Below are positions 1 to 64,000 of a stretch of DNA of 64,000 nt, one piece after another. Every line of letters begins with the position of its first letter. Position 1 is the first letter of the stretch. Under the pieces are notes generated by a model. That model was not told the DNA's origin. It saw nothing but the letters and a program-made list of their open reading frames with translations, and did not search any database. The translations under genes and the position numbers were made by a program. This DNA is from Lathyrus oleraceus (taxonomy: Eukaryota > Streptophyta > Magnoliopsida > Fabales > Fabaceae): NCBI RefSeq assembly GCF_024323335.1, contig NC_066585.1, forward strand, positions 181,554,294 to 181,618,293. The letters are read 5' to 3'.

Positions 1-370
1 GTATGACTTAAAAAATCTTTTGAATACCCATATCATTCCTTGGTGGATCATAGAAGATATCAGTTCCATCCTTGGGGCCCATGAGAATATATGCAACCTC
101 CTTCCTTCTAGGCAACTTATTTCTGGTTTTCAAAACTGGTTTAACCAAAAATCTCTTATTGACAAGCCATTAAAATGATCTTTCTACATATTGTGTAATG
201 GGAGGGAAGGTAAGGCCTTAGTGGAAAGGAAGCTTCATAGGGTTTTTTATAACCCAAGGTTGGATTGATGCTTCAAATTCACATGTTGTTCTTTTGATTG
301 GTTGTTTTAGGCAAAACAACATTTAATATACGAGATATAAAATTGTGAAAAGGCATCTTGTGGGACAATA
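1..370 (+). pseudogene. LINE ORF2 endonuclease fragment (LINE copy 1)
   Basis: Reading + from base 2, the sequence gives an exonuclease/endonuclease/phosphatase-like stretch of a plant LINE: PWWIIEDISSILGAHE, then a CNGREGKALVERK block that matches the usual 'NGR...RRLDR' region. The metal-binding GDFN motif of the family reads EDIS here, and a TGA interrupts the frame near 177, so it is dead. The 5' part lies outside the window. It is homologous to 28755-29125 at roughly 92% identity by eye. The LINE frame stops at the CAATA at 366-370, where element X begins, and resumes at 7269-7273 with the same CAATA. Confidence 0.75.
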
Positions 371-1303
371 TATTCCAGCATCTTGCCTCAGTTTGTAGCC
401 AATGATCGTGAGTAAATTTGAGCGTGATTTTGTTTGATTCCAAGAAGGTTGTTAATCCAAATTAGTTTGGAAAATGATTTTGTTAAATCAAAATCCATAA
501 AGGTTGAAGAAGATTTAATTAAATATTGTTTAATTGAAATATTTGGATTTGGTTTAAATAAGAAGATTTGATTTGATTGCATTTGCATCGAAGAAAAGAT
601 CTATTTGAATATGATTTGAAGGGAGATTTGGTTCAAATTTATTTTGTCCAAGATTGTGCAGAAATTGATATGCAAAGATATTGATTGAATATTTATGTTC
701 CGTGGAGAAATCTTATTGGATTTGTTTTTAATTACAAGATTTGGATTTGTACTTAATGAGAAAATCTCCAATATTGATTAAAGTTGATTTAAAGTGTGGT
801 TCAACTTTTGACAAGAGAATTATTCCGAATCATTTACTTGAGAAGTTGGAATTGTAATTTATATAAAGTAAATATTTTATTTGATTTATTCAAGATTCAA
901 AATTTTGTTACAGGGACAAATGTTTGGCCAAATGTTCCAACGATCTGTGAGACATCTGTCTCGGGTTGGTTACTTGAAGAGCAAGATATATTGAAGTATA
1001 TATTTTCCTTTTAAGTTTTGTTGTTATCTTTTAGAAAAGTGTTAATTTAGATTTTTTAGGCATATTAAATAAGACTAAATCTAATTATTTGGAGATTTAA
1101 ATTTGAATCAAAATAAATTAAATCTTCTTATTGGAGGGTTTTTAAAATACAAATTAAAAAAAATCTCTACAAATCTGGATGTGATCAAATCTTATGCCTA
1201 TTGGAGAAAATTGAAGGTAAGAAAAACACGAGAAGGGAGAGTTGAATTTGAAGCTAACAGAAATATACCTGAACGCATCGCATGCTTGAAGGTACAACTG
1301 AGT
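371..1303 (-). mobile_element. LTR-like element X, left part (probable solo LTR)
   Basis: This segment carries no recognisable protein and is repeated at 29126-30058 with about 95% identity. It sits exactly where the LINE is interrupted. In the second copy its outer edge reads TGTTCCAGC, and the far edge (7037-7268) ends GGGTATGACA, whose complement TGTCATACCC resembles an LTR start. The string GACAATATGTT occurs at both LINE junctions (one base changed in this copy). I infer a solo LTR of about 1.16 kb on the minus strand, later split by the Ogre LTR at 1304. The exact ends are uncertain because the target duplication overlaps the terminal bases. Confidence 0.5.
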
Positions 1304-4300
1304 TGTAGCGGTAAACTCATGACCATCAAACTATGGGTAAGTTTGACGTCAATAAAACCAGAGTCGCCACCGCGCTTTTATTGTTTCCAAATGAAAAAGG
1401 GAAAAGTACGAACAAAACCCAATGATAGAGTGTGGGGATGAGAAAAGAATTCATTAATTATATTTTTGTGTTTGAAAAGATCTTCGGACTTGTGTCTACA
1501 TACCAACATAAAAATGAGGGATCAAAACTTCGTAGTTCGTGGTATCAATTTCAAAATGAGTGAATTGCTTTTAACAAAATTTAAGTTTTAGAGAGGCACA
1601 AAGGGCCTAAAAGCTTGAATGGGTGTTAGTTATTTTTGTCTGTTGAAATTTTAAGTCAATATGATTAAATTCATTTACAAGTTTGATTAAGAAAAAAGTT
1701 TAAAATTTCAATGGCATAAGGCCAAAGTTTCTAATTTTGCAATAGAGTCTAAGTTTAGAAATCACAAGAAAAGAAGTTTTTAAAAAGGGGGAAGAGATTT
1801 GAAATTTAAGAAGTGGGAGGAGATGAAGAGACTAACCCTAAGCAAAAATTTAAAAGTTAAGAGTTGAAAGGATCTGACCAAGGATGCAATCGAATAGATA
1901 AGAATGTCATGTAGAAACCCACTTTCCCTTTGGACTTTAAATCAAGCAAAATCAATAAGCAAGTAGAAATATGAAGAGAAAGGCATAAAATAAAGATATC
2001 CACATCCAAGCAAGCAACTTCACAGTCAAAACTCTTCTTTGTCTTCCCATGTATCAGATGACATACTCCTTGATTTAGCTCAGAATAAGGCATTAGACAC
2101 AGGTTCAAAGTAAGAGTTGTATCAAGACCATGTGGAAGATGAACTCAAGTGGATCCCAATACTTACATCAGATGAAGGCTCAAATCACAATAACTTGGTC
2201 TTAGAAATGTTGGCATTGCCTAAGTCTTTTTGCATAGGGAATGTTGCCTAATTCTAAGTCCAAAGCTCAGATCAAATCCAACACTCCCCACAAACATTTT
2301 TTAGGGTTTTTGTTGTTTATTAAGTATTTTAAGGTCTTAAGACAACAAACACAAACAAATATATACAATCACGATATTGCTCAAGTGTGCAAAGTGAAAA
2401 TGATGTAAACATAAACAAGTTAAATGATATGTAAAATGACAAATGAAATGGTAAATGGCTTGAATTTAAATGGCATAAAGTAAATGACTAAAAAAATAAA
2501 AGCAATAAGAATAAAAGTTTGTCAAATGTTAGTTGATTAGATGTTAGTTTTGTTTTGCTTTTCAATTGTTTAAGTCATTCTTTGGAGAACACTCAACCCT
2601 CTATTCACAAGCATGGATCCTTGAACCAAGACATCTTCCAAAGGAAGGAAAAAGGCCAAGTTTCCACACAATACCATGAAAGGGGGGAGACTTACAACCT
2701 CACTTACTGGAATGCTATGCCTTTGGATAAAAATTTAGCGCCATGTTAAGCAATCATAATTGGACTTATGTAGAAGTCACAACTATCTAAGGCAGGGCAA
2801 AAAAAAAATTGGTGTTAATGCATGTTAGAGATATGGTATAATGGACCATACTCCTAAAACATACTACACACAAAAAGAAAATGATCAAAGGAGGGACCTA
2901 TCTCATCCATACTTGTATTGGTTCATCTAACACAAAGTTATTGATGAACCAATTAGCCTTAGGATATTGAGACTTTATTGATCAATAAAAGGGATGGGAT
3001 TGAAGATGAAGAGGAAGGGGAGATGAGACAAACACAAATTGGTCATGGGAGGACTTTTAAAAAATTAAAATCATTCATTCATTTTGGGAGATGAAATGTA
3101 CATTTCATCAATCCCCTAAATCCAATGATTTTAATCCAACCAAAGTCAAATCATCCTTGACCAAGGCCCAAACACATAGTCAAACTTCACAAGTCAATAA
3201 AAATGGCTCAACATAATTTCTACACAATTAATCAATTAAAAATCAAATTAAAATGCATTTAAATTGAATTATGTTTGGTCAAAAACCTAACACCTCTTAA
3301 AACACCAAATAAATGGCCAAGAGATTTATCATAGGTCAAACAAGGTCAAAGGACCTTAGACAAAAAATTTCATTATTTTTGAAAAGTCAGAAGTATTTTT
3401 AAACAATTACAAATATGCATAAAAACAATTAAATCATGAAGAATATCGTAGTTAATCCAAAAAATAATTTTAATTCAGAAAGTGAAAGAGGAAAATATTG
3501 AATTTTTTTGGTGAAGGTCCCATATTTTTGGATTAAAAATGAAATTGATATGAATTAATTAAAATAAAAGGATTAAATGAAAAAAATCAAAAAAACAAAA
3601 AAACAAGGGTCATCTGATCTCCCTCATTAATTGAGGTGGCAGATCAGATGGCCAAGAGCGCGCATTCCACAAGGTCCTTAGTCAAACGCGTTACAGGCAT
3701 GGTAATCAGATTGGACGCGTGAGATTAAAACATTTCAAATGGATTAGATGGCCTGGATTGATCCAACGCACCACCGACGTCCTAGCTTCGGTCATCTTCT
3801 ACGGTGAGGACCACCGGACTAGTCCAACCAAAACCTTATGGAAAATGAAAAGTGAATACACTAATTTGAAGGAAAAATGCTCAGGAGCACGAATTTGGCC
3901 TCAATTTTCTCCAATTCCAAGTATATAAAAAGATACAAGGATTTGAATTTTGAGGATCATGAACCGAGTTGCTTCGATTTGACCTCAAAGCAACCCAATC
4001 TTCTTGCCTACATTGATAGGACTTCAGACAACCAAAAATCAACAAGAATGGTGAAGAATTGAGGGAGAATCGAAGAGATGAAAATTCTGAAATTTCACCT
4101 TCAATGGAGCTTCAGATTGGCACGATCTTGCTTTCGATTATGCTTGGCCTTGCTTCAAATGCTTGTCGGAAGTGATTAGGATCAATGAAAGGTATGGACT
4201 CTTGGAGTTTCAATCTCAAAAAATATGGAGAATTGAAACTCGATTTTCAAAGAAAATCTTCAAGCTTATCCTTCAATAGTGAGGGTTTGGGATTGCAGGT

Positions 4301-5866
4301 TCAAAGCTTGGGCATGAGGTCCTTAATTCTGAGCAATGATGGTCATATTTATAGGCCATTAGATTGATTTCTAGACACTTCCAATTTTGGAAAATTTTGA
4401 GTAATTCTCTTGCATGCTTGCATGGGCGTGTGATAGACCCATCAAGTGATGTAATATGATCCAAAATTAGGTATGAATCATGCTGAAACCATGTTACAAA
4501 GCCATGCAATCGTGTATGAAAAGTGGAAGTGGAAAACATCCAAATGGTTCTTCAATTTGCACCCATGCGCAAGTTTTTCATCCTTTGGCCAAATAAGATG
4601 ATCTTGGACTTTTTAGAAAGGTGAGATCAAGGGGAACAACTTTCATGTTGAACACTTTTCATTTGAATCTTGGATCATGATGAATTTTGAGGTGGAAGTT
4701 TGGGAAATCAAACATATTTGAAAATTTTCTAAGTCTCAAGTCAAATGTTCACTTCTTCCACCTTGAATAACTTTTTCTATGGACGTCAAATGAGAAACGT
4801 TCCTTCATAAAAGTTGTATCTATTTCAAACATATTCAATTTGGTCACAAATTTGACCTCATTTGGATTTGTCGTGAAGGAGTTATGCATTTTAGAAGTTG
4901 AGGAAAATCACTTATTTAATGGTATTGGCCAAAATGACCTATAATGTTTCCTCTTGGCACATGAGTTTTCAAGTTGAATTTGCACTTACACCAAACATAA
5001 AAGTTGAATTAGACATCTTGAATTTGATCATGGAATTTTAATGTATTTCATCTCATAAAAAGTGAGCAGGTTATGTTCTTGGGAAGTTGACCTCCAAACT
5101 AGGGTTCAGACAAAATGACCAATAATCGTTCACCATAAAAGATGACCTTCCAAGAAAAACTAGCTCTTGACTTTAACATTAAAGTTGTTTGGAATGTAAT
5201 TTTTAGTAACATTTCTCTTGGAATCATTTTCATATACCAAAAATTGTAGGAGATAGGGTCTAGGGAACCCTAGTTTTGACCAGTTGCCTTTGTCTAGTCA
5301 ACCACCATGAACCATCTTGCTAGCTTGACATTCTCTTGATTTTTGGGACTCATGGAGGATAATATATGCATAGGATGATTTAATATGAAGTATCCCTTGA
5401 AATATTTGATCAATTGTTGAAGAAACTTATTGAAGAAGTTACACAAGATACCTAGATGAATTAGGGTTTCCAAGGCAAACAAACTCCAAACTCTTGATGA
5501 TTTCTTGATCAAAATAACATGTGAAGATCATGGGGACCCATATATGATACTTAGAGTCAATTTAAACCATATCTTTATTGTGATCCTTGCATTGAGGGTC
5601 TCAAACCCTAGATATGAGCTTGATAGAGCATAGGTGAGCATGTACACTACCTACAAAAGCAACAAACTATACATTGACATATTTTTGGCATTTTGGTTAG
5701 TAGATAATGAAAAACAAACTATGATACAATGAAAATATGCTTGGTGATCTCTCCTAATGCAAACCCAATGAATGAGGGGTAAGGAAGATGCCACGGTGTG
5801 ATCCCAATGCTAATGCATATGATGAGATGGCATGAGGGATCTTAGGGTCAAAATTGGGGTCTTATA
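1304..5866 (-). mobile_element. Ogre/Tat-like Ty3 LTR (copy 1), minus strand
   Basis: On the minus strand this runs from TATAAGACCCCAATTTTGAC (first base 5866; the usual TG is TA here) to ACCGCTACA (last base 1304). The same termini bound the LTRs at 30059-40079, 45749-50480 and 53429-58247, which sets the edges. It is preceded on the minus strand by a purine-rich AGGGGCAGC tract, so it is a 3' LTR. Length is 4563 bp, within the large sizes known for Ogre LTRs. Against copy 2 it lacks about 170 bp near 1421 but keeps about 2.9 kb that copy 2 has lost. Open frames inside it run antisense and look like chance. Confidence 0.8.
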
Positions 5867-7036
5867 GCTGCCCCTATTTAAGGACGTTCTAGCTGAGGGG
5901 ATGAAGGTTAAAATCTTCATATCGACTCAGTAGAATGGACTTAAATAACAACACATAGAAACAAATTTTGGTCCCTAAGAGACCTCATGATGCATATGAT
6001 ATGAAATGTTAAAAATAATCTTTGTGGGGAAGATGTTGCCACAAAGGAAAAGAATCCGGAGAGACTGAAAGTACACAGGAGCATAATGCATTCCATAAGG
6101 AAAACTCACTAGGGAGACGGAGACTCTGGGGATAAAAAGTTATGCGTAGGCCAGGCTACGACTTAAAAATTGTTGGAGACACAAGAGAATTCCATGAAAA
6201 TAAATCAATGGAAGGACTCGGCCGGGGATAAAGGAGAAAATCTACAGGGGAAACAGGTAAATAAGAACAAAACTGAATTACTCGAACCAAACTCAATTGA
6301 GGAAGAATGAACTTTAACACATGAGTATCAAAATTACATTATCTATTACCGGTTACTGTGTAGGAAGATAATGTATTTTGACAGAGAGACATCCGTTACC
6401 GGTTAGGGTAAATATATCAAGGATGACTCACTGAGTTAAAAGAAGGTGTGTTCGTTACCGGTCACTGGGTAGGGAACAACCTGCTGGGGAAAAGCCAAAT
6501 AGGATTTACAACTACCGGTTACTGGGCAGAAGACCGCAAAGAAAGAGAGTATTTATCACTGCTTAAAGTGAACATATCAAGGATAGACTCAAAGGGAAGA
6601 ATTCCGTCATTGGCTAAGATGAACATATCAAGGATAGACTATCGAGGAAAAGTAGGAATTACATCTATTAGTTACTGGATAAAATACCGAAAAGAGAATA
6701 TCCATCATCGGTTAAGATGAACATATCAAGGATAGACTCAGAGGGGAGAAATAGGAATTATATCTATCAGTTACTGGATAGAATACCAAAAATAGAATAT
6801 CCGTCACCGGTTAGGATGAACATATCAAGGATAGACTCAACAGGGGAAAACAGGATTTACAACTACCGGTTACTGGGTAGAAGACCCCAAAGAGGAGGAA
6901 ACCTCTCATCGGTTAGGATGAACATATCAAGGATTAACCCTCTGGGAAATGAAATAGGGATTACGACTACCTTTTACTGGGCAGAAAACCAAAAAGGGGA
7001 GAATATCCGTCATCGGTTAAGTTGAACATATCACCC
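5867..7036 (-). mobile_element. Ogre 3' internal region (truncated), minus strand
   Basis: This is the untranslated part just upstream of the 3' LTR, homologous to 40080-41240 and, inverted, to 52370-53428. It includes the polypurine tract next to 5866 and the tandem block at 6325-7036. The homology to copy 2 stops sharply at about 7036 and element X resumes, so pol and the 5' LTR were deleted from this copy. Confidence 0.7.
6325..7036. repeat. Ogre 3' UTR tandem repeats, about 100-bp period
   Basis: Two short modules alternate: AACATATCAAGGATAGACTC and ACCGGTTACTGGGTAGAA. The first recurs at about 6571, 6622, 6720, 6819, 6921 and 7024, a period of 98-103 bp with one half-unit. Read on + (antisense to the element) the units stay open and encode repeats beginning MNISRID. 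The same array is found at 40545-41260 and, inverted, at 52370-52960. Confidence 0.8.
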
Positions 7037-7268
7037 CCTGAACCTCCTAAAATATGATGTAATGGAATGAACGATGCATTGAGATTGAGAAATCAAGTCT
7101 TTTGACTTCTTAATCAACAAATAACTGAATAAACGTCATCAAGACCAGATAAAATTCCAGAACTCCTGACTTTTCATCTAAACCCTGATGATGCTTTTGA
7201 CTGAAAGAATGCATGCTAAAATGGAACGATTATTCTATGATGATGCGAGTGAAAAACATAGGGTATGA
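7037..7268 (-). mobile_element. Element X, right part
   Basis: This non-coding stretch lies between the truncated Ogre and the LINE reverse transcriptase. It ends GGGTATGACA, which on the minus strand is an LTR-like TGTCATACCC start. The adjoining CAATATGTT matches the LINE junction at the other edge of X (29121-29129 in copy 2). It is therefore taken as the 5' end of the same solo LTR as 371-1303. No counterpart survives in copy 2, because that side was replaced at 45749. Confidence 0.45.
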
Positions 7269-8387
7269 CAATATGTTACAAATAGATATCTAGAAAGCTT
7301 ATAACATTGTTGAGTGGTCTGCTTTAGAGTCCATTTTGAAGGAGCTTAACTTTCCCAACCAAGTTAATGAAGAGGATCATGCTTATTGTTTCTACAATCT
7401 CATATAGATTCAAAGTCAATGGGTTGTACACCAACATCCTCAAGGCTAAGAGGGGCCTCAAGCAAAGGGATCCCCCCCTTTACTTTTTGTCATTGTTATG
7501 GAGTACCTCAATAAAATTATGCAGAGGTTGAAGCATGTTCCTAACTTCAATTTTCACCCCAAATGTGGAAATTTAAATATCATTAATTAGAGCTTTGCGT
7601 ACGACCTGTTACTTTTTGCTAGGGATGACACTATATCCATTAAACTCCTCATGGATGTCTTTGAAGAATTCTCAAAGTCCATTGGTTTATCTGTGAACCC
7701 TGCTAAGTGCAAGGTCTACTTTGGTAATGTTGATGTGCAGACAAAGCAGAGTATTCAAGAGCTGACCAATTTCTCTGAAGGGCTTCTCTCTTTCAGATAT
7801 ATTGGAGTCCCTCTTACTAGTAAGAATCTTTCTATTCATCAATGCTTATTCTTATTGATAAATTAGTTGCTAGGATTAGACACTGGAGTGCGAGATTCCT
7901 CAGTTTTGCTGGTGGGATTCAATTGATTAAGAGTGCCCTCTTTGCTCTAACCAACTTCTGGATGCAGTGTATTCCATTGCCAAAGAAAGTAATTCACAAC
8001 ATTGAGGTTGTTTGTAGGTCCTTCCTTTGGACGGGAGGGGAGACCATTTGTAGAAAATTCCCTATTTCTTGGTATAATATTTGTACCCCTAGGAACCAAG
8101 GTGGTCGAAACATCATATCCATTAAGGAATGGAATCAAGCCTGCAGGATCAAGCTTTTATGGAATCTTAGTGGCAAAAGAGATAGCCTTTGGAATAAATG
8201 GATTCACAGTTACTATGTAAAAAATGATGATATTTGGAATGTTCCAACTAGGAATTCTTGTTCTTGGCTGGTGAAATCCATTCTGAAATAGAGGCAATTT
8301 ATACAGCATCACAACCTTTGGAACAAGTTGCAGCATACGAACTACTACAAGACAAGTATGGTGTATCATGTCATAAAAGGTCCTAAG
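7269..8387 (+). pseudogene. LINE ORF2 reverse transcriptase (LINE copy 1)
   Basis: Non-LTR reverse transcriptase in pieces. The start reads QIDI-stop-KAYNIVEW, the usual 'DxSKAYDxVEW' block. Then comes the catalytic box, which reads FAYD at 7594-7605 where the family has FADD, so one metal-binding aspartate is replaced by tyrosine. 7651-7863 gives FEEFSKSIGLSVNPAKCKV and the RYIGVPL motif; 7842-8291 gives the thumb and connection (HWSARFLSFAGGIQLIKS, GGRNIISIKEWNQA). There are several frameshifts and stops. The LINE is cut at 8387 by Copia-A and resumes at 16311 with the CTAAG target duplication. It is non-functional. Confidence 0.85.
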
Positions 8388-9729
8388 TGAAGGAGAACGG
8401 CGATCCAAAATGCAGCGGAAATTGAAATTTTCTCCTTTAGTGATCCTTACGAATGGTCATGATCAGTGATAGAAAGGTTACCTCTTGTGACGATTGAAAC
8501 CTTTGATGCAGATCTACGGAGAGATCACGAACGTTGAACGATGACAACGCCTCTACTCAGTCCACATAAACGAATTCCTTCAATCTCAGTGCTAGCTGCT
8601 ATGAATGAAGGCTTTGAGTGAGAGAAAGAGAAAACGAAAATGAAACCGCAATGAATGCTTCTGCACAAGGGTTCTATTTATAGAACCACTTGTGTGGGCT
8701 TCAAGCTAAAAAGCCCACTTAAGTGTATTAGGCCCATTTATAATATGCCTAAAATCACTTAAGCACGTGGTACCTTACCATATTTCGTATTCTACTTACG
8801 TACATCGTACCTTACGATGTTTTACAATTCACTTAAGTGCACTGTACCTTACGGTGTTCCTTAGTTACTCTATCTCTCATCAATCCGTCCTTTGTGTGTG
8901 ACCCTGTAGGTTTTCGCGGCATTGGCAATTATATTAAATCACGTATTTAACATAATAAACAGTGAGCGGTATCTAGCAACACATCACTGCTACCCAAGAC
9001 ACGAAAATGTCATGTGATCTGACAAATCCTTCTGTGATAATACTTATGTGTATAATTACCCTTTTTCCGTTATGTCTATATTGAACACAAGGCATAGACT
9101 GTGTCATCCTTGTCCAGTTCAATATTTGGCCCATAGACATTTATCCTGTTATGTAGGATGGGCAAATTCCATCTAGGTCACTCATGTCCCTCAGCATGCT
9201 TCGTGGAGTACCCATCAACTGTCTTTATGGTTATCCAGTTACGGACAATGTTTGATCAGCAATAAAGCACTCGACTCTACATCTAGGGTCCATAGTGGTT
9301 TCAGGTCGAAGGGTGGTATACACCATTATCACCATGAGAATAACTTATGACACTTTGCATAACATTCTATATAGTACTCTCATAGAGGGTCAATCCAGTA
9401 TAAATATTACTCTTAACATTCATACCTATGTTTAAGACTTGATAACTCCTTATCCATGATCCATGAGATGTGATCATCAGTCTATATACATAATAGTCTT
9501 AATGCTTTAATGTTATCCCACTTCACAATAAAGCTCGACTACGAATACTTTAAGAATAGTGTCCTTATGTTTAATGTGATCTCATGATCAAGTCACACTT
9601 GATACATTAAACGGACTAGCTATTCTAGGGACTTTATTAAACAAACATAATAAAGAAAAAGCCTTTTATTATTAATAAATAATTCGATACAAGTACCATA
9701 AGTATTGGCCTCTAGGGGTTACACCAACA
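8388..9729 (-). repeat. Copia-A 3' LTR
   Basis: This is the downstream LTR on the minus strand, with first base 9729 and last base 8388. It follows a purine tract (GCAAGTGGGAGAT on the minus strand, 9730-9742). It pairs with 14966-16310. A G-box CACGTG at 8764-8769 is present in this copy only; the partner has CATGTG. Confidence 0.92.
8673..8682 (-). promoter_or_regulatory. Copia-A LTR TATA box with U3 repeats
   Basis: TATAAATAGA on the minus strand lies inside an inverted repeat (GGTTCTAT, 2-bp gap, ATAGAACC). Upstream on the minus strand is a U3 array in which GTACCTTAC (plus-strand reading) recurs at 8770, 8807 and 8844, an exact 37-bp period. Palindromic CACTTAAGTG lies at 8716-8725 and 8830-8839. 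The 5' LTR has the same TATA at 15251-15260. Such repeats usually act as enhancer modules; that role is inferred. Confidence 0.65.
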
Positions 9730-9743
9730 ATCTCCCACTTGCA

Positions 9744-12097
9744 CTAGAGACAATCAGGCATTCCCTTAATACCCATAGATCGAGTATGGCCGTCATGCTT
9801 CTGCTGCATAAGAGGCTTTGTCAGTGGGTCAGCAATATTGTCAAGTGTAGGTACTCTACATATTTTCACATCTCCTCTATCCATTATCTCTCGAATTAGA
9901 TGATAACGCCTAAGTATGTGTTTAGATCTTTGGTGAGATCTAGGTTCCTTAGCTTGTGCGATAGCACCATTGTTATCATAATAGAGACCAATGGGATCCA
10001 CAATGCTAGGAACCATACCAAGTTCACTAATGAACTTTTTGATCCAAACAACTTTCTTTGCTACGCTTGAGGCAACAATATACTCGGCCTCGATTGTAGA
10101 ATCAACAACTGTATCTTGCTTTGAACTTTTCCAGCTCACAGCGCCACCGTTTAAGCAAAACACATAACCAGATTGCGATCTAAAGTCATCCTTATCTGTT
10201 TGGAAGCTAGCATCGGTGTATCCAATTACAGCCAGCTTTTCCTGACCTCCATATATCAAGAATGAGTCCTTAGTCCTTCTCAAATACTTAAGGGTATTCT
10301 GATTCCTAATATATAGGCTGCTTCACCTAGGTCCTTCATAGAAAAGCATTTCCCCAACCAAGACTTTACTTGTTATAGCGTAGGGATATCGTTTCCAATG
10401 AGTAAGATGTCATCTACATATAATACCAGGAAAACGATCATGCTCTCACTAACCTTCTTGTAGACACAAGGCTCATCTTCGTTCTTGATGAATCCATATT
10501 ATTTTACTGTTTCATCAAAACTAAGATTCCAGCTTCTGGAAGTTTGGTTCAATCCATAGATTGATCTTTGTAACTTACATATCTTTTGGGCTTCTTCTGG
10601 TATGTCAAATCCTTCAGGCTGTGTCATGTATACATCCTCAAGAAGATTCCCATTAAGGAATGCAGTTTTGACATCCATCTACCATATTTCATAATCATGA
10701 TATGCAGCGATAGCAAGTAACATCCGAACAGATTTAAGCATTGCAACTGGTGAAAAGGTTTCATCATAGTCAACCCCATGAATTTGTTTATATCCGTTTG
10801 CAACCAGTCTTGCCTTATAGGTTTGTACCTTACCATCCATGTCAGTCTTCTTTTTGAAGACCCACTTGCATCCTATAGGGTTAACTCCTACAGGAGGCTC
10901 TACCCAGGTCCAAACTTGGTTTGTGTACATGGAATCCATTTCAGATTTCATGGCTTCTAGCCACTTCTTAGACTCGGGACCAGTTATGACCTCTTGGTAG
11001 GTCACAGACTCATCTTGATCCATGAGTAATACATCACCTTGATCAGTTATGAGATATCCATATCTCTCAGGTAGGTGACGTATCCTGCCTGACCTACGCT
11101 GGTCTTGTTCTACTTGAGCAGGTTGCTCTTCCACAACTACTTGTGTTTTCTGCTCTAATTCCTCCATAGGTGTATCAATGCTTTGTGATTCTTGAATTTC
11201 TTCAAGCTCTACTTTCCTCCCACTGATTTCTTTGGAAATAAAATCCTTTTCTAGGAAAACTCCAGTTTGAGCGACAAACACTTTTCCCTCAGAAGGATTG
11301 TAGAAGTAATACCCTCTTGTTTCTTTAGGATACCCCACAAATAAGCATTTGTCATATTTGGGCTCAAGCTTAGTTGAAATTTGTCGTTTCACATAAACTT
11401 CACAACCCCAAATCTTCATGTAAGATATATGTGGTTTCTTACCATTCCATATTTCATATGGTGTCTTCTCAACCTTTTGGATGGAACGCGGTTAAGTGTG
11501 TAAGCTGCTATCAATAGTGCATGTCTCTAAAAGGAGTTTGGAAGATCAGCGTGACTCATCATGGATCGGACCATGTCTAACAGGGTTCGATTTCTTCTCT
11601 CAGATACACCATTCCATTGGGGTGTTCCAGGAGGAGTAAGTTGGGATAGGATCCCACACTCTTTCAGATGGTCATCAAACTCTAGGCTTAAATACTCACC
11701 ACCTCAATCTGATTGAAGAGTTTTATTATTCTTACCCAGTTGGTTTTGTACTTCATTCTTGAATTCCTTGAACTTTTCAAGGACTCTGATTTGTGTTTCA
11801 TTAAATACACATAACCATATCTACTGAAATCATCAGTGAATGTGATGAAGTACTGAAAACCTCCTCTGGCTGGTATGTTCAGTGGTCCACATACATCAGT
11901 GTGTATGAGGGACAAAAGATCATTAGCTCTTTCACCTTTTCCTGTGAATGGAGACTTTGTCATCTTTCCAATTAAACAAGATCTGCATGTCTCATATGAT
12001 TCATAATCAAAAGAGTCTAAGAGTCCATCTTTATGGAGTTTGGAAATGCGTTTCTCATTTATGTGGCCTAATCGACAATGCCAAAAGTAAGTTGTAT
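9744..12097 (-). pseudogene. Copia-A pol: integrase, reverse transcriptase, RNase H (broken)
   Basis: On the minus strand: the integrase zinc region (FWHCRLGHINEKRISK) near 12090, the core from 11963 (HTDVCGPL; later WNGVSERRNRT), the reverse transcriptase from 11419 (QVWTWVEPPVGVNPIGCKWV; catalytic YVDD near 10410 is intact) and RNase H 10283-9744 (YTDASFQTD, STIEAEYI, ADPLTK near the end). Damage includes a stop in the integrase where SD-stop-GGEY replaces the usual Arg codon (CGA to TGA) and another at a probable Trp codon (TAG). There is a frameshift at about 10675. A block between LGEAAYILGI and LKYLRR near 10300, normally about 100 residues, is missing. No protease is seen between gag and integrase. 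Confidence 0.85.
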
Positions 12098-12973
12098 TTA
12101 ACTCATTAGGTTTAATCCTTTTCTTTCTTCTAGGTACTTTAGGCAGTTTCTCTTCCAGTGTCCGGTCTTACCACAATGGAAGCAGGTGTCTGCCTTTGCT
12201 ATGCCTCCACTAGGCTTCAAAGCAGCATTAGTGGGTCTGGGTTTGGCAACTTCCTTGCTTTTCCCTTTATCACCCTGCTTGGTGGGCCTTTTGTTCTGTC
12301 TCTTTCCATTTCCGATCATTAGAATGGAATTCCCTTTTGACTTCAGATTCTGCTCAGCAGTTCTCAACATGGCTAGCAGTTCAGAAAGAGATTTGTCCAT
12401 ATCATTCATATTGAAATTTAGGACAATTTGACTGAATCTATCTGGAAACGATTGCAAGATCAAATCAGTCGCAAGTTCCTTTCCGAGGGGAAAACCCAAC
12501 CTTTCAAGGTTTTCCACGTACCCAATCATCTTGAGCACATGGGGACCTACAGGGGTTCCCTCAGCTAACTTGCCTTGAAAAAGGGCTTTTGAAACTTCAA
12601 ACCTTTCATGCCTTGCTTGCTCTTGATAGAGCATCTTCAGGTGTTCGATCATATCGAACGCTGCCATGTTCTCATGTTGCTTTTGCAACTCTGAGTTCAT
12701 GGTAGCCAGCATGAGACAAGCAATTTCATTGGCATCATTGACATGCTTCTTATAAGTATCTCTTTCTGACTTAGGTGCAGAACTAGGAGGTTCCTCTTCA
12801 GGAACAGGTTTCTCCAAGACATACAGCTTTCTATCATGTTTGAGGACAATCCTCAGGTTTCGGTGCCAATCCAGAAAATTTATCCCAGACAATTTTTCCT
12901 TGTCAAGGATTAATCGGAAAATGTTGTTAGAGGTGTTTGTTGAGATTAATGAAAATATAAGTATCAATAACAT
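12098..12973 (-). pseudogene. Copia-A gag
   Basis: 291 codons are open. The retrotransposon gag core begins KLSGINFLDWHRNLRIVL; the middle gives ANEIACLMLATMNSELQKQ; the C-terminus has one CCHC zinc knuckle (CFHCGKTGHWKRNC). It packages the element RNA. The frame then runs straight into the sequence before the integrase zinc finger, so the aspartic protease (about 130 residues in relatives) is absent. The first methionine lies in an unusual hydrophobic lead, so the true start is uncertain and may be lost. Confidence 0.85.
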
Positions 12974-13497
12974 ATTTAATTAGGCCTTTAATTAAATATG
13001 CTCCCACTATTTTACTCAAAACAAATGACCCTCATCATTTGGTTCGGAAAATCCCGTTGGAAGATTTTCTAGTGGGTCGAGATCCATATTTCACTTTGTT
13101 CTAAGTCCGCGTAGGCGGATTACACAAAACTAGGTTATTTAGGTAGGAACTCCTTCCAATTGTATCTCATACAACTCTCGAAAATTTCAGTTGGATGAAT
13201 AACTCCTTATTCCAATCCATCATATGGATCATTTCCAACTCTTGCTTTTAAACATATATAATCTTATTATAATTTGTTTAGTTAAGTTTGACCCATTGTT
13301 TTAGCAGTTGAATATTACAATTATCCCATCGCACCTTACTAATATAGAACATGCACCTCGCGTAGGCGAAACCTACATTATCCGATACTAGTCTTGATGA
13401 GTGCTAAAACTTGGAAAGCATAAACTTAATATTTAATTTTTTAGGGAATTGCAATTATTCTGATCTCACCGGCTTATTTATCATATAAATCTTCTCT

Positions 13498-13557
13498 CAC
13501 ATGCAGCAACATATATTCACATGCATCAACATACATTCACATACATCAACATACATA
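13498..13557. repeat. 20-bp tandem repeat in Copia-A leader
   Basis: Three consecutive 20-bp units with the pattern CACATRCAKCAACATAYATW (13498, 13518, 13538). They lie in the untranslated leader between the primer site and gag. No function is evident. Confidence 0.85.
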
Positions 13558-13660
13558 CTGAAACAGTTATAGCCCCTAGCGCAATTGTTCTCCCAAGCCA
13601 ATGAGAGAACCTAAGCTAACCTAATAACGATCTAAGCTTCTCCAAGCAAGATCTTCAAGG

Positions 13661-13804
13661 TTGTCCTCCTTTGATATTGAATTCTTCTCTTTCCTTGAAT
13701 TCTTCTCTTTCTTCATAACATTGTCCTCCTTTGATATTGAATTCTTCTCTTTCTTCATAACATTGTCCTCCTTTGATATTGAATTCTTCTCTTTCTTCAT
13801 AACA
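13661..13804. repeat. 42/60-bp tandem repeat in Copia-A leader
   Basis: Units starting TTGTCCTCC occur at 13661 (60 bp, with an internal 18-bp duplication), 13721 (42 bp) and 13763 (42 bp). The tract is pyrimidine-rich on the plus strand, so the element RNA is purine-rich here. Confidence 0.9.
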
Positions 13805-14105
13805 TTGCATTATATAAAAGAAAAATCTCGTTTTACATACGAGGGAGTGAGATGAGAAAAGAAGTTACATTAAGAGATTAAAAGGAGAGGCACGACACGC
13901 AGGTCGTATTTTAAAAACCCAAAACAAAATAAAGGAAAATTAAGGCCATAACTGATCACCACAAGGCAATAATAATAATAAACAGATTATTATTATTAAT
14001 TTTAATTCCTTTAATTACTTAAAACCAAATTAAATTTCGACGACCGATCACACTATGTAGAGTTAGCCGGGGGTTTCGCTGCCCGGTCAGCGGACGGTGG
14101 TCAAG

Positions 14106-14154
14106 GGGGCAGCGCCCCTTGCGGGGTTGTAGGGGCAGCGCCCCTGTCCGAAAT
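14106..14154. repeat. GC-rich hairpin repeat in Copia-A leader
   Basis: Two copies of GGGGCAGCGCCCCT (one near-complete palindrome each) are separated by TGCGGGGTTGTA. They can form strong GC stems in the leader RNA close to the primer site. Packaging or translational control is possible but not shown. Confidence 0.7.
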
Positions 14155-14254
14155 TTTAATGAACAATTAATTTGAAATTGACGTTGTTTTGCATCAACAT
14201 AACTCTTGCGCAGTCACAAAAACAGAAAACCCCGAGAATTCTGACTCTGTGAAT

Positions 14255-14431
14255 GTGACGACCGTCACAAGAATGTTACGACCGTCACAGGCCCATGACG
14301 AACATCACGCGGCCAAAATAACAGAAGCGCCTAGAATTATGGATCTGTGAATGTGACGACCGTCACAAAGCATGTGACGACTGTCACGTCCAGCTTGTTA
14401 CGATCGTCACAAGTCCATGACAATCGTCACG
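14255..14431. repeat. Cluster of GTGACGACCGTCAC-type motifs in Copia-A leader
   Basis: Seven versions of the imperfect palindrome GTGACGACCGTCAC start at 14255, 14275, about 14295, 14353, 14373, 14397 and 14417. Spacing is 20 bp or close to it. They sit in two halves about 98 bp apart, so the block arose by a local tandem duplication. Confidence 0.85.
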
Positions 14432-14950
14432 CGGCAAAAAACCAACGCTTTGAAACAGTCAACAGACGTGTTCCAACAAGCCCTCAATTCACAACTCCTT
14501 GACGGCACAACCCTTGTGTCGTCACTAACCCTAATGCACCAATTTCACACCGTCAAACACACCTCGATTGTTGATTCAGTATGATTGATCAACAGGTCAT
14601 TGCTTCACCATACTAATGTCGGATTCCGAAGCAAATGACCATTGATCGCTCAAAGGAAAACAACCATTTAGTGTTTGAATGAACGAAACAGAAACAGTAT
14701 ATCATATATACCGTAGTTTGCATTAGGATTACTTATATCATATATAAGTTGGCCGGTCTCAATTGTGTAACCTATGGACAATCGCTGCTTCACCATACTA
14801 ATGTCGGTTCCGAAGCATAGTCAACATCAATCATCCAAATCGTACACACATGATGCCAAATTTAATTACTCGTTTATTCTTTGATTCATTCTGTCTTGTA
14901 ATCATATTAATACAGAAAATAAACAGCTATACGATGCATGGTTTCGTAAG

Positions 14951-14964
14951 TGGCTCTGATACCA
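14951..14964 (-). promoter_or_regulatory. Copia-A primer binding site (initiator tRNA-Met)
   Basis: On the minus strand TGGTATCAGAGCCA lies one base inside the 5' LTR. It is the standard complement of the 3' end of plant initiator tRNA-Met, where minus-strand DNA synthesis is primed. Confidence 0.92.
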
Positions 14965-14965
14965 C

Positions 14966-16310
14966 TGAAGGAGAACGACGATCCAAAACGCAATGGAAAT
15001 TAAAATTTTCTCCTTTAGTGATCCTTACGAATGGTCATGATCAGTGATAGAAAGGTTACCTCTTATGACGATTGAAACCTTTGATGCAGATCTACGGAGC
15101 GATCACGAAGGTTGAACGACGACAACGCCTCTACTCAGTCCACACGAACGGATTCCTTCAATCTCAGTGCTAGCTGCTATGAATGAAGGCTTTGAGTGAG
15201 AGAAAGAGAAAACGAAAATGCAACCGCAATGAATGCTTATGCACAAGGGTTCTATTTATAGAACCACTTGTGTGGGCTTCAAGCTAAAAAGCCCACTTAA
15301 GTGTATTTGGCCCATATCTTATAATATGCCCAAAATCACTTAAGCATGTGGTACCTTACCATATTTCATATTCTACTTAAGTACACCGTACCTTACGATG
15401 TTCTACAATTCACTTAAGTGCACCGTACCTTACGGTGTTCCTTAGTTACTATATCTCTCATTAATCCATCCTTTGTGTGTGACCCTGTAGGTTTTCGCGA
15501 CATTGGCAATTATATTAAATCACGTATTTAACATAATAAACAGTGAGCGGCATCTAGCAACACATCACTGCTACCCAAGACACGAAAATGTCATGTGATT
15601 TGACAAATCCTTCTGTGATAATACTTATGTGTATAATTACCCTTTTGTCCTTATGTCTATATTGAACACAAGGCATAGACCGTGTCATCCTTGTTCAATT
15701 CAATATTGGGCCCATAGACATTTATCCTGTAATGCAGGATGGACAAATTCCATCTAGGTCACTCATGTCCCTCAGCATGCTTCGTGGAGTACCCATCAAC
15801 TGTCTTTATGGTTATCCAGTTACGGACAATGTTTGATCAACAATAAAGCACTCGACTCTACATCTAGGGTCCATAGTGGTTTCAGGTCGAAGGGTGGTAT
15901 ACACCATTATCACCATGAGAATAACTTAAGACACTTTGCATAACATTCTATATAGTACTCTCATAGCGGGTCAATCCAGTATAAATATTACTCTTAACAT
16001 TCATACCTATGTTTAAGACTTGATAACTCCTTATCCATGATCCATGAGATGTGATCATCAGTCTATATACATAATAGTCTTAATGCTTTAATGTTATCCC
16101 ACTTCACAATAAAGCTCGACTACGGATACTTTAAGAATAATGTCCTTATGTTTAATGTGATCTCATGATCAAGTCACACTTGATACATTAAATGGACTAG
16201 CTATTCTAGGGACTTTATTAAACAAACATATTAAAGAAAAAGCCTTTTATTATTAATAAATAATTCGATACAAGTACCATAAGTATTGGTCTCTAGGGCT
16301 TACACCAACA
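14966..16310 (-). repeat. Copia-A 5' LTR
   Basis: Upstream LTR on the minus strand, with TATA at 15251-15260. It differs from the 3' LTR mostly by transitions, for example the lost G-box and several CG to CA or TG changes. Confidence 0.92.
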
Positions 16311-16636
16311 CTAAGAAAGTAGTCCATTTGAGGAAATTGATGTATAACGTTAGTACTAGGCCAAGAGAAGTATTTGTGTTGTGGGTGGCCTGCCAAGATA
16401 AATTGGCCACCAAGGAAAGATTGAAGAGATTTAACATGATCCAACATGACACTTGTTGTTTTTGTGAAAAAAAGGAAACCTTGCAACATCTAATGTTCGA
16501 ATGTGATGAGACAAAGGCAATTTAGAGACATGTTCTCAATTGGATACACATCCAACACTCTCCAGGTGGCTGGCACGAGACGCTTCAATGGATTGTGAGA
16601 AGATCTAACGGCAAAGGGTGGATAGCTCACCTTCTA
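16311..16636 (+). pseudogene. LINE ORF2 C-terminal zinc domain (zf-RVT)
   Basis: The LINE frame resumes after Copia-A with the duplicated CTAAG. It reads LMYNVSTRPREVFVLWVACQ, then CCFCEKKETLQHLMFEC, the Cys/His zinc motif at the C-terminus of plant LINE reverse transcriptases. A TAG after KAI breaks it, followed by GKGWIAHLL. It is cut near 16636 by a CACTA-like sequence. Confidence 0.8.
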
Positions 16637-17807
16637 CTACTACGAATAACCTCATTTCACCTCAAACGCGAAGGGAATATAACCTCGGTTACACACGCGA
16701 CGTATCGAAGGGTGACATGAATTTTTTTCCTTGGTTTTTAAAAATAACCAAGGGGTAAAGTCTTGTTTATAAAATTTTATTTTTAACCTATTTTTTTCTC
16801 GTTTTAATATGCAAAGCATCAAATTTGTTGACAAATTTTAAATCTTCATCATCATCATCATCAACAACATCAATAACAACAACAAAATCCATGAAATCTT
16901 TAAACATTAAATCTCAACAACAACAACAACAACAAATAAAAAAAATCAATTGAATTGTTAAATACTAAATTTCAACAACAACAACAACAATATTAAACAT
17001 TTTACTTGATACAACTTCAACTAACATTAATAAGTTACTTTCATGTTTTCCTAACTAACATTAAATATTTTTAACAAGAATTACTAGAGAAAATATTATG
17101 TTAAGAAACTAACCATAAGATATTTTCTTGCTCTTGCTTTCATTATCATTGTTTTCAATATGTTAAGTTTAAATTTAAGCACTTTGCATCCAAGATGGAT
17201 AGTTGTGACATTCACGTTTTGATTGGTTAGTGAGAGTTTCATATCGATCACTAATGTTTCATGTGGAGTGATGAATTTGACAATGTGTTGACCATTGTTA
17301 CTTTATAAATGAACGACAAAGATTCGCTACTTAATTTTTTCATTAAATTGGTCATAAATTAAATTTTGTTTTTAAAAATACGCTACTTTACCCACCGGTT
17401 TTAAGCAAAACCGAGATAATAGGTCATAAAAATATTTTAGAAAAATTAAAAGGTGATAAAATATAGTTGCTGGGATTCGAAGACATGCCCTCTAAATGCT
17501 TTACCTTTCGGTTTTCAGCAAAACCGATGTGATAAGTCATACTTAAAAAAAAAATTAAAACGTGATAAAATGTAGTTGTTGGGATTTAAAGACGTGTCCT
17601 CTAAATATTTTATATCTAAGTTTTCAACAAAACCGAGATAATATATCATAATTTTAAAAATATTTAAATAAAATTTTAAAAATATTTAAATAATAAAATA
17701 ATAAATTATTTAAAAATATATAAGGATAAAATTGATATTTTTTATAAAATATAGGAGTATAAGAATAAATATAGGGGTATAAGGTAAAAATTTTCTTTCT
17801 CAAATAC
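16637..17807. mobile_element. CACTA-like non-coding insert in LINE 3' part
   Basis: The LINE reading is lost between GWIAHLL and YGVYESLNR. The insert's left end (CTACTACGAATAACC, then AACCTCGGTTACACACGCGACG) resembles the inverted end of the CACTA element at 60233. Inside are repeated modules of the type CGGTTTTAAGCAAAACCGAG (about 17396, 17510, 17620), each followed by a GGGATTCGAAGAC-like string. It also holds simple ATC and AAC repeats at 16848-17000. No transposase and no clean right end or target duplication is visible. Confidence 0.4.
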
Positions 17808-18040
17808 GGTGTATGAGAGTTTGAATAGGTGTAACATCAATCCAATAAGAGATAAAGTTCTGAATATCAATGCAACCAAATCTAAGTTAAGACATCACAT
17901 AGTGAATTTATTATTGTCTTAGCCTAGAAGTTTTGGCTTTTGTTTGTTAGTAGACCGAATCTTGAGAATTGCCTGTGCTTGTTTTGTTTTGGATTCTATC
18001 AATATAATTTGTTTATTCTAAAAAAAGAAAAAATAAATAA
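17808..18040 (+). mobile_element. LINE copy 1, 3' end and A-rich tail
   Basis: The stretch reads as the last LINE codons (YGVYESLNR, later KLRHHIVNLL) with breaks, then a 3' UTR. It ends in CTAAAAAAAGAAAAAATAAA at about 18017-18040, the expected A-rich tail of a plus-strand LINE. The tail abuts the intron of the terpene synthase fragment. Confidence 0.6.
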
Positions 18041-18658
18041 GTTTCTTATTAAAAAAATAATGTTCAATCTCTTGGGTCGCTTTAATTGGCCAAATATTTA
18101 TCTGTAAACAATAGTTGATAGAAAACGTCTGGTCATAAATAAGCTCATTACTTCAAGAAACCACACTTTGTCCTGTTTGGGAAGATAGCGACTTATGCGC
18201 TTTGATTAAATTCGTTACCCATTTATTCTACACCACCCAAAAATGAATTTGGATTTGAAACAACCCTATAGTGCTGCTACAGTTGAAAAAGTAAACGAGT
18301 TGTATTTAAGTAGATGCTTATTACTTCTTCTAACTATAAGTCTCCTTGCATAATAATTTTTCAAAATATCCAAAATTAACTTCTTCTTTCGAAGAAAAAA
18401 AAGTCTTAATTTATTTATTTTAACAAAATGTTTAGTATGTTATTTTTAATCAAAGCAACATCTTAGTATAAATTAGCCAGAGCACATGCTAGCTGCAACT
18501 ATAAATTAGAATCTGAGTCCATAATAACAAGGTCACCCTTATGCATGGGCAATCAAATTAATTAATCACATGAAATATTTTGAGAATGAATTTTTAAATA
18601 AATATTTATATAAATTAAAATTACAAATTAGAAATTAAAAATTAATTAGAATACATAC
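18041..18658 (-). other. Intron-like AT-rich DNA downstream of terpene synthase exon
   Basis: About 620 bp with no coding signal on either strand. It follows a GTATGT donor at 18658-18653 on the minus strand, so it is probably the first part of the next terpene synthase intron. No aspartate-rich DDxxD exon is present before the LINE tail. Confidence 0.5.
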
Positions 18659-19474
18659 TTAGAAATTTCAATAATCTCCTGATGTCGTAAATGTTGCAAA
18701 AAACTGAAATCCAATTTTGCCAATTCTTTCAGAGAATCAAACCATTTATTTGTGCCATATAAATGACCATAGTAGAAATTTCTTGAAGTGAACATTGGCA
18801 AAGTTTTGTGAAAAGGATATTCTAAGGTTTTCCTTACAAACATAGCTTCACGATTATCAAGTTGTGCCACTTTTTCTTTTAGAATCTTCATACTAAATTC
18901 TTTAGCTCCATCAAGTATATCTTCCTCTGCCATGCTCAAATGTGAGGCTTCAAACAAATCTATCATTCCTTTGATATTTTCACCTAACTTTGGGTCGAAC
19001 TTTTCCTCCTTATTTTTGAACTTGTTAAACACCTCTGTAATGTTAATTTCCAATAACAGATCTATTATTCTCTCACTGTTCATTATAAAAAAGTGACTAA
19101 TTGTGTAAAAACTAACCTGAAGGAACAAAGTGACCTCGTTGTCTTAATAGTCTGAAGCGAAGTGCAATTTCGTGAAGATCATGATGATGACACACATATT
19201 CTCTTGTCAGGAATGCTTCAATTTCTTCTTGAAAGTGGTAATCAATATTTAGGCGTTGCATGACATCAATCATGTGCAATCCTTTCAATGAGCTTTCACC
19301 AACATTCTTAAATTCATGCTTAACCACCTCAAGTTTGTCAGAACTGCTGATACCTATGAGTGTGTTGCGTCTTTTTAGTTTAACAGTGTCAATGTTCCAC
19401 TTGGGAAGTTGTGAATTTGTTGGGATGATTTGTAGTTTCAAAGAAGATAGACAAGACTTAAAATGCATTGACAT
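18659..19474 (-). pseudogene. Terpene synthase, 5' exons only (TPS-b/g-like)
   Basis: Terpene synthases cyclise or ionise prenyl diphosphates. The minus strand encodes the N-terminal alpha-barrel domain: SQLPKWNID, then GLHMIDVMQRLNIDYHFQEE, HEIALRFRLLRQRGHFVPS. After an 82-bp GT-AG intron (19035-19116) it continues EVFNKFKNKEEKFDPKLGE, FEASHLSMAEEDILDGA, KELAKLDFSFLQHL. The exon ends at 18659 before GTATGT. Both exons are free of stops, and the 19474 ATG suits a cytosolic protein without a long transit peptide. The paired arginines lack the RR(x)8W spacing, which points to the TPS-g type; that is inference. The catalytic C-terminal exons are absent from the window. They may lie left of position 1, beyond the LINE, or be lost. 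Copia-B lies about 370 bp upstream. Confidence 0.8.
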
Positions 19475-19847
19475 TGTAAATAAATATAGTTAAGTCAAGT
19501 GGTTACAACAATTTAGCAATATCTATATATAGGATTCACGAATGAAGATATATCCATCATGACAATTTAGCTACATGTATACTAATAATGGCTCGTCATA
19601 CTCTATCACTAATCACTATCAAAATAACAAAGATACCAAATTTCACATGTTTATGTTGAAATATCTAATATAGCCCAATTTTTATCTATCCATTTAAAAA
19701 AGTTGGGTAAAGTTGTCAAGTATCGAAAAGGCCAAGTCTTCAACTTATTATATTATTAATAATGAATGCTACTATTTTATAATGATAAGTTTATCTCAAA
19801 TTTATTAAATGTAGATTATTATTTCCAATGTAGTTGAATGTTCACTC
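19475..19847 (-). promoter_or_regulatory. Terpene synthase upstream DNA (continued at 24646-24949)
   Basis: AT-rich non-coding DNA upstream of the terpene synthase start on the minus strand, interrupted by Copia-B at the CACTC duplicated at 19843-19847 and 24641-24645. No certain TATA element was assigned. Beyond the insertion, 24865-24910 resembles a short Ogre-type LTR piece (GGTATTAGCATCCCTCG, compare 63030). Confidence 0.4.
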
Positions 19848-20115
19848 ATTTAGAACATAAAGACTCAAATTGAAGGTTTGACAATGGTGGAAGATAAGAA
19901 ATTGGGGAAGATGAAGTTGAGAGAGAATTAGAGAGAACAGAATGATATTGGATGAATAGTAATTTTGGTATTAATTGAAATTGGGAATATTACAAGAGTA
20001 TTTATACATTGAGAAAATAACAAAAAAAATACAACTCAAAATACAACTAAAGTGACCCAACAATTAAATTCTATTACTTTTGGAAATAATAACAGAAATT
20101 TAATTGCATTTAACG
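19848..20115 (-). repeat. Copia-B 3' LTR
   Basis: Pairs with 24376-24640. The minus strand carries a TATAAATAC box near 20006-20014. Confidence 0.9.
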
Positions 20116-20122
20116 CACCACC

Positions 20123-23100
20123 TCACTTTAGTTGCTCTAAGTCCACCATGTTCAAGCACTTCTTCAGCCTCTTGAACACATCATTTGTCACACCCTTTGT
20201 CAACAAATCCGCGACTTGGTCTTCGCTTCAGCAATAGCTCAATCTAAGCTTTCCATCACCGACCAATTCTCTCAAATAATGAAACCGCATCTCAATATGC
20301 TTGCTCCTTCCGTGTGCAATCGGATTCTTCGCAAGATTTATTGCGGAAACATTGTCTACAAACAGTGTGGTGGCAACATCATCACCACATTCCAATTCCT
20401 TCAATAGATTCATAAGTCACATAGCTTGGCACGCACCTAACGACGCCGCAATGTACTCGGCCTCACAAGAAGAGAGTGCTACAATTGGTTCCTTTTTCGA
20501 ACACCAAGAGATTGGTGTACTACCAAACATAAAGATGTACCCCGCCGTCGATTTTCGGTCATCTTTATCTCCGCACCAATTAGAATCGGTGTAGCCAAGT
20601 AAATTGCACTTACGCCCCGTGTCCGATGCGGGAAAGAGAATTCCACAGCCAAGAGTACCTTTCACATATCTAAGGATCCTCTTGACCGCCGTCAAGTGAG
20701 ACACCTTAGGTCTCTCCATGATTCTACTCGCAATACCGACACTAAAATCCAAATCCGGCCGCGTATTGCACAAATACCGTAACGATCCAATCAAGCTTCG
20801 GTAAAGCGTTGGATCAACATCATCCTCCTCATCACTTTTGGATAGCTGCACTCTAGCCTCACAAGGTGTAATAGAAGCATTACAATGCTCCATATCACAC
20901 TTTTTCAAAATATCTATAGCATACCTCCTTTGGTGCATAAGCAGTCCCACTTTTGACTTGTGAAACTCTATGTCAAGGAAGTAATTCATGACACCAAGGT
21001 CCGTCATCTCAAACTCTCTAATGAGCTCACTTTTGAACCTTGAAATACTTTTGTCATGGCTGCCCGTAATCAAGAGATCATCAACATACAAGCAAAGTAT
21101 AATAACACCATCATTCGTATCCGATCTCACATAAACTCCATGTTCGGATACACATCGTTTGAAACCAATGTCAATAAGAAAGCCGTCAATACGTTTGTTC
21201 CAAGCTCTTGGAGCTTGTTTCAAACCATACAACGCTTTGTGTAACTTGTAATACTTCATCTCTTGATTTTTTATCACGAAACCGGGTGGCTGCCCCACAT
21301 AGACTTCCTCAACAAGAGGACCATTCAAAAACGCAGATTTGATATTCATTTGGTAAACCATCCAATTGTTGCTATGCACAATACCAACAACCAAACGAAT
21401 AGTCTCTAATCTAGCCACAGGTGCGAATACCTCCTCATAGTCTATACCTTCTCGTTGCAAGAATACCTTCACCACTAATCGAGCTTTGTGCTTGATTACT
21501 TCACCTTTGGGATTTGCTTTAACCTTATAGGCCCATTGCACACATATCGGTTTCTTTCCAAGTGGTAAATCGACCAACTCCCAAGTACCATTTTTCTCAA
21601 TAGATTCCAACTCCTCTTTCATTTCACATATCCACTTAGGATCACTTAAGGCTTCTTCCTCATTTACCGGTTCGGATTCGACCATAAGCGCGAAATGAAC
21701 AAAATCACCATCGTTATTCACTTCGTTATCTTGGAATCTTTCATAATCTCGGAGTCTATGAGGCAAGTCTCTTTGCCTCACTGGTCTACCATTATTAACA
21801 ACATCATTTTGCGCTACTGTAGGTGCTGGTACAGCGGTGTCGGGAGCCTCCGGATCAGTAATTTCAAAAAGCTGATGCTGCTATTTTTCTGTGAGTAACC
21901 GGTTACTGCTAGTAGGGTAATTGGTTACTGCTGTATTTTTTTCACTTTTGACTTCATCAAAAGTCACATCCCGGGTTATGACGATCTTCTGATTTTTTCC
22001 ATCGAACAACTTGTACCCTCCAGTAGAGTGACATCCTACAAATATCATCTTCTCACCCTTATCATCCAATTTCTTCCGAAGTTGGTTCGGTACATGACGA
22101 TATGTAATCGATCCAAAAACACGCAAATGATTCAAATTCGGTTTGAAGCCACTCCAAGCCTCTTCCGGTGTGAGTTTCTCCAGCTTCTTAGTGGGAAACC
22201 TATTCAACAAGTAGGTGGCTGTAGACACGACCTCACCCCACAATTCCTTAGGCAAATTTTTCCCACAAAGCATATTACGCACCATGTTCATTATTGTACG
22301 ATTTTTCCTCTCGGCAGCCCCGTTTTGTTGAGGTGTATACGGAGGCACCACCTCACGTACAATTCCCTCAAGATCACAAAACTTCCCAAACTCACTAGAG
22401 GTATACTCACCTCCACCATCCGTTTTGAGAATTTTGAGCTTCCGACCGCTTTGGCGCTCAACCATGGATTTGAAATTCTTTAAAACTCCAAATACCTCAT
22501 CTTTTCTCTTGATAAGATATGTCCAAAGCTTCCTACTAAAATCGTCAATGAACGTAACAAAATATCAATTGCCACCATAAGTCTCTACTTGCATCGGTCC
22601 GCAAACGTCGGAACATACCACCTCAAGTAAGACTTTGGTTCTTCGACCCACATCTTTGCTAAACACATTCTTGTGTTATTTAGCCTTCACACATTCCTCA
22701 CACAATTCAATTGGAATACTAATGTGTGGCAGCCCCATTACCATTTCACTATGTTGCAACATTCTTAGATCCCTAAAATTAAGGTGACCAAGACGGTAAT
22801 GCCATAACCACTCATCTCTACTTGCCGCGGTAGCTAGACAACGATGCTCTATAACCTTTAACTCAACCTTAAAGGTTCTATTGGCAGCCATCGACGCTTT
22901 TAGAATCAACACACCATTTGAATCCAAAACGTGTAAAATCTTGTCCTCCAAACGAATTTTGTATCCTCTTCAAGTAATTGGCCAATGTTTAAAAGATTAC
23001 ACTTAATTCCCGGTATATACAAGACATCTTTGATCCTTGAATGTCCACCATTCCTTTTTCCGATCAAAACATCTCCTACCCCTTCGGCGCTTAAAGTGGT

Positions 23101-23241
23101 GTCGTCGGCAAATTTGACTTTACTTTTTGCCGCTTGATTGATTTGCACAAACCAATCTTTTCGACCCGTCATATGTGTTAAACAACCGGAATCCAAGTAC
23201 CACTCATCTCTCCCTTGGACTCCATCACAAACGGTAACCAA
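20123..23241 (-). pseudogene. Copia-B pol: protease, integrase, reverse transcriptase, RNase H
   Basis: On the minus strand: protease with WYLDSGCLTHMTG near 23200; integrase zinc region (WLWHYRLGHLNFRDL) from 22951; integrase core with TDGGGEYTSSEFGKF and NGAAERKNRT (22465-21881); reverse transcriptase 21781-20417 (WVYKV-type start, LNGPLVEEVYV, catalytic YVDDLL near 21078); RNase H (YTDSNWCGDKDDRKS, SCEAEYIAA, ADLLTK) ending at 20123. Breaks: a frameshift at about 22950, TAA after VKAK at 22676, TGA after YGGN near 22565, TAG after LLTEK at 21881, and TGA after ACQAM at 20414, where TGG is expected. All the stops are explained by transitions. Confidence 0.88.
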
Positions 23242-23247
23242 TGCACT

Positions 23248-24330
23248 TCAATCCGAATGCGTTTTCTCGCTATTTTCCGGAACGGTACAGCTGCTGTCCT
23301 GCAAACTGTCACTACTGTAGTTGCTGCCCGGAACATCCGTAATGCCATAACTCTCCTCCGTGATCATTACTAGAAGTGTGTCCTCATAATCTACCTCTTC
23401 CTTAGCAACCTTGGCTTCATTATTGTGATTCTCATTCGATTTACCACGACACAAATTTGCAAAGTGTCCAAACTTTCTACACTTGTAGCATTGCACCTTA
23501 CTCATATCACGCTTCTTAAAATCATTGCTATGACCACTATCCTTGGAGCTAATTTCACCCTTTTCACTCGTTGAATGCTTTGAATTTTGCGAATCGTTTG
23601 AACCAAAATTCTGAAAATTTGATTTACCTCTCGCCGCAAATTTTCCTTTCGACCTCTTATTCTTTTCGTTGAAACGCGCTTGCAAAGCAATCTCCGCTTT
23701 GGCTTGGTTCGTGCCTCTCTCATCCATCCTTTGTTCATGTGCCTCTAACGAACTTTGCAATTCATCCTTGCTCAAAGTTGTTAGATCCTTTGATTCTTCA
23801 ATAGCCACAACTATGTTGTCGAAACGCGACGTTAACGAACGCAATACTTTCGATACAACATTCTGCTCAAGAATCGTTTCCCCACAAGATTTGATTTGAT
23901 TAACTAACCGGGTAATGCGCGTAATGTAGTCGTTGATCATTTCTTTGTCTTCCATTTGTGTTAACTCGAACTGTCGCTTGTAAGTTTGTAACCTTACAAC
24001 CTTCGCTTTGACGGCACATGCATATGCTTTCTCCAAGATTTCCCATGCTTGCTTCGCCGATTCACAATCGCCAACCTTCTCAAAATTGTCGTTATCAACA
24101 CACGAATGAATCAATAATAGGGCTTTGTAATCCTTCTTCTTCTCTTCTTTGTGTGTAGCTCTTTGAATGTCGGTGGCCTCTGCCCCTAATTGTGTAACTC
24201 CATTGCCGACGATCTCAAGCACCTCTTGATAACCAAACAAGACCTTCATTTGTTTCGCCCATTTATCATAGTTCTTCGAATCAAGAATCGGGAGATTGGT
24301 GGGAATTCGATCATTGGAAACGGTTGCCAT
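23248..24330 (-). pseudogene. Copia-B gag
   Basis: A 360-codon open frame from MATVSNDRIPTNLPILDSKN. It has a UBN2/gag-type core (NYDKWAKQMKVLFGYQEVLE; KAWEILEKAY-type region; LRSLTSRFDNIVVAIEES) and one CCHC knuckle, CYKCRKFGHFANLC. It ends at an in-frame TGA (HSD-stop-SALVTVCDG) directly before the protease, consistent with a CGA to TGA change in what was one polyprotein. The gag frame itself is intact. Confidence 0.85.
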
Positions 24331-24360
24331 TGTTGCAGCGGATTAGGATCAACAACCAAA

Positions 24361-24373
24361 GCTCTTGATGCCA
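24361..24373 (-). promoter_or_regulatory. Copia-B primer binding site
   Basis: TGGCATCAAGAGC on the minus strand lies 2 bp inside the 5' LTR. It is a variant of the initiator Met primer site (TGGTATCAGAGC), with one substitution and one extra A. Confidence 0.7.
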
Positions 24374-24375
24374 AA

Positions 24376-24640
24376 TGTTAGAACATAAAGACTCAAATTA
24401 AAGGTTTGGCAATGGGGAAGATAAGAAATTGGGGAAGATGAAGTTGAGAGAGAATTAGAGAGAACAAAATGATATTGGATGAATAGAAATTTTAGCATTA
24501 ATTGGAATTGGGAATATTACAAGAGTATTTATACATTGAGAAAATAACAAAAAATACAACTCAAAATACAACTAAATTGACCCAACAATTAAATTCTATT
24601 ATTTTTGGAAATAATAATAGAAATTTAATTGTATTTAACA
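24376..24640 (-). repeat. Copia-B 5' LTR
   Basis: Plus-strand reading starts TGTTAGAACATAAAG and ends ATTTAACA, followed by the CACTC duplication. TATAAATAC lies near 24525-24533 on the minus strand. Confidence 0.9.
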
Positions 24641-24949
24641 CACTCTTCAACAATTTATATTACTTGCCATCACATCACGTTCATGTCCATGTATGCATCT
24701 CTTGCTCAACTTCAAGCTTTCAAATTAAAATATAAATGCCACAATTTTTTTCAATTTTTTTTGTTGATATTTTTAAATGTATATAAAACATATTAAAATA
24801 AATTATTAATATATTTATTATATTTAAAAATAAACTAATATTATTTTAATTAGTTAGGTTTAGAAAGGTATTAGCATCCCTCGTATCTGTTGTACTCAAC
24901 GAAAATCATTTAATTAAATTTACAATTAAAATGTTAGCTTATGGTATTT

Positions 24950-25596
24950 GTTTCCTTCGTTCCAATTGCAAGCATGTATATCAACTAGCAGTGGAAGCAT
25001 GTAAGTACAACCTTCATGGGAAGATTATCTGGTCCAAGGGATCATCTCCGTTCCCAGTGGTTGGATTACGCAACAAGCTCTCAATATTATGGAAACTGAT
25101 AGCTAAGTGGGGAATCTCGTCCCATGGGAAATGATATTTCGATTTTTCATTCTCAAATAAAGAAGATGTTCGAAGAGTGAGATCTATCATCGCCTAGAAC
25201 TTGGACCCAGAGGTGCTGAAGTTATTTCCATGGACAAGGGATTTTATTCCTTCAAACATTAATCAATTCTCAACCTTAGTATGGATTTGTATACACGGTC
25301 TCCCTCAGGAATACTAGAGACCAAAAATCCTCTTTGCAATTGCAAGTAGCGTAGGTAATCCTCTATGTATTGATTCTTCTTCCGATAAGTCATATTTTGA
25401 TAGGGCTTTTGGGCACTTTGTTAGAGTGTGGGTGGATATTGATTTAAAAAAACACCTTAGTTATAAAATCTTAGTTGAAAAAGTGGGTTTTTCATTCTTC
25501 ATTGAAATAAAACATGCGAGACTTTCAGATTTTTATAGTTTCAATAATTGTATTGAGCATAATTTGGACAATTGTAAGAGGAAATTGACATTGCTA
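24950..25596 (+). pseudogene. LINE ORF1 (DUF4283-type) fragment, LINE copy 2
   Basis: Reading + with breaks: KYNLHGKIIWSKGSSPFPV, ISSHGK-stop-YFDFSFSNKED, LKLFPWTRDFIPSNINQFS, LVWICIHGLPQEY, then GHFVRVWVDIDLKKHLSYKI. This is the DUF4283 pattern found in ORF1 of plant LINEs, an RNA-binding protein. The end reads RLSDFYSFNNCIEHNLDNCK, a remnant of the CCHC knuckle. Several stops are present. It is interrupted at about 25597 by a CACTA-like insert and continues from about 27841. Confidence 0.75.
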
Positions 25597-26446
25597 CAAA
25601 AAACACATATAATGACGGTTGTGAAACACATATAATAACGTTTTCACATCTGTTGTTAGATAGTGTGTGATTGTATGTATGTTGGTTACCACAACGGGCG
25701 TGTGACTGTGGTTATAAGCTAGGTAGCGCGCTACCTATCACAACAATTATATTAAACAACCGTTGTTGTATGTGTAAGAGTTTATTATAAAACATGGAAT
25801 TTCTTGTTTTTCCTTTCCCATCATTAACCATATACAACCATCCAAATAGATTTTTCAGATAATAATCAGAAAAATTAAATTATTATTGAAAACAACTTAA
25901 ACGGTCCAATGTTTTTCGAATTACATGCATCTTGTAATTCATGATTTCCTCATTAACCCATATAATTTGATTCAATCTCAAAGTTTTAAAAGTAATGATG
26001 ATGAATGAATGTCTTCTAAGTCTTTCACACAAAATTTGATTTCCTCTTTTTTTTTTCTAGTTTATTTTGCAAACATCAAATTTTATGTGAAAGACTCAGT
26101 CTGACATTCATTTATCATCATTGTCTTTCACGATTATAAGATGCATGCAATTCGATAAACATTGGATCATCTAAGTTGATTTTTAATAATAATTAAATTT
26201 TTCTTATTATTGTCTCAAAAATCTATTTAAATGAATGCAAGTTCAATGAAGGGTTAGTGAAACAATCAATCCCATATGATATAATAAACTCATTAACAAT
26301 ATTTATCAACAAAAATATCAATTAGTTAACATAGATTGGGAGAAATTGATATCTAACTTATCCTAAAATCTATTGGATACATGAAGGGAAGTTTTCAATC
26401 TTCATGCATAGTTCGTATAATCTATTGGATACATGAAGGGAAGTCT

Positions 26447-26752
26447 TTAATCTTTATGCCTAGTTGAATTTGTGTAGTTCTCAAGGTCTTCATTTGATTC
26501 AGAATCAGTTGCATCCAGATTCACTAGGTTCTTCATAATAGCCTCTACCTTCCTTATCTTTTCAGGGTTAAGATTGTTGATAAAAATCTTCTTATAGCTT
26601 GTTCCACCGGACGATTCAACAATAGTAATTTGATCCCTAACAACTTCAACTTCATTGGCGTTGTTCAGTCATAACTCCAGCATACCAATAACCTTCTTTG
26701 AAGCCTCAATGTCATATATGAGTTTTCCCCGACTAGCTTGATCTTGATTCAT
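26447..26752 (-). pseudogene. Small unknown frame inside the CACTA-like element
   Basis: On the minus strand from the ATG at 26752: MNQDQASRGKLIYDIEASKK, then VIGMLEL, a TGA, and in the same frame NNANEVEVVRDQITIVESSG, YKKIFINNLNPEKIRKVEAI, ending in an acidic Asp/Ser/Glu-rich tail at 26447. Composition looks coding on both sides of the single stop. I do not recognise the family. It may be a second element-encoded protein or a captured gene piece. Confidence 0.35.
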
Positions 26753-27174
26753 GTTGTGAGAAGGGTGTGAAATCTGAGTAAAGCATATCCAAACCAACAA
26801 CAAAATATGTGAAACCGAAGTAAACAATATGAAAATCATGTGAAACATACAACAAAAAAAAAAACCTAAACTCTCTAAGAAGAAAATTATGTAAAACATA
26901 ACAACAACATACACGAAAACGAGAGAGTAAGGAAGAAGAAGAATATCTTTACGTATGAAGAATAATATTGAGGTTATACTGTAGAATACGAAAGCTAATG
27001 ACGAAGAAGAAGAGAGAAAATGTGTGCTAAGGTTTTTCTGTGAGAGATACGACAATACTGTCAAGAAGCGAGAGTTAATTCACTTATATATGGGTAAATA
27101 ATTTCGCCACGGTCGTATTAAAAAACTGTGATGAAATGTAATATCTTTCACAACGGTTGACATTATCAACCGTG

Positions 27175-27177
<3 letters not shown>

Positions 27178-27248
<71 letters not shown>
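27178..27248. repeat. (AT)n microsatellite
   Basis: About 35 uninterrupted AT dinucleotides. The hAT MITE lies directly to the right and its 8-bp target duplication begins inside the last AT units. Confidence 0.98.
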
Positions 27249-27251
<3 letters not shown>

Positions 27252-27253
27252 AC

Positions 27254-27600
27254 CAGGGTCGGCCCTGTGCATGTGCAGCATGTACTGCAGCACAGGGTCC
27301 CAAATATTTGAGGGCCCAAACTTTTGAAATTTTCAATTTTTTTCATAAATATTAATAAAAATAAATAAAATGTTATTAAAAAAATTCAATAATCGAAAAA
27401 AATGTTATGATAAAAACTCAATACGTACAAAAATTAAGATTGATCAAAATTCAAAATAGTTATAATTAAATTTATTTTTAATTAATATATAATTGTATTT
27501 TTGATATATATTTTGTAATTATTATAATTGTGTTTTAAAACAAAATTGGGCCCATTTTTATAATTAGAACGGGGCCTCCGATATAATTGGGTCGACGCTG
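27254..27600. mobile_element. hAT-type MITE, 347 bp, perfect 8-bp target duplication
   Basis: The ends are CAGGGTCGGCCCTG and, inverted, CAGCGTCGACCCAA, the imperfect CAGGG(C/T)CGGCCC-like terminal repeat of hAT elements of the Tip100 type. Both sides carry ATAAGGAC (27246-27253 and 27601-27608) without mismatch. The interior is AT-rich and non-coding, so movement would need a hAT transposase from elsewhere. Confidence 0.88.
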
Positions 27601-27840
27601 ATAAGGACAACACTCATTGTAACAAAAAAAATAGAAAATTGTTGGAGCTGAGATTTGAACCTTATTACTCCATGAATGTATAGTCACGATTAATTTTTTT
27701 TAATAATAATGCAATGTCTTTTTCGTAAATATAAGAAAAACAAAATGCGTCCAAAAATGAGGTATTACCACAATTAACTGTCAAACCGTTATAATTTAGT
27801 GTTACCAAAGATATATTTTATAGTAACGTGGATACAAAGA

Positions 27841-29125
27841 CATACATAAAAAAGCCTCTAGGATTGATCTGGGCAAACAAACCATGACCCCAAAGGATGA
27901 TACCCCTTTCAAGGAACATGAGATCCTTCCTCAAAACCCCAAACTTCCTAACTCGACACATATTAATTTAACCAAGACTAAAGCATAACCTACTAGACAA
28001 ACTAGTGGAGTAAGCAAAACACTAATCTTTTAACCTACCTCACCTTAAGACATAAACATGAACATGGAAGAGCCCATGACCAATCCTAGGAATAATCCAA
28101 TCCTGAATAACCAGTTAAGCCTTGTTGATAATAGTAAACAATTTTCTAACATTAGTATTGACCACTCCAGCTCTTAAGAATTAGACGATGATTGTTGGTT
28201 TACTCAAAGACTCCTGAGCTAACATGTCAGAAAAGATAGACGATGATTGTATCTTTGATAATGATGATGATGAATTTGACCCCGAATCTCTTAAATACCA
28301 ACGAGCCCTATCAAAATCTCAAAAAAAGAAGGCCTGTTAAAAATAAAAAGAATAAAACCATTTACCTCACCAGATCTCAATCTCGTTCCCCAAAAATACT
28401 CAATGAAGTGCATTTTTAGGAATGCACGAGGCTTGGCCAATTCCCCAACCATGGTTGGTCCTTAAAAATGTCCTTAAGACTTATAAACTTGATATTTGTT
28501 TCATAGCAAAGCCATGGATGAATCTTCAGTTTTCCCTCCTAAGTTTATGGACTCTCTTAACCTTAAAGTGTTTGCTACAAATCAAGTATTGAACAACCTA
28601 CCCAACCTTTGGTGAGTTATCTCTAAAAAACCTTAACCTTCATATTTTAGCCATAACAAACCAAACAATTGCTTTATCTTTCAACTAGGGACAGGTTAAC
28701 ACATGTATTGTTGTTGTTTTTGCTTTCATATGCTATCAAACTATAAGAAGATTATGGTATGACTTAAAAAGTATTTTGAATACCCATATCATTCCTTGGT
28801 GGATCATAGAAGATATCAATTCCATCCTTGGGGCTCATGAGCATATATGCAACCTTCTCCCCTCTAGGTAACTTATTTATGGTTTTCAAAACTGGTTCAA
28901 CCAAAACACTCTTATTGACAAGCCATTAAAAGGATCTTTCTACATATTGTGTAATGGGAGGGAAGGTAAGGCCTTGGTGGAAAGGAAGCTTGATAGGGTT
29001 TCTATAACCCAAGGCTGGATTGATGCTTCAAATTCACATGTTGTTCTTTTGATTGGTTGTTTTAGGAAAAACAATATTTGATATACGAGATATAAAATTG
29101 TGAAAAGGCCTCTTGTGGGACAATA
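27841..29125 (+). pseudogene. LINE ORF1 end and ORF2 endonuclease (LINE copy 2)
   Basis: 27841-28390 is the degenerate ORF1 C-terminal part and spacer. From about 28407 the endonuclease starts MKCIFRNARGLANSP, then after a frameshift YKLDICFIAKPWMN, where the usual catalytic Glu before PWM is Lys. It continues NTHIIPWWIIEDINSILGAH (family GDFN) and CNGREGKALVERKLDR. The last codons (IVKRPLVGQY) lead toward the reverse transcriptase that survives only in copy 1. The LINE is interrupted after CAATA (29121-29125) by element X. Confidence 0.78.
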
Positions 29126-30058
29126 TGTTCCAGCATCTTGCCTCAGTTTGTAGCCAATGATCGTGAGTAAATTTGAGCGTGATTTTGTTTGATTCCAAGA
29201 AGGTTGTTAATCCAAATTAGTTTGGAAAAAGATTTTGTTAAATCATAATCCATATAGGTTGAAGAAGATTTAATTAAATATAGTTTAATTGAAATATTTG
29301 GATTTGGTTTAAATAAGAAGATTTGATTGGATTGGATTTGCATTGAAGAAAAGATCTATTTGAATATGATTTGAAGGGAGATTTGCTTCAAATTTATTTT
29401 GTCCAAGATTGTGCAGAAATTGATATGCAAAGATATTGATTGAATATTTATATTCCGTGAAGAAATCTTATTGGATTTGTTTTTAATTACAAGATTTGGA
29501 TTTGTACTTAATGAGAAAATCTTCAATATCTATTAAAGATGATTTAAAGTGTGGTTCAACTTTTGACAAGAGAAATATTCTGAATCCTTTACTTGAGAAG
29601 TTGGAATTGTGATTTATATAAAGTAAATATTTTATTTGATTTATTCAAGATTCAAAATTTTGTTACAGGGACAAATGTCTGGCCAAATGTTCCAACGATC
29701 TGTGAGACATCTGTCTCGGGTTGGTTACTTGAAGAGCAAGATATATTGAAGTATATATTTTCCTTTTAAGTTTTGTTGTTATCTTTTAGAAAAGTGTCAT
29801 TTAGATTTTTTAGGCATATTAAATAAGACTAAATACAATTATTTGGAGATATAAATTTGAATCAAAATAAATTAAATCTTTTTATTGGAGGTTTTTTTAA
29901 ATACAAATTAAAAAAAAATCTCTACAAATCTGGATGTGATCAAATCTTATGCCTATTGGAGAAAATTGAAGGTAAGAAAAACACAAGAAGGGAGAGTTAA
30001 ATTTGAAGCTAATGGAAATATACCCGAACGCATCGCATGCTTGAAGGTACAACAGAGT
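29126..30058 (-). mobile_element. Element X, second copy (left part)
   Basis: About 95% identical to 371-1303 and inserted at the same LINE position, with edge TGTTCCAGC after CAATA. It is interrupted at 30059 by the Ogre LTR, exactly as in copy 1. The other edge of X is absent because the right side of the nest ends at 45748. Confidence 0.5.
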
Positions 30059-31893
30059 TGTAACGGTAAATTCATGACCATCAAGCTATGGGTAAGTTTG
30101 ATGTCAATAAAACCAGAGTCACCACCGCGTTTTTATTGTTTCCAAAGGAAAAGGGAAAAGTACGAACAAAACCCAAAGATAAGAAGTTTTCAAATCAAAA
30201 CTAATAAAATGTCAGAGATTACAGGTAAGGGGGTTGGTTACAAAGAGGGAAGGTGTTAGCACTCAAAGTGTCTTAGGTACTCATAGGGATCCCTTGTTTA
30301 TGTGTGTATGTGTTTTTGGTATAAAAGATGTTTGCAATAAAATAGAGTGTGAGAATGAGAAAAGAATTCATTAATTATATTTTTGTATTTGAAAAGACCT
30401 TCGGACTTCTGCCTACGTACCAACATAAAAATGAGGGATCAAAACCTCATAGTTCGTGGTATCAATTTCAAAATGAGTGAATTGCTTTTAACAAAATTTA
30501 AGTTTAAGAGAGGCACAAAGGGCCTAAAAGCTTGAATGGGTGTTAGTTCTTTTTGTCTGTTGAAATTTTAAGTCAATATGATTAAATTCATTTACAAGTT
30601 TGATTAAGAAAAGAGTTTGAAATTTCAATGGCATAAGGCCAAAGTTTCTAATTTTGTAATAGAGTCTAAGTTTAGCAATCACAAGCAAAGAAGTTTTTGA
30701 AAAGGGGGGAGAGATTTGAAATTTAAGAAGTGGGAGGAGATGAAGAGACTAATCCTAAGAAAATATTTAAAAGTTAAGAGTTGAAAAGATCTGACCAAGG
30801 ATGCAATCCAATAGACAAGAATGTCATATAGAAACCCATTTTCCCTTTGGACTTTAAATTAAGCAACATCAATAAGCAAGTAGCAATATGAAGAGCAAGG
30901 CATCAAATAAAGATAGCCACATCCAAGCAGGAAACTTCACAGCCAAAAGTCTTCTTTGTCTTCCCATGTATCAGATGACATACTCCTTGATTTAGCTCAA
31001 AATAAGGCATTAGACACAGGTTCAAAGTAAGAGTTATATCAAGACCATGTAGCAGATGAACTCAAGTGGATCTTAATACTTGCATCAGATGGAGGCTCAA
31101 ATCACAATAACTTGGTCTCAGAAATGTTGTCATTGGCCAAGTCCTTTTGCATAGGGAATGTTGCCTAATTCTAAGTCCAAATCCCAGATCAAATCCAACA
31201 GTCCGCACAAATATTTTTTAGGGTTTTTGTTGTTTATTAAGTATTTTAAGGTCCTAAGACCACAAACACAAACAAATATATACAATCACAATATATGGCT
31301 CAAGTGAGCAAAGTGAAAATGACATAAACATAAACAAGTTAAATGATATGTAAAATGACAAATGAAATGGTAAACGGCTTGAATTTAAATGGCATAAAGT
31401 AAATGACTAAAAAAATAAAAGCAATAAGAATAAAAGTTAGTCAAATGTTAGTTGATTAGATGTTAGTGGTGTTTTGCTTTTCAATTGTTTAAGTCATTCT
31501 TTGGAGAACACTCACCCCTTTATTCACAAGCATGGATCCTTGAACCAGGCATCTTTCAAAGGAAGGGAAAAAATGCCAAGTTTCCACACAATACCATGAA
31601 AGGGGGGAGACTTAAAATCTCACTTACTAGAATGTTATGCATTTGGATAAAAAAGCAACAAACTAGTCATCTCACTTACTAGAATGTTATGCATTTGGAT
31701 AAAAAAGCAACAAACTAGTCATCTCACTTACTAGAATGTTGAGCATGTACACTACCTACAAAAGCAACAAACTATACATTGACATATTTTTGGCATTTTG
31801 GTTAGTAGATAATGAAAAACAAAGTATGATACAATCAAAATGTGCTTGGTGATCTCTCCTAATGCAAACCCAATGAATGAGGGGTAAGGAAGA
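30059..31893 (-). mobile_element. Ogre/Tat-like 3' LTR (copy 2), first part
   Basis: LTR end portion, homologous to 1304-2716 and 5634-5790 of copy 1. An internal section of about 2.9 kb is missing at 31740. The LTR is interrupted at 31893 by the Tekay-like element and ends with 40002-40079. After removal of that element the LTR is about 1.9 kb. It keeps about 170 bp (30175-30345) that copy 1 lost. Confidence 0.8.
31617..31740. repeat. 52-bp direct repeat at an LTR deletion junction
   Basis: Units at 31617-31668 and 31669-31720 are identical, and a third partial unit (31721-31740) runs into GAGCATGTAC. Each unit joins LTR sequence ending TTTGGATAAAAA to AGCAACAAACTA. The latter normally lies 20 bp beyond the deletion, at about 31760. 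Confidence 0.92.
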
Positions 31894-33955
31894 TGTAACA
31901 CCCCGATAAAAATAAGATAATTATTTAAATTAAGTTAATAATATGTTTATTAATTTAATTTAATAATTTGAAATAATATTATTGGACTATTATTTTATTA
32001 TTGGAATATAAGTGTTGGAATCACTAAAAAGGTCCCATTTAGTAAAAAGGGTTATTTTTCACGTGAAAAGGAAAAAGAGACAGAAAGGGCAAAAAGGCAG
32101 AGCAAGAGAAAGAAGGTTGAAGAAAGGGAAAAGCTCGAAGCTTAAGATTCGTCGGATTAACTCAGGTAAGGGGGGTTTATCGTCGTTTAATGGGTATTAT
32201 GGGATAACATGTAATGGGTAGTGATAAACCATGGATTTGACTCTGATTAGGATGATGCAGGATGAAATTGTGAAAGTTTGGATGAATGAGATATGAATAT
32301 GATTGAGGAAATTCGTAAGAATTAGATGGAAAAATGTTAGAATTTGTGAAATTGAATAGGATATGATTCGTGTTAGATGATATGAACGATTTCTGTGTAA
32401 AAATTGGACTGTGGAAGGTTAGATCTGAGAATCTCGTAGCAGAGAAAACCCATTGCAGATCTGAAATTTTGGTTCTGGTCATACACGTATGGCACTAGGC
32501 AATACGCGTATGAGATGGCTTGGAAGGGAGGGGATTTGCGTTGATACGCGCCATACGCCGTCATTACGCGTATTCTGTGGTTGGTACGCGTATGGGGTGA
32601 GGCCACACGCGTATGGATGAAGAAGATGATGTTTTTAACGTAAATTTGTCTCTGTTGGTACGCGTATGAGGAAGTAGTACGCGTAGCATACGCGTATGAG
32701 ATGGGCAATACGCGTATGGGCTTGGCCAGGAAATGGGCCATACGCGTATGGACATGGGGCATACGCGTATGGGCAGAATTTTGGTTTTTCCTGAGCTGTT
32801 GTTGTGCAGTTTTGGTCGTTTCAGATGAGTGATGTAGTTTAGCTGATGTAGGATATGGTGGGGATCATTTCCCGTTGTTTTGAGCAGTATAGGTGTTAGT
32901 AGAGTGTGCTAATACTGTGATTGATTGTGTGGTATGACATGATATGATTATGTGATAAACATGCTGATGATGTATGATTGTATGTATAATGCTGTGAATG
33001 TATCTGTTATGTATGCAATTGTAAATGGACTGTTTATGGCTTAGAGTGTGAGCATATGTCTATTTTGAATTGTTGTTGATGTTTGCATGCTAGGTGATTT
33101 AGCATGTATATTATGGCCTTCATGGTGGTAGCTAATTCCCATGGTGAGGAATTAGTGAGTGATGTCTTTGTGGATTGTTGTTGATGTTTGCATACTAGGT
33201 GATTAGCGTGCATATCATGGCCCTTGGGGTGGTAGCTAATTCCCGTGGTGAGGAATTAGTGAGTGAGTCACTAGGTCTCAAATGAATGGGACTAGTAGGA
33301 CTTGGTAGCCGTATCTGGATTTGATCGGTGAGGTGAACTATATGTTCACGAATAGTCGGTACCGCATGCATGGAGTCTCATTGCATAATGCATGTATGTA
33401 TGGCGTATAATATGAATGGATGTATTCCAATATTATACGTGTTGTTTTGTGTTGGTGTTGAGTATTATTATAATTATGAGTTGATGATTGCCGTTGCTGA
33501 ATGTGTGATCTGATTAGGGTGATGATATGTGTTAAATTACTTAGCATTACATGATGTTTTATAATGCTTATTATATCGATTGAGGAACTCACCCTTACAA
33601 CTATTTTTCAGGTAACGAGCAGTGATTGAGTAGAAGCTAGTCCTTGGAGTCTAGTGTAGTTCCTTAGTGGGTCATGCTCTGGTAGATGTAACATCGGGAC
33701 GGGATGTTTTACTTGTTTTTCATTAATGATTGTTGAACAAGTTTACATGTAATGTGTTACATGTTTTGCATTGTTGTTAGACTTTATCCGCTGCAAATTA
33801 TGCAAATGATTTATTTTAATTAAATAATTGAGCATGACAGGATATTTTGGAAAACGGTGTGAAGTGATTGTGTGACACCCTTAATTGCATATCTACTCTG
33901 ATAATTGTTTTGATGTTTTAATTAAATATTTGGGGTATTTTAGAAGGGTGTTACA
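31894..33955 (+). repeat. Tekay-like 5' LTR
   Basis: 2062 bp. It contains the ACGCGTA palindrome cluster (32480-32771) and an imperfect tandem duplication of about 104 bp around 33071-33270 (GGTAGCTAATTCCC block twice). Open frames on its minus strand are by-products of low-complexity repeats. Confidence 0.95.
32480..32771. promoter_or_regulatory. Cluster of CATACGCGTATG palindromes in the LTR
   Basis: Ten copies of ACGCGTA, most within the 12-bp palindrome CATACGCGTATG, lie in 292 bp of an otherwise CG-poor LTR. The 3' LTR (38521-38812) has eleven; the extra one reads CATACACGTATG here. ACGCGT matches the CGCG-box bound by plant CAMTA factors and the cell-cycle MCB core. Either role is inference. 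Confidence 0.75.
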
Positions 33956-33959
33956 TTAG

Positions 33960-33971
33960 TGGTATCAGAGC
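33960..33971 (+). promoter_or_regulatory. Tekay-like primer binding site (initiator tRNA-Met)
   Basis: TGGTATCAGAGC lies 4 bp inside the 5' LTR. Confidence 0.93.
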
Positions 33972-34080
33972 ATAGTCGGTCAAGTCAAGTCGTAATTATT
34001 CTGTTTCCCCTGTACGGGATAGGTGTTGTGTAACCCTATCAGTACTTATTGTTTTAGCTTGTTGGGCTTTCAGAATAGAG

Positions 34081-35474
34081 ATGGCTGGAAGAGGTAGAGA
34101 CGATGCTGTGATTGTTGAGGCTCTGGGTATGCTAGCTGGAGTACTTGGAGGGAACCCGAATGTTGTGGGAATGGGAGCTGCTCGTCAACTGAGTGAGTTC
34201 CAGAAAAACAATCCTCCAATGTTCAAGGGAGCGTACGATCCAGATGGTGCTCAGAAGTGGTTGAAGGAGATCGAGAGGATCTTCCGAGTGACTGAGTGTG
34301 CCGATAACCAGAAGGTCAGGTTCGGTACGCATATGCTGTCTGAGGAAGCAGATGATTGGTGGGTTGCTAACCGCACTGAGTTGGAAGCTGCCGGGAGTGC
34401 TGAGGTCACTTGGGCGGTGTTCAGAGAGAGATTTCTGAGGAAGTACCTTCCAGAGGAGGTCAGAGGAAGGAGAGAGATAGAATTCTTAGAATTGAAGCAA
34501 GGCAACCAGTCTGTCACTGAGTATGCTGCTAAGTTCACAGAGCTGTCGAAGTATTACACTCCCTATGATGAGGCTACTGGAGAACTTTCAAAATGCGTGA
34601 GGTTTGAGAATGGGTTACGTCCTGAGATCAAACAGGCTATTGGGTGTCAGCGGATTAGAGTGTTTTCTAATTTGGTCGACTGTTGCAGAATGTTTGAACA
34701 GGATACCAAGGCCAGAACAGAAAGCTATCAGCAGAGGATTGATAGGAAAGGCAAGAATCAGAATGATCGTGGGAAACCGTATGCAGCTGGCAAAGGTTTC
34801 CAGAGACAGAGTGGGATAAAGAGGCCTAGTGGGGGAGACTCTAATGCCCCTGCTAAGTGTTACAGATGTGGTCAGGCTGGACATCGTTTCTATGAGTGTA
34901 CCAGTAATGAGAAGAAGTGTTTCAAGTGTAGAAAAGGTGGTCACTTGGCTGCGGAGTGCCGGTTGAAGACTATGACTTGTTTCAACTGTGGAGAGGTGGG
35001 TCATATCAGTCCACAGTGTCCTGAACCGAAGAAAGAGAACCAGTCGGGAGGCAAGGTCTTCGCTCTATCGGGTTCTGAGACTTCTGCATATGATCGTTTG
35101 ATCCGAGGTACGTGTTATATTAATGGCTTTCCTCTTGTAGCTATTATTGACACAGGTGCGACTCATTCCTTTATATCTTTGGATTGTGCTGTGAACTTAA
35201 GTTAGAGATATCTGAGATGCATGGAAGTATGGTGATTGATACTCCTGCGAAGGGTTCAGTAACTACTTCTGTTTGTTTAAATTGTCCTTTGAGTATTTTT
35301 GGTAGAGACTTTGGGATGGACCTAGTGTGTCTTCCACTTGTGCAGATTGAGGTTATTCTGGGTATGAACTGGTTGGTGTTTAACCGAGTCTATATCAATT
35401 GTTTTGATAAAACTGTGATCTTCCTGAGATTGAGGAAGGAAAGAGTTTGTTCTATCAGCAAGGCAAGTGAATGA
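34081..35474 (+). pseudogene. Tekay-like gag and protease
   Basis: ATG at 34081 gives MAGRGRDDAVIVEALGMLAG. The gag core reads MFKGAYDPDGAQKWLKEIER, then EFLELKQGNQSVTEYAAKF. Three consecutive zinc knuckles follow (CYRCGQAGHRFYEC, CFKCRKGGHLAAEC, CFNCGEVGHISPQC). The aspartic protease has IIDTGATHSF with the catalytic DTGA, then a frameshift near 35185; the frame continues from 35190 (EISEMHGSMVIDTPAKGSV, VILGMNWLVFNRV) and breaks again at about 35465. Gag is intact over 374 codons, and the lesions start in protease. Confidence 0.9.
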
Positions 35475-37892
35475 GGCAGTAGCAGATGGGGCAGAGTTGT
35501 TTATGCTGTTAGCAACTTTGGAGGCTAAAGATAAACTGGTGATTTGCGATCTAGCCGTGGTGTGTGATTTTCCTGATGTGTTTCCTGAAGAAGTGAATGA
35601 ATTACCGCCAGAGTGTGAAGTTGAATTCTCGATTGATTTAGTACCTGGTACTAGGCCGGTGTCGATGGCTCCGTACCGTATGTCTGCTGTTGAGTTAACT
35701 GAATTGACGAGTCAGTTGGAAGATCTGTTGGATCAGAAATTTATTCGTCCGAGTGTGTCACCGAGGGATGCACCGGTGTTGTTGGTTAGAAAAAGTTAGT
35801 TTCCTTGGTTTGGCTGGTTATTCTAGGAAGTTCATTGAGGGATTTGCTAAGTTGGCGTTACCGTTGACGATGTTGGCTAGAAAGGGGCAAGCGTTCGTTT
35901 GGGACTCAAAATGTGAAGAAGGTTTCCAAGAGTTAAAGAGATGGTCAACTACTGCTCCTATTCTGATATTACCGAGTTCGTCGGAATCATTTGAGGTTAC
36001 AGTGATGCTTCATTGTTGGGTTTGGGTGGTGTGTTGATGCAGAATAAGCAGGTTATAGCTTATGCTTCGAGATAACTGAGGGTTCATGAGAGGAACTATC
36101 CGACACACGATTTAGAGTTGGCAGCTGTGGTATTTGTTCTGAAGTTATGGAGGCATTACTTGTACGGGTCAAGATTTGAAGTTTTCAGTGACCATAAAAG
36201 TTTAAAGTATTTGTTTGATCGGAAAGAGCCGAATATGAGACAGAGGAGATGGTTAGAGTTTCTGAAGGATTATGACTTTGGTTTGAATTACCATCCGGGT
36301 AAAGCAAACGTAGTGGCTGATGCATTGAGTCGGAAATCATTGCATATGTCTATGTTAATGGTTAAGGAATTGGATTTAATTGAGCAGTTTAGAGACTTGA
36401 GTTTGGTGTGTGAGAGTACTCACAATAGTGTTAAATTGGGAATGTTGAAGTTAACGAGTGGTGTTCTGGATGAGATTAGAAAGGGTCAGAAATCCGATGT
36501 GCTTTTGGTTGATAAGTTGACTCTAGTGAATCAAGATCAAGGTGGTGAATTCAGAGTTGATGAGAATGGTGTTTTGAAATTTGGTAATCGGGTGTGTATT
36601 CCGGATGTTACCGAACTTAAGAAGAGTATTCTTGAGGAAGGACATCGTAGTGGCCTGAGTATTCATCCTGGGGCTACGAAGATGTATCATGATTTGAAAA
36701 ATTTATTTTGGTGGCCGAGAATGAAAAGAGAAATTGCAAGTTTTGTTTATTCTTGTTTGACTTGTCAGAAGTCAAAGATTGAGCATCAGAAGCCATCTGG
36801 GCTAATGCAACCGTTGGCTATTCCAGAGTGGAAGTGGGATAGTATCAGTATGGATTTTGTTTCTGGTTTACTGAGGACAATTAAGAATTTTGAAGCTAAT
36901 TGGGTGATTGTCGGAAAATTGACCAAAATCGGCTCATTTCATTCCGATCAGAATGGATTATCCGTTAGAGAGATTAGCCGAGTTGTATATTGAGAAAATT
37001 GTAAGTTTGCATGGTATTCCGTCGAGTATTGTTTCGGACAGAGATCCTAGATTTACATCGAAGTTCTGGGAAGGTTTGCAGAGGGCTTTGGGAACTAAGC
37101 TGAGATTGAGTTCTGCATATCATCCGCAGACTGATGGTCAGACTGAGAGGACGATTCAGTCACTGGAGGATCTTTTGAGGGCTTGTGTTTTGGAAAAAGG
37201 GAGGTGCTTGGGATTGTTATTTACCTTTGATTGAGTTTACCTACAACAATAGTTTTCATTCGAGCATTGGTATGGCACCGTTTGAAGCTTTGTATGGTAG
37301 GAGATGTCGGACACCTTTATGTTGGTATGAGTCCGGTGAGAGTGTTGTGGTTGGACCTGAGATTGTTCAACAAACTACGGAAAAGATTAAGATGATTCAA
37401 GAGAAAATGAGAATTGCTCAGAGTCGTCAGAAGAGTTATCATGATAAGAGGGGGAAGTCACTTGAGTTTCAAGAGGGAGATCATGTGTTTCTTCGTGCTA
37501 CTCCGATAACTGGGGTTGGTCGAGCTTTGAAGTCGAAGAAGTTGACACCTCGATTTATTGGTCCTTATCAGATTTTGGAGAGGATAAGGGAGGTAGCCTA
37601 TCGTATCGCTTTACCGCCGTCAATTGCGAATTTGCATGAGGTTTTTCATGTGTCTCAGTTGAGGAGGTACATTCCTGATCCGTCGCATGTAGTCCAAGTA
37701 GATGATGTACAGGTGAGAGATAACCTGACTGTTGAAACATCACCTATGAGGATCGAGGATCGAGAGTTGAAGCAGTTGCGGGGTAAAGAGATTGCATTGG
37801 TAAAGGTAGCTTGGGGAGGACCAGCAGGTGGCAATGTGACTTGGGAACTTGAGAGTCAGATGAAGGAGTCTTGTCCGGAGCTATTTGCTTGA
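35467..37892 (+). pseudogene. Tekay-like pol: RT lost, RNase H, integrase, chromodomain
   Basis: 35467-35799 encodes the approach to reverse transcriptase (FPDVFPEEVNELPPECEVEF, RPVSMAPYRM, SPRDAPVLLVRK) and then jumps at about 35793 to VSFLGLAGYSRKFIEGF, the RT-RNase H connection. The whole RT palm with its catalytic aspartates is absent. RNase H follows (VFSDHKSLKYLF, ADALSRK), with one frameshift near 36000 and a TAA for a probable Gln at 36073. Integrase: zinc motif HPGATKMYHD...CLTCQKSK; core Asp in SISMDFV, Asp in VSDRDPRF, Glu in TDGQTERT; frameshifts at about 36950 and 37190. The tail (LHEVFHVSQLRRYIPDPSHV; ALVKVAWGGPAGGNVTWE) is a reduced chromodomain. Ends at 37892. Confidence 0.9.
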
Positions 37893-37922
37893 GGTATGTT
37901 TTCGAGGACGAAAACTCTTTTA

Positions 37923-37934
37923 GTGGGGGAGAGA
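37923..37934 (+). promoter_or_regulatory. Tekay-like polypurine tract
   Basis: GTGGGGGAGAGA directly precedes the 3' LTR and would prime plus-strand DNA synthesis. Confidence 0.88.
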
Positions 37935-39996
37935 TGTAACACCCCGATAAAAATAAGATAATTATTTAAATTAAGTTAATAATATGTTTATTAATTTAAT
38001 TTAATAATTTGAAATAATATTATTGGACTATTATTTTATTATTGGAATATAAGTGTTGGAATCAGTAAAAAGGTCCCATTTAGTAAAAAGGGTTATTTTT
38101 CACGTGAAAAGGAAAAAGAGACAGAAAGGGCAAAAAGGCAGAGCAAGAGAAAGAAGGTTGAAGAAGGGGAAAAGCTCGAAGCTTAAGATTCGTCGGATTA
38201 ACTCAGGTAAGGGGGGTTTATCGTCGTTTAATGGGTATTATGGGATAACATGTAATGGGTAGTGATAAACCATGGATTTGACTCTGATTAGGATGATGCA
38301 GGATGAAATTGTGAAAGTTTGGATGAATGAGATATGAATATGATTGAGGAAATTCGTAAGAATTAGATGGAAAAATGTTAGAATTTGTGAAATTGAATAG
38401 GATATGATTCGTGTTAGATGATATGAACGATTTCTGTGTAAAAATTGGACTGTGGAAGGTTAGATCTGAGAATCTCGTAGCAGAGAAAACCCATTGCAGA
38501 TCTGAAATTTTGGTTCTGGTCATACGCGTATGGCACTAGGCAATACGCGTATGAGATGGCTTGGAAGGGAGGGGATTTGCGTTGATACGCGCCATACGCC
38601 GTCATTACGCGTATTCTGTGGTTGGTACGCGTATGGGGTGAGGCCACACGCGTATGGATGAAGAAGATGATGTTTTTAACGTAAATTTGTCTCTGTTGGT
38701 ACGCGTATGAGGAAGTAGTACGCGTAGCATACGCGTATGAGATGGGCAATACGCGTATGGGCTTGGCCAGGAAATGGGCCATACGCGTATGGACATGGGG
38801 CATACGCGTATGGGCAGAATTTTGGTTTTTCCTGAGCTGTTGTTGTGCAGTTTTGGTCGTTTCAGATGAGTGATGTAGTTTAGCTGATGTAGGATATGGT
38901 GGGGATCATTTCCCGTTGTTTTGAGCAGTATAGGTGTTAGTAGAGTGTGCTAATACTGTGATTGATTGTGTGGTATGACATGATATGATTATGTGATAAA
39001 CATGCTGATGATGTATGATTGTATGTATAATGCTGTGAATGTATCTGTTATGTATGCAATTGTAAATGGACTGTTTATGGCTTAGAGTGTGAGCATATGT
39101 CTATTTTGAATTGTTGTTGATGTTTGCATGCTAGGTGATTTAGCATGTATATTATGGCCTTCATGGTGGTAGCTAATTCCCATGGTGAGGAATTAGTGAG
39201 TGATGTCTTTGTGGATTGTTGTTGATGTTTGCATACTAGGTGATTAGCGTGCATATCATGGCCCTTGGGGTGGTAGCTAATTCCCGTGGTGAGGAATTAG
39301 TGAGTGAGTCACTAGGTCTCAAATGAATGGGACTAGTAGGACTTGGTAGCCGTATCTGGATTTGATCGGTGAGGTGAACTATATGTTCACGAATAGTCGG
39401 TACCGCATGCATGGAGTCTCATTGCATAATGCATGTATGTATGGCGTATAATATGAATGGATGTATTCCAATATTATACGTGTTGTTTTGTGTTGGTGTT
39501 GGGTATTATTATAATTATGAGTTGATGATTGCCGTTGCTGAATGTGTGATCTGATTAGGGTGATGATATGTGTTAAATTACTTAGCATTACATGATGTTT
39601 TATAATGCTTATTATATCGATTGAGGAACTCACCCTTACAACTATTTTTCAGGTAACGAGCAGTGATTGAGTAGAAGCTAGTCCTTGGAGTCTAGTGTAG
39701 TTCCTTAGTGGGTCATGCTCTGGTAGATGTAACATCGGGACGGGATGTTTTACTTGTTTTTCATTAATGATTGTTGAACAAGTTTACATGTAATGTGTTA
39801 CATGTTTTGCATTGTTGTTAGACTTTATCCGCTGCAAATTATGCAAATGATTTATTTTAATTAAATAATTGAGCATGACAGGATATTTTGGAAAACGGTG
39901 TGAAGTGATTGTGTGACACCCTTAATTGCATATCTACTCTGATAATTGTTTTGATGTTTTAATTAAATATTTGGGGTATTTTAGAAGGGTGTTACA
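37935..39996 (+). repeat. Tekay-like 3' LTR
   Basis: 2062 bp, the same length as the 5' LTR, with about four substitutions seen between them (for example AATCACT/AATCAGT and TGAGTATT/TGGGTATT). It is followed by GAAGA. Confidence 0.95.
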
Positions 39997-40001
39997 GAAG
40001 A

Positions 40002-40079
40002 TGCCAAGGTGTGATCCTAATGCTAATGCATATGATGAGATAGCATGAGGGATCTTTGGGTCAAAATTGGGGTCTTATA
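40002..40079 (-). mobile_element. Ogre 3' LTR (copy 2), terminal part beyond the Tekay insert
   Basis: First bases of the minus-strand LTR (start at 40079, CTATAAGACCCC context), restored to 31893 when the Tekay-like element and one GAAGA are removed. It matches copy 1 at 5790-5866. Confidence 0.85.
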
Positions 40080-42999
40080 GCTGCCCCTATTTAAGGATGT
40101 TCTAGCTGAGGAGATGAAGGTTAAAATCTTCGTATCGACTCAGTAGAATGGACTTAAATAACAACATATAGAAACAAATTTTGGTCCCTAAGAGACCTCA
40201 TGATGCATATGATATGAAATGTTAAAAATAATCTTTGTGGGAAAGATGTTGCCACAAAGGAAAAGAATCTAGAGACTCTGAAAGTCCACAGGAGCATAAT
40301 GCATTCCATAAGGAAAACTCACTGGGAAGACGGAGACTCTGGGGATAAAAAGTTGTCCGTAGGCCAGGCTACAACTTAAAAACTGCTGGAGACACAAGAG
40401 AATTCCATGAAAATAAATCAATGGAAGGACTCGGTTGGGGATAAAGGAGAAAATCTGCAGGGGAAACGGATAACTAAGAACAAAACTGAAATACTCGAAC
40501 CAAACTCAATTGAGGAAGAATGAACTTCAACACAGGAGTATCAGAATTACATCATCTATTACCGGTTACTGGGTAGGAAGATAATGTATTTTGACAGAGA
40601 GGCATCCGTTACCGGTTAGGGTAAACATATCAAGGATGACTCGCTGAAGAAAAATAAGGTGTGTTCGTTACCGGTCACTGGGTAGGGAACAACCTGCTGT
40701 GGAAAAGTCAAATAGGATTTACAACTACCGGTTACTGGGCAGAAGACCGCAAAGAAAGAGAATATCCATCACTGGTTAAAGTGAACATAGCAAGGATAAA
40801 CTCAAAGGGAAGAATATTCGTCATCGGCTAATATGAACATATCAAGGATAGATTGCCGAGGAAAAGTAGGAATTAGATCTATCATTTACTGGATAGAATA
40901 CCGAAAAGACAATATTTGTCATCGGTTAAGATGAACATATCAAGGATAGACTCAAAGGGGAGAAATATGAATTATATCTATCAATTACTGGATAGAATAC
41001 CAAAAATAGAATATCCATCACCGGTTAGGATGAACATATCAAGGATAGACTCAACAGGAGAAAACAGGATTTACAACTACCGGTTACTGGGTAGAAGTCC
41101 GCAAAGAGGAGGAAACTCGTCATCGATTAGGATGAACATATCAAGGATTAACCCTCTGGGAAATGAAATAAGGATTACGACTACCTTTTACTGGGTAGAA
41201 AACCAAAAAGGGGAGAATATATGTCATCGGTTAAGATGAACATATCAAGGATAAACTACCTGGGAAAACGCAAAACAAATCCGCTGGGGAAAAACAAGAG
41301 GAAGTAGATTACTATTACCCGATATTGGGTAAGAGAAAGGTACTCGTAAATCGAGAAGAATATTACCAGTTATTGGGTAATAGACTCTCAGGGGACCAAA
41401 AATATCTATTTAGGTAAGAGATAGAAAGAAATGGTCAATCAAAGACTCGACCCGATGAAGATATAACTCAAAGGGAGTGGTTCCATCCAGATAATCAACT
41501 AGGGAGGAAGCTGAAATAATAAGCATCCACAAGGAAATAACTTAGTGGGGAAATGAGAAAGGTTAAATTCTTTCTACTTAAGGGGTTGACACTCTACTAT
41601 TGAGGGAGGACAGATGCACCAAATCTGCACGGGGAAATGATATCACCATAGTAGAGGATCAGAAAATAAGGAATAAAATGAAATAACAATGCATAATGAA
41701 ACGTTATATGAATGTATATGTATATGTATATGTATATAATTGATGATTATGCTGACAAAACAATCACAAAGGATACAAATGTCATAGATCTGAATCATCG
41801 CTACAACACTCGGCTAATCTCGATAGGATGGAGGCACCAACTAGAGAAAAACTAGGGATAAACATAAATCATCTGCCTCAATATAGCTCGACCCTGACTA
41901 GGGAATGAGAGAAGATCTGCTGAGGATCTGCATCATCAACTCTGCCGGGAATTTTAGGTCAACACCATATCAAAATGGGGGACAACCTTGTAAAAGACCA
42001 AAAATATTGCTCAAGAATCAGTGATGACAGGGATCAGAAATGAACTCTGATGGCGACTTAAGGGGAAACAAAACCTTGCGCTGAGATCTATGCAAACCGT
42101 TGAGAATACGTGCTTACAACTCAGCTGGGGAGGTGATCATAAAACTCAGTTGGGAAAACTAAATTGCTGGACCAAATGCTTGGAAAAAACCAACAATGTT
42201 TTTCACTTCTAAGACTTAAATGTTCTCAGACTGCTGTTGATGTTCCTTATTGAAATCGATTGCTCTTTTAAAGTAATTGCCTTTATTTATTTTAAGAAAA
42301 ATGATTTTGATTTCTATTGATTTTAAAATTATCATCATAAAAATTTAATTCTATTTAGCTTAAAGATAAATAAGAGTAGAAACAATTGGATAAAAAGCTC
42401 AACTTTATTTAATAGAATGGTAGTCTATAAATGACAAGACTCCATAGATCTTTACAAAAGTTGAAAAATGGTAATTTACATGGAAAAGGGCTACGTTGAA
42501 GACAATGATCACTAATCCTTCTACCATCTTTGATATCCACTGTGCTCTTGGCTTCGGTTGAGAATGACGAATCAGAACCAAATGACTTGCTCAAGAATGT
42601 CTTCAATACTAAAGATCAACTGAATGTAGTTACTTGCCATAATCCCTAACTTTTGAATAAATTTCCCCAAGTTGGGGTACTCAATCTATCGGGATAATTT
42701 TTTTTTGTTTTATGTCTCTAACTTTTGCATGGATAGCCCTTTCGGGTTTTCAATCCATAGAGACGCTCATTTTTGCCTAAGCCGCCCTTTCGGGTTTTCA
42801 ACTTAGCAAGACGTTTTTTTTCTTTTTTAGGCGAAGTATTTCTTGACTGCATCGGCATTCACAGGACGAGTGAACTCTTCACCATCCATAGTTGTAAGAA
42901 TCAAAGTTCCTCCCAAAAAGGATCTCTTAACAACATATGTGCCTTCATAATTAGGAGTCCATTTGCCCCTAGAATCTAGTTTGGAAGATAAAATCTTCT
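40080..42999 (-). mobile_element. Ogre 3' internal non-coding region (copy 2)
   Basis: Lies between pol and the 3' LTR on the minus strand. It contains the polypurine AGGGGCAG next to 40079, the tandem repeat array at 40545-41260, a (TATATG)n stretch near 41711-41736 and, near 42810, the end of the integrase reading with paired AAACCCGAAAGGG modules. No independent gene is seen. Confidence 0.7.
40545..41260. repeat. Ogre 3' UTR tandem repeats (copy 2)
   Basis: The same two modules and about 100-bp period as at 6325-7036, with AACATATCAAGGATA near 40834, 40933, 41035, 41137 and 41238. A plus-strand (antisense) frame is again open over 40916-41239. Confidence 0.8.
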
Positions 43000-45748
43000 T
43001 GAGCACAAGGTCACCTTATCTAAACACACGAGGCCTAACCTTCTTATCAAAATATTTCTTCATTCTCTGCTGATATAACTGACCACGACACATGGCAGTC
43101 AACCTTTTCTCTTCAATTAAATTAAGTTGATCATACCTGGTCTGACACCATTTAGCTTCAGTCAACTTGGCTTCCATCAAGACACGCAATGATGGGATCT
43201 CAACCTCTACAAGGAGCACAACTTCCATGCCATAAACAAGTTAGAAAGGGGTTCCCCTTATTGAAGTGCTGATGGATGTATGATACACGTGCAAAGAAAA
43301 TGGGAGCATCTCATGCCAATCCTTATACGTCACAACCATCTTCTGAATGATCTTCTTAATTTTCTTGTTTGCAGCTTCAACAACCCCATTCATCTTAGGT
43401 CTGTAGAGAGAAGAGTTATGATGTGCAAACTTGAAATCTTTACAAAGAGCTTCAACCATATTATTGTTCAAGTTAGATCCATTATCAGTAATGATCTTAC
43501 TTGGCACACCATACTGGCATATAATCTTATTCTTGATAAACCTTACATCAACTTGCTTAGTTACATTCGCATACGATGCCGCCTCAACCCACTTTGTGAA
43601 GTAATAAATAGCCACCATAATGAAACGGTGTCCATTCGAAGCTTTGGGCTCAATCATGCCAATCATATCAATTCCCCACATGGAGAAGGGCCATGGAGAG
43701 GAAATGACATTCAACAGTGTCGGAGGAACATGAATCTTATTTGCATAAATTTGTGGCATTTCTTCACAAACTTGCAACAGTAAAATTCCATTGTCAGCCA
43801 ATAGTAACATGCTCTCAACATCTTCTTAGCCATAACATGTCCATTAGAATGAGTACCAAAGGAACCTTCATGGACTTCAATCATCAACATGTTTGCTTCG
43901 TGTCTATCCATGCATCTAAGCAAAACCATATCAAAATTTCTCTTATGAAGCACATCACCATTCAGGTAGAAGTTTCCAGCTAATCTTCTCAAAGTCTTCT
44001 TATCTTTCAAAGATGCCCCAGGTGGGTAAACCTAACTTTGGAGGAAACTCTTGATGTCAAAATACCATGGCTTTTCATCCTTGATCTCTTCAACAACAAA
44101 TACGTGAGTTGGCCTATCAAGATACATCACAATCAAATTAGGAACTTAATTCCAAAATGTTACCATAATCATTGAAGTCAACGTTGCAAGAGCATCTACC
44201 ATCCGGTTTTCATCTTGAGGGATATGATGAAATTCAACCTTTGTAAATAAAGTTGAAATCCTCCTCGCATAATCTCTATATGGTATCAAACCGGGTTAAT
44301 TCGTCTCCCGTTCACCTTTGATCTGATTCACAACCAAAGTTGAATCTCCATAGACGTCAAGATACTTGATTCTGAGATCAATGGCGTCTTCAAGACCCAT
44401 AATGCAAGCTTCATACTCGGCCATGTTGTTTGTACACTTTAAAGTTAATCTAGCTGTAAACGGAAAATGTGTGCCTTGAGGAGTAATAATCACTGCCCCA
44501 ATGCCATTACCATATTAATTAACAACTCTATTAAATACCATGCCCCAACGGGAACCAGGTTCTGGCCCTTCTTCAAGCAATGGTTCATCACAATCTTTCA
44601 TTTTCAAGTACAAGATCTTTTCATCAGCAAAATCATACTGCACTGACTGATAATCTTCAATCGGTTGGTGAGCCAAGTGGTCAGCCAAGACACTACCTTT
44701 AATTTATTTTTGAGATCGGTATTCAATATCATACTCGGATAACAACATCTGTCAACGAGCAATCCTCCCAGTTAAAGCAGGATTCTCATAAATATACTTA
44801 ATTGGATCCATTTTGGATATCAACCAAGTAGTATGATTCAACATATATTGGCGCAGATGCTTAGCAGCCCAAGCCAATGCGCAACAAGTCTTTTCTAACA
44901 TAGAATAACGAGTCTCGCAGTCGGTGAACTTCTTACTGAGGTAGTAAATATCATATTCTTTCTTTCCAGTTTCGTCTTGGTGTCCTAGAACACAACCCAT
45001 ACTTTCATCAAGCACAATCAAATACATGATCAGAGGTCTTCTTTCAACAGGCGGAGATAGAATCAGAGGCTCAAGCAGATACTCTTTGATACTGTCAAAA
45101 GCTTTCTGGCAATCCTGGTCCAATCACAAGACTGATCTTTCAGAAAAATCTTGAATATAGGCGCACATGTGGCAGTCATATGCGATATAAATCTTGAGAT
45201 ATAATTCAAGCGGCCAAGAAAACCTCTGACTTACTTCTCAGTTTTTGGCGCAGGCATCTCTTGTATTTCTTTTACCTTGGCAGGATCAACTTCAATACCC
45301 TTCTCGTTGACAATAAAGCCCAACAACATACCCGAACGAACACCAAAAGTACACTTATTGGGATTCAAGCAGAGTTTGTACTTCCTCAAACGCTGGAATA
45401 ACTTCAAGAAATGCTCAACATGCTCTTCTTCATCTCTTGATTTGGCAATCATATCATCAACATAGACTTCAATCTCTTTATGCATCATATCATGAAAAAG
45501 AGTGGTCATGGCTCTCTAGTATGTTGCACCAACATTCTTTAAACCGAAAGGCATCACTCTATAACAGAATGTTCCCCAGGGTGTAATGAATATGATCTTC
45601 TCCATATCTCCGGGTGCCATTTTAATCTGATTATAACCGGAAAATGCGTCGATAAACGAAAAGACTTTGAATTTGGTTGTATTGTCTACCAATATATCAA
45701 TGTGTGGCAGAGGGAAATCATCTTTCGGACTAGCTTTGTTCAAATCTC
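43000..45748 (-). pseudogene. Ogre/Tat-like pol: RT (3' part), RNase H, second RNase H, integrase
   Basis: On the minus strand: reverse transcriptase from 45748 (YRDLNKASPKDDFPLPHIDI, SGYNQIKMAPGD, VMPFGLKN, then YVDDMIAKS near 45460) and RT-RNase H to 44752 (ILSPPVERRPLIMYL, LEKTCCALAWAAKHLR). A second RNase H of the type that marks Tat/Ogre elements lies at 44493-44296 (NMAEYEACIMGLEDA, YGDSTLVVNQI). Integrase zinc region 44010-43711; core 43810-43241 with Asp in WGIDMIG, Asp in ITDNGSN and Glu in NGVVEAANK; tail to 43016. In-frame stops at 45513 and 45230 fit CAG or CAA changes; one near 44750 fits TGG. Everything upstream of RT is missing. Confidence 0.88.
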
Positions 45749-48700
45749 TGTAAGACCCCAATTTTGACCCTAAGATGCCTCATGTTATCTCAACATATGC
45801 ATTAGCATTGGGATCGTAACTTGGCATCCTCTTTACCCCTAATTCATTGGGTTTGCATTGGGAGAGATCACCAAGAACTTTTGATTGTATCATACTTTGT
45901 TTTCCTTTATTTTACTAACCAAAATACCAAAAATATGTCAATGTATAGTTTAACTCTTTTGTAGGTAGTGTGTATGCTGACTTATGCTTTATCAAACTTA
46001 TATCTAGGGTTTGAGACCCTAAATGCAAGGATCTAAATCAAAAAATGGTTTACATTGGCTCTAAGTATCATATATGGATCCCCATGATCTCCACATGTTA
46101 TTTTTATCAATAAATCATCAAGAGTTTGGAGTTGGTTTGCCATGGAAACCCTAATTCATTTGGGTATCTTGTGTGACTTCTTCAACAAGTTTCTTCAACA
46201 AGTGATCAAATATTTCAAGGGATAGCTCATATTACATCATCTTATGCATATATGATCCTCCATGAGTCCCAAAAGTCAAGATAATGTCAAGCTAGCAAGT
46301 TGGTTCATGGTGGTTGACCAGGGAAAGTCAACTGGTCAAAACTGGGGTTCCCTAGACCCTGTCTCCTACGATTTTGTGTCATATTAAATTGATTCCAAGA
46401 TAAAATTTACTCCAAATTACATTACAAACAACTTTAATGTTGAGGTCAAGAGCTAGTTTTTCTTGTAAAGTCATGTTTTATGGTGAAAGATTATAGGTCA
46501 TTTTGTCTGAACCCTAGTTTGGAGGCCAACTTCCCAAGGCCATAACTTGCTCCATTTTCATGATATGAAAGCCATTAAAATTGCATGATCAAATTCAAGA
46601 TGTATACTTCAACTTTTATGTTTGTAGGAAGTGCAAATTCAACTTACAAGTTCTTATGCCAAGAGGAAACATTATAGGTCATTTTGGACCAATACCATTG
46701 AACAAGTGATTTTCCTCAACTTTTAAAATTCATAACTCCTTCATGCCAAATCCAAATGAGGTCAAATTTGTGACCAAATTTAAGAGGTTTTAAATAGATA
46801 CAAGTTTTATGAAGGAAATTTTCTCAGTTGAAGTCCATAGAAAAAGTTATTCAAGGTGGAAGAAGTGAACATTTGAGTTGGGACTTAGAAAATTTTCAAA
46901 TATGTTTGATTTCCCAAACTTCCACCTCAAAATTCATCATGATCCAAGCTTCAAATACAAAAGTGTTCAATATTAAAGTTGTTCCCCTTGATCTTAATTT
47001 TCCAAAAAGTCCAAGACTATCTCGTTTGGATCAAAATTGAGGGACTTGCGCATGGCTTCATTATGGTAAGTATTTTGGCAACATTGGAATTCAAATGATC
47101 AAACTCTTTTGCATGCTTCCAAATGATGAATTCAGTACACTTTGCACACGAATTGGAATTGGATTGTATCATTCCTAAGGCCCAAATCATTGCTCATGCA
47201 CCCATTCAAAGAAGTTTCTAAATTTGGCTAAATTTCAAGTGGTGCAAATATCAAATGCATTGCCTATTTAAACAAGCTCAAGGCTTCAGAATCAGAAATG
47301 CCCAAGCTTTGCTAGACTGATTCAAACCCCCACTGCCATAGAATTTCTGAAGGTTTCTCTTGAAATCGAGCTTGAACTTCATCTTCTGTTTGGAAGTTCA
47401 AACTCCAGAAGTTCACTTCCCTTTTCATCTCAATTGGCTTTTGCAAGCAAGAGGCAGAGGAAGCAATCAAATCCAAATCAAGATCAAATGGAATTAGATC
47501 AACTTGAAGGTGATTTTTCATAAATTTCATCTCTTAGATACTCTCTTAATTCTTCATCATTCTTGTTGATTTTTTGTTGTCTGAAGTTCTATCAATGTGG
47601 GAAAGAATATTGAGTTGCTTTGAGGTCAAATCGAAGCAACTCAGTTCATGATCCTCAAAATTCAAATCCCTGTATCTTTTCATATACTTGGAATTGGACG
47701 AAATTGAGGCCAGATTTGAGCTCCTATGCATTTTTTCTCTAAATTCATGTCTTGCTTTTTTATTTTGGTGATGGTTGATGGTTGACCAGTCCGGTGAGGT
47801 CCACCGAAGAAGAAGACCGGAGCCATGGCTCCGATGATGTGTTGTCATGCATCTCATCCATAGGATCCATTTGAATTGTTTTAATCTTAGGCGTTGCTTT
47901 TGATTACCACGTGTGTGAGACAGTTGGCTGAAGCGCATGTAGAATGCGCGTTTCCATCCATCTAATCTGCCACATCAATTAATGAGGGAGATCAGATGAC
48001 TCCCCTTTTTTTGAATTTCTGATTATTTCATTTACTTGCTTATTTTTAATTAATTCATAGTAATTTCATTATTAATCCAAAAAATATGGGACTTTCACCA
48101 AATATTTTCAAATATTTTCCTCTTTCATTTTCTGAATTAAAATTATTTTTTGGATTAGTTTTGATATTTTTAATGATTTAATTCTTTTTGTGTGTATTTT
48201 TAATTGTTTAAAAATACTTCTGACTTTTTAAAAATTATGAAAAAATTTGTCCAAGGTCCTTTGACCATTTTTGACCTATGATAAATCTCTTGGCCATTTA
48301 TTTGGTGTTTTGAAGAGGTTTTAGGTTTTTGATCAAACATAATTTAGATGCATTTTAATTTGATTTTCAATTGTTTAATTGTGTAGAAATTATGTTGAGC
48401 CATTTTTATTGACTTGTGAAGTTTGACTATGTGTTTGGGTCTTGGTCAAGGTTGATTTGACTTTTGTTGAATTAAAATCATTGGATTTAGGGTATTGATG
48501 AAATATACATTTCATCTCCCAAAATAAATGAATGATTTTAATTTGATAAAATTCCTCCCATGACCAATTTGTGTTTGTCTCATTTCCCCTCCCTCTTCAT
48601 CTTCAATCCCATTCTATCCCATCCCCCTCATTGACCAATGAAGTCTCAATATTCTAAGGCTAATTGGTTCATCAATAACTTTATGTTAGATGAACCAATA

Positions 48701-50480
48701 TAAGTATGGATGAGATTAGATCCATCTTTTGATCATTTTCTTTTTGTGTGTGTGGTATGTTTTTGGAGTATGGCTCAATATACCATATCTCTAACATACA
48801 TTAACACTAAAGTTGTTATTTCCCGGCCTCAGATAGTTGTGACTTCTACATAAGTACAATTACAATTGCTTAACATGGCGCTAAATTTTGACCCAAAAGC
48901 ATAGCATTCTAGTAAGTGAGATTGTAAGTCTCCCCCCTTTCATTGTATTATATGGAAACTTGGCCTTTTTTCCTTCCTTTGGAAGATGTCTTGGTTCAAA
49001 GATCCATGTTTGTGAATAGAGGGTTAAGTGTTCTCCAAAGAATTTCTTAAACAATTAAAAAGCAAAACTTCACTAACCTCTAATCAACTAACAATTTGAC
49101 TAAGTTTTTAATTTCAAGCCATTTACCTTATGCACTTTAAATTCAAGTCATTTACCATTTCATTTGCCATTTTACATATCATTTAACTTGTTTATGTTTA
49201 TGTCATTTTCACTTTGCTCACTTGAGCCATATATTGTGATTGTATATATTTGCTTATGTACCTTGTTTGTATTTGTGTTTATGGTCTTAGGACCTTAAAA
49301 TACTTAATAAACAACAAAAAAAACCCTAAATATGTTTGTGTGGACTGTTGGATTTGATACGAGCTTTGGATTTAGAATTAGGCAACATTCCCTATGCAAA
49401 AGGACTTGGCCAATGCCAACATTTCTGAAATCAAGTCATTATGAATTGATCTTTCATCTGATGCAAGTATTGAGATCCACATGAGTTCATCTGCTACATG
49501 GTCTTGATGCAAGTGTTACTTTGAACCTGTGTCTGATGCCTTATTTTGAGTCATTCAAGGAGTATGTCATCTGATACATGGGAAGATTTAAGACTATGAA
49601 GTTGCTAGCTTGGATGTGGCTATCTTTATTTGATGCCTTGCTCTTTCATCTTGCTACTTGTTTATTGATATTGCTTGATTTAAATTCCAAAGGGAAAAGT
49701 GGGTTTCTATATGACATTTTTGTCTATTGGATTACATCCCATCGGTCAGATCTTTTCAACTCTCAACTTTTAAATTTTTTCTTAGGATTAGTCTCTTCAT
49801 CTCCTCCCATTTCTTAAATTTCAAATCTATCCCACTTTTTAAAATCTTCTTTTCTTGTGATTTCTGAACTTAGACTTTTATTGCAAAATAGAAACTTTGA
49901 CCTTATGACATTGCATTTTCAAACTCTTTTCGTAAATCAAACTTGTAAGTGAATCTAACCATATTGACTTAAAATTTCAAAAGATAAAAAGAACTAACAC
50001 TCATTCAAACCCTTTTAGGCCTTTTGTGCCTCTTTTAAATTTAAACTTTTGTTAAAATCAACTCACCCACATTGAAATTGATACCACGAAGTACGAGGTT
50101 TTGATCCCTTAGTTTTATGTTGGTACGTAGGCACAAGTCCAAAGGTCTTGTAAAAAAAATATAATTAATGAATTCTTTTCTCATCCCCATACTCTATTTA
50201 TATCAAATATCATTTTATACCAAAAACACATACACACATAAAAAAGGGCTCCCTAGGAGTACCTAGGACACCTTGGGTGCTAACACTTTCCCTCTGTGTA
50301 ACCAACCCCCTTACTTGTAATCTCAGGCATTTTATTAGTTTTGATTTGAAAACTTCTTATCTTTGGGTTTTGTTCGTACTTTTCCATTTTCCTTTGGAAA
50401 CAATAAAAGCGCGGTGGCGACTCTGGTTTTATTAATGTTAAGTTTATCCATGGCTTAATGATCATGAATTTACCGCTACA
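45749..50480 (+). repeat. Ogre-like LTR, left
   Basis: Starts inside the reverse transcriptase of the minus Ogre, where the two sequences share TGTA. It ends TTTACCGCTACA. The section around 47050-47280 differs from the right LTR. Its minus strand has a 130-codon open frame (47546-47938), also partly seen in copy 1 at 3877-4062; it is antisense and probably not a gene. Confidence 0.82.
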
Positions 50481-53428
50481 GCAGTCGAAAAATAATTCGT
50501 CTAAAAAAGAAAATAACAACTCACTAAGTTGAAAACCTAAAAGTGAAACTTAGGCAAAAAATGAGTGTCTCGGTGGATTGAAAACCCGAAAGAGAGATCT
50601 AGGCAAAAATTAGAGAAATGAAACAGAAAATTTATCCCGGTAGATTGAGTACCCCACCTTAGGGAAATCTAGGCAAAAATTATGTATTATGGCAAGTAAC
50701 TGCATTCGGTTGGTCCTAATCATGAAGGCAGTTTTAAGCAAGTCGTTTGAGTTTGATTCATCATTCTCAACTGAAGACGAAAGCACAGTGGATATCAAAA
50801 TTGGTAGGGAGAATAGTGATCATTGTATTCAATGTAGCCCTTTTCCATATAAATTACCATTTCCAACTTTTGTAAAGATCTATGGAGTCTTGTCATTTAC
50901 AGACTATCATTCTATTAAATAAAGTCGAGTTTTTTATCCAATTATTTCTACTCTTATTTACTTATGCTAAATAAAATTGAATTTTTATGATGATAATTTT
51001 GAAATAAATTAATGAATAAAATTTATTTTTCTTAAAAAATAATAAAAACAATCACTTTAAGAATAATCGATTTCAGCAAGGAATATCAACATCAGTATGA
51101 GAACAGGTAAGTCTTGAAGTGCGAAGCGTTATTGGTCTTCCCCAAGCAGTTTGGTTTGGTAACTTTTCACCAATGGTTCATCATTCATCCCTAACTTGTT
51201 GATAAGTTTCTCCCCGAGTAACTTTTCATCCCCAGTAAAGTTGAGCTGATGATCGGTTCCATTTGCAAGTTCATATTCCTCAGCTAAGGTGCTCATGTTT
51301 TATATCCTCCTATTTTGTAATTTATGATTGGACTCTGGAGAGCCGGAACCTTTATTTGGTTTCCATTTGCATTAAATTGTGGCATAACTTTGGCAGTTCA
51401 TCAGATCTGGTAATCTTTTCCTTGGAATTGGTTTATTTCGCAATTTCCTGAGGGAATTTAATGATTTTTGAGGAATGCAATCATCTTGGTCATAACATCC
51501 TCAACATTTTGCTTAGATCCCCATGCAGAGTTTTAACTCCCGGCAGAGTTCATCTTCTGATATTGAAGATCCCTTGTTCCCGACAGTTTTAGATTCGGAG
51601 CAGTGTTTCGTTTGGTCCCCTGTAGGGTTGTCTCTCATTTGATATGGTGTTGACCTAAAATTCCCTGCAACATTGACAATTTAGATCCTCAACATATGTT
51701 TTATCTTTCCCCAACAAGGATTGAGTTATTCAGAGCTTGATGACTTATGTTCATCCCCAACATTTTCTCCAGTTGGTGTTTCCATCTCGTTGAGATTAGC
51801 CGAGTGTTGCAATGATGGTTCAAATTTATGATATTTGTATCCTTTGTGTTGTTTTGTTAGCATAATCTCAACCATATACATGCATATACATGTATAAAAC
51901 ACATTATCAGATATTTCATTATGCATTTTATTGCATTTGATTCCTTTATTATGATCCCCTGTTACAATGATATTATTTACCTATGCAGATTTGGTGTGTC
52001 TGTCCTCCTTCAATTGTAGAGTGTCATCCCTCTTAAGCAGAAAGAGTTTAACCTTTCTCATTTCCCCACGGAGTTACTTCCTTGTGGATGATTATTACTT
52101 CAGTTTTCTCCCCTAGTTAATTATCTGGATGGAACCACTCCCCTTGAGTTATATCCTCATTGGGTTGAGTCTTCGTTTGACCGTTTCTTTCTAGTTACTA
52201 CCTAGATGGATATTTTAGTCCCCTGAGAGCCTATTACCCAGTAACTGGTAATATTCTTCTCGATATTTGAGTACTTTACTTTTTCCCAGTACCCGATAAA
52301 AGTAATCTACTTCCGTTGTTTTCCTCAACGGATTCGTTTTCACGTTTCCCCAAGCAGTATATCTTTAATATGTTCATCCTAACTGATGAAATATATTCTT
52401 CCTTTATGGTTTTCTACCCAGTAAAAAGGTAGTTGTAATCCCTACTTTTATTCCTCAGAGAGTTAATCCTTGATATGTTCATCTTAACCGATGATAGATT
52501 TTCTCCTCTTTGCGTTCTTCTGCCCAGTAACTGGTAGTTGTAAATCCTATTTTCCCCTCCGAGTCTATCCTTGATATGTTCATCCTAACCGGTGACAAAT
52601 ATTCTCTCTTTGGTATTCTATCAAGTAACTGATAGATATAATTCCTATTTTCTCCCCGACAATCTATCCTTGATATGTTCATCCTAACTGATGATGGATA
52701 TTCTTCCTCTGAGTCTATCCTTGATATGTTCACTTTAACCGGTGACATATATTCTCTCTTTGGTCTTCTGCCCAGTAACCGGTAGTTGTAAATCCTATTT
52801 GATCTTTTTTTTCAGCAGGCTATTCTTACCCAGTAACCGGTAACGAATACACCTCTTTTTTGTCAGCGAGTCATCCTTGATATGTTTACCCTAATCGGTA
52901 ATGGATGATTCTCTGTCAGAGTATATTATCTTCCTACCTAGTAACCAGTAATAGATAATATATTTCTGATACTCCTATATTGAAGATCATTCTTCCCCAG
53001 TTGAGTTTGATATAGGTATTTCAACTTTGTTATGATCTACCCGTTTCCCCTGTAGATTTTTCCCTGGTTCCCCAACCGAGTATTTCCATTGATTTACTTT
53101 CGTGGAAAATCCCTCGTGTCTCCATCAGTTTTAAGTCGTAGCCTTGCCTATGCATAGCTTTTATCCCCTAGATTCTATGTCTTCCCAGTGAGTTTTCCCT
53201 AGGGAATGAATTATGCTTCTATGGACTTTCAGTCTCTCCAGATTATTTTCCTTTGTGGCAATTTATTCCTCAAAAATATTGTTTTAACATTCATATCATA
53301 TGCATCATGAGGTCTCTTAGGGACCAAAATTTGTTTCTATATGTTTTTATTTAAGTCAATTCTACTGAGTTGATACGAAGATTTTAACCTTCACATCCTC
53401 AGTTAGAATGTCCTTAAATAGAGGCAGT
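50481..53428 (+). mobile_element. Ogre 3' internal region in the gag-pol-less element
   Basis: Starts GCAGTCGAAAAATAATTCG, matching the inverted end of the integrase frame of the minus Ogre (GCAGTCAAGAAATACTTCG near 42850). The AAACCCGAAAG modules follow, then the tandem repeat block at 52370-52960 and a purine tract ATAGAGGCAG before the right LTR. No gene. Confidence 0.75.
52370..52960. repeat. Ogre 3' UTR tandem repeats (plus orientation)
   Basis: Inverted version of the arrays at 6325 and 40545: TTGATATGTTCATCCTAAC and CCCAGTAACCGGTAG modules alternate. The minus strand is open over 52479-52748 with the same MNISRID repeats. Confidence 0.8.
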
Positions 53429-56400
53429 TGTAAGACCCCAATTTTAACCCTAAGACCCATCGTGCCATCTCATCATATGCATTAGCTATGAGATTACACC
53501 TTGGCATCCTCCTTACCCCTAACCCGTTGGGTTTGCATTGGGAGAGGTCACCAAGCACATTTGATTGTATCATACTTTGTTTTTCATTATTTACTAACCA
53601 AAATACCAAAAATATGTCTATGTATAACTTTGTTTCTTTTGTAGGTAATGTATGCATCCACCTATGCCTCATCAAGCTCACATCTAGGGTTTGAGACCCT
53701 CAATGCAAGGATACTAATAAATATATGGTTCACATTGACTCTAGACATCATATATGGATCTCCATGGTCTTCACATATAATTTTGATCAAGAATTCATCA
53801 AGAGTTTAAAGCTTGTTTGCCTTGGAAACCCTAATTCATCTAGGTATCTTGTGTGACTTCCTCAATACGTTTCCTCATAATTTTATCAGATATTTCAATT
53901 TATACTTCATATTAAATCATATTATACATATATGATCCTCCATGAGTCAAATATATCAAGAGAATTTCAAGTTTGCGAGTTGGTTCATGGTGGTTGACCA
54001 GAGAAAGTCAACTGGTCAAAACTAGGGTTCCTTAGACCCTATCTCCTACAATTTTTTTCATATGAAAATTATTCCAAGAGAAACGTTACTCCTTATGACA
54101 TTCCAAACAACTTTCATGTTGAAGTCAAGATCTAGGTTTGCTTGGAATGTCATTTTTTATGGTGAAAGATTATAGGTCATTTTGTCTGAACCCTGGTTAG
54201 GAGGTCAACTTCCAAGGACCACAACTTGCTCATTTTTTATGATATGAAAGCCATTAAAGTTTCATGATCAAATTTAATATTTCCTATACAACTTTTATTC
54301 TTGTAATAAATTCAAATTCAAGTTGCAAGTGTATGTGCCAAGAAGAAACATTATAGGTCATTTTGGGCCTTTACCATTGAACAAGTGATTTTCCTCAATT
54401 TCTAAAATGCATAACTCCTTCATGACAAATCCAAATGAGGTCAAATTTGGGACCAAATTGAATAAGTTTGAAATAGATACAACTTTTATGAAGGAACTTG
54501 TTCCATTTGAAACCCATAACAAAAGTTATTCAAGGTGGAAGAAGTGAACATTTGACTTAGTACTTGGAAAATTTTCAAATATGTTTGATTTTCCAAACTT
54601 CCACCTCAAAATTCATCATGACCCAAGCTTCAAATGGAAATTTTTTAAGCATGAAAGTTGTTTCCCTTGATCTCACCTTTCCAAAAAGTTCAAGATCATC
54701 TCATTTGGCCAAGGATTTGAGGACTTGCGCATGGTTTCTCTTCAAGGGTTCATTTGGATGAAATTCATGATCATTTTCTAATTACCATTGCATGATCACA
54801 TGGCACACTTTCAGCATTGCACATGAGGAACTTTGGACCTGATTGTATCATTTCTTGGGCCTATCACACGCCCATGCAAGCATGCAAGGTGAATTTCTAT
54901 TTTTGGCCAATTTTGGAAATGTGTAGAAAGTAATTGCCTTGCCTATAAATAAGACCCTCATTGCTCAGAATTAAGGAGACCTTGCCCAAGCTTTGAACCT
55001 GCAATCCAAACCCTCACCATTAGAGAACAATCTTAAAGGTTTTCATTTGAAAATCGAGTTTCAAATCTCCTTCTGTTTTGAGATTGAAACTCCAAGAATC
55101 CAAGCCTTTCCTTGATCCAATTCAACTTCTACAAGCTTCTAAAGTCAAGTCAAGGCCAATCAGAAGCAGGATCATGCAAGTTTCAAGCTCCCTCGAAGGT
55201 GATTTTCTAGAATTTTCATCTCTTTGATTCTCTCTCAATTTTTCACCATTCTTTGTGATTTTTGGTTGGTTGAAGTCCTACCAATGTAGGAAACAAGATT
55301 GAGTTGCTTTAAGGTCAAACCGAAGCAACTCAGTTCATGATCCTCAAAATTCAAATCCTTATATCTTTATATATACTTGGAATAGAAGAAAATCGAGGCC
55401 AGATTCGCGATCCTGAGCATTTTCTCTTTGAAATAGTATCCTTGTTTTTCATTTTCCATTGAGGATGAAGTTGGACCAGTCTGGTGGAGGTCACCGGAGA
55501 AGATGACTGTAGCCCTAGCTTCGGTGGTGTTGTCACACTTCCTGGCCATCTGATAACGTTTGAATGTTATAATTTGGACCCTTGGTTTGCATTACCACGC
55601 GTACATCACGTCGACTGATGACCACCATGGAAAACGCGTGTGTGGCCATCAAATCTGCCACCTCAATTAATGAGGGAGATCTGATGGCCCTTGTTTTTTA
55701 ATTTTTATTTTAATTTCTGATTTTATGCTTAATCCTTTTATTTTGTTTAACTCATATTAATTTCATTTTTAATCCAAAAAATATGGGACTTTCATAAAAA
55801 AATCTTTAAATATTTTTCTCTTCCATATTATGAATTAAAATTATTTTTTGGATTAATTTTGATATTTTTCATGAATTAAATATTTTTGTGTATATTTTTA
55901 ATTGTTTAAAAATACTTCTGACTTTTCAAAAATCATGAATTTTTTTGTCTAAGGTCCTTTAGCCTTGTTTGACCTAGGATAAATCTCTTGGCCGTTTATT
56001 TGTAGTTTTGAAGAGATTTTAGGTTTTGACCAAATTAAAATGTATTTAAATTCATTTTTAAATTGATTTTTAATTGATTAAATGTGTAAAAACTATGTTG
56101 AGCCATTTTTATGGTCTTGTGATGTTTGACTTTCTGTTTGTGCCTTGGTCAAGGTTGATTTGACTTTTGTTGGATCAAAACCATTGGATTTAGGGGATTG
56201 ATGAAATGCACATTTCATCTCCCAAAATGAATGAGTGGTTTTTATTTGATGAAAATACTCCCTTGTTCAATTTGTGTTTCTATCTTCCCCTCCCTCTTCA
56301 TCTTCATCCCTATTCTTTCCCATTCCCTCATTTGACCAATGAAATCTCTATTTTCTTAAGGCTAATTGGTTCATCAATGACCTTCTGTCAGATGAACCAA

Positions 56401-58247
56401 TACAAGTATGATTGAGATAGGTCCATCCCCTCTTGATCTTTTCTTTTAGTGTGTGGTATGTTTTAGGAGTTTGGTTCTTCATACCAAATCTATAACATGC
56501 ATTAACACCTAAATTTTTATTTCCCGACCTCAGATAGTTGTGACTTCTACATAAGTCTAATTACGATTGCTTAACATAGAGCTAAATTTGACCCTAATGG
56601 CATAGCATTCTAGTAAGTGAGATTGTAAGTCTCCCATTATGGTATTGTATGGAGACTTTACCTTTTTTCCTTTCATGAGAGTTAGTGGCATACTTGTTGA
56701 ATCATCCAAGTTGAAGCCCTTCTCATGGAAGATGTCTTAGTTTAAGGATTCATACTTGTGAAAGAATGTTTGAGTGTTTTCCAAAGAATGACTTAATCAA
56801 TTAAAAACACCACTAACACTTGACTAACCATTGACTAACATTTAACTAATTCTTGTTAATATTGCTTTACTTTCAAGTTATTTACTTTATGCAATTTAAA
56901 TTTCAGTCATTTATCATTCATTGCCGTTTACATTCCATTTAACTTGTTTATGTTTATGTCGTTTTCACTTTGCTCATTTTAGCCATATCTTGTGATTGTA
57001 TATCTTGTTTGTGCATTTTGGTTTTGTTTATGGTCTTAGGACCTTAAAATACCTAATAACAACAAAAACCCTAAAAAACATTTGGTGGACTATTGATCTT
57101 GATTTGAACTTTTGGACTTAGGATTAGGCAACATTCCCTAAGCAAAAGGACTTGGTAAATGCCAACATTTTGAGACCAAGATATTGTAAATTGAGCCTTC
57201 ATCTGATGCAAGCCTTGGATCTTGCTTGAATTCATTCGCAACTTTGTCTTTGTACTAATATTTATTTTGACCTTGTGTCTAATGCTTTACTTTAAGTTGA
57301 TCAAGGAATATTTTATCTGATACATGAGAAGACAAAGAAGACTGCTAGCTATGGGAGTTACTTGCTTGGATATGGATATATTTATTTGATGCCTTGATCT
57401 TCATAATGTCTGGTTATTGTGAATTTCTACTTGATTATTGCTTGATTAAAAGTCCAAAGGGAAAGTGGGTTTTCTATATGACATTCTTGCCTGTTGGATT
57501 GCATCCCATTAGTCAGATCTTTTCAACTCTCAACTTTTAATATTATGCTTAGGATAGCCTCTTCATCTCCTCACACTTCTTAAATTTCAAAATATCTCCC
57601 TCTTTTTAAAAACTTTCTTTGCTTCTGATTTTAAACTTAGACCTTACTTTAATGGTTAGAAACTTTGGCCTTATGCCAATGAATTTTCAAGCTCTTTCTT
57701 AAATCAAATTTGAAAAGAAACTTAATCATATTGACTTAAAATTTCAAAATACAAAAAGAACTAACAACCCCATTCAAATTTTGTCCCCTTTGTTCCCTTC
57801 TCATTTAAACTCTTGTTAAAAGAAATTCACCAACTTTGAAATTTTTACCATGAACTACGAGGTTTTAATCCCTCATTTTTATGTTGGTATGTAGGCACAA
57901 GTCCGAAGGTCTTGTCAAACACAAAAATATAATCAATGAATTCTTTTCTCATCCCTACACTCTATTTTTCTGAAACATCATTTATACCAAAAACACATGT
58001 ACACATAAAAAAGGGCTCCCTAGGAGTACCTAGGACACTTTGGGTGCTAACACCTTCCCTCTGTGTAACCAACCCCCTTACCTATAATCTCTGGCATTTT
58101 ATTAGTTTTGATTTGAAAACATCTTATCTTTGGGCTTTGTTCGTGCTTTTTCCTTTTCCTTTGGAAACAATAAAAGCGCGGTGGCGACTATGGTTTTATT
58201 GACGTTAAGCTTATACATGGGTTGATGGTCATGAATTTACCTCTACA
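53429..58247 (+). repeat. Ogre-like LTR, right
   Basis: Preceded by the polypurine tract, so it is a 3' LTR. It ends TTTACCTCTACA at 58247, and CACTA transposase sequence follows at once. Confidence 0.82.
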
Positions 58248-59565
58248 AGAACGATCACAAATTAGTTGGCTTAAAATCTCATGATTGTCTTATCTTGATG
58301 CAACAAATTCTATCAGTGGCTATCCATGACATTTTATCAAGGAATGCAAGGGTAACTATAACTATATTATGCTTATTCTTCAATGTTATATGTAGTAAAG
58401 TCATTGATCCTAAAAATTTAGACGAGTTGGAACATGAGGCTGTAATTATCTTGTGTCAATTAGAGATGTTTTCCCTCCATCATTCTTTGACATTATGGTT
58501 CACTTAGTTGTTCATTTAGTAAGGTATATTAGAATGTGTGGTCCAGTTTATTTACGATGGATGTATCCCTTAGAGCATTACATGAAGATCTTCAAAGGGT
58601 ATACAAAGAATCATCACCATTCAAAAACTTTGATTGTTGAACGATACATCATAGAAGAAGCTATTGAGTTTTGTACAATGTATTTGTTAGAAGCTAACTC
58701 TATAGGAATTTCTGAGTCTCGTCACGAGGGAAGATATGATGGTATAGGTACTCAAGGTTTAAATGTTAAAAAATTTAGTCTAGATGTAGTTCTTAAAGCA
58801 CATTTTGTATATATTGAATAACCTGACTGAAGTTCAACCTTACTTGACAGCTTACAGAAGTCTTGTTAAGGAAAAATACCCTCGGATGAATGAAAAAAAT
58901 GGTTGTTGACAAAGCATAAAAAAACTTTCATAACTTGGTTTAATGAAAGTGTCTTTAAAGAGAGTACTTGTGCATCAAAGATAATTAAATGATTGTCATG
59001 TATGCCTAAGTTTAATGTAATTACTTGGAGTGCATATGACATTACTAGATATTAGTTCTATACAAAATCAAAGGATGATCGTAGTATCATGCAAAATAGT
59101 GGGGTTATGGTTGAAGTTGAATCCATGTACTTCTCTAGTGCCAAAGATAACAATGATGTACCAACATCTAGAGCGTACTTTAGGTTCATTGAGGAGATTA
59201 TGAAGATTGATTATGTTTCTTTTAAAGTGACTTTATTTAAGTCAAAGTGTATTGACAGTAACACTGATGTAGAAACTGATGAATTAGTTTTCACATGGGT
59301 TGATCCACGAAAGGCAACTTATAAAAACGAACCATTCATCATGGCAACCCAAGCAAAACAAGTTATTTATGTCACTGATCCTTCTAACACTATATGTTCA
59401 ATTGTGCTTCAAGGAAAATATCTTCCTGATGAAAATCAAGATTTTGACTATGAGACCCCTTGTTTCTCAACACATGTACACCAATCATCTAAAGAAAATG
59501 ATTCAGATGATGTGCATGTTATTCGTCGTGATCAAAAGAGGGAATATGGGAAAACTAGTAAGTAA
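58248..59565 (+). pseudogene. CACTA (En/Spm) transposase TNP2-like C-terminal part
   Basis: From 58250 the frame reads NDHKLVGLKSHDCLILMQQI, LCLFFNVICSKVIDPKNLDE, AVIILCQLEMF. After a frameshift near 58470 it continues FPPSFFDIMVHLVVHLVRYI, MCGPVYLRWMYPLEHYMKIF, ERYIIEEAIEFCTMYL: the DUF4218 region of CACTA TNP2 transposases. 58830-59090 is degenerate. 59089-59565 encodes a DUF4216-like part (NSGVMVEVESMYFSSAKD, PFIMATQAKQVIYVTDPSN, IVLQGKYLPDENQDFDYETP). The catalytic N-terminal half is missing, cut at the Ogre LTR. Confidence 0.85.
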
Positions 59566-60233
59566 ATATTTTATATCACTTAGTAATTTATAATTATTCA
59601 TTTTACTCTTTTTTTATTCCTTTTACTAAAGATTTAATGTTTTTTTATTATCCTAATTAGTTTAAATGGTTGTTCAAATTATAGGTGTTTAACGACCAGT
59701 GACAAATTTTAGCATAGAGCTTTTGGACAGCCTATAAGACTTTCCATTTTGGTAATTGCTTTTGTTGGTTAATCATTTTATTTAGTTTTGTTGTAAAATT
59801 ATAAGGTTTATCCAGTTTTACCTTTGCATTTGTTGTAAACTATTATTTCTATGTCATTTGGTTCTGTAATGCAAGTTCAATGTTTTTGTTTCAGAAATAT
59901 GCAAAATATGGTTCTGTATTATGTGATATGGGTTTGTAGGTACAAACGGAAAAAAAAATCACCCCTCGGTTTGTAAATAAAACTGATGTAATAATATCTG
60001 GTTATTGCCTCGATGTTTAAATAAAACCAAGATGTTATGTTGGGCGCGTCATCCAACTTTGTAAATAATAAAAATGTAGATGTTGGGGTTCGAACCCATG
60101 ATCGGATAACTTACCCCTCACTTTTTAATTAACCGATGTGTTAAATGGCATATTTTAATTTCACCTTTCGTTATTTAGCCGAGGTTACATATCTTTCGAG
60201 AGCGACGTTAAAAGCATTGTTTGTAATAGTGAA
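59566..60233 (+). mobile_element. CACTA element 3' subterminal region and terminus
   Basis: Follows the transposase. Modules like CCTCGGTTTGTAAATAAAAC recur near 59965 and 60015, with GTTGGGGTTCGAACCCATGA near 60080. The end reads GTTTGTAATAGTG at 60221-60233, the inverse of a CACTATTACAAAC terminal repeat. A similar end occurs inverted near 16637. The 3-bp target duplication cannot be checked because the other end is lost. Confidence 0.6.
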
Positions 60234-60349
60234 TTAAAAAAACTAGTTACAACTAAAATTTTGTTACAACTGAAACTTTAGTTTAACATTTATACCACCT
60301 CTGAAAACTAAATGAAACTCAAATGAAATGCTAGCTTAAAATTTGAATT
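60234..60349. other. Short AT-rich gap
   Basis: No coding or structural feature recognised between the CACTA terminus and the copia fragment. Confidence 0.4.
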
Positions 60350-61720
60350 TGGATTACACTTTAACACCATCCCTTAATCCACAATCAAGACTAAAATCAA
60401 CAACACCAATTCCATCCCTCAAATGGATAAAGTGTTCAGTATTGATAGTTTTAGTTAGCACATCTGCAAGTTTCTCCTAAGTGATACAATGAACCCCTTA
60501 TATCACTCTATTCTGAACTTGATTGCACAGAAAATAGAACTTTGTGTCAATGTTCTTGCTCTTTCCATGCAACACTGAATTTTTAGCAAGGCTTATAGCT
60601 GGTTTGTTTTCAATCATCAACCTCACAACCTTTCTCACCTTGATCTTTAAATATTACAATAAGTTTATAATCCAAATAGTTTGATACACAAACAAAGCAC
60701 CTGCAATGTACTCAGCTTCACAAGTTGATAATGAAACCATTGGTTGCTTCTTGGAGTACCAAGAAATGGGACCTCCCAGATACTTGAAGAAATATCCATA
60801 AGTATTTCTTCTGTCAGCTCTGTCTCCATACCAATTAGAGTCTGAATAGCATATCAACTCTGAATTAGATTTAGCACCAGAAGGGAACAAAACTCCATAC
60901 CTCAGAGTCCCTATAATATACCTCAATATCCTAATAACAACTTGGTATTATGACCAATTTGGTGTGTTCAAAAACCTACTCACCATTCCATATGTATAAT
61001 AGATGTCAAGTTTGGTGTTACAGAGATATATCAATGAGCCCACCAACTATTTAAAAGTTGTATCTTGTACATCATCACCCTTAAAATCAAAATTCAACTT
61101 GTGATTTGTTTCAACAGGTGTGATTGCATACTTGAAATTTATTAGCCCAATTCTCTTCATAAGCTCAATTTCATACTTTAGATAATGAAAAGTTATACCC
61201 TTATTAGAGTATATAACCTCCATCCCTAGAAAATATATCATATTTCCTATATTTATCATCCCAAACTTATTCATCAACACCTTTTTGAATTTATTATCTT
61301 ATCTGAACAACTTCTTGCTAGCAATATGTCATCAACATAGAGGAACACCAAAACCATATTGCTATCAGATGTATGTTGAACATAAACACCATACTCCATC
61401 TCACATTTTCTGAATCCTTGAAGCTTGAAAAATGAAACAATTTCATATTCCAAGCTCTAGGAGCTTGTTTCAGTTCACACAAGGCTTTATGCAACTTGTA
61501 CACCATTCCTTCCTGATTCTTTTTCACAAATCCAAGAGGTTGTGACACATAAACTTCCTCTTATAAAGGACCATTCATAAATGCATATTTCACATTTAAA
61601 TACCTCAGAGGCCAATTTCAATTAGCATATATAGCAATTACCAATCTGATTGTTTCATACCTGCCATACCCCAAAATATGCCTTACTTTTCTCAATTTCA
61701 TATGGTTTATTGCTCATCTC
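60350..61720 (-). pseudogene. Copia-C: degraded Ty1/copia RT-RNase H fragment
   Basis: On the minus strand, from about 61548: QPLGFVKKNQEGMVYKLHKA, LCELKQAPRAWN; then after breaks KFGMINIGNMIYFLGMEVIY (61280-61047), RYIIGTLRYGVLFPSGAK, YSDSNWYGDRADRRNT, STCEAEYIAGALF (60926-60654) and, near 60450, EKLADVLTK. This is the C-terminal copia reverse transcriptase and RNase H, with the usual SDSNW and CEAEYI motifs. Many frameshifts and stops. No LTRs, gag or integrase are seen. Confidence 0.8.
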
Positions 61721-61859
61721 ATATGCATAATTCACATGTCCTAATCATCCATCTTAAGGCTTTCATTTAGAGTTGCATCTTTCAAATAACATCCTTGATT
61801 CAAAGGTTTTTTGTTATTCAAGATACAAGGCACTAATTTATGATTTGCAAGCTTATGGT

Positions 61860-64000
61860 CATTATACTTTATCTTGACATTATGGATTTTGGGCACAACA
61901 AATTAGTGATTGATCTTGGTTCTTGAGCTACTTTATTTGGGAAACCCCAATCCTTGGTTTTGGTTGTCTGATCATTTTAGCTACACCATGTCATTGAAAT
62001 TTGGGGAGTCATTTTCATGTCTTGATTTTAGTCCCTGAAATTTGGGTGATCATATTTGATTTTTTTTATTCATGGCATGATATGTCATCCAAGAGATCAA
62101 GAGCTCTCAAATTCAAGGTCATATTCAAGTATAAAATCATGTTCAAGATTTAAGATCCTGGAGGAAAGGCATGTTACTTGACCTACAATACACAATTCAT
62201 AAAAAGAGCCATTTCCATTACAAAACCTTCAAAATTCCATTACAAAATCCCAAAATCAAATTCTATACAAAAAAATGCTACTTTGACCTATAGTTAACTT
62301 TTGGTCAACTGTTGACTTTTTGGTCAAATAGTTGACCAAAGTCAACTACCTTTTATAAACCTTAATTCCTATATTTTTTTCATTCACAAGCTATCCCCAT
62401 TCTTGTGGGTCTCTAAATTCTTCATGATTCTTGATGATTCTTCATTATACCATGACTTACTCCATGCCTTGTTCCATGCTAAGGCCTTCACACAACAAGT
62501 TATTTTATATCAACCCTACAATTCATACACCATAAAAAGTTAGAACTACATTGACATTACACAATGGAATTTCACACAATTCAAACAAAACCCACATTAA
62601 CAACAATACAAGTAGAATTACATAACCTCATAGACCACTAACTTCATCAATTTAACCCAACTTTTATTTTGAGTTTACTTCTAACATTAACTAATTCTAA
62701 ATAGAAAATTAGACCAATTCTAACATTAACACTAATAAACCCAATTCAATGGCAGTTACATTCATGACACTAACTACTAACCAAACTTCACATTCAATGC
62801 AAAACAATTCAAGTCAGTTTTAATAGTCGTGCTAACAATCAAACCAAACTAGTTTTACTGATAGAGCCACCTAGTGGTTAAACCTAAAACAAAATTAACC
62901 TCATTGCAATTCCATTCTAAAATAATTAGCTTCACTGACAGTTAAATACTCAAATCCATTCACATAGAAAAGAAAGGGATAATATGGTCATCGAAACCAA
63001 ATATGGACTCGGGAGTCGATTATACAAGGGGAATGTATTAGCACCCCTCATAACTGTTGTATTCAACGAGAACCGCCTAAAGTTCTAAGGGTTGATTGTT
63101 TGTTAAGGGAGTTTTTTTATTCTTATTCTTATTTATCAAGTTAGTTTTATTAAAGCATTAAAAGGAGAAATTATTTATTAAAAAAAAAAGAAAAAGAGAA
63201 TCTTTAATTATTGAGTTCGCCAAGGATTCAAACCCTCGTGCCTACATATTGTCATCATGCAATTAGAAAATTAGAGTTTCGTAGTTCATTCTAAAAAATG
63301 TTTGTGCATTTGTTGTTTTTATAGGATAGGATTTAAGTTATTTTTGTCTTTAAAGTTAGCTTGCATTGCTCGCACGATGGAGGTCTAAGCGCTTGTTTTT
63401 GTTTCGCGTCGAATGTAATTTGTACTATCCTTTTTATGAAAAGGGAGTTTTTGAAAGGTGCATAAGGGCACACAAATGATTTGATGAGTTATGTTGCTTT
63501 TAAATTGAGTTAATCTTAGGTGTTGTGGATGTACCCAGTTCTTTATTTGCAAAAATATTTTTAGTTTAATCTACAAAATAAATTGATGATGGATAAAAAA
63601 TATGAGTTATTTATATATTTGAGAAAAATAAATAATCATTATTGTGACTTATCCTAATTGAAATGTAGAGGACAAACATTTTTATATAATTTACTTGAAA
63701 TGAAAAAAAGAAATTAACTTAAGAGAAGAGATTATTATTCATTTTATAATTTTATTACTAAAATAATTAAATTTAATGTCATAAATTGAATAAAAGAGGG
63801 TTAATAATTTTTAAAATTAGGAACATTTATGCATTTGAAAAATAAATTTCATTATTGTGATTTATCCTATTTTTAGGGGAAAACATTATTACATATACAT
63901 ATAACTTACTTGAAATGAAAAAAAAGTACTCAACTTTAAAAGAAGGGAGTTATTAAATAGATAACTAAATTAATTAGGCAAATCATTTTAATTGAAGGGA
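61860..64000. mobile_element. Probable large LTR or LTR-flank DNA (Ogre/Tat-like)
   Basis: No protein signal. Text at 62998-63070 (GACTCGGGAGTCGATTATAC, ATGTATTAGCACCCCTC, TGTATTCAACGAGAACC) is reminiscent of the GAAGGTGTTAGCAC segment near the end of the minus-strand Ogre LTR at about 30255. That suggests a minus-strand LTR of another subfamily running off the right edge. 61860-62990 is AT-rich with a W-box cluster. The call rests on resemblance alone. Confidence 0.35.
62283..62345. promoter_or_regulatory. W-box-like cluster
   Basis: Six TTGAC(C/T) cores on both strands in 63 bp: 62283, 62303 (inverted), 62312, 62322 (inverted), 62332, 62340 (inverted). The last five are 8-10 bp apart. W-boxes bind WRKY factors in plants. 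Function here is inferred from motif density alone. Confidence 0.5.

What the first reader, a model, noticed from the sequence alone, without database searches (positions are those of the whole stretch)
31894..39996. Very young Tekay-like element that lacks its reverse transcriptase core
The two 2062-bp LTRs differ at about four sites (about 0.2%) and the GAAGA duplication is perfect, so insertion is recent. Yet the coding region has lost the whole RT palm (jump at about 35793) and carries at least five frameshifts and a TAA. At LTR-level divergence only a handful of changes are expected in 4 kb, mostly substitutions. The damage therefore probably existed in the template, and the copy was moved in trans by an intact relative. 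Gag, primer site, polypurine tract and LTRs, the parts needed in cis, are intact.
Basis: partly seen in the sequence, partly recalled or inferred. Interest (0 to 1): 0.75.

Follow-up and report, generated by a model that had tools for sequence, protein, structure and literature searches.

The report
Recombinant, reverse-transcriptase-less pea jumping gene
A recently inserted pea retrotransposon without a reverse transcriptase belongs to a group of copies that were already damaged before they jumped, and it looks stitched together from two lineages of one large family, so it probably moved with enzymes borrowed from complete relatives.

Summary
The element at 31894-39996 has two 2062-bp LTRs with 4 differences, a perfect GAAGA duplication (present once in a paralogous empty site in the window), open gag, a broken protease and no RT palm. 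The genome is pea.

The RT loss is two nested deletions. The first (about 448 bp) is at 85 other sites. Three more copies, this one included, carry it together with a second deletion (105 bp), each with a different target duplication. One of them, L032, also shares four small indels. Most of the damage is therefore older than the insertion.

New points: the 105-bp junction alone proves nothing, since four RT-bearing copies have it too. The element is a mosaic: of its nearest gag hits 26 of 39 lie beside an RT-less junction, of integrase-end hits 1 of 39, of U3 hits 0 of 38, and segment trees reject each other.

Best reading: a member of an RT-less, non-autonomous subfamily of an abundant Tekay/Peabody-like family, copied in trans and reshuffled by template switching. 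A new member of a known kind.

The parts
31889..31893 (.). Left target duplication GAAGA
   Evidence: Sequence; empty-site paralogue at 5755-5814
31894..33955 (+). 5' LTR, 2062 bp
   Evidence: 99.8% identical to the 3' LTR, 4 substitutions
32270..32850 (+). U3 stretch whose nearest relatives lie in elements of RT-bearing size
   Evidence: 38 non-self hits, 14 LTR pairs spaced 6510-6665 bp, 0 of 38 beside a deletion-1 junction
33960..33971 (+). Primer binding site (TGGTATCAGAGC; tRNA-Met type, recalled)
   Evidence: Sequence right after the 5' LTR
34081..35202 (+). Open frame: Gag, zinc knuckles, start of protease
   Evidence: 374 aa; Retrotrans_gag, zf-CCHC, RVP_2 start
35193..35471 (+). Protease remainder in another frame; holds four small indels shared with L032
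   Evidence: RVP_2; indels near 35193, 35261, 35420, 35449; 351-base stretch matched at equal length only by L032
35434..35796 (+). Connector and N-terminal RT remnant
   Evidence: Frame; no Pfam hit; aligns with RT-bearing relatives
35782..35788 (+). Junction of deletion 1 (about 448 bp with the RT palm), at a TTGGTTA direct repeat
35798..35809 (+). Junction of deletion 2 (105 bp), at a 12-base near-identical direct repeat
   Evidence: also in four RT-bearing copies
35810..36990 (+). RNase H and integrase zinc-binding region, frames broken, stop at 36073
   Evidence: RT_RNaseH, Integrase_H2C2; stop private among readable copies
36923..37889 (+). Integrase core (weak) and C-terminal SH3 part; expected chromodomain region at the end
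   Evidence: rve below cut-off, SH3_Tf2-1; 37300-37800 nearest to elements outside the RT-less set
37925..37934 (+). Polypurine tract
   Evidence: Sequence before the 3' LTR
37935..39996 (+). 3' LTR, 2062 bp
39997..40001 (.). Right target duplication GAAGA

Best explanation
One insertion of a non-autonomous, RT-less subfamily within a very abundant pea Ty3/gypsy chromovirus family (Tekay clade, probably Peabody). Shown: the RT deletions and four small indels are shared with independent insertions, so they existed before this one; the copy is a mosaic whose gag-to-RT part resembles RT-less copies while its integrase end and U3 resemble elements of RT-bearing size. Inferred: its RNA was packaged, reverse transcribed and integrated with enzymes of RT-bearing relatives. 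The enzyme jumped within one RNA at short direct repeats, which made the deletions, and between two co-packaged RNAs, which joined the RT-less part to another lineage's 3' half and U3. LTRs, primer site, polypurine tract and packaging signals must work in cis; its own Gag may contribute.
For: 85 other deletion-1 sites; all 20 fetched copies carry deletion 1, and 14 of these 20 have perfect, mutually different 5-bp duplications with LTR K 0.0021-0.0081. L032 shares five indels with the window. 38 private substitutions against about 4 expected since insertion. 11,749 RT-edge sites as possible helpers. Mosaic: site-compatibility test p<=0.001, segment trees mutually rejected, two unalignable U3 types among RT-less copies, nearest-hit counts 26/39, 18/39, 1/39 and 0/38, four elements in both U3 and integrase lists.
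Against: No expression, particle or cDNA data. No helper was tested for function. RT-less and RT-bearing samples are partly separate, so exchange is not free. Three one-base indels and the stop are private and could be younger than the insertion. Pooled dN/dS of 0.36 and 0.29 for the two open frames among RT-less copies is not what a long-unselected lineage should show.
Confidence: 0.82

Rival explanations
1. Chromosomal gene conversion: lesions and U3 were copied between resident elements by ectopic conversion; no mixed particles are needed.
For: The family has thousands of similar copies and forms tandem arrays, so ectopic pairing is plausible; mosaicism as such fits.
Against: Both LTRs of the window carry the same U3 with 4 differences and the insertion has its own duplication, so the U3 exchange came before or with the reverse transcription that made this copy. 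Conversion of one LTR alone would leave the pair unlike.
Confidence: 0.1
2. Ordinary decay: an intact element inserted about 75,000 years ago (recalled rate 1.3e-8) and its pol was broken in place.
For: Three one-base indels and the stop are private to the window among readable copies.
Against: Five of the eight internal indels are shared with L032, an independent insertion, and deletion 1 with 85 other sites. No indel in the LTRs.
Confidence: 0.04
3. RT loss happened many times independently at a fragile repeat, so copies sharing a junction are not related.
For: The 105-bp junction is also in four RT-bearing copies, and two close gag relatives have other deletions.
Against: Deletion-1 copies differ less from each other (2.4% and 3.0%) than from RT-bearing ones (5.9% and 7.1%), and L032 shares four further indels.
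Confidence: 0.03
4. Assembly error or collapse of repeats.
For: The family has thousands of similar copies.
Against: Deletion 1 is assembled at 85 other sites on seven large and three small contigs, with target duplications and an empty-site paralogue in the window.
Confidence: 0.01

Closest known systems
Peabody, pea Ty3/gypsy element of the Tekay/Del chromovirus clade (PMC2206039, PMC6317226; passages)
   Same: Host, length about 8 kb, copy number (11,000-16,000 reported; 11,749 RT-edge sites here), low variability reported for the family.
   Different: This copy and about 87 others lack the RT palm; sequence identity to the Peabody record (AF083074) was not tested.
Soybean autonomous/non-autonomous pair with LTR swapping (Du et al. 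2010; paper not held, seen as a citation, otherwise recalled)
   Same: A defective internal region combined with the LTR of another, presumably competent, lineage.
   Different: Here the defect is a set of pol deletions at direct repeats in a chromovirus.
Onsen of Arabidopsis (PMC5668417; passages)
   Same: Pairwise recombination between family members during reverse transcription, with breakpoints in LTRs and coding region.
   Different: Onsen recombination was observed in new insertions; here it is inferred from resident copies.
TR-GAG, LARD and other non-autonomous plant LTR elements (listings; definitions recalled)
   Same: Defective LTR elements that amplify with borrowed enzymes; TR-GAG also keeps gag.
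   Different: RNase H and integrase sequence remain here; pol is only partly deleted.

Membership tests
LTR retrotransposon | Paired LTRs with TG..CA ends, target duplication, primer site, polypurine tract | tested here: met
Ty3/gypsy | Order gag, protease, RT, RNase H, integrase | tested here: met
   Pfam order gag, RVP_2, RNase H, integrase; RNase H-integrase part matches the Ty3 Gag-Pol polyprotein in the PDB; RT itself is lost
Chromovirus, Tekay clade | Chromodomain after integrase | tested here: inconclusive
   C-terminal region present, no Pfam chromodomain hit at E<=1
Chromovirus, Tekay clade | Place in RT/RNase H/integrase tree | not tested
Peabody | Sequence identity to AF083074 | not testable with these tools
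   Record not available; copy number and length agree
Non-autonomous mobile subfamily | Same defect in several independent insertions | tested here: met
   Deletion 1 at 85 other sites; 14 of 20 fetched copies with different perfect duplications
Non-autonomous mobile subfamily | Movement by proteins of another element | not testable with these tools
   Inferred from absent RT and young LTRs
LTR-swap pair | Defective internal region with LTR nearest to RT-bearing elements | tested here: inconclusive
TR-GAG | gag only, no pol domains (definition recalled) | tested here: not met
   RNase H and integrase sequence remain

The most novel reading that the evidence does not exclude
RT-removing deletions behave like defective-interfering modules in a sexual-like retroelement population. 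One gag lineage is linked to at least three different pol deletions, and one deletion to two unrelated U3 types. Such modules persist by repeated template switching with an RT-bearing pool of thousands, and may gain from a shorter RNA while supplying their own Gag.
Probability: 0.2. Interest if true: 0.6.

Novelty: new member of a known kind. Interest (0 to 1): 0.42.

Why it matters
It is a clean, dated case in which damage older than the insertion can be told from later decay, so a broken pol gene need not mean a dead element. A small RT-less set (about 88 sites) beside about 11,700 RT-edge sites in one genome makes borrowed-enzyme copying and template-switch recombination testable by counting mosaics. 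It also warns that a shared deletion junction at a direct repeat can arise, or be transferred, more than once.

Tried and rejected
Junction identity as sole proof of descent: rejected, because L054-L057 carry the 105-bp junction in copies that keep the later part of the RT palm. Reading eight odd hits as deletion copies: rejected; three of the eight were read and keep RT, the other five were judged by their letters only. Pfam did not show the chromodomain. The measurement of direct repeats worked for deletions 1 and 2; for the two deletions in L068/L070 and L069/L071 it gave 6 exact bases for one and did not find the other, so for them only the 9-base overlaps of the alignments are used. Phrase searches for a held paper on an RT-less pea Tekay/Peabody subfamily showed none by title or abstract start (listings of open-licence papers only, top rows only). 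Du et al. 2010 is not held. One search leaves out L034 (tandem twin of L033) but includes L038, L040, L043 and L047, whose large deletions are partly misaligned; this raises dN and their singleton numbers. Rows used: 13 of 21, 17 of 21, 15 of 21, 20 of 21.

Full report
What is there. The window lies at C7:181554294-181618293 of a 3.795-Gb assembly. It is pea: annotated Lathyrus oleraceus proteins sit on contigs whose lengths equal those of six of its large contigs. The element at 31894-39996 has LTRs of 2062 bp with 4 substitutions and no indel, GAAGA on both sides, a primer site, a polypurine tract, an open 374-aa frame with Gag and the start of protease, a protease broken near 35193, an RT N-terminal remnant, then RNase H and integrase in scattered frames. 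It sits in an older repeat; a paralogue of that repeat (5755-5814) shows the empty site with GAAGA once. LTR K is 0.0019, about 75,000 years at a recalled rate of 1.3e-8.

The missing RT is two deletions. Compared with RT-bearing relatives (L051-L053), about 448 bp with the palm were removed between two TTGGTTA repeats, out of frame. A second loss of 105 bp lies between two 12-base repeats, with one mismatch in L037 and none in L041. Random breakpoints in one such sequence (L052) have an exact repeat of 7 bp or more in 0.1% of trials and of 5 bp or more in 1%.

A 40-base junction pattern has 93 hits with up to 3 mismatches and none in the reversed control. Eight are RT-bearing by their left half (by eye), leaving 85, or 72 loci after merging same-strand neighbours under 7 kb. 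All 20 have deletion 1. Fourteen of the 20 have perfect 5-bp duplications, all different from each other and from GAAGA; four (L033, L034, L039, L042) belong to tandem arrays, and two (L036, L046) lack a full outer LTR. The 14 LTR pairs have K 0.0021-0.0081.

The double-junction pattern has seven hits. The window, L031 (CAAAA) and L032 (GTAAG) also have deletion 1. The other four (L054-L057) keep the later part of the RT palm and have only the 105-bp loss, so that loss arose more than once or was moved by recombination. The window and L032 share indels near 35193, 35261, 35420 (also in L044) and 35449 (also in L047). Private to the window among readable copies are one-base changes near 35996, 36923 and 37194 and the stop at 36073. 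A search with 35150-35500 gives 39 other scored hits; only L032 (99%) has the window's length, the other 38 run 5-6 bases longer.

Timing. Four LTR differences over 4124 bp predict about 4 substitutions in 3979 internal bases since insertion. The window has 38 substitutions found in no other of the 20 rows counted, of which 26 are replacement, 1 stop and 8 silent in the two reading frames. Most private changes are therefore also older than the insertion, or arose during it. Pooled over RT-less copies, dN/dS is 0.36 in the first and 0.29 in the second open frame, so older variation arose under constraint. A recent loss of RT, or import of variants from functional elements, would explain this; continued selection on RT-less copies is not excluded. 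Five of 20 copies still have the first frame open at 574 aa up to the stop at the deletion-1 junction.

Mosaic structure. (a) Nearby sites are more compatible than distant ones: incompatibility 0.168 within 50 columns against a permuted mean of 0.367, p<=0.001; r2 falls from 0.32 to 0.12-0.14 (171 sites). (b) Trees from gag, lesion and integrase segments reject each other's topology (AU test); among the three, window+L032 is a pair (100%) only in the lesion segment, though it is also one in the whole alignment. (c) LTR positions about 300-1000 come in two unalignable types: the window shares one with L035, L036, L043, L044, L045 and L049, whereas L031 and L032 have the other. The U3 hits form 14 pairs spaced 6510-6665 bp, the size expected with RT present (6041 in the window plus about 553), and four elements are in both the U3 and integrase lists. 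(e) The two closest gag relatives (99%) carry neither junction. One joins protease to mid-RT, keeps the later palm and the 105-bp segment, and shares the window's loss near 35261. The other joins sequence near 35565 to RNase H near 36026. One gag lineage is thus tied to at least three different pol deletions; and a gag hit away from a deletion-1 junction is not necessarily RT-bearing.

Against free mixing. In two short segments RT-less copies differ by 2.4% and 3.0%, RT-bearing by 5.6% and 5.3%, and the groups from each other by 5.9% and 7.1%, with 6 and 5 shared polymorphisms and 2 and 1 fixed differences (15 RT-less rows, 8 and 5 RT-bearing pieces, three of the 8 chosen for an odd junction match). 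The RT-less set is partly separate.

Mechanism. RT is absent, so its activity must have come from elsewhere; 11,749 RT-edge sites are candidates, none tested for function. Deletions at direct repeats, and a U3 exchange present in both LTRs, fit strand transfer during reverse transcription. Such pairwise recombination has been shown for Onsen in Arabidopsis (PMC5668417, passages). Gene conversion on the chromosome is the main rival, less likely because the U3 exchange must precede or accompany this insertion.

Known kinds. Host, length and copy number agree with Peabody (PMC2206039, passages), listed under Tekay (PMC6317226, passages). Non-autonomous partners and LTR swapping are known in soybean (cited; paper not held). 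Hence a new member of a known kind, with clear evidence of damage before insertion and of recombination.

Noticed in passing
L033/L034 (C5:187.96-187.97 Mb), C3:475.77-475.79 Mb and others: Tandem LTR-internal-LTR-internal arrays: 9 groups among the 85 deletion-1 sites, mostly at 6.12-6.13 kb. The two-unit array L034/L033 has one duplication, CTGCG, at its outer ends. The list shows RT-bearing sites at about 6.5-6.6 kb spacing too.
   Followed up: partly
window 33056-33266 and 39097-39307: A tandem duplication of about 105 bp (88% identical) inside each LTR.
   Followed up: no
L054-L057 (C2:458.48, C5:580.64, C5:73.73, C5:248.60 Mb): RT-bearing copies with the same 105-bp loss as the window: a recurrent or transferred deletion.
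   Followed up: yes
L051-L053: Three RT-bearing copies share one frame break at the end of the RT palm, another hint of lesions older than the insertions.
   Followed up: no
window 5635-7033, 39997-41247, 45748-50480, 52361-58248: Several copies, in both orientations, of the older repeat that the element entered.
   Followed up: partly
window 9744-12973 and 20417-24330, - strand: Ty1/copia-like coding remnants (open frames, recognised from memory).
   Followed up: no
window 18646-19474, - strand: Open frames that look like pieces of a terpene synthase gene (recognised from memory).
   Followed up: no
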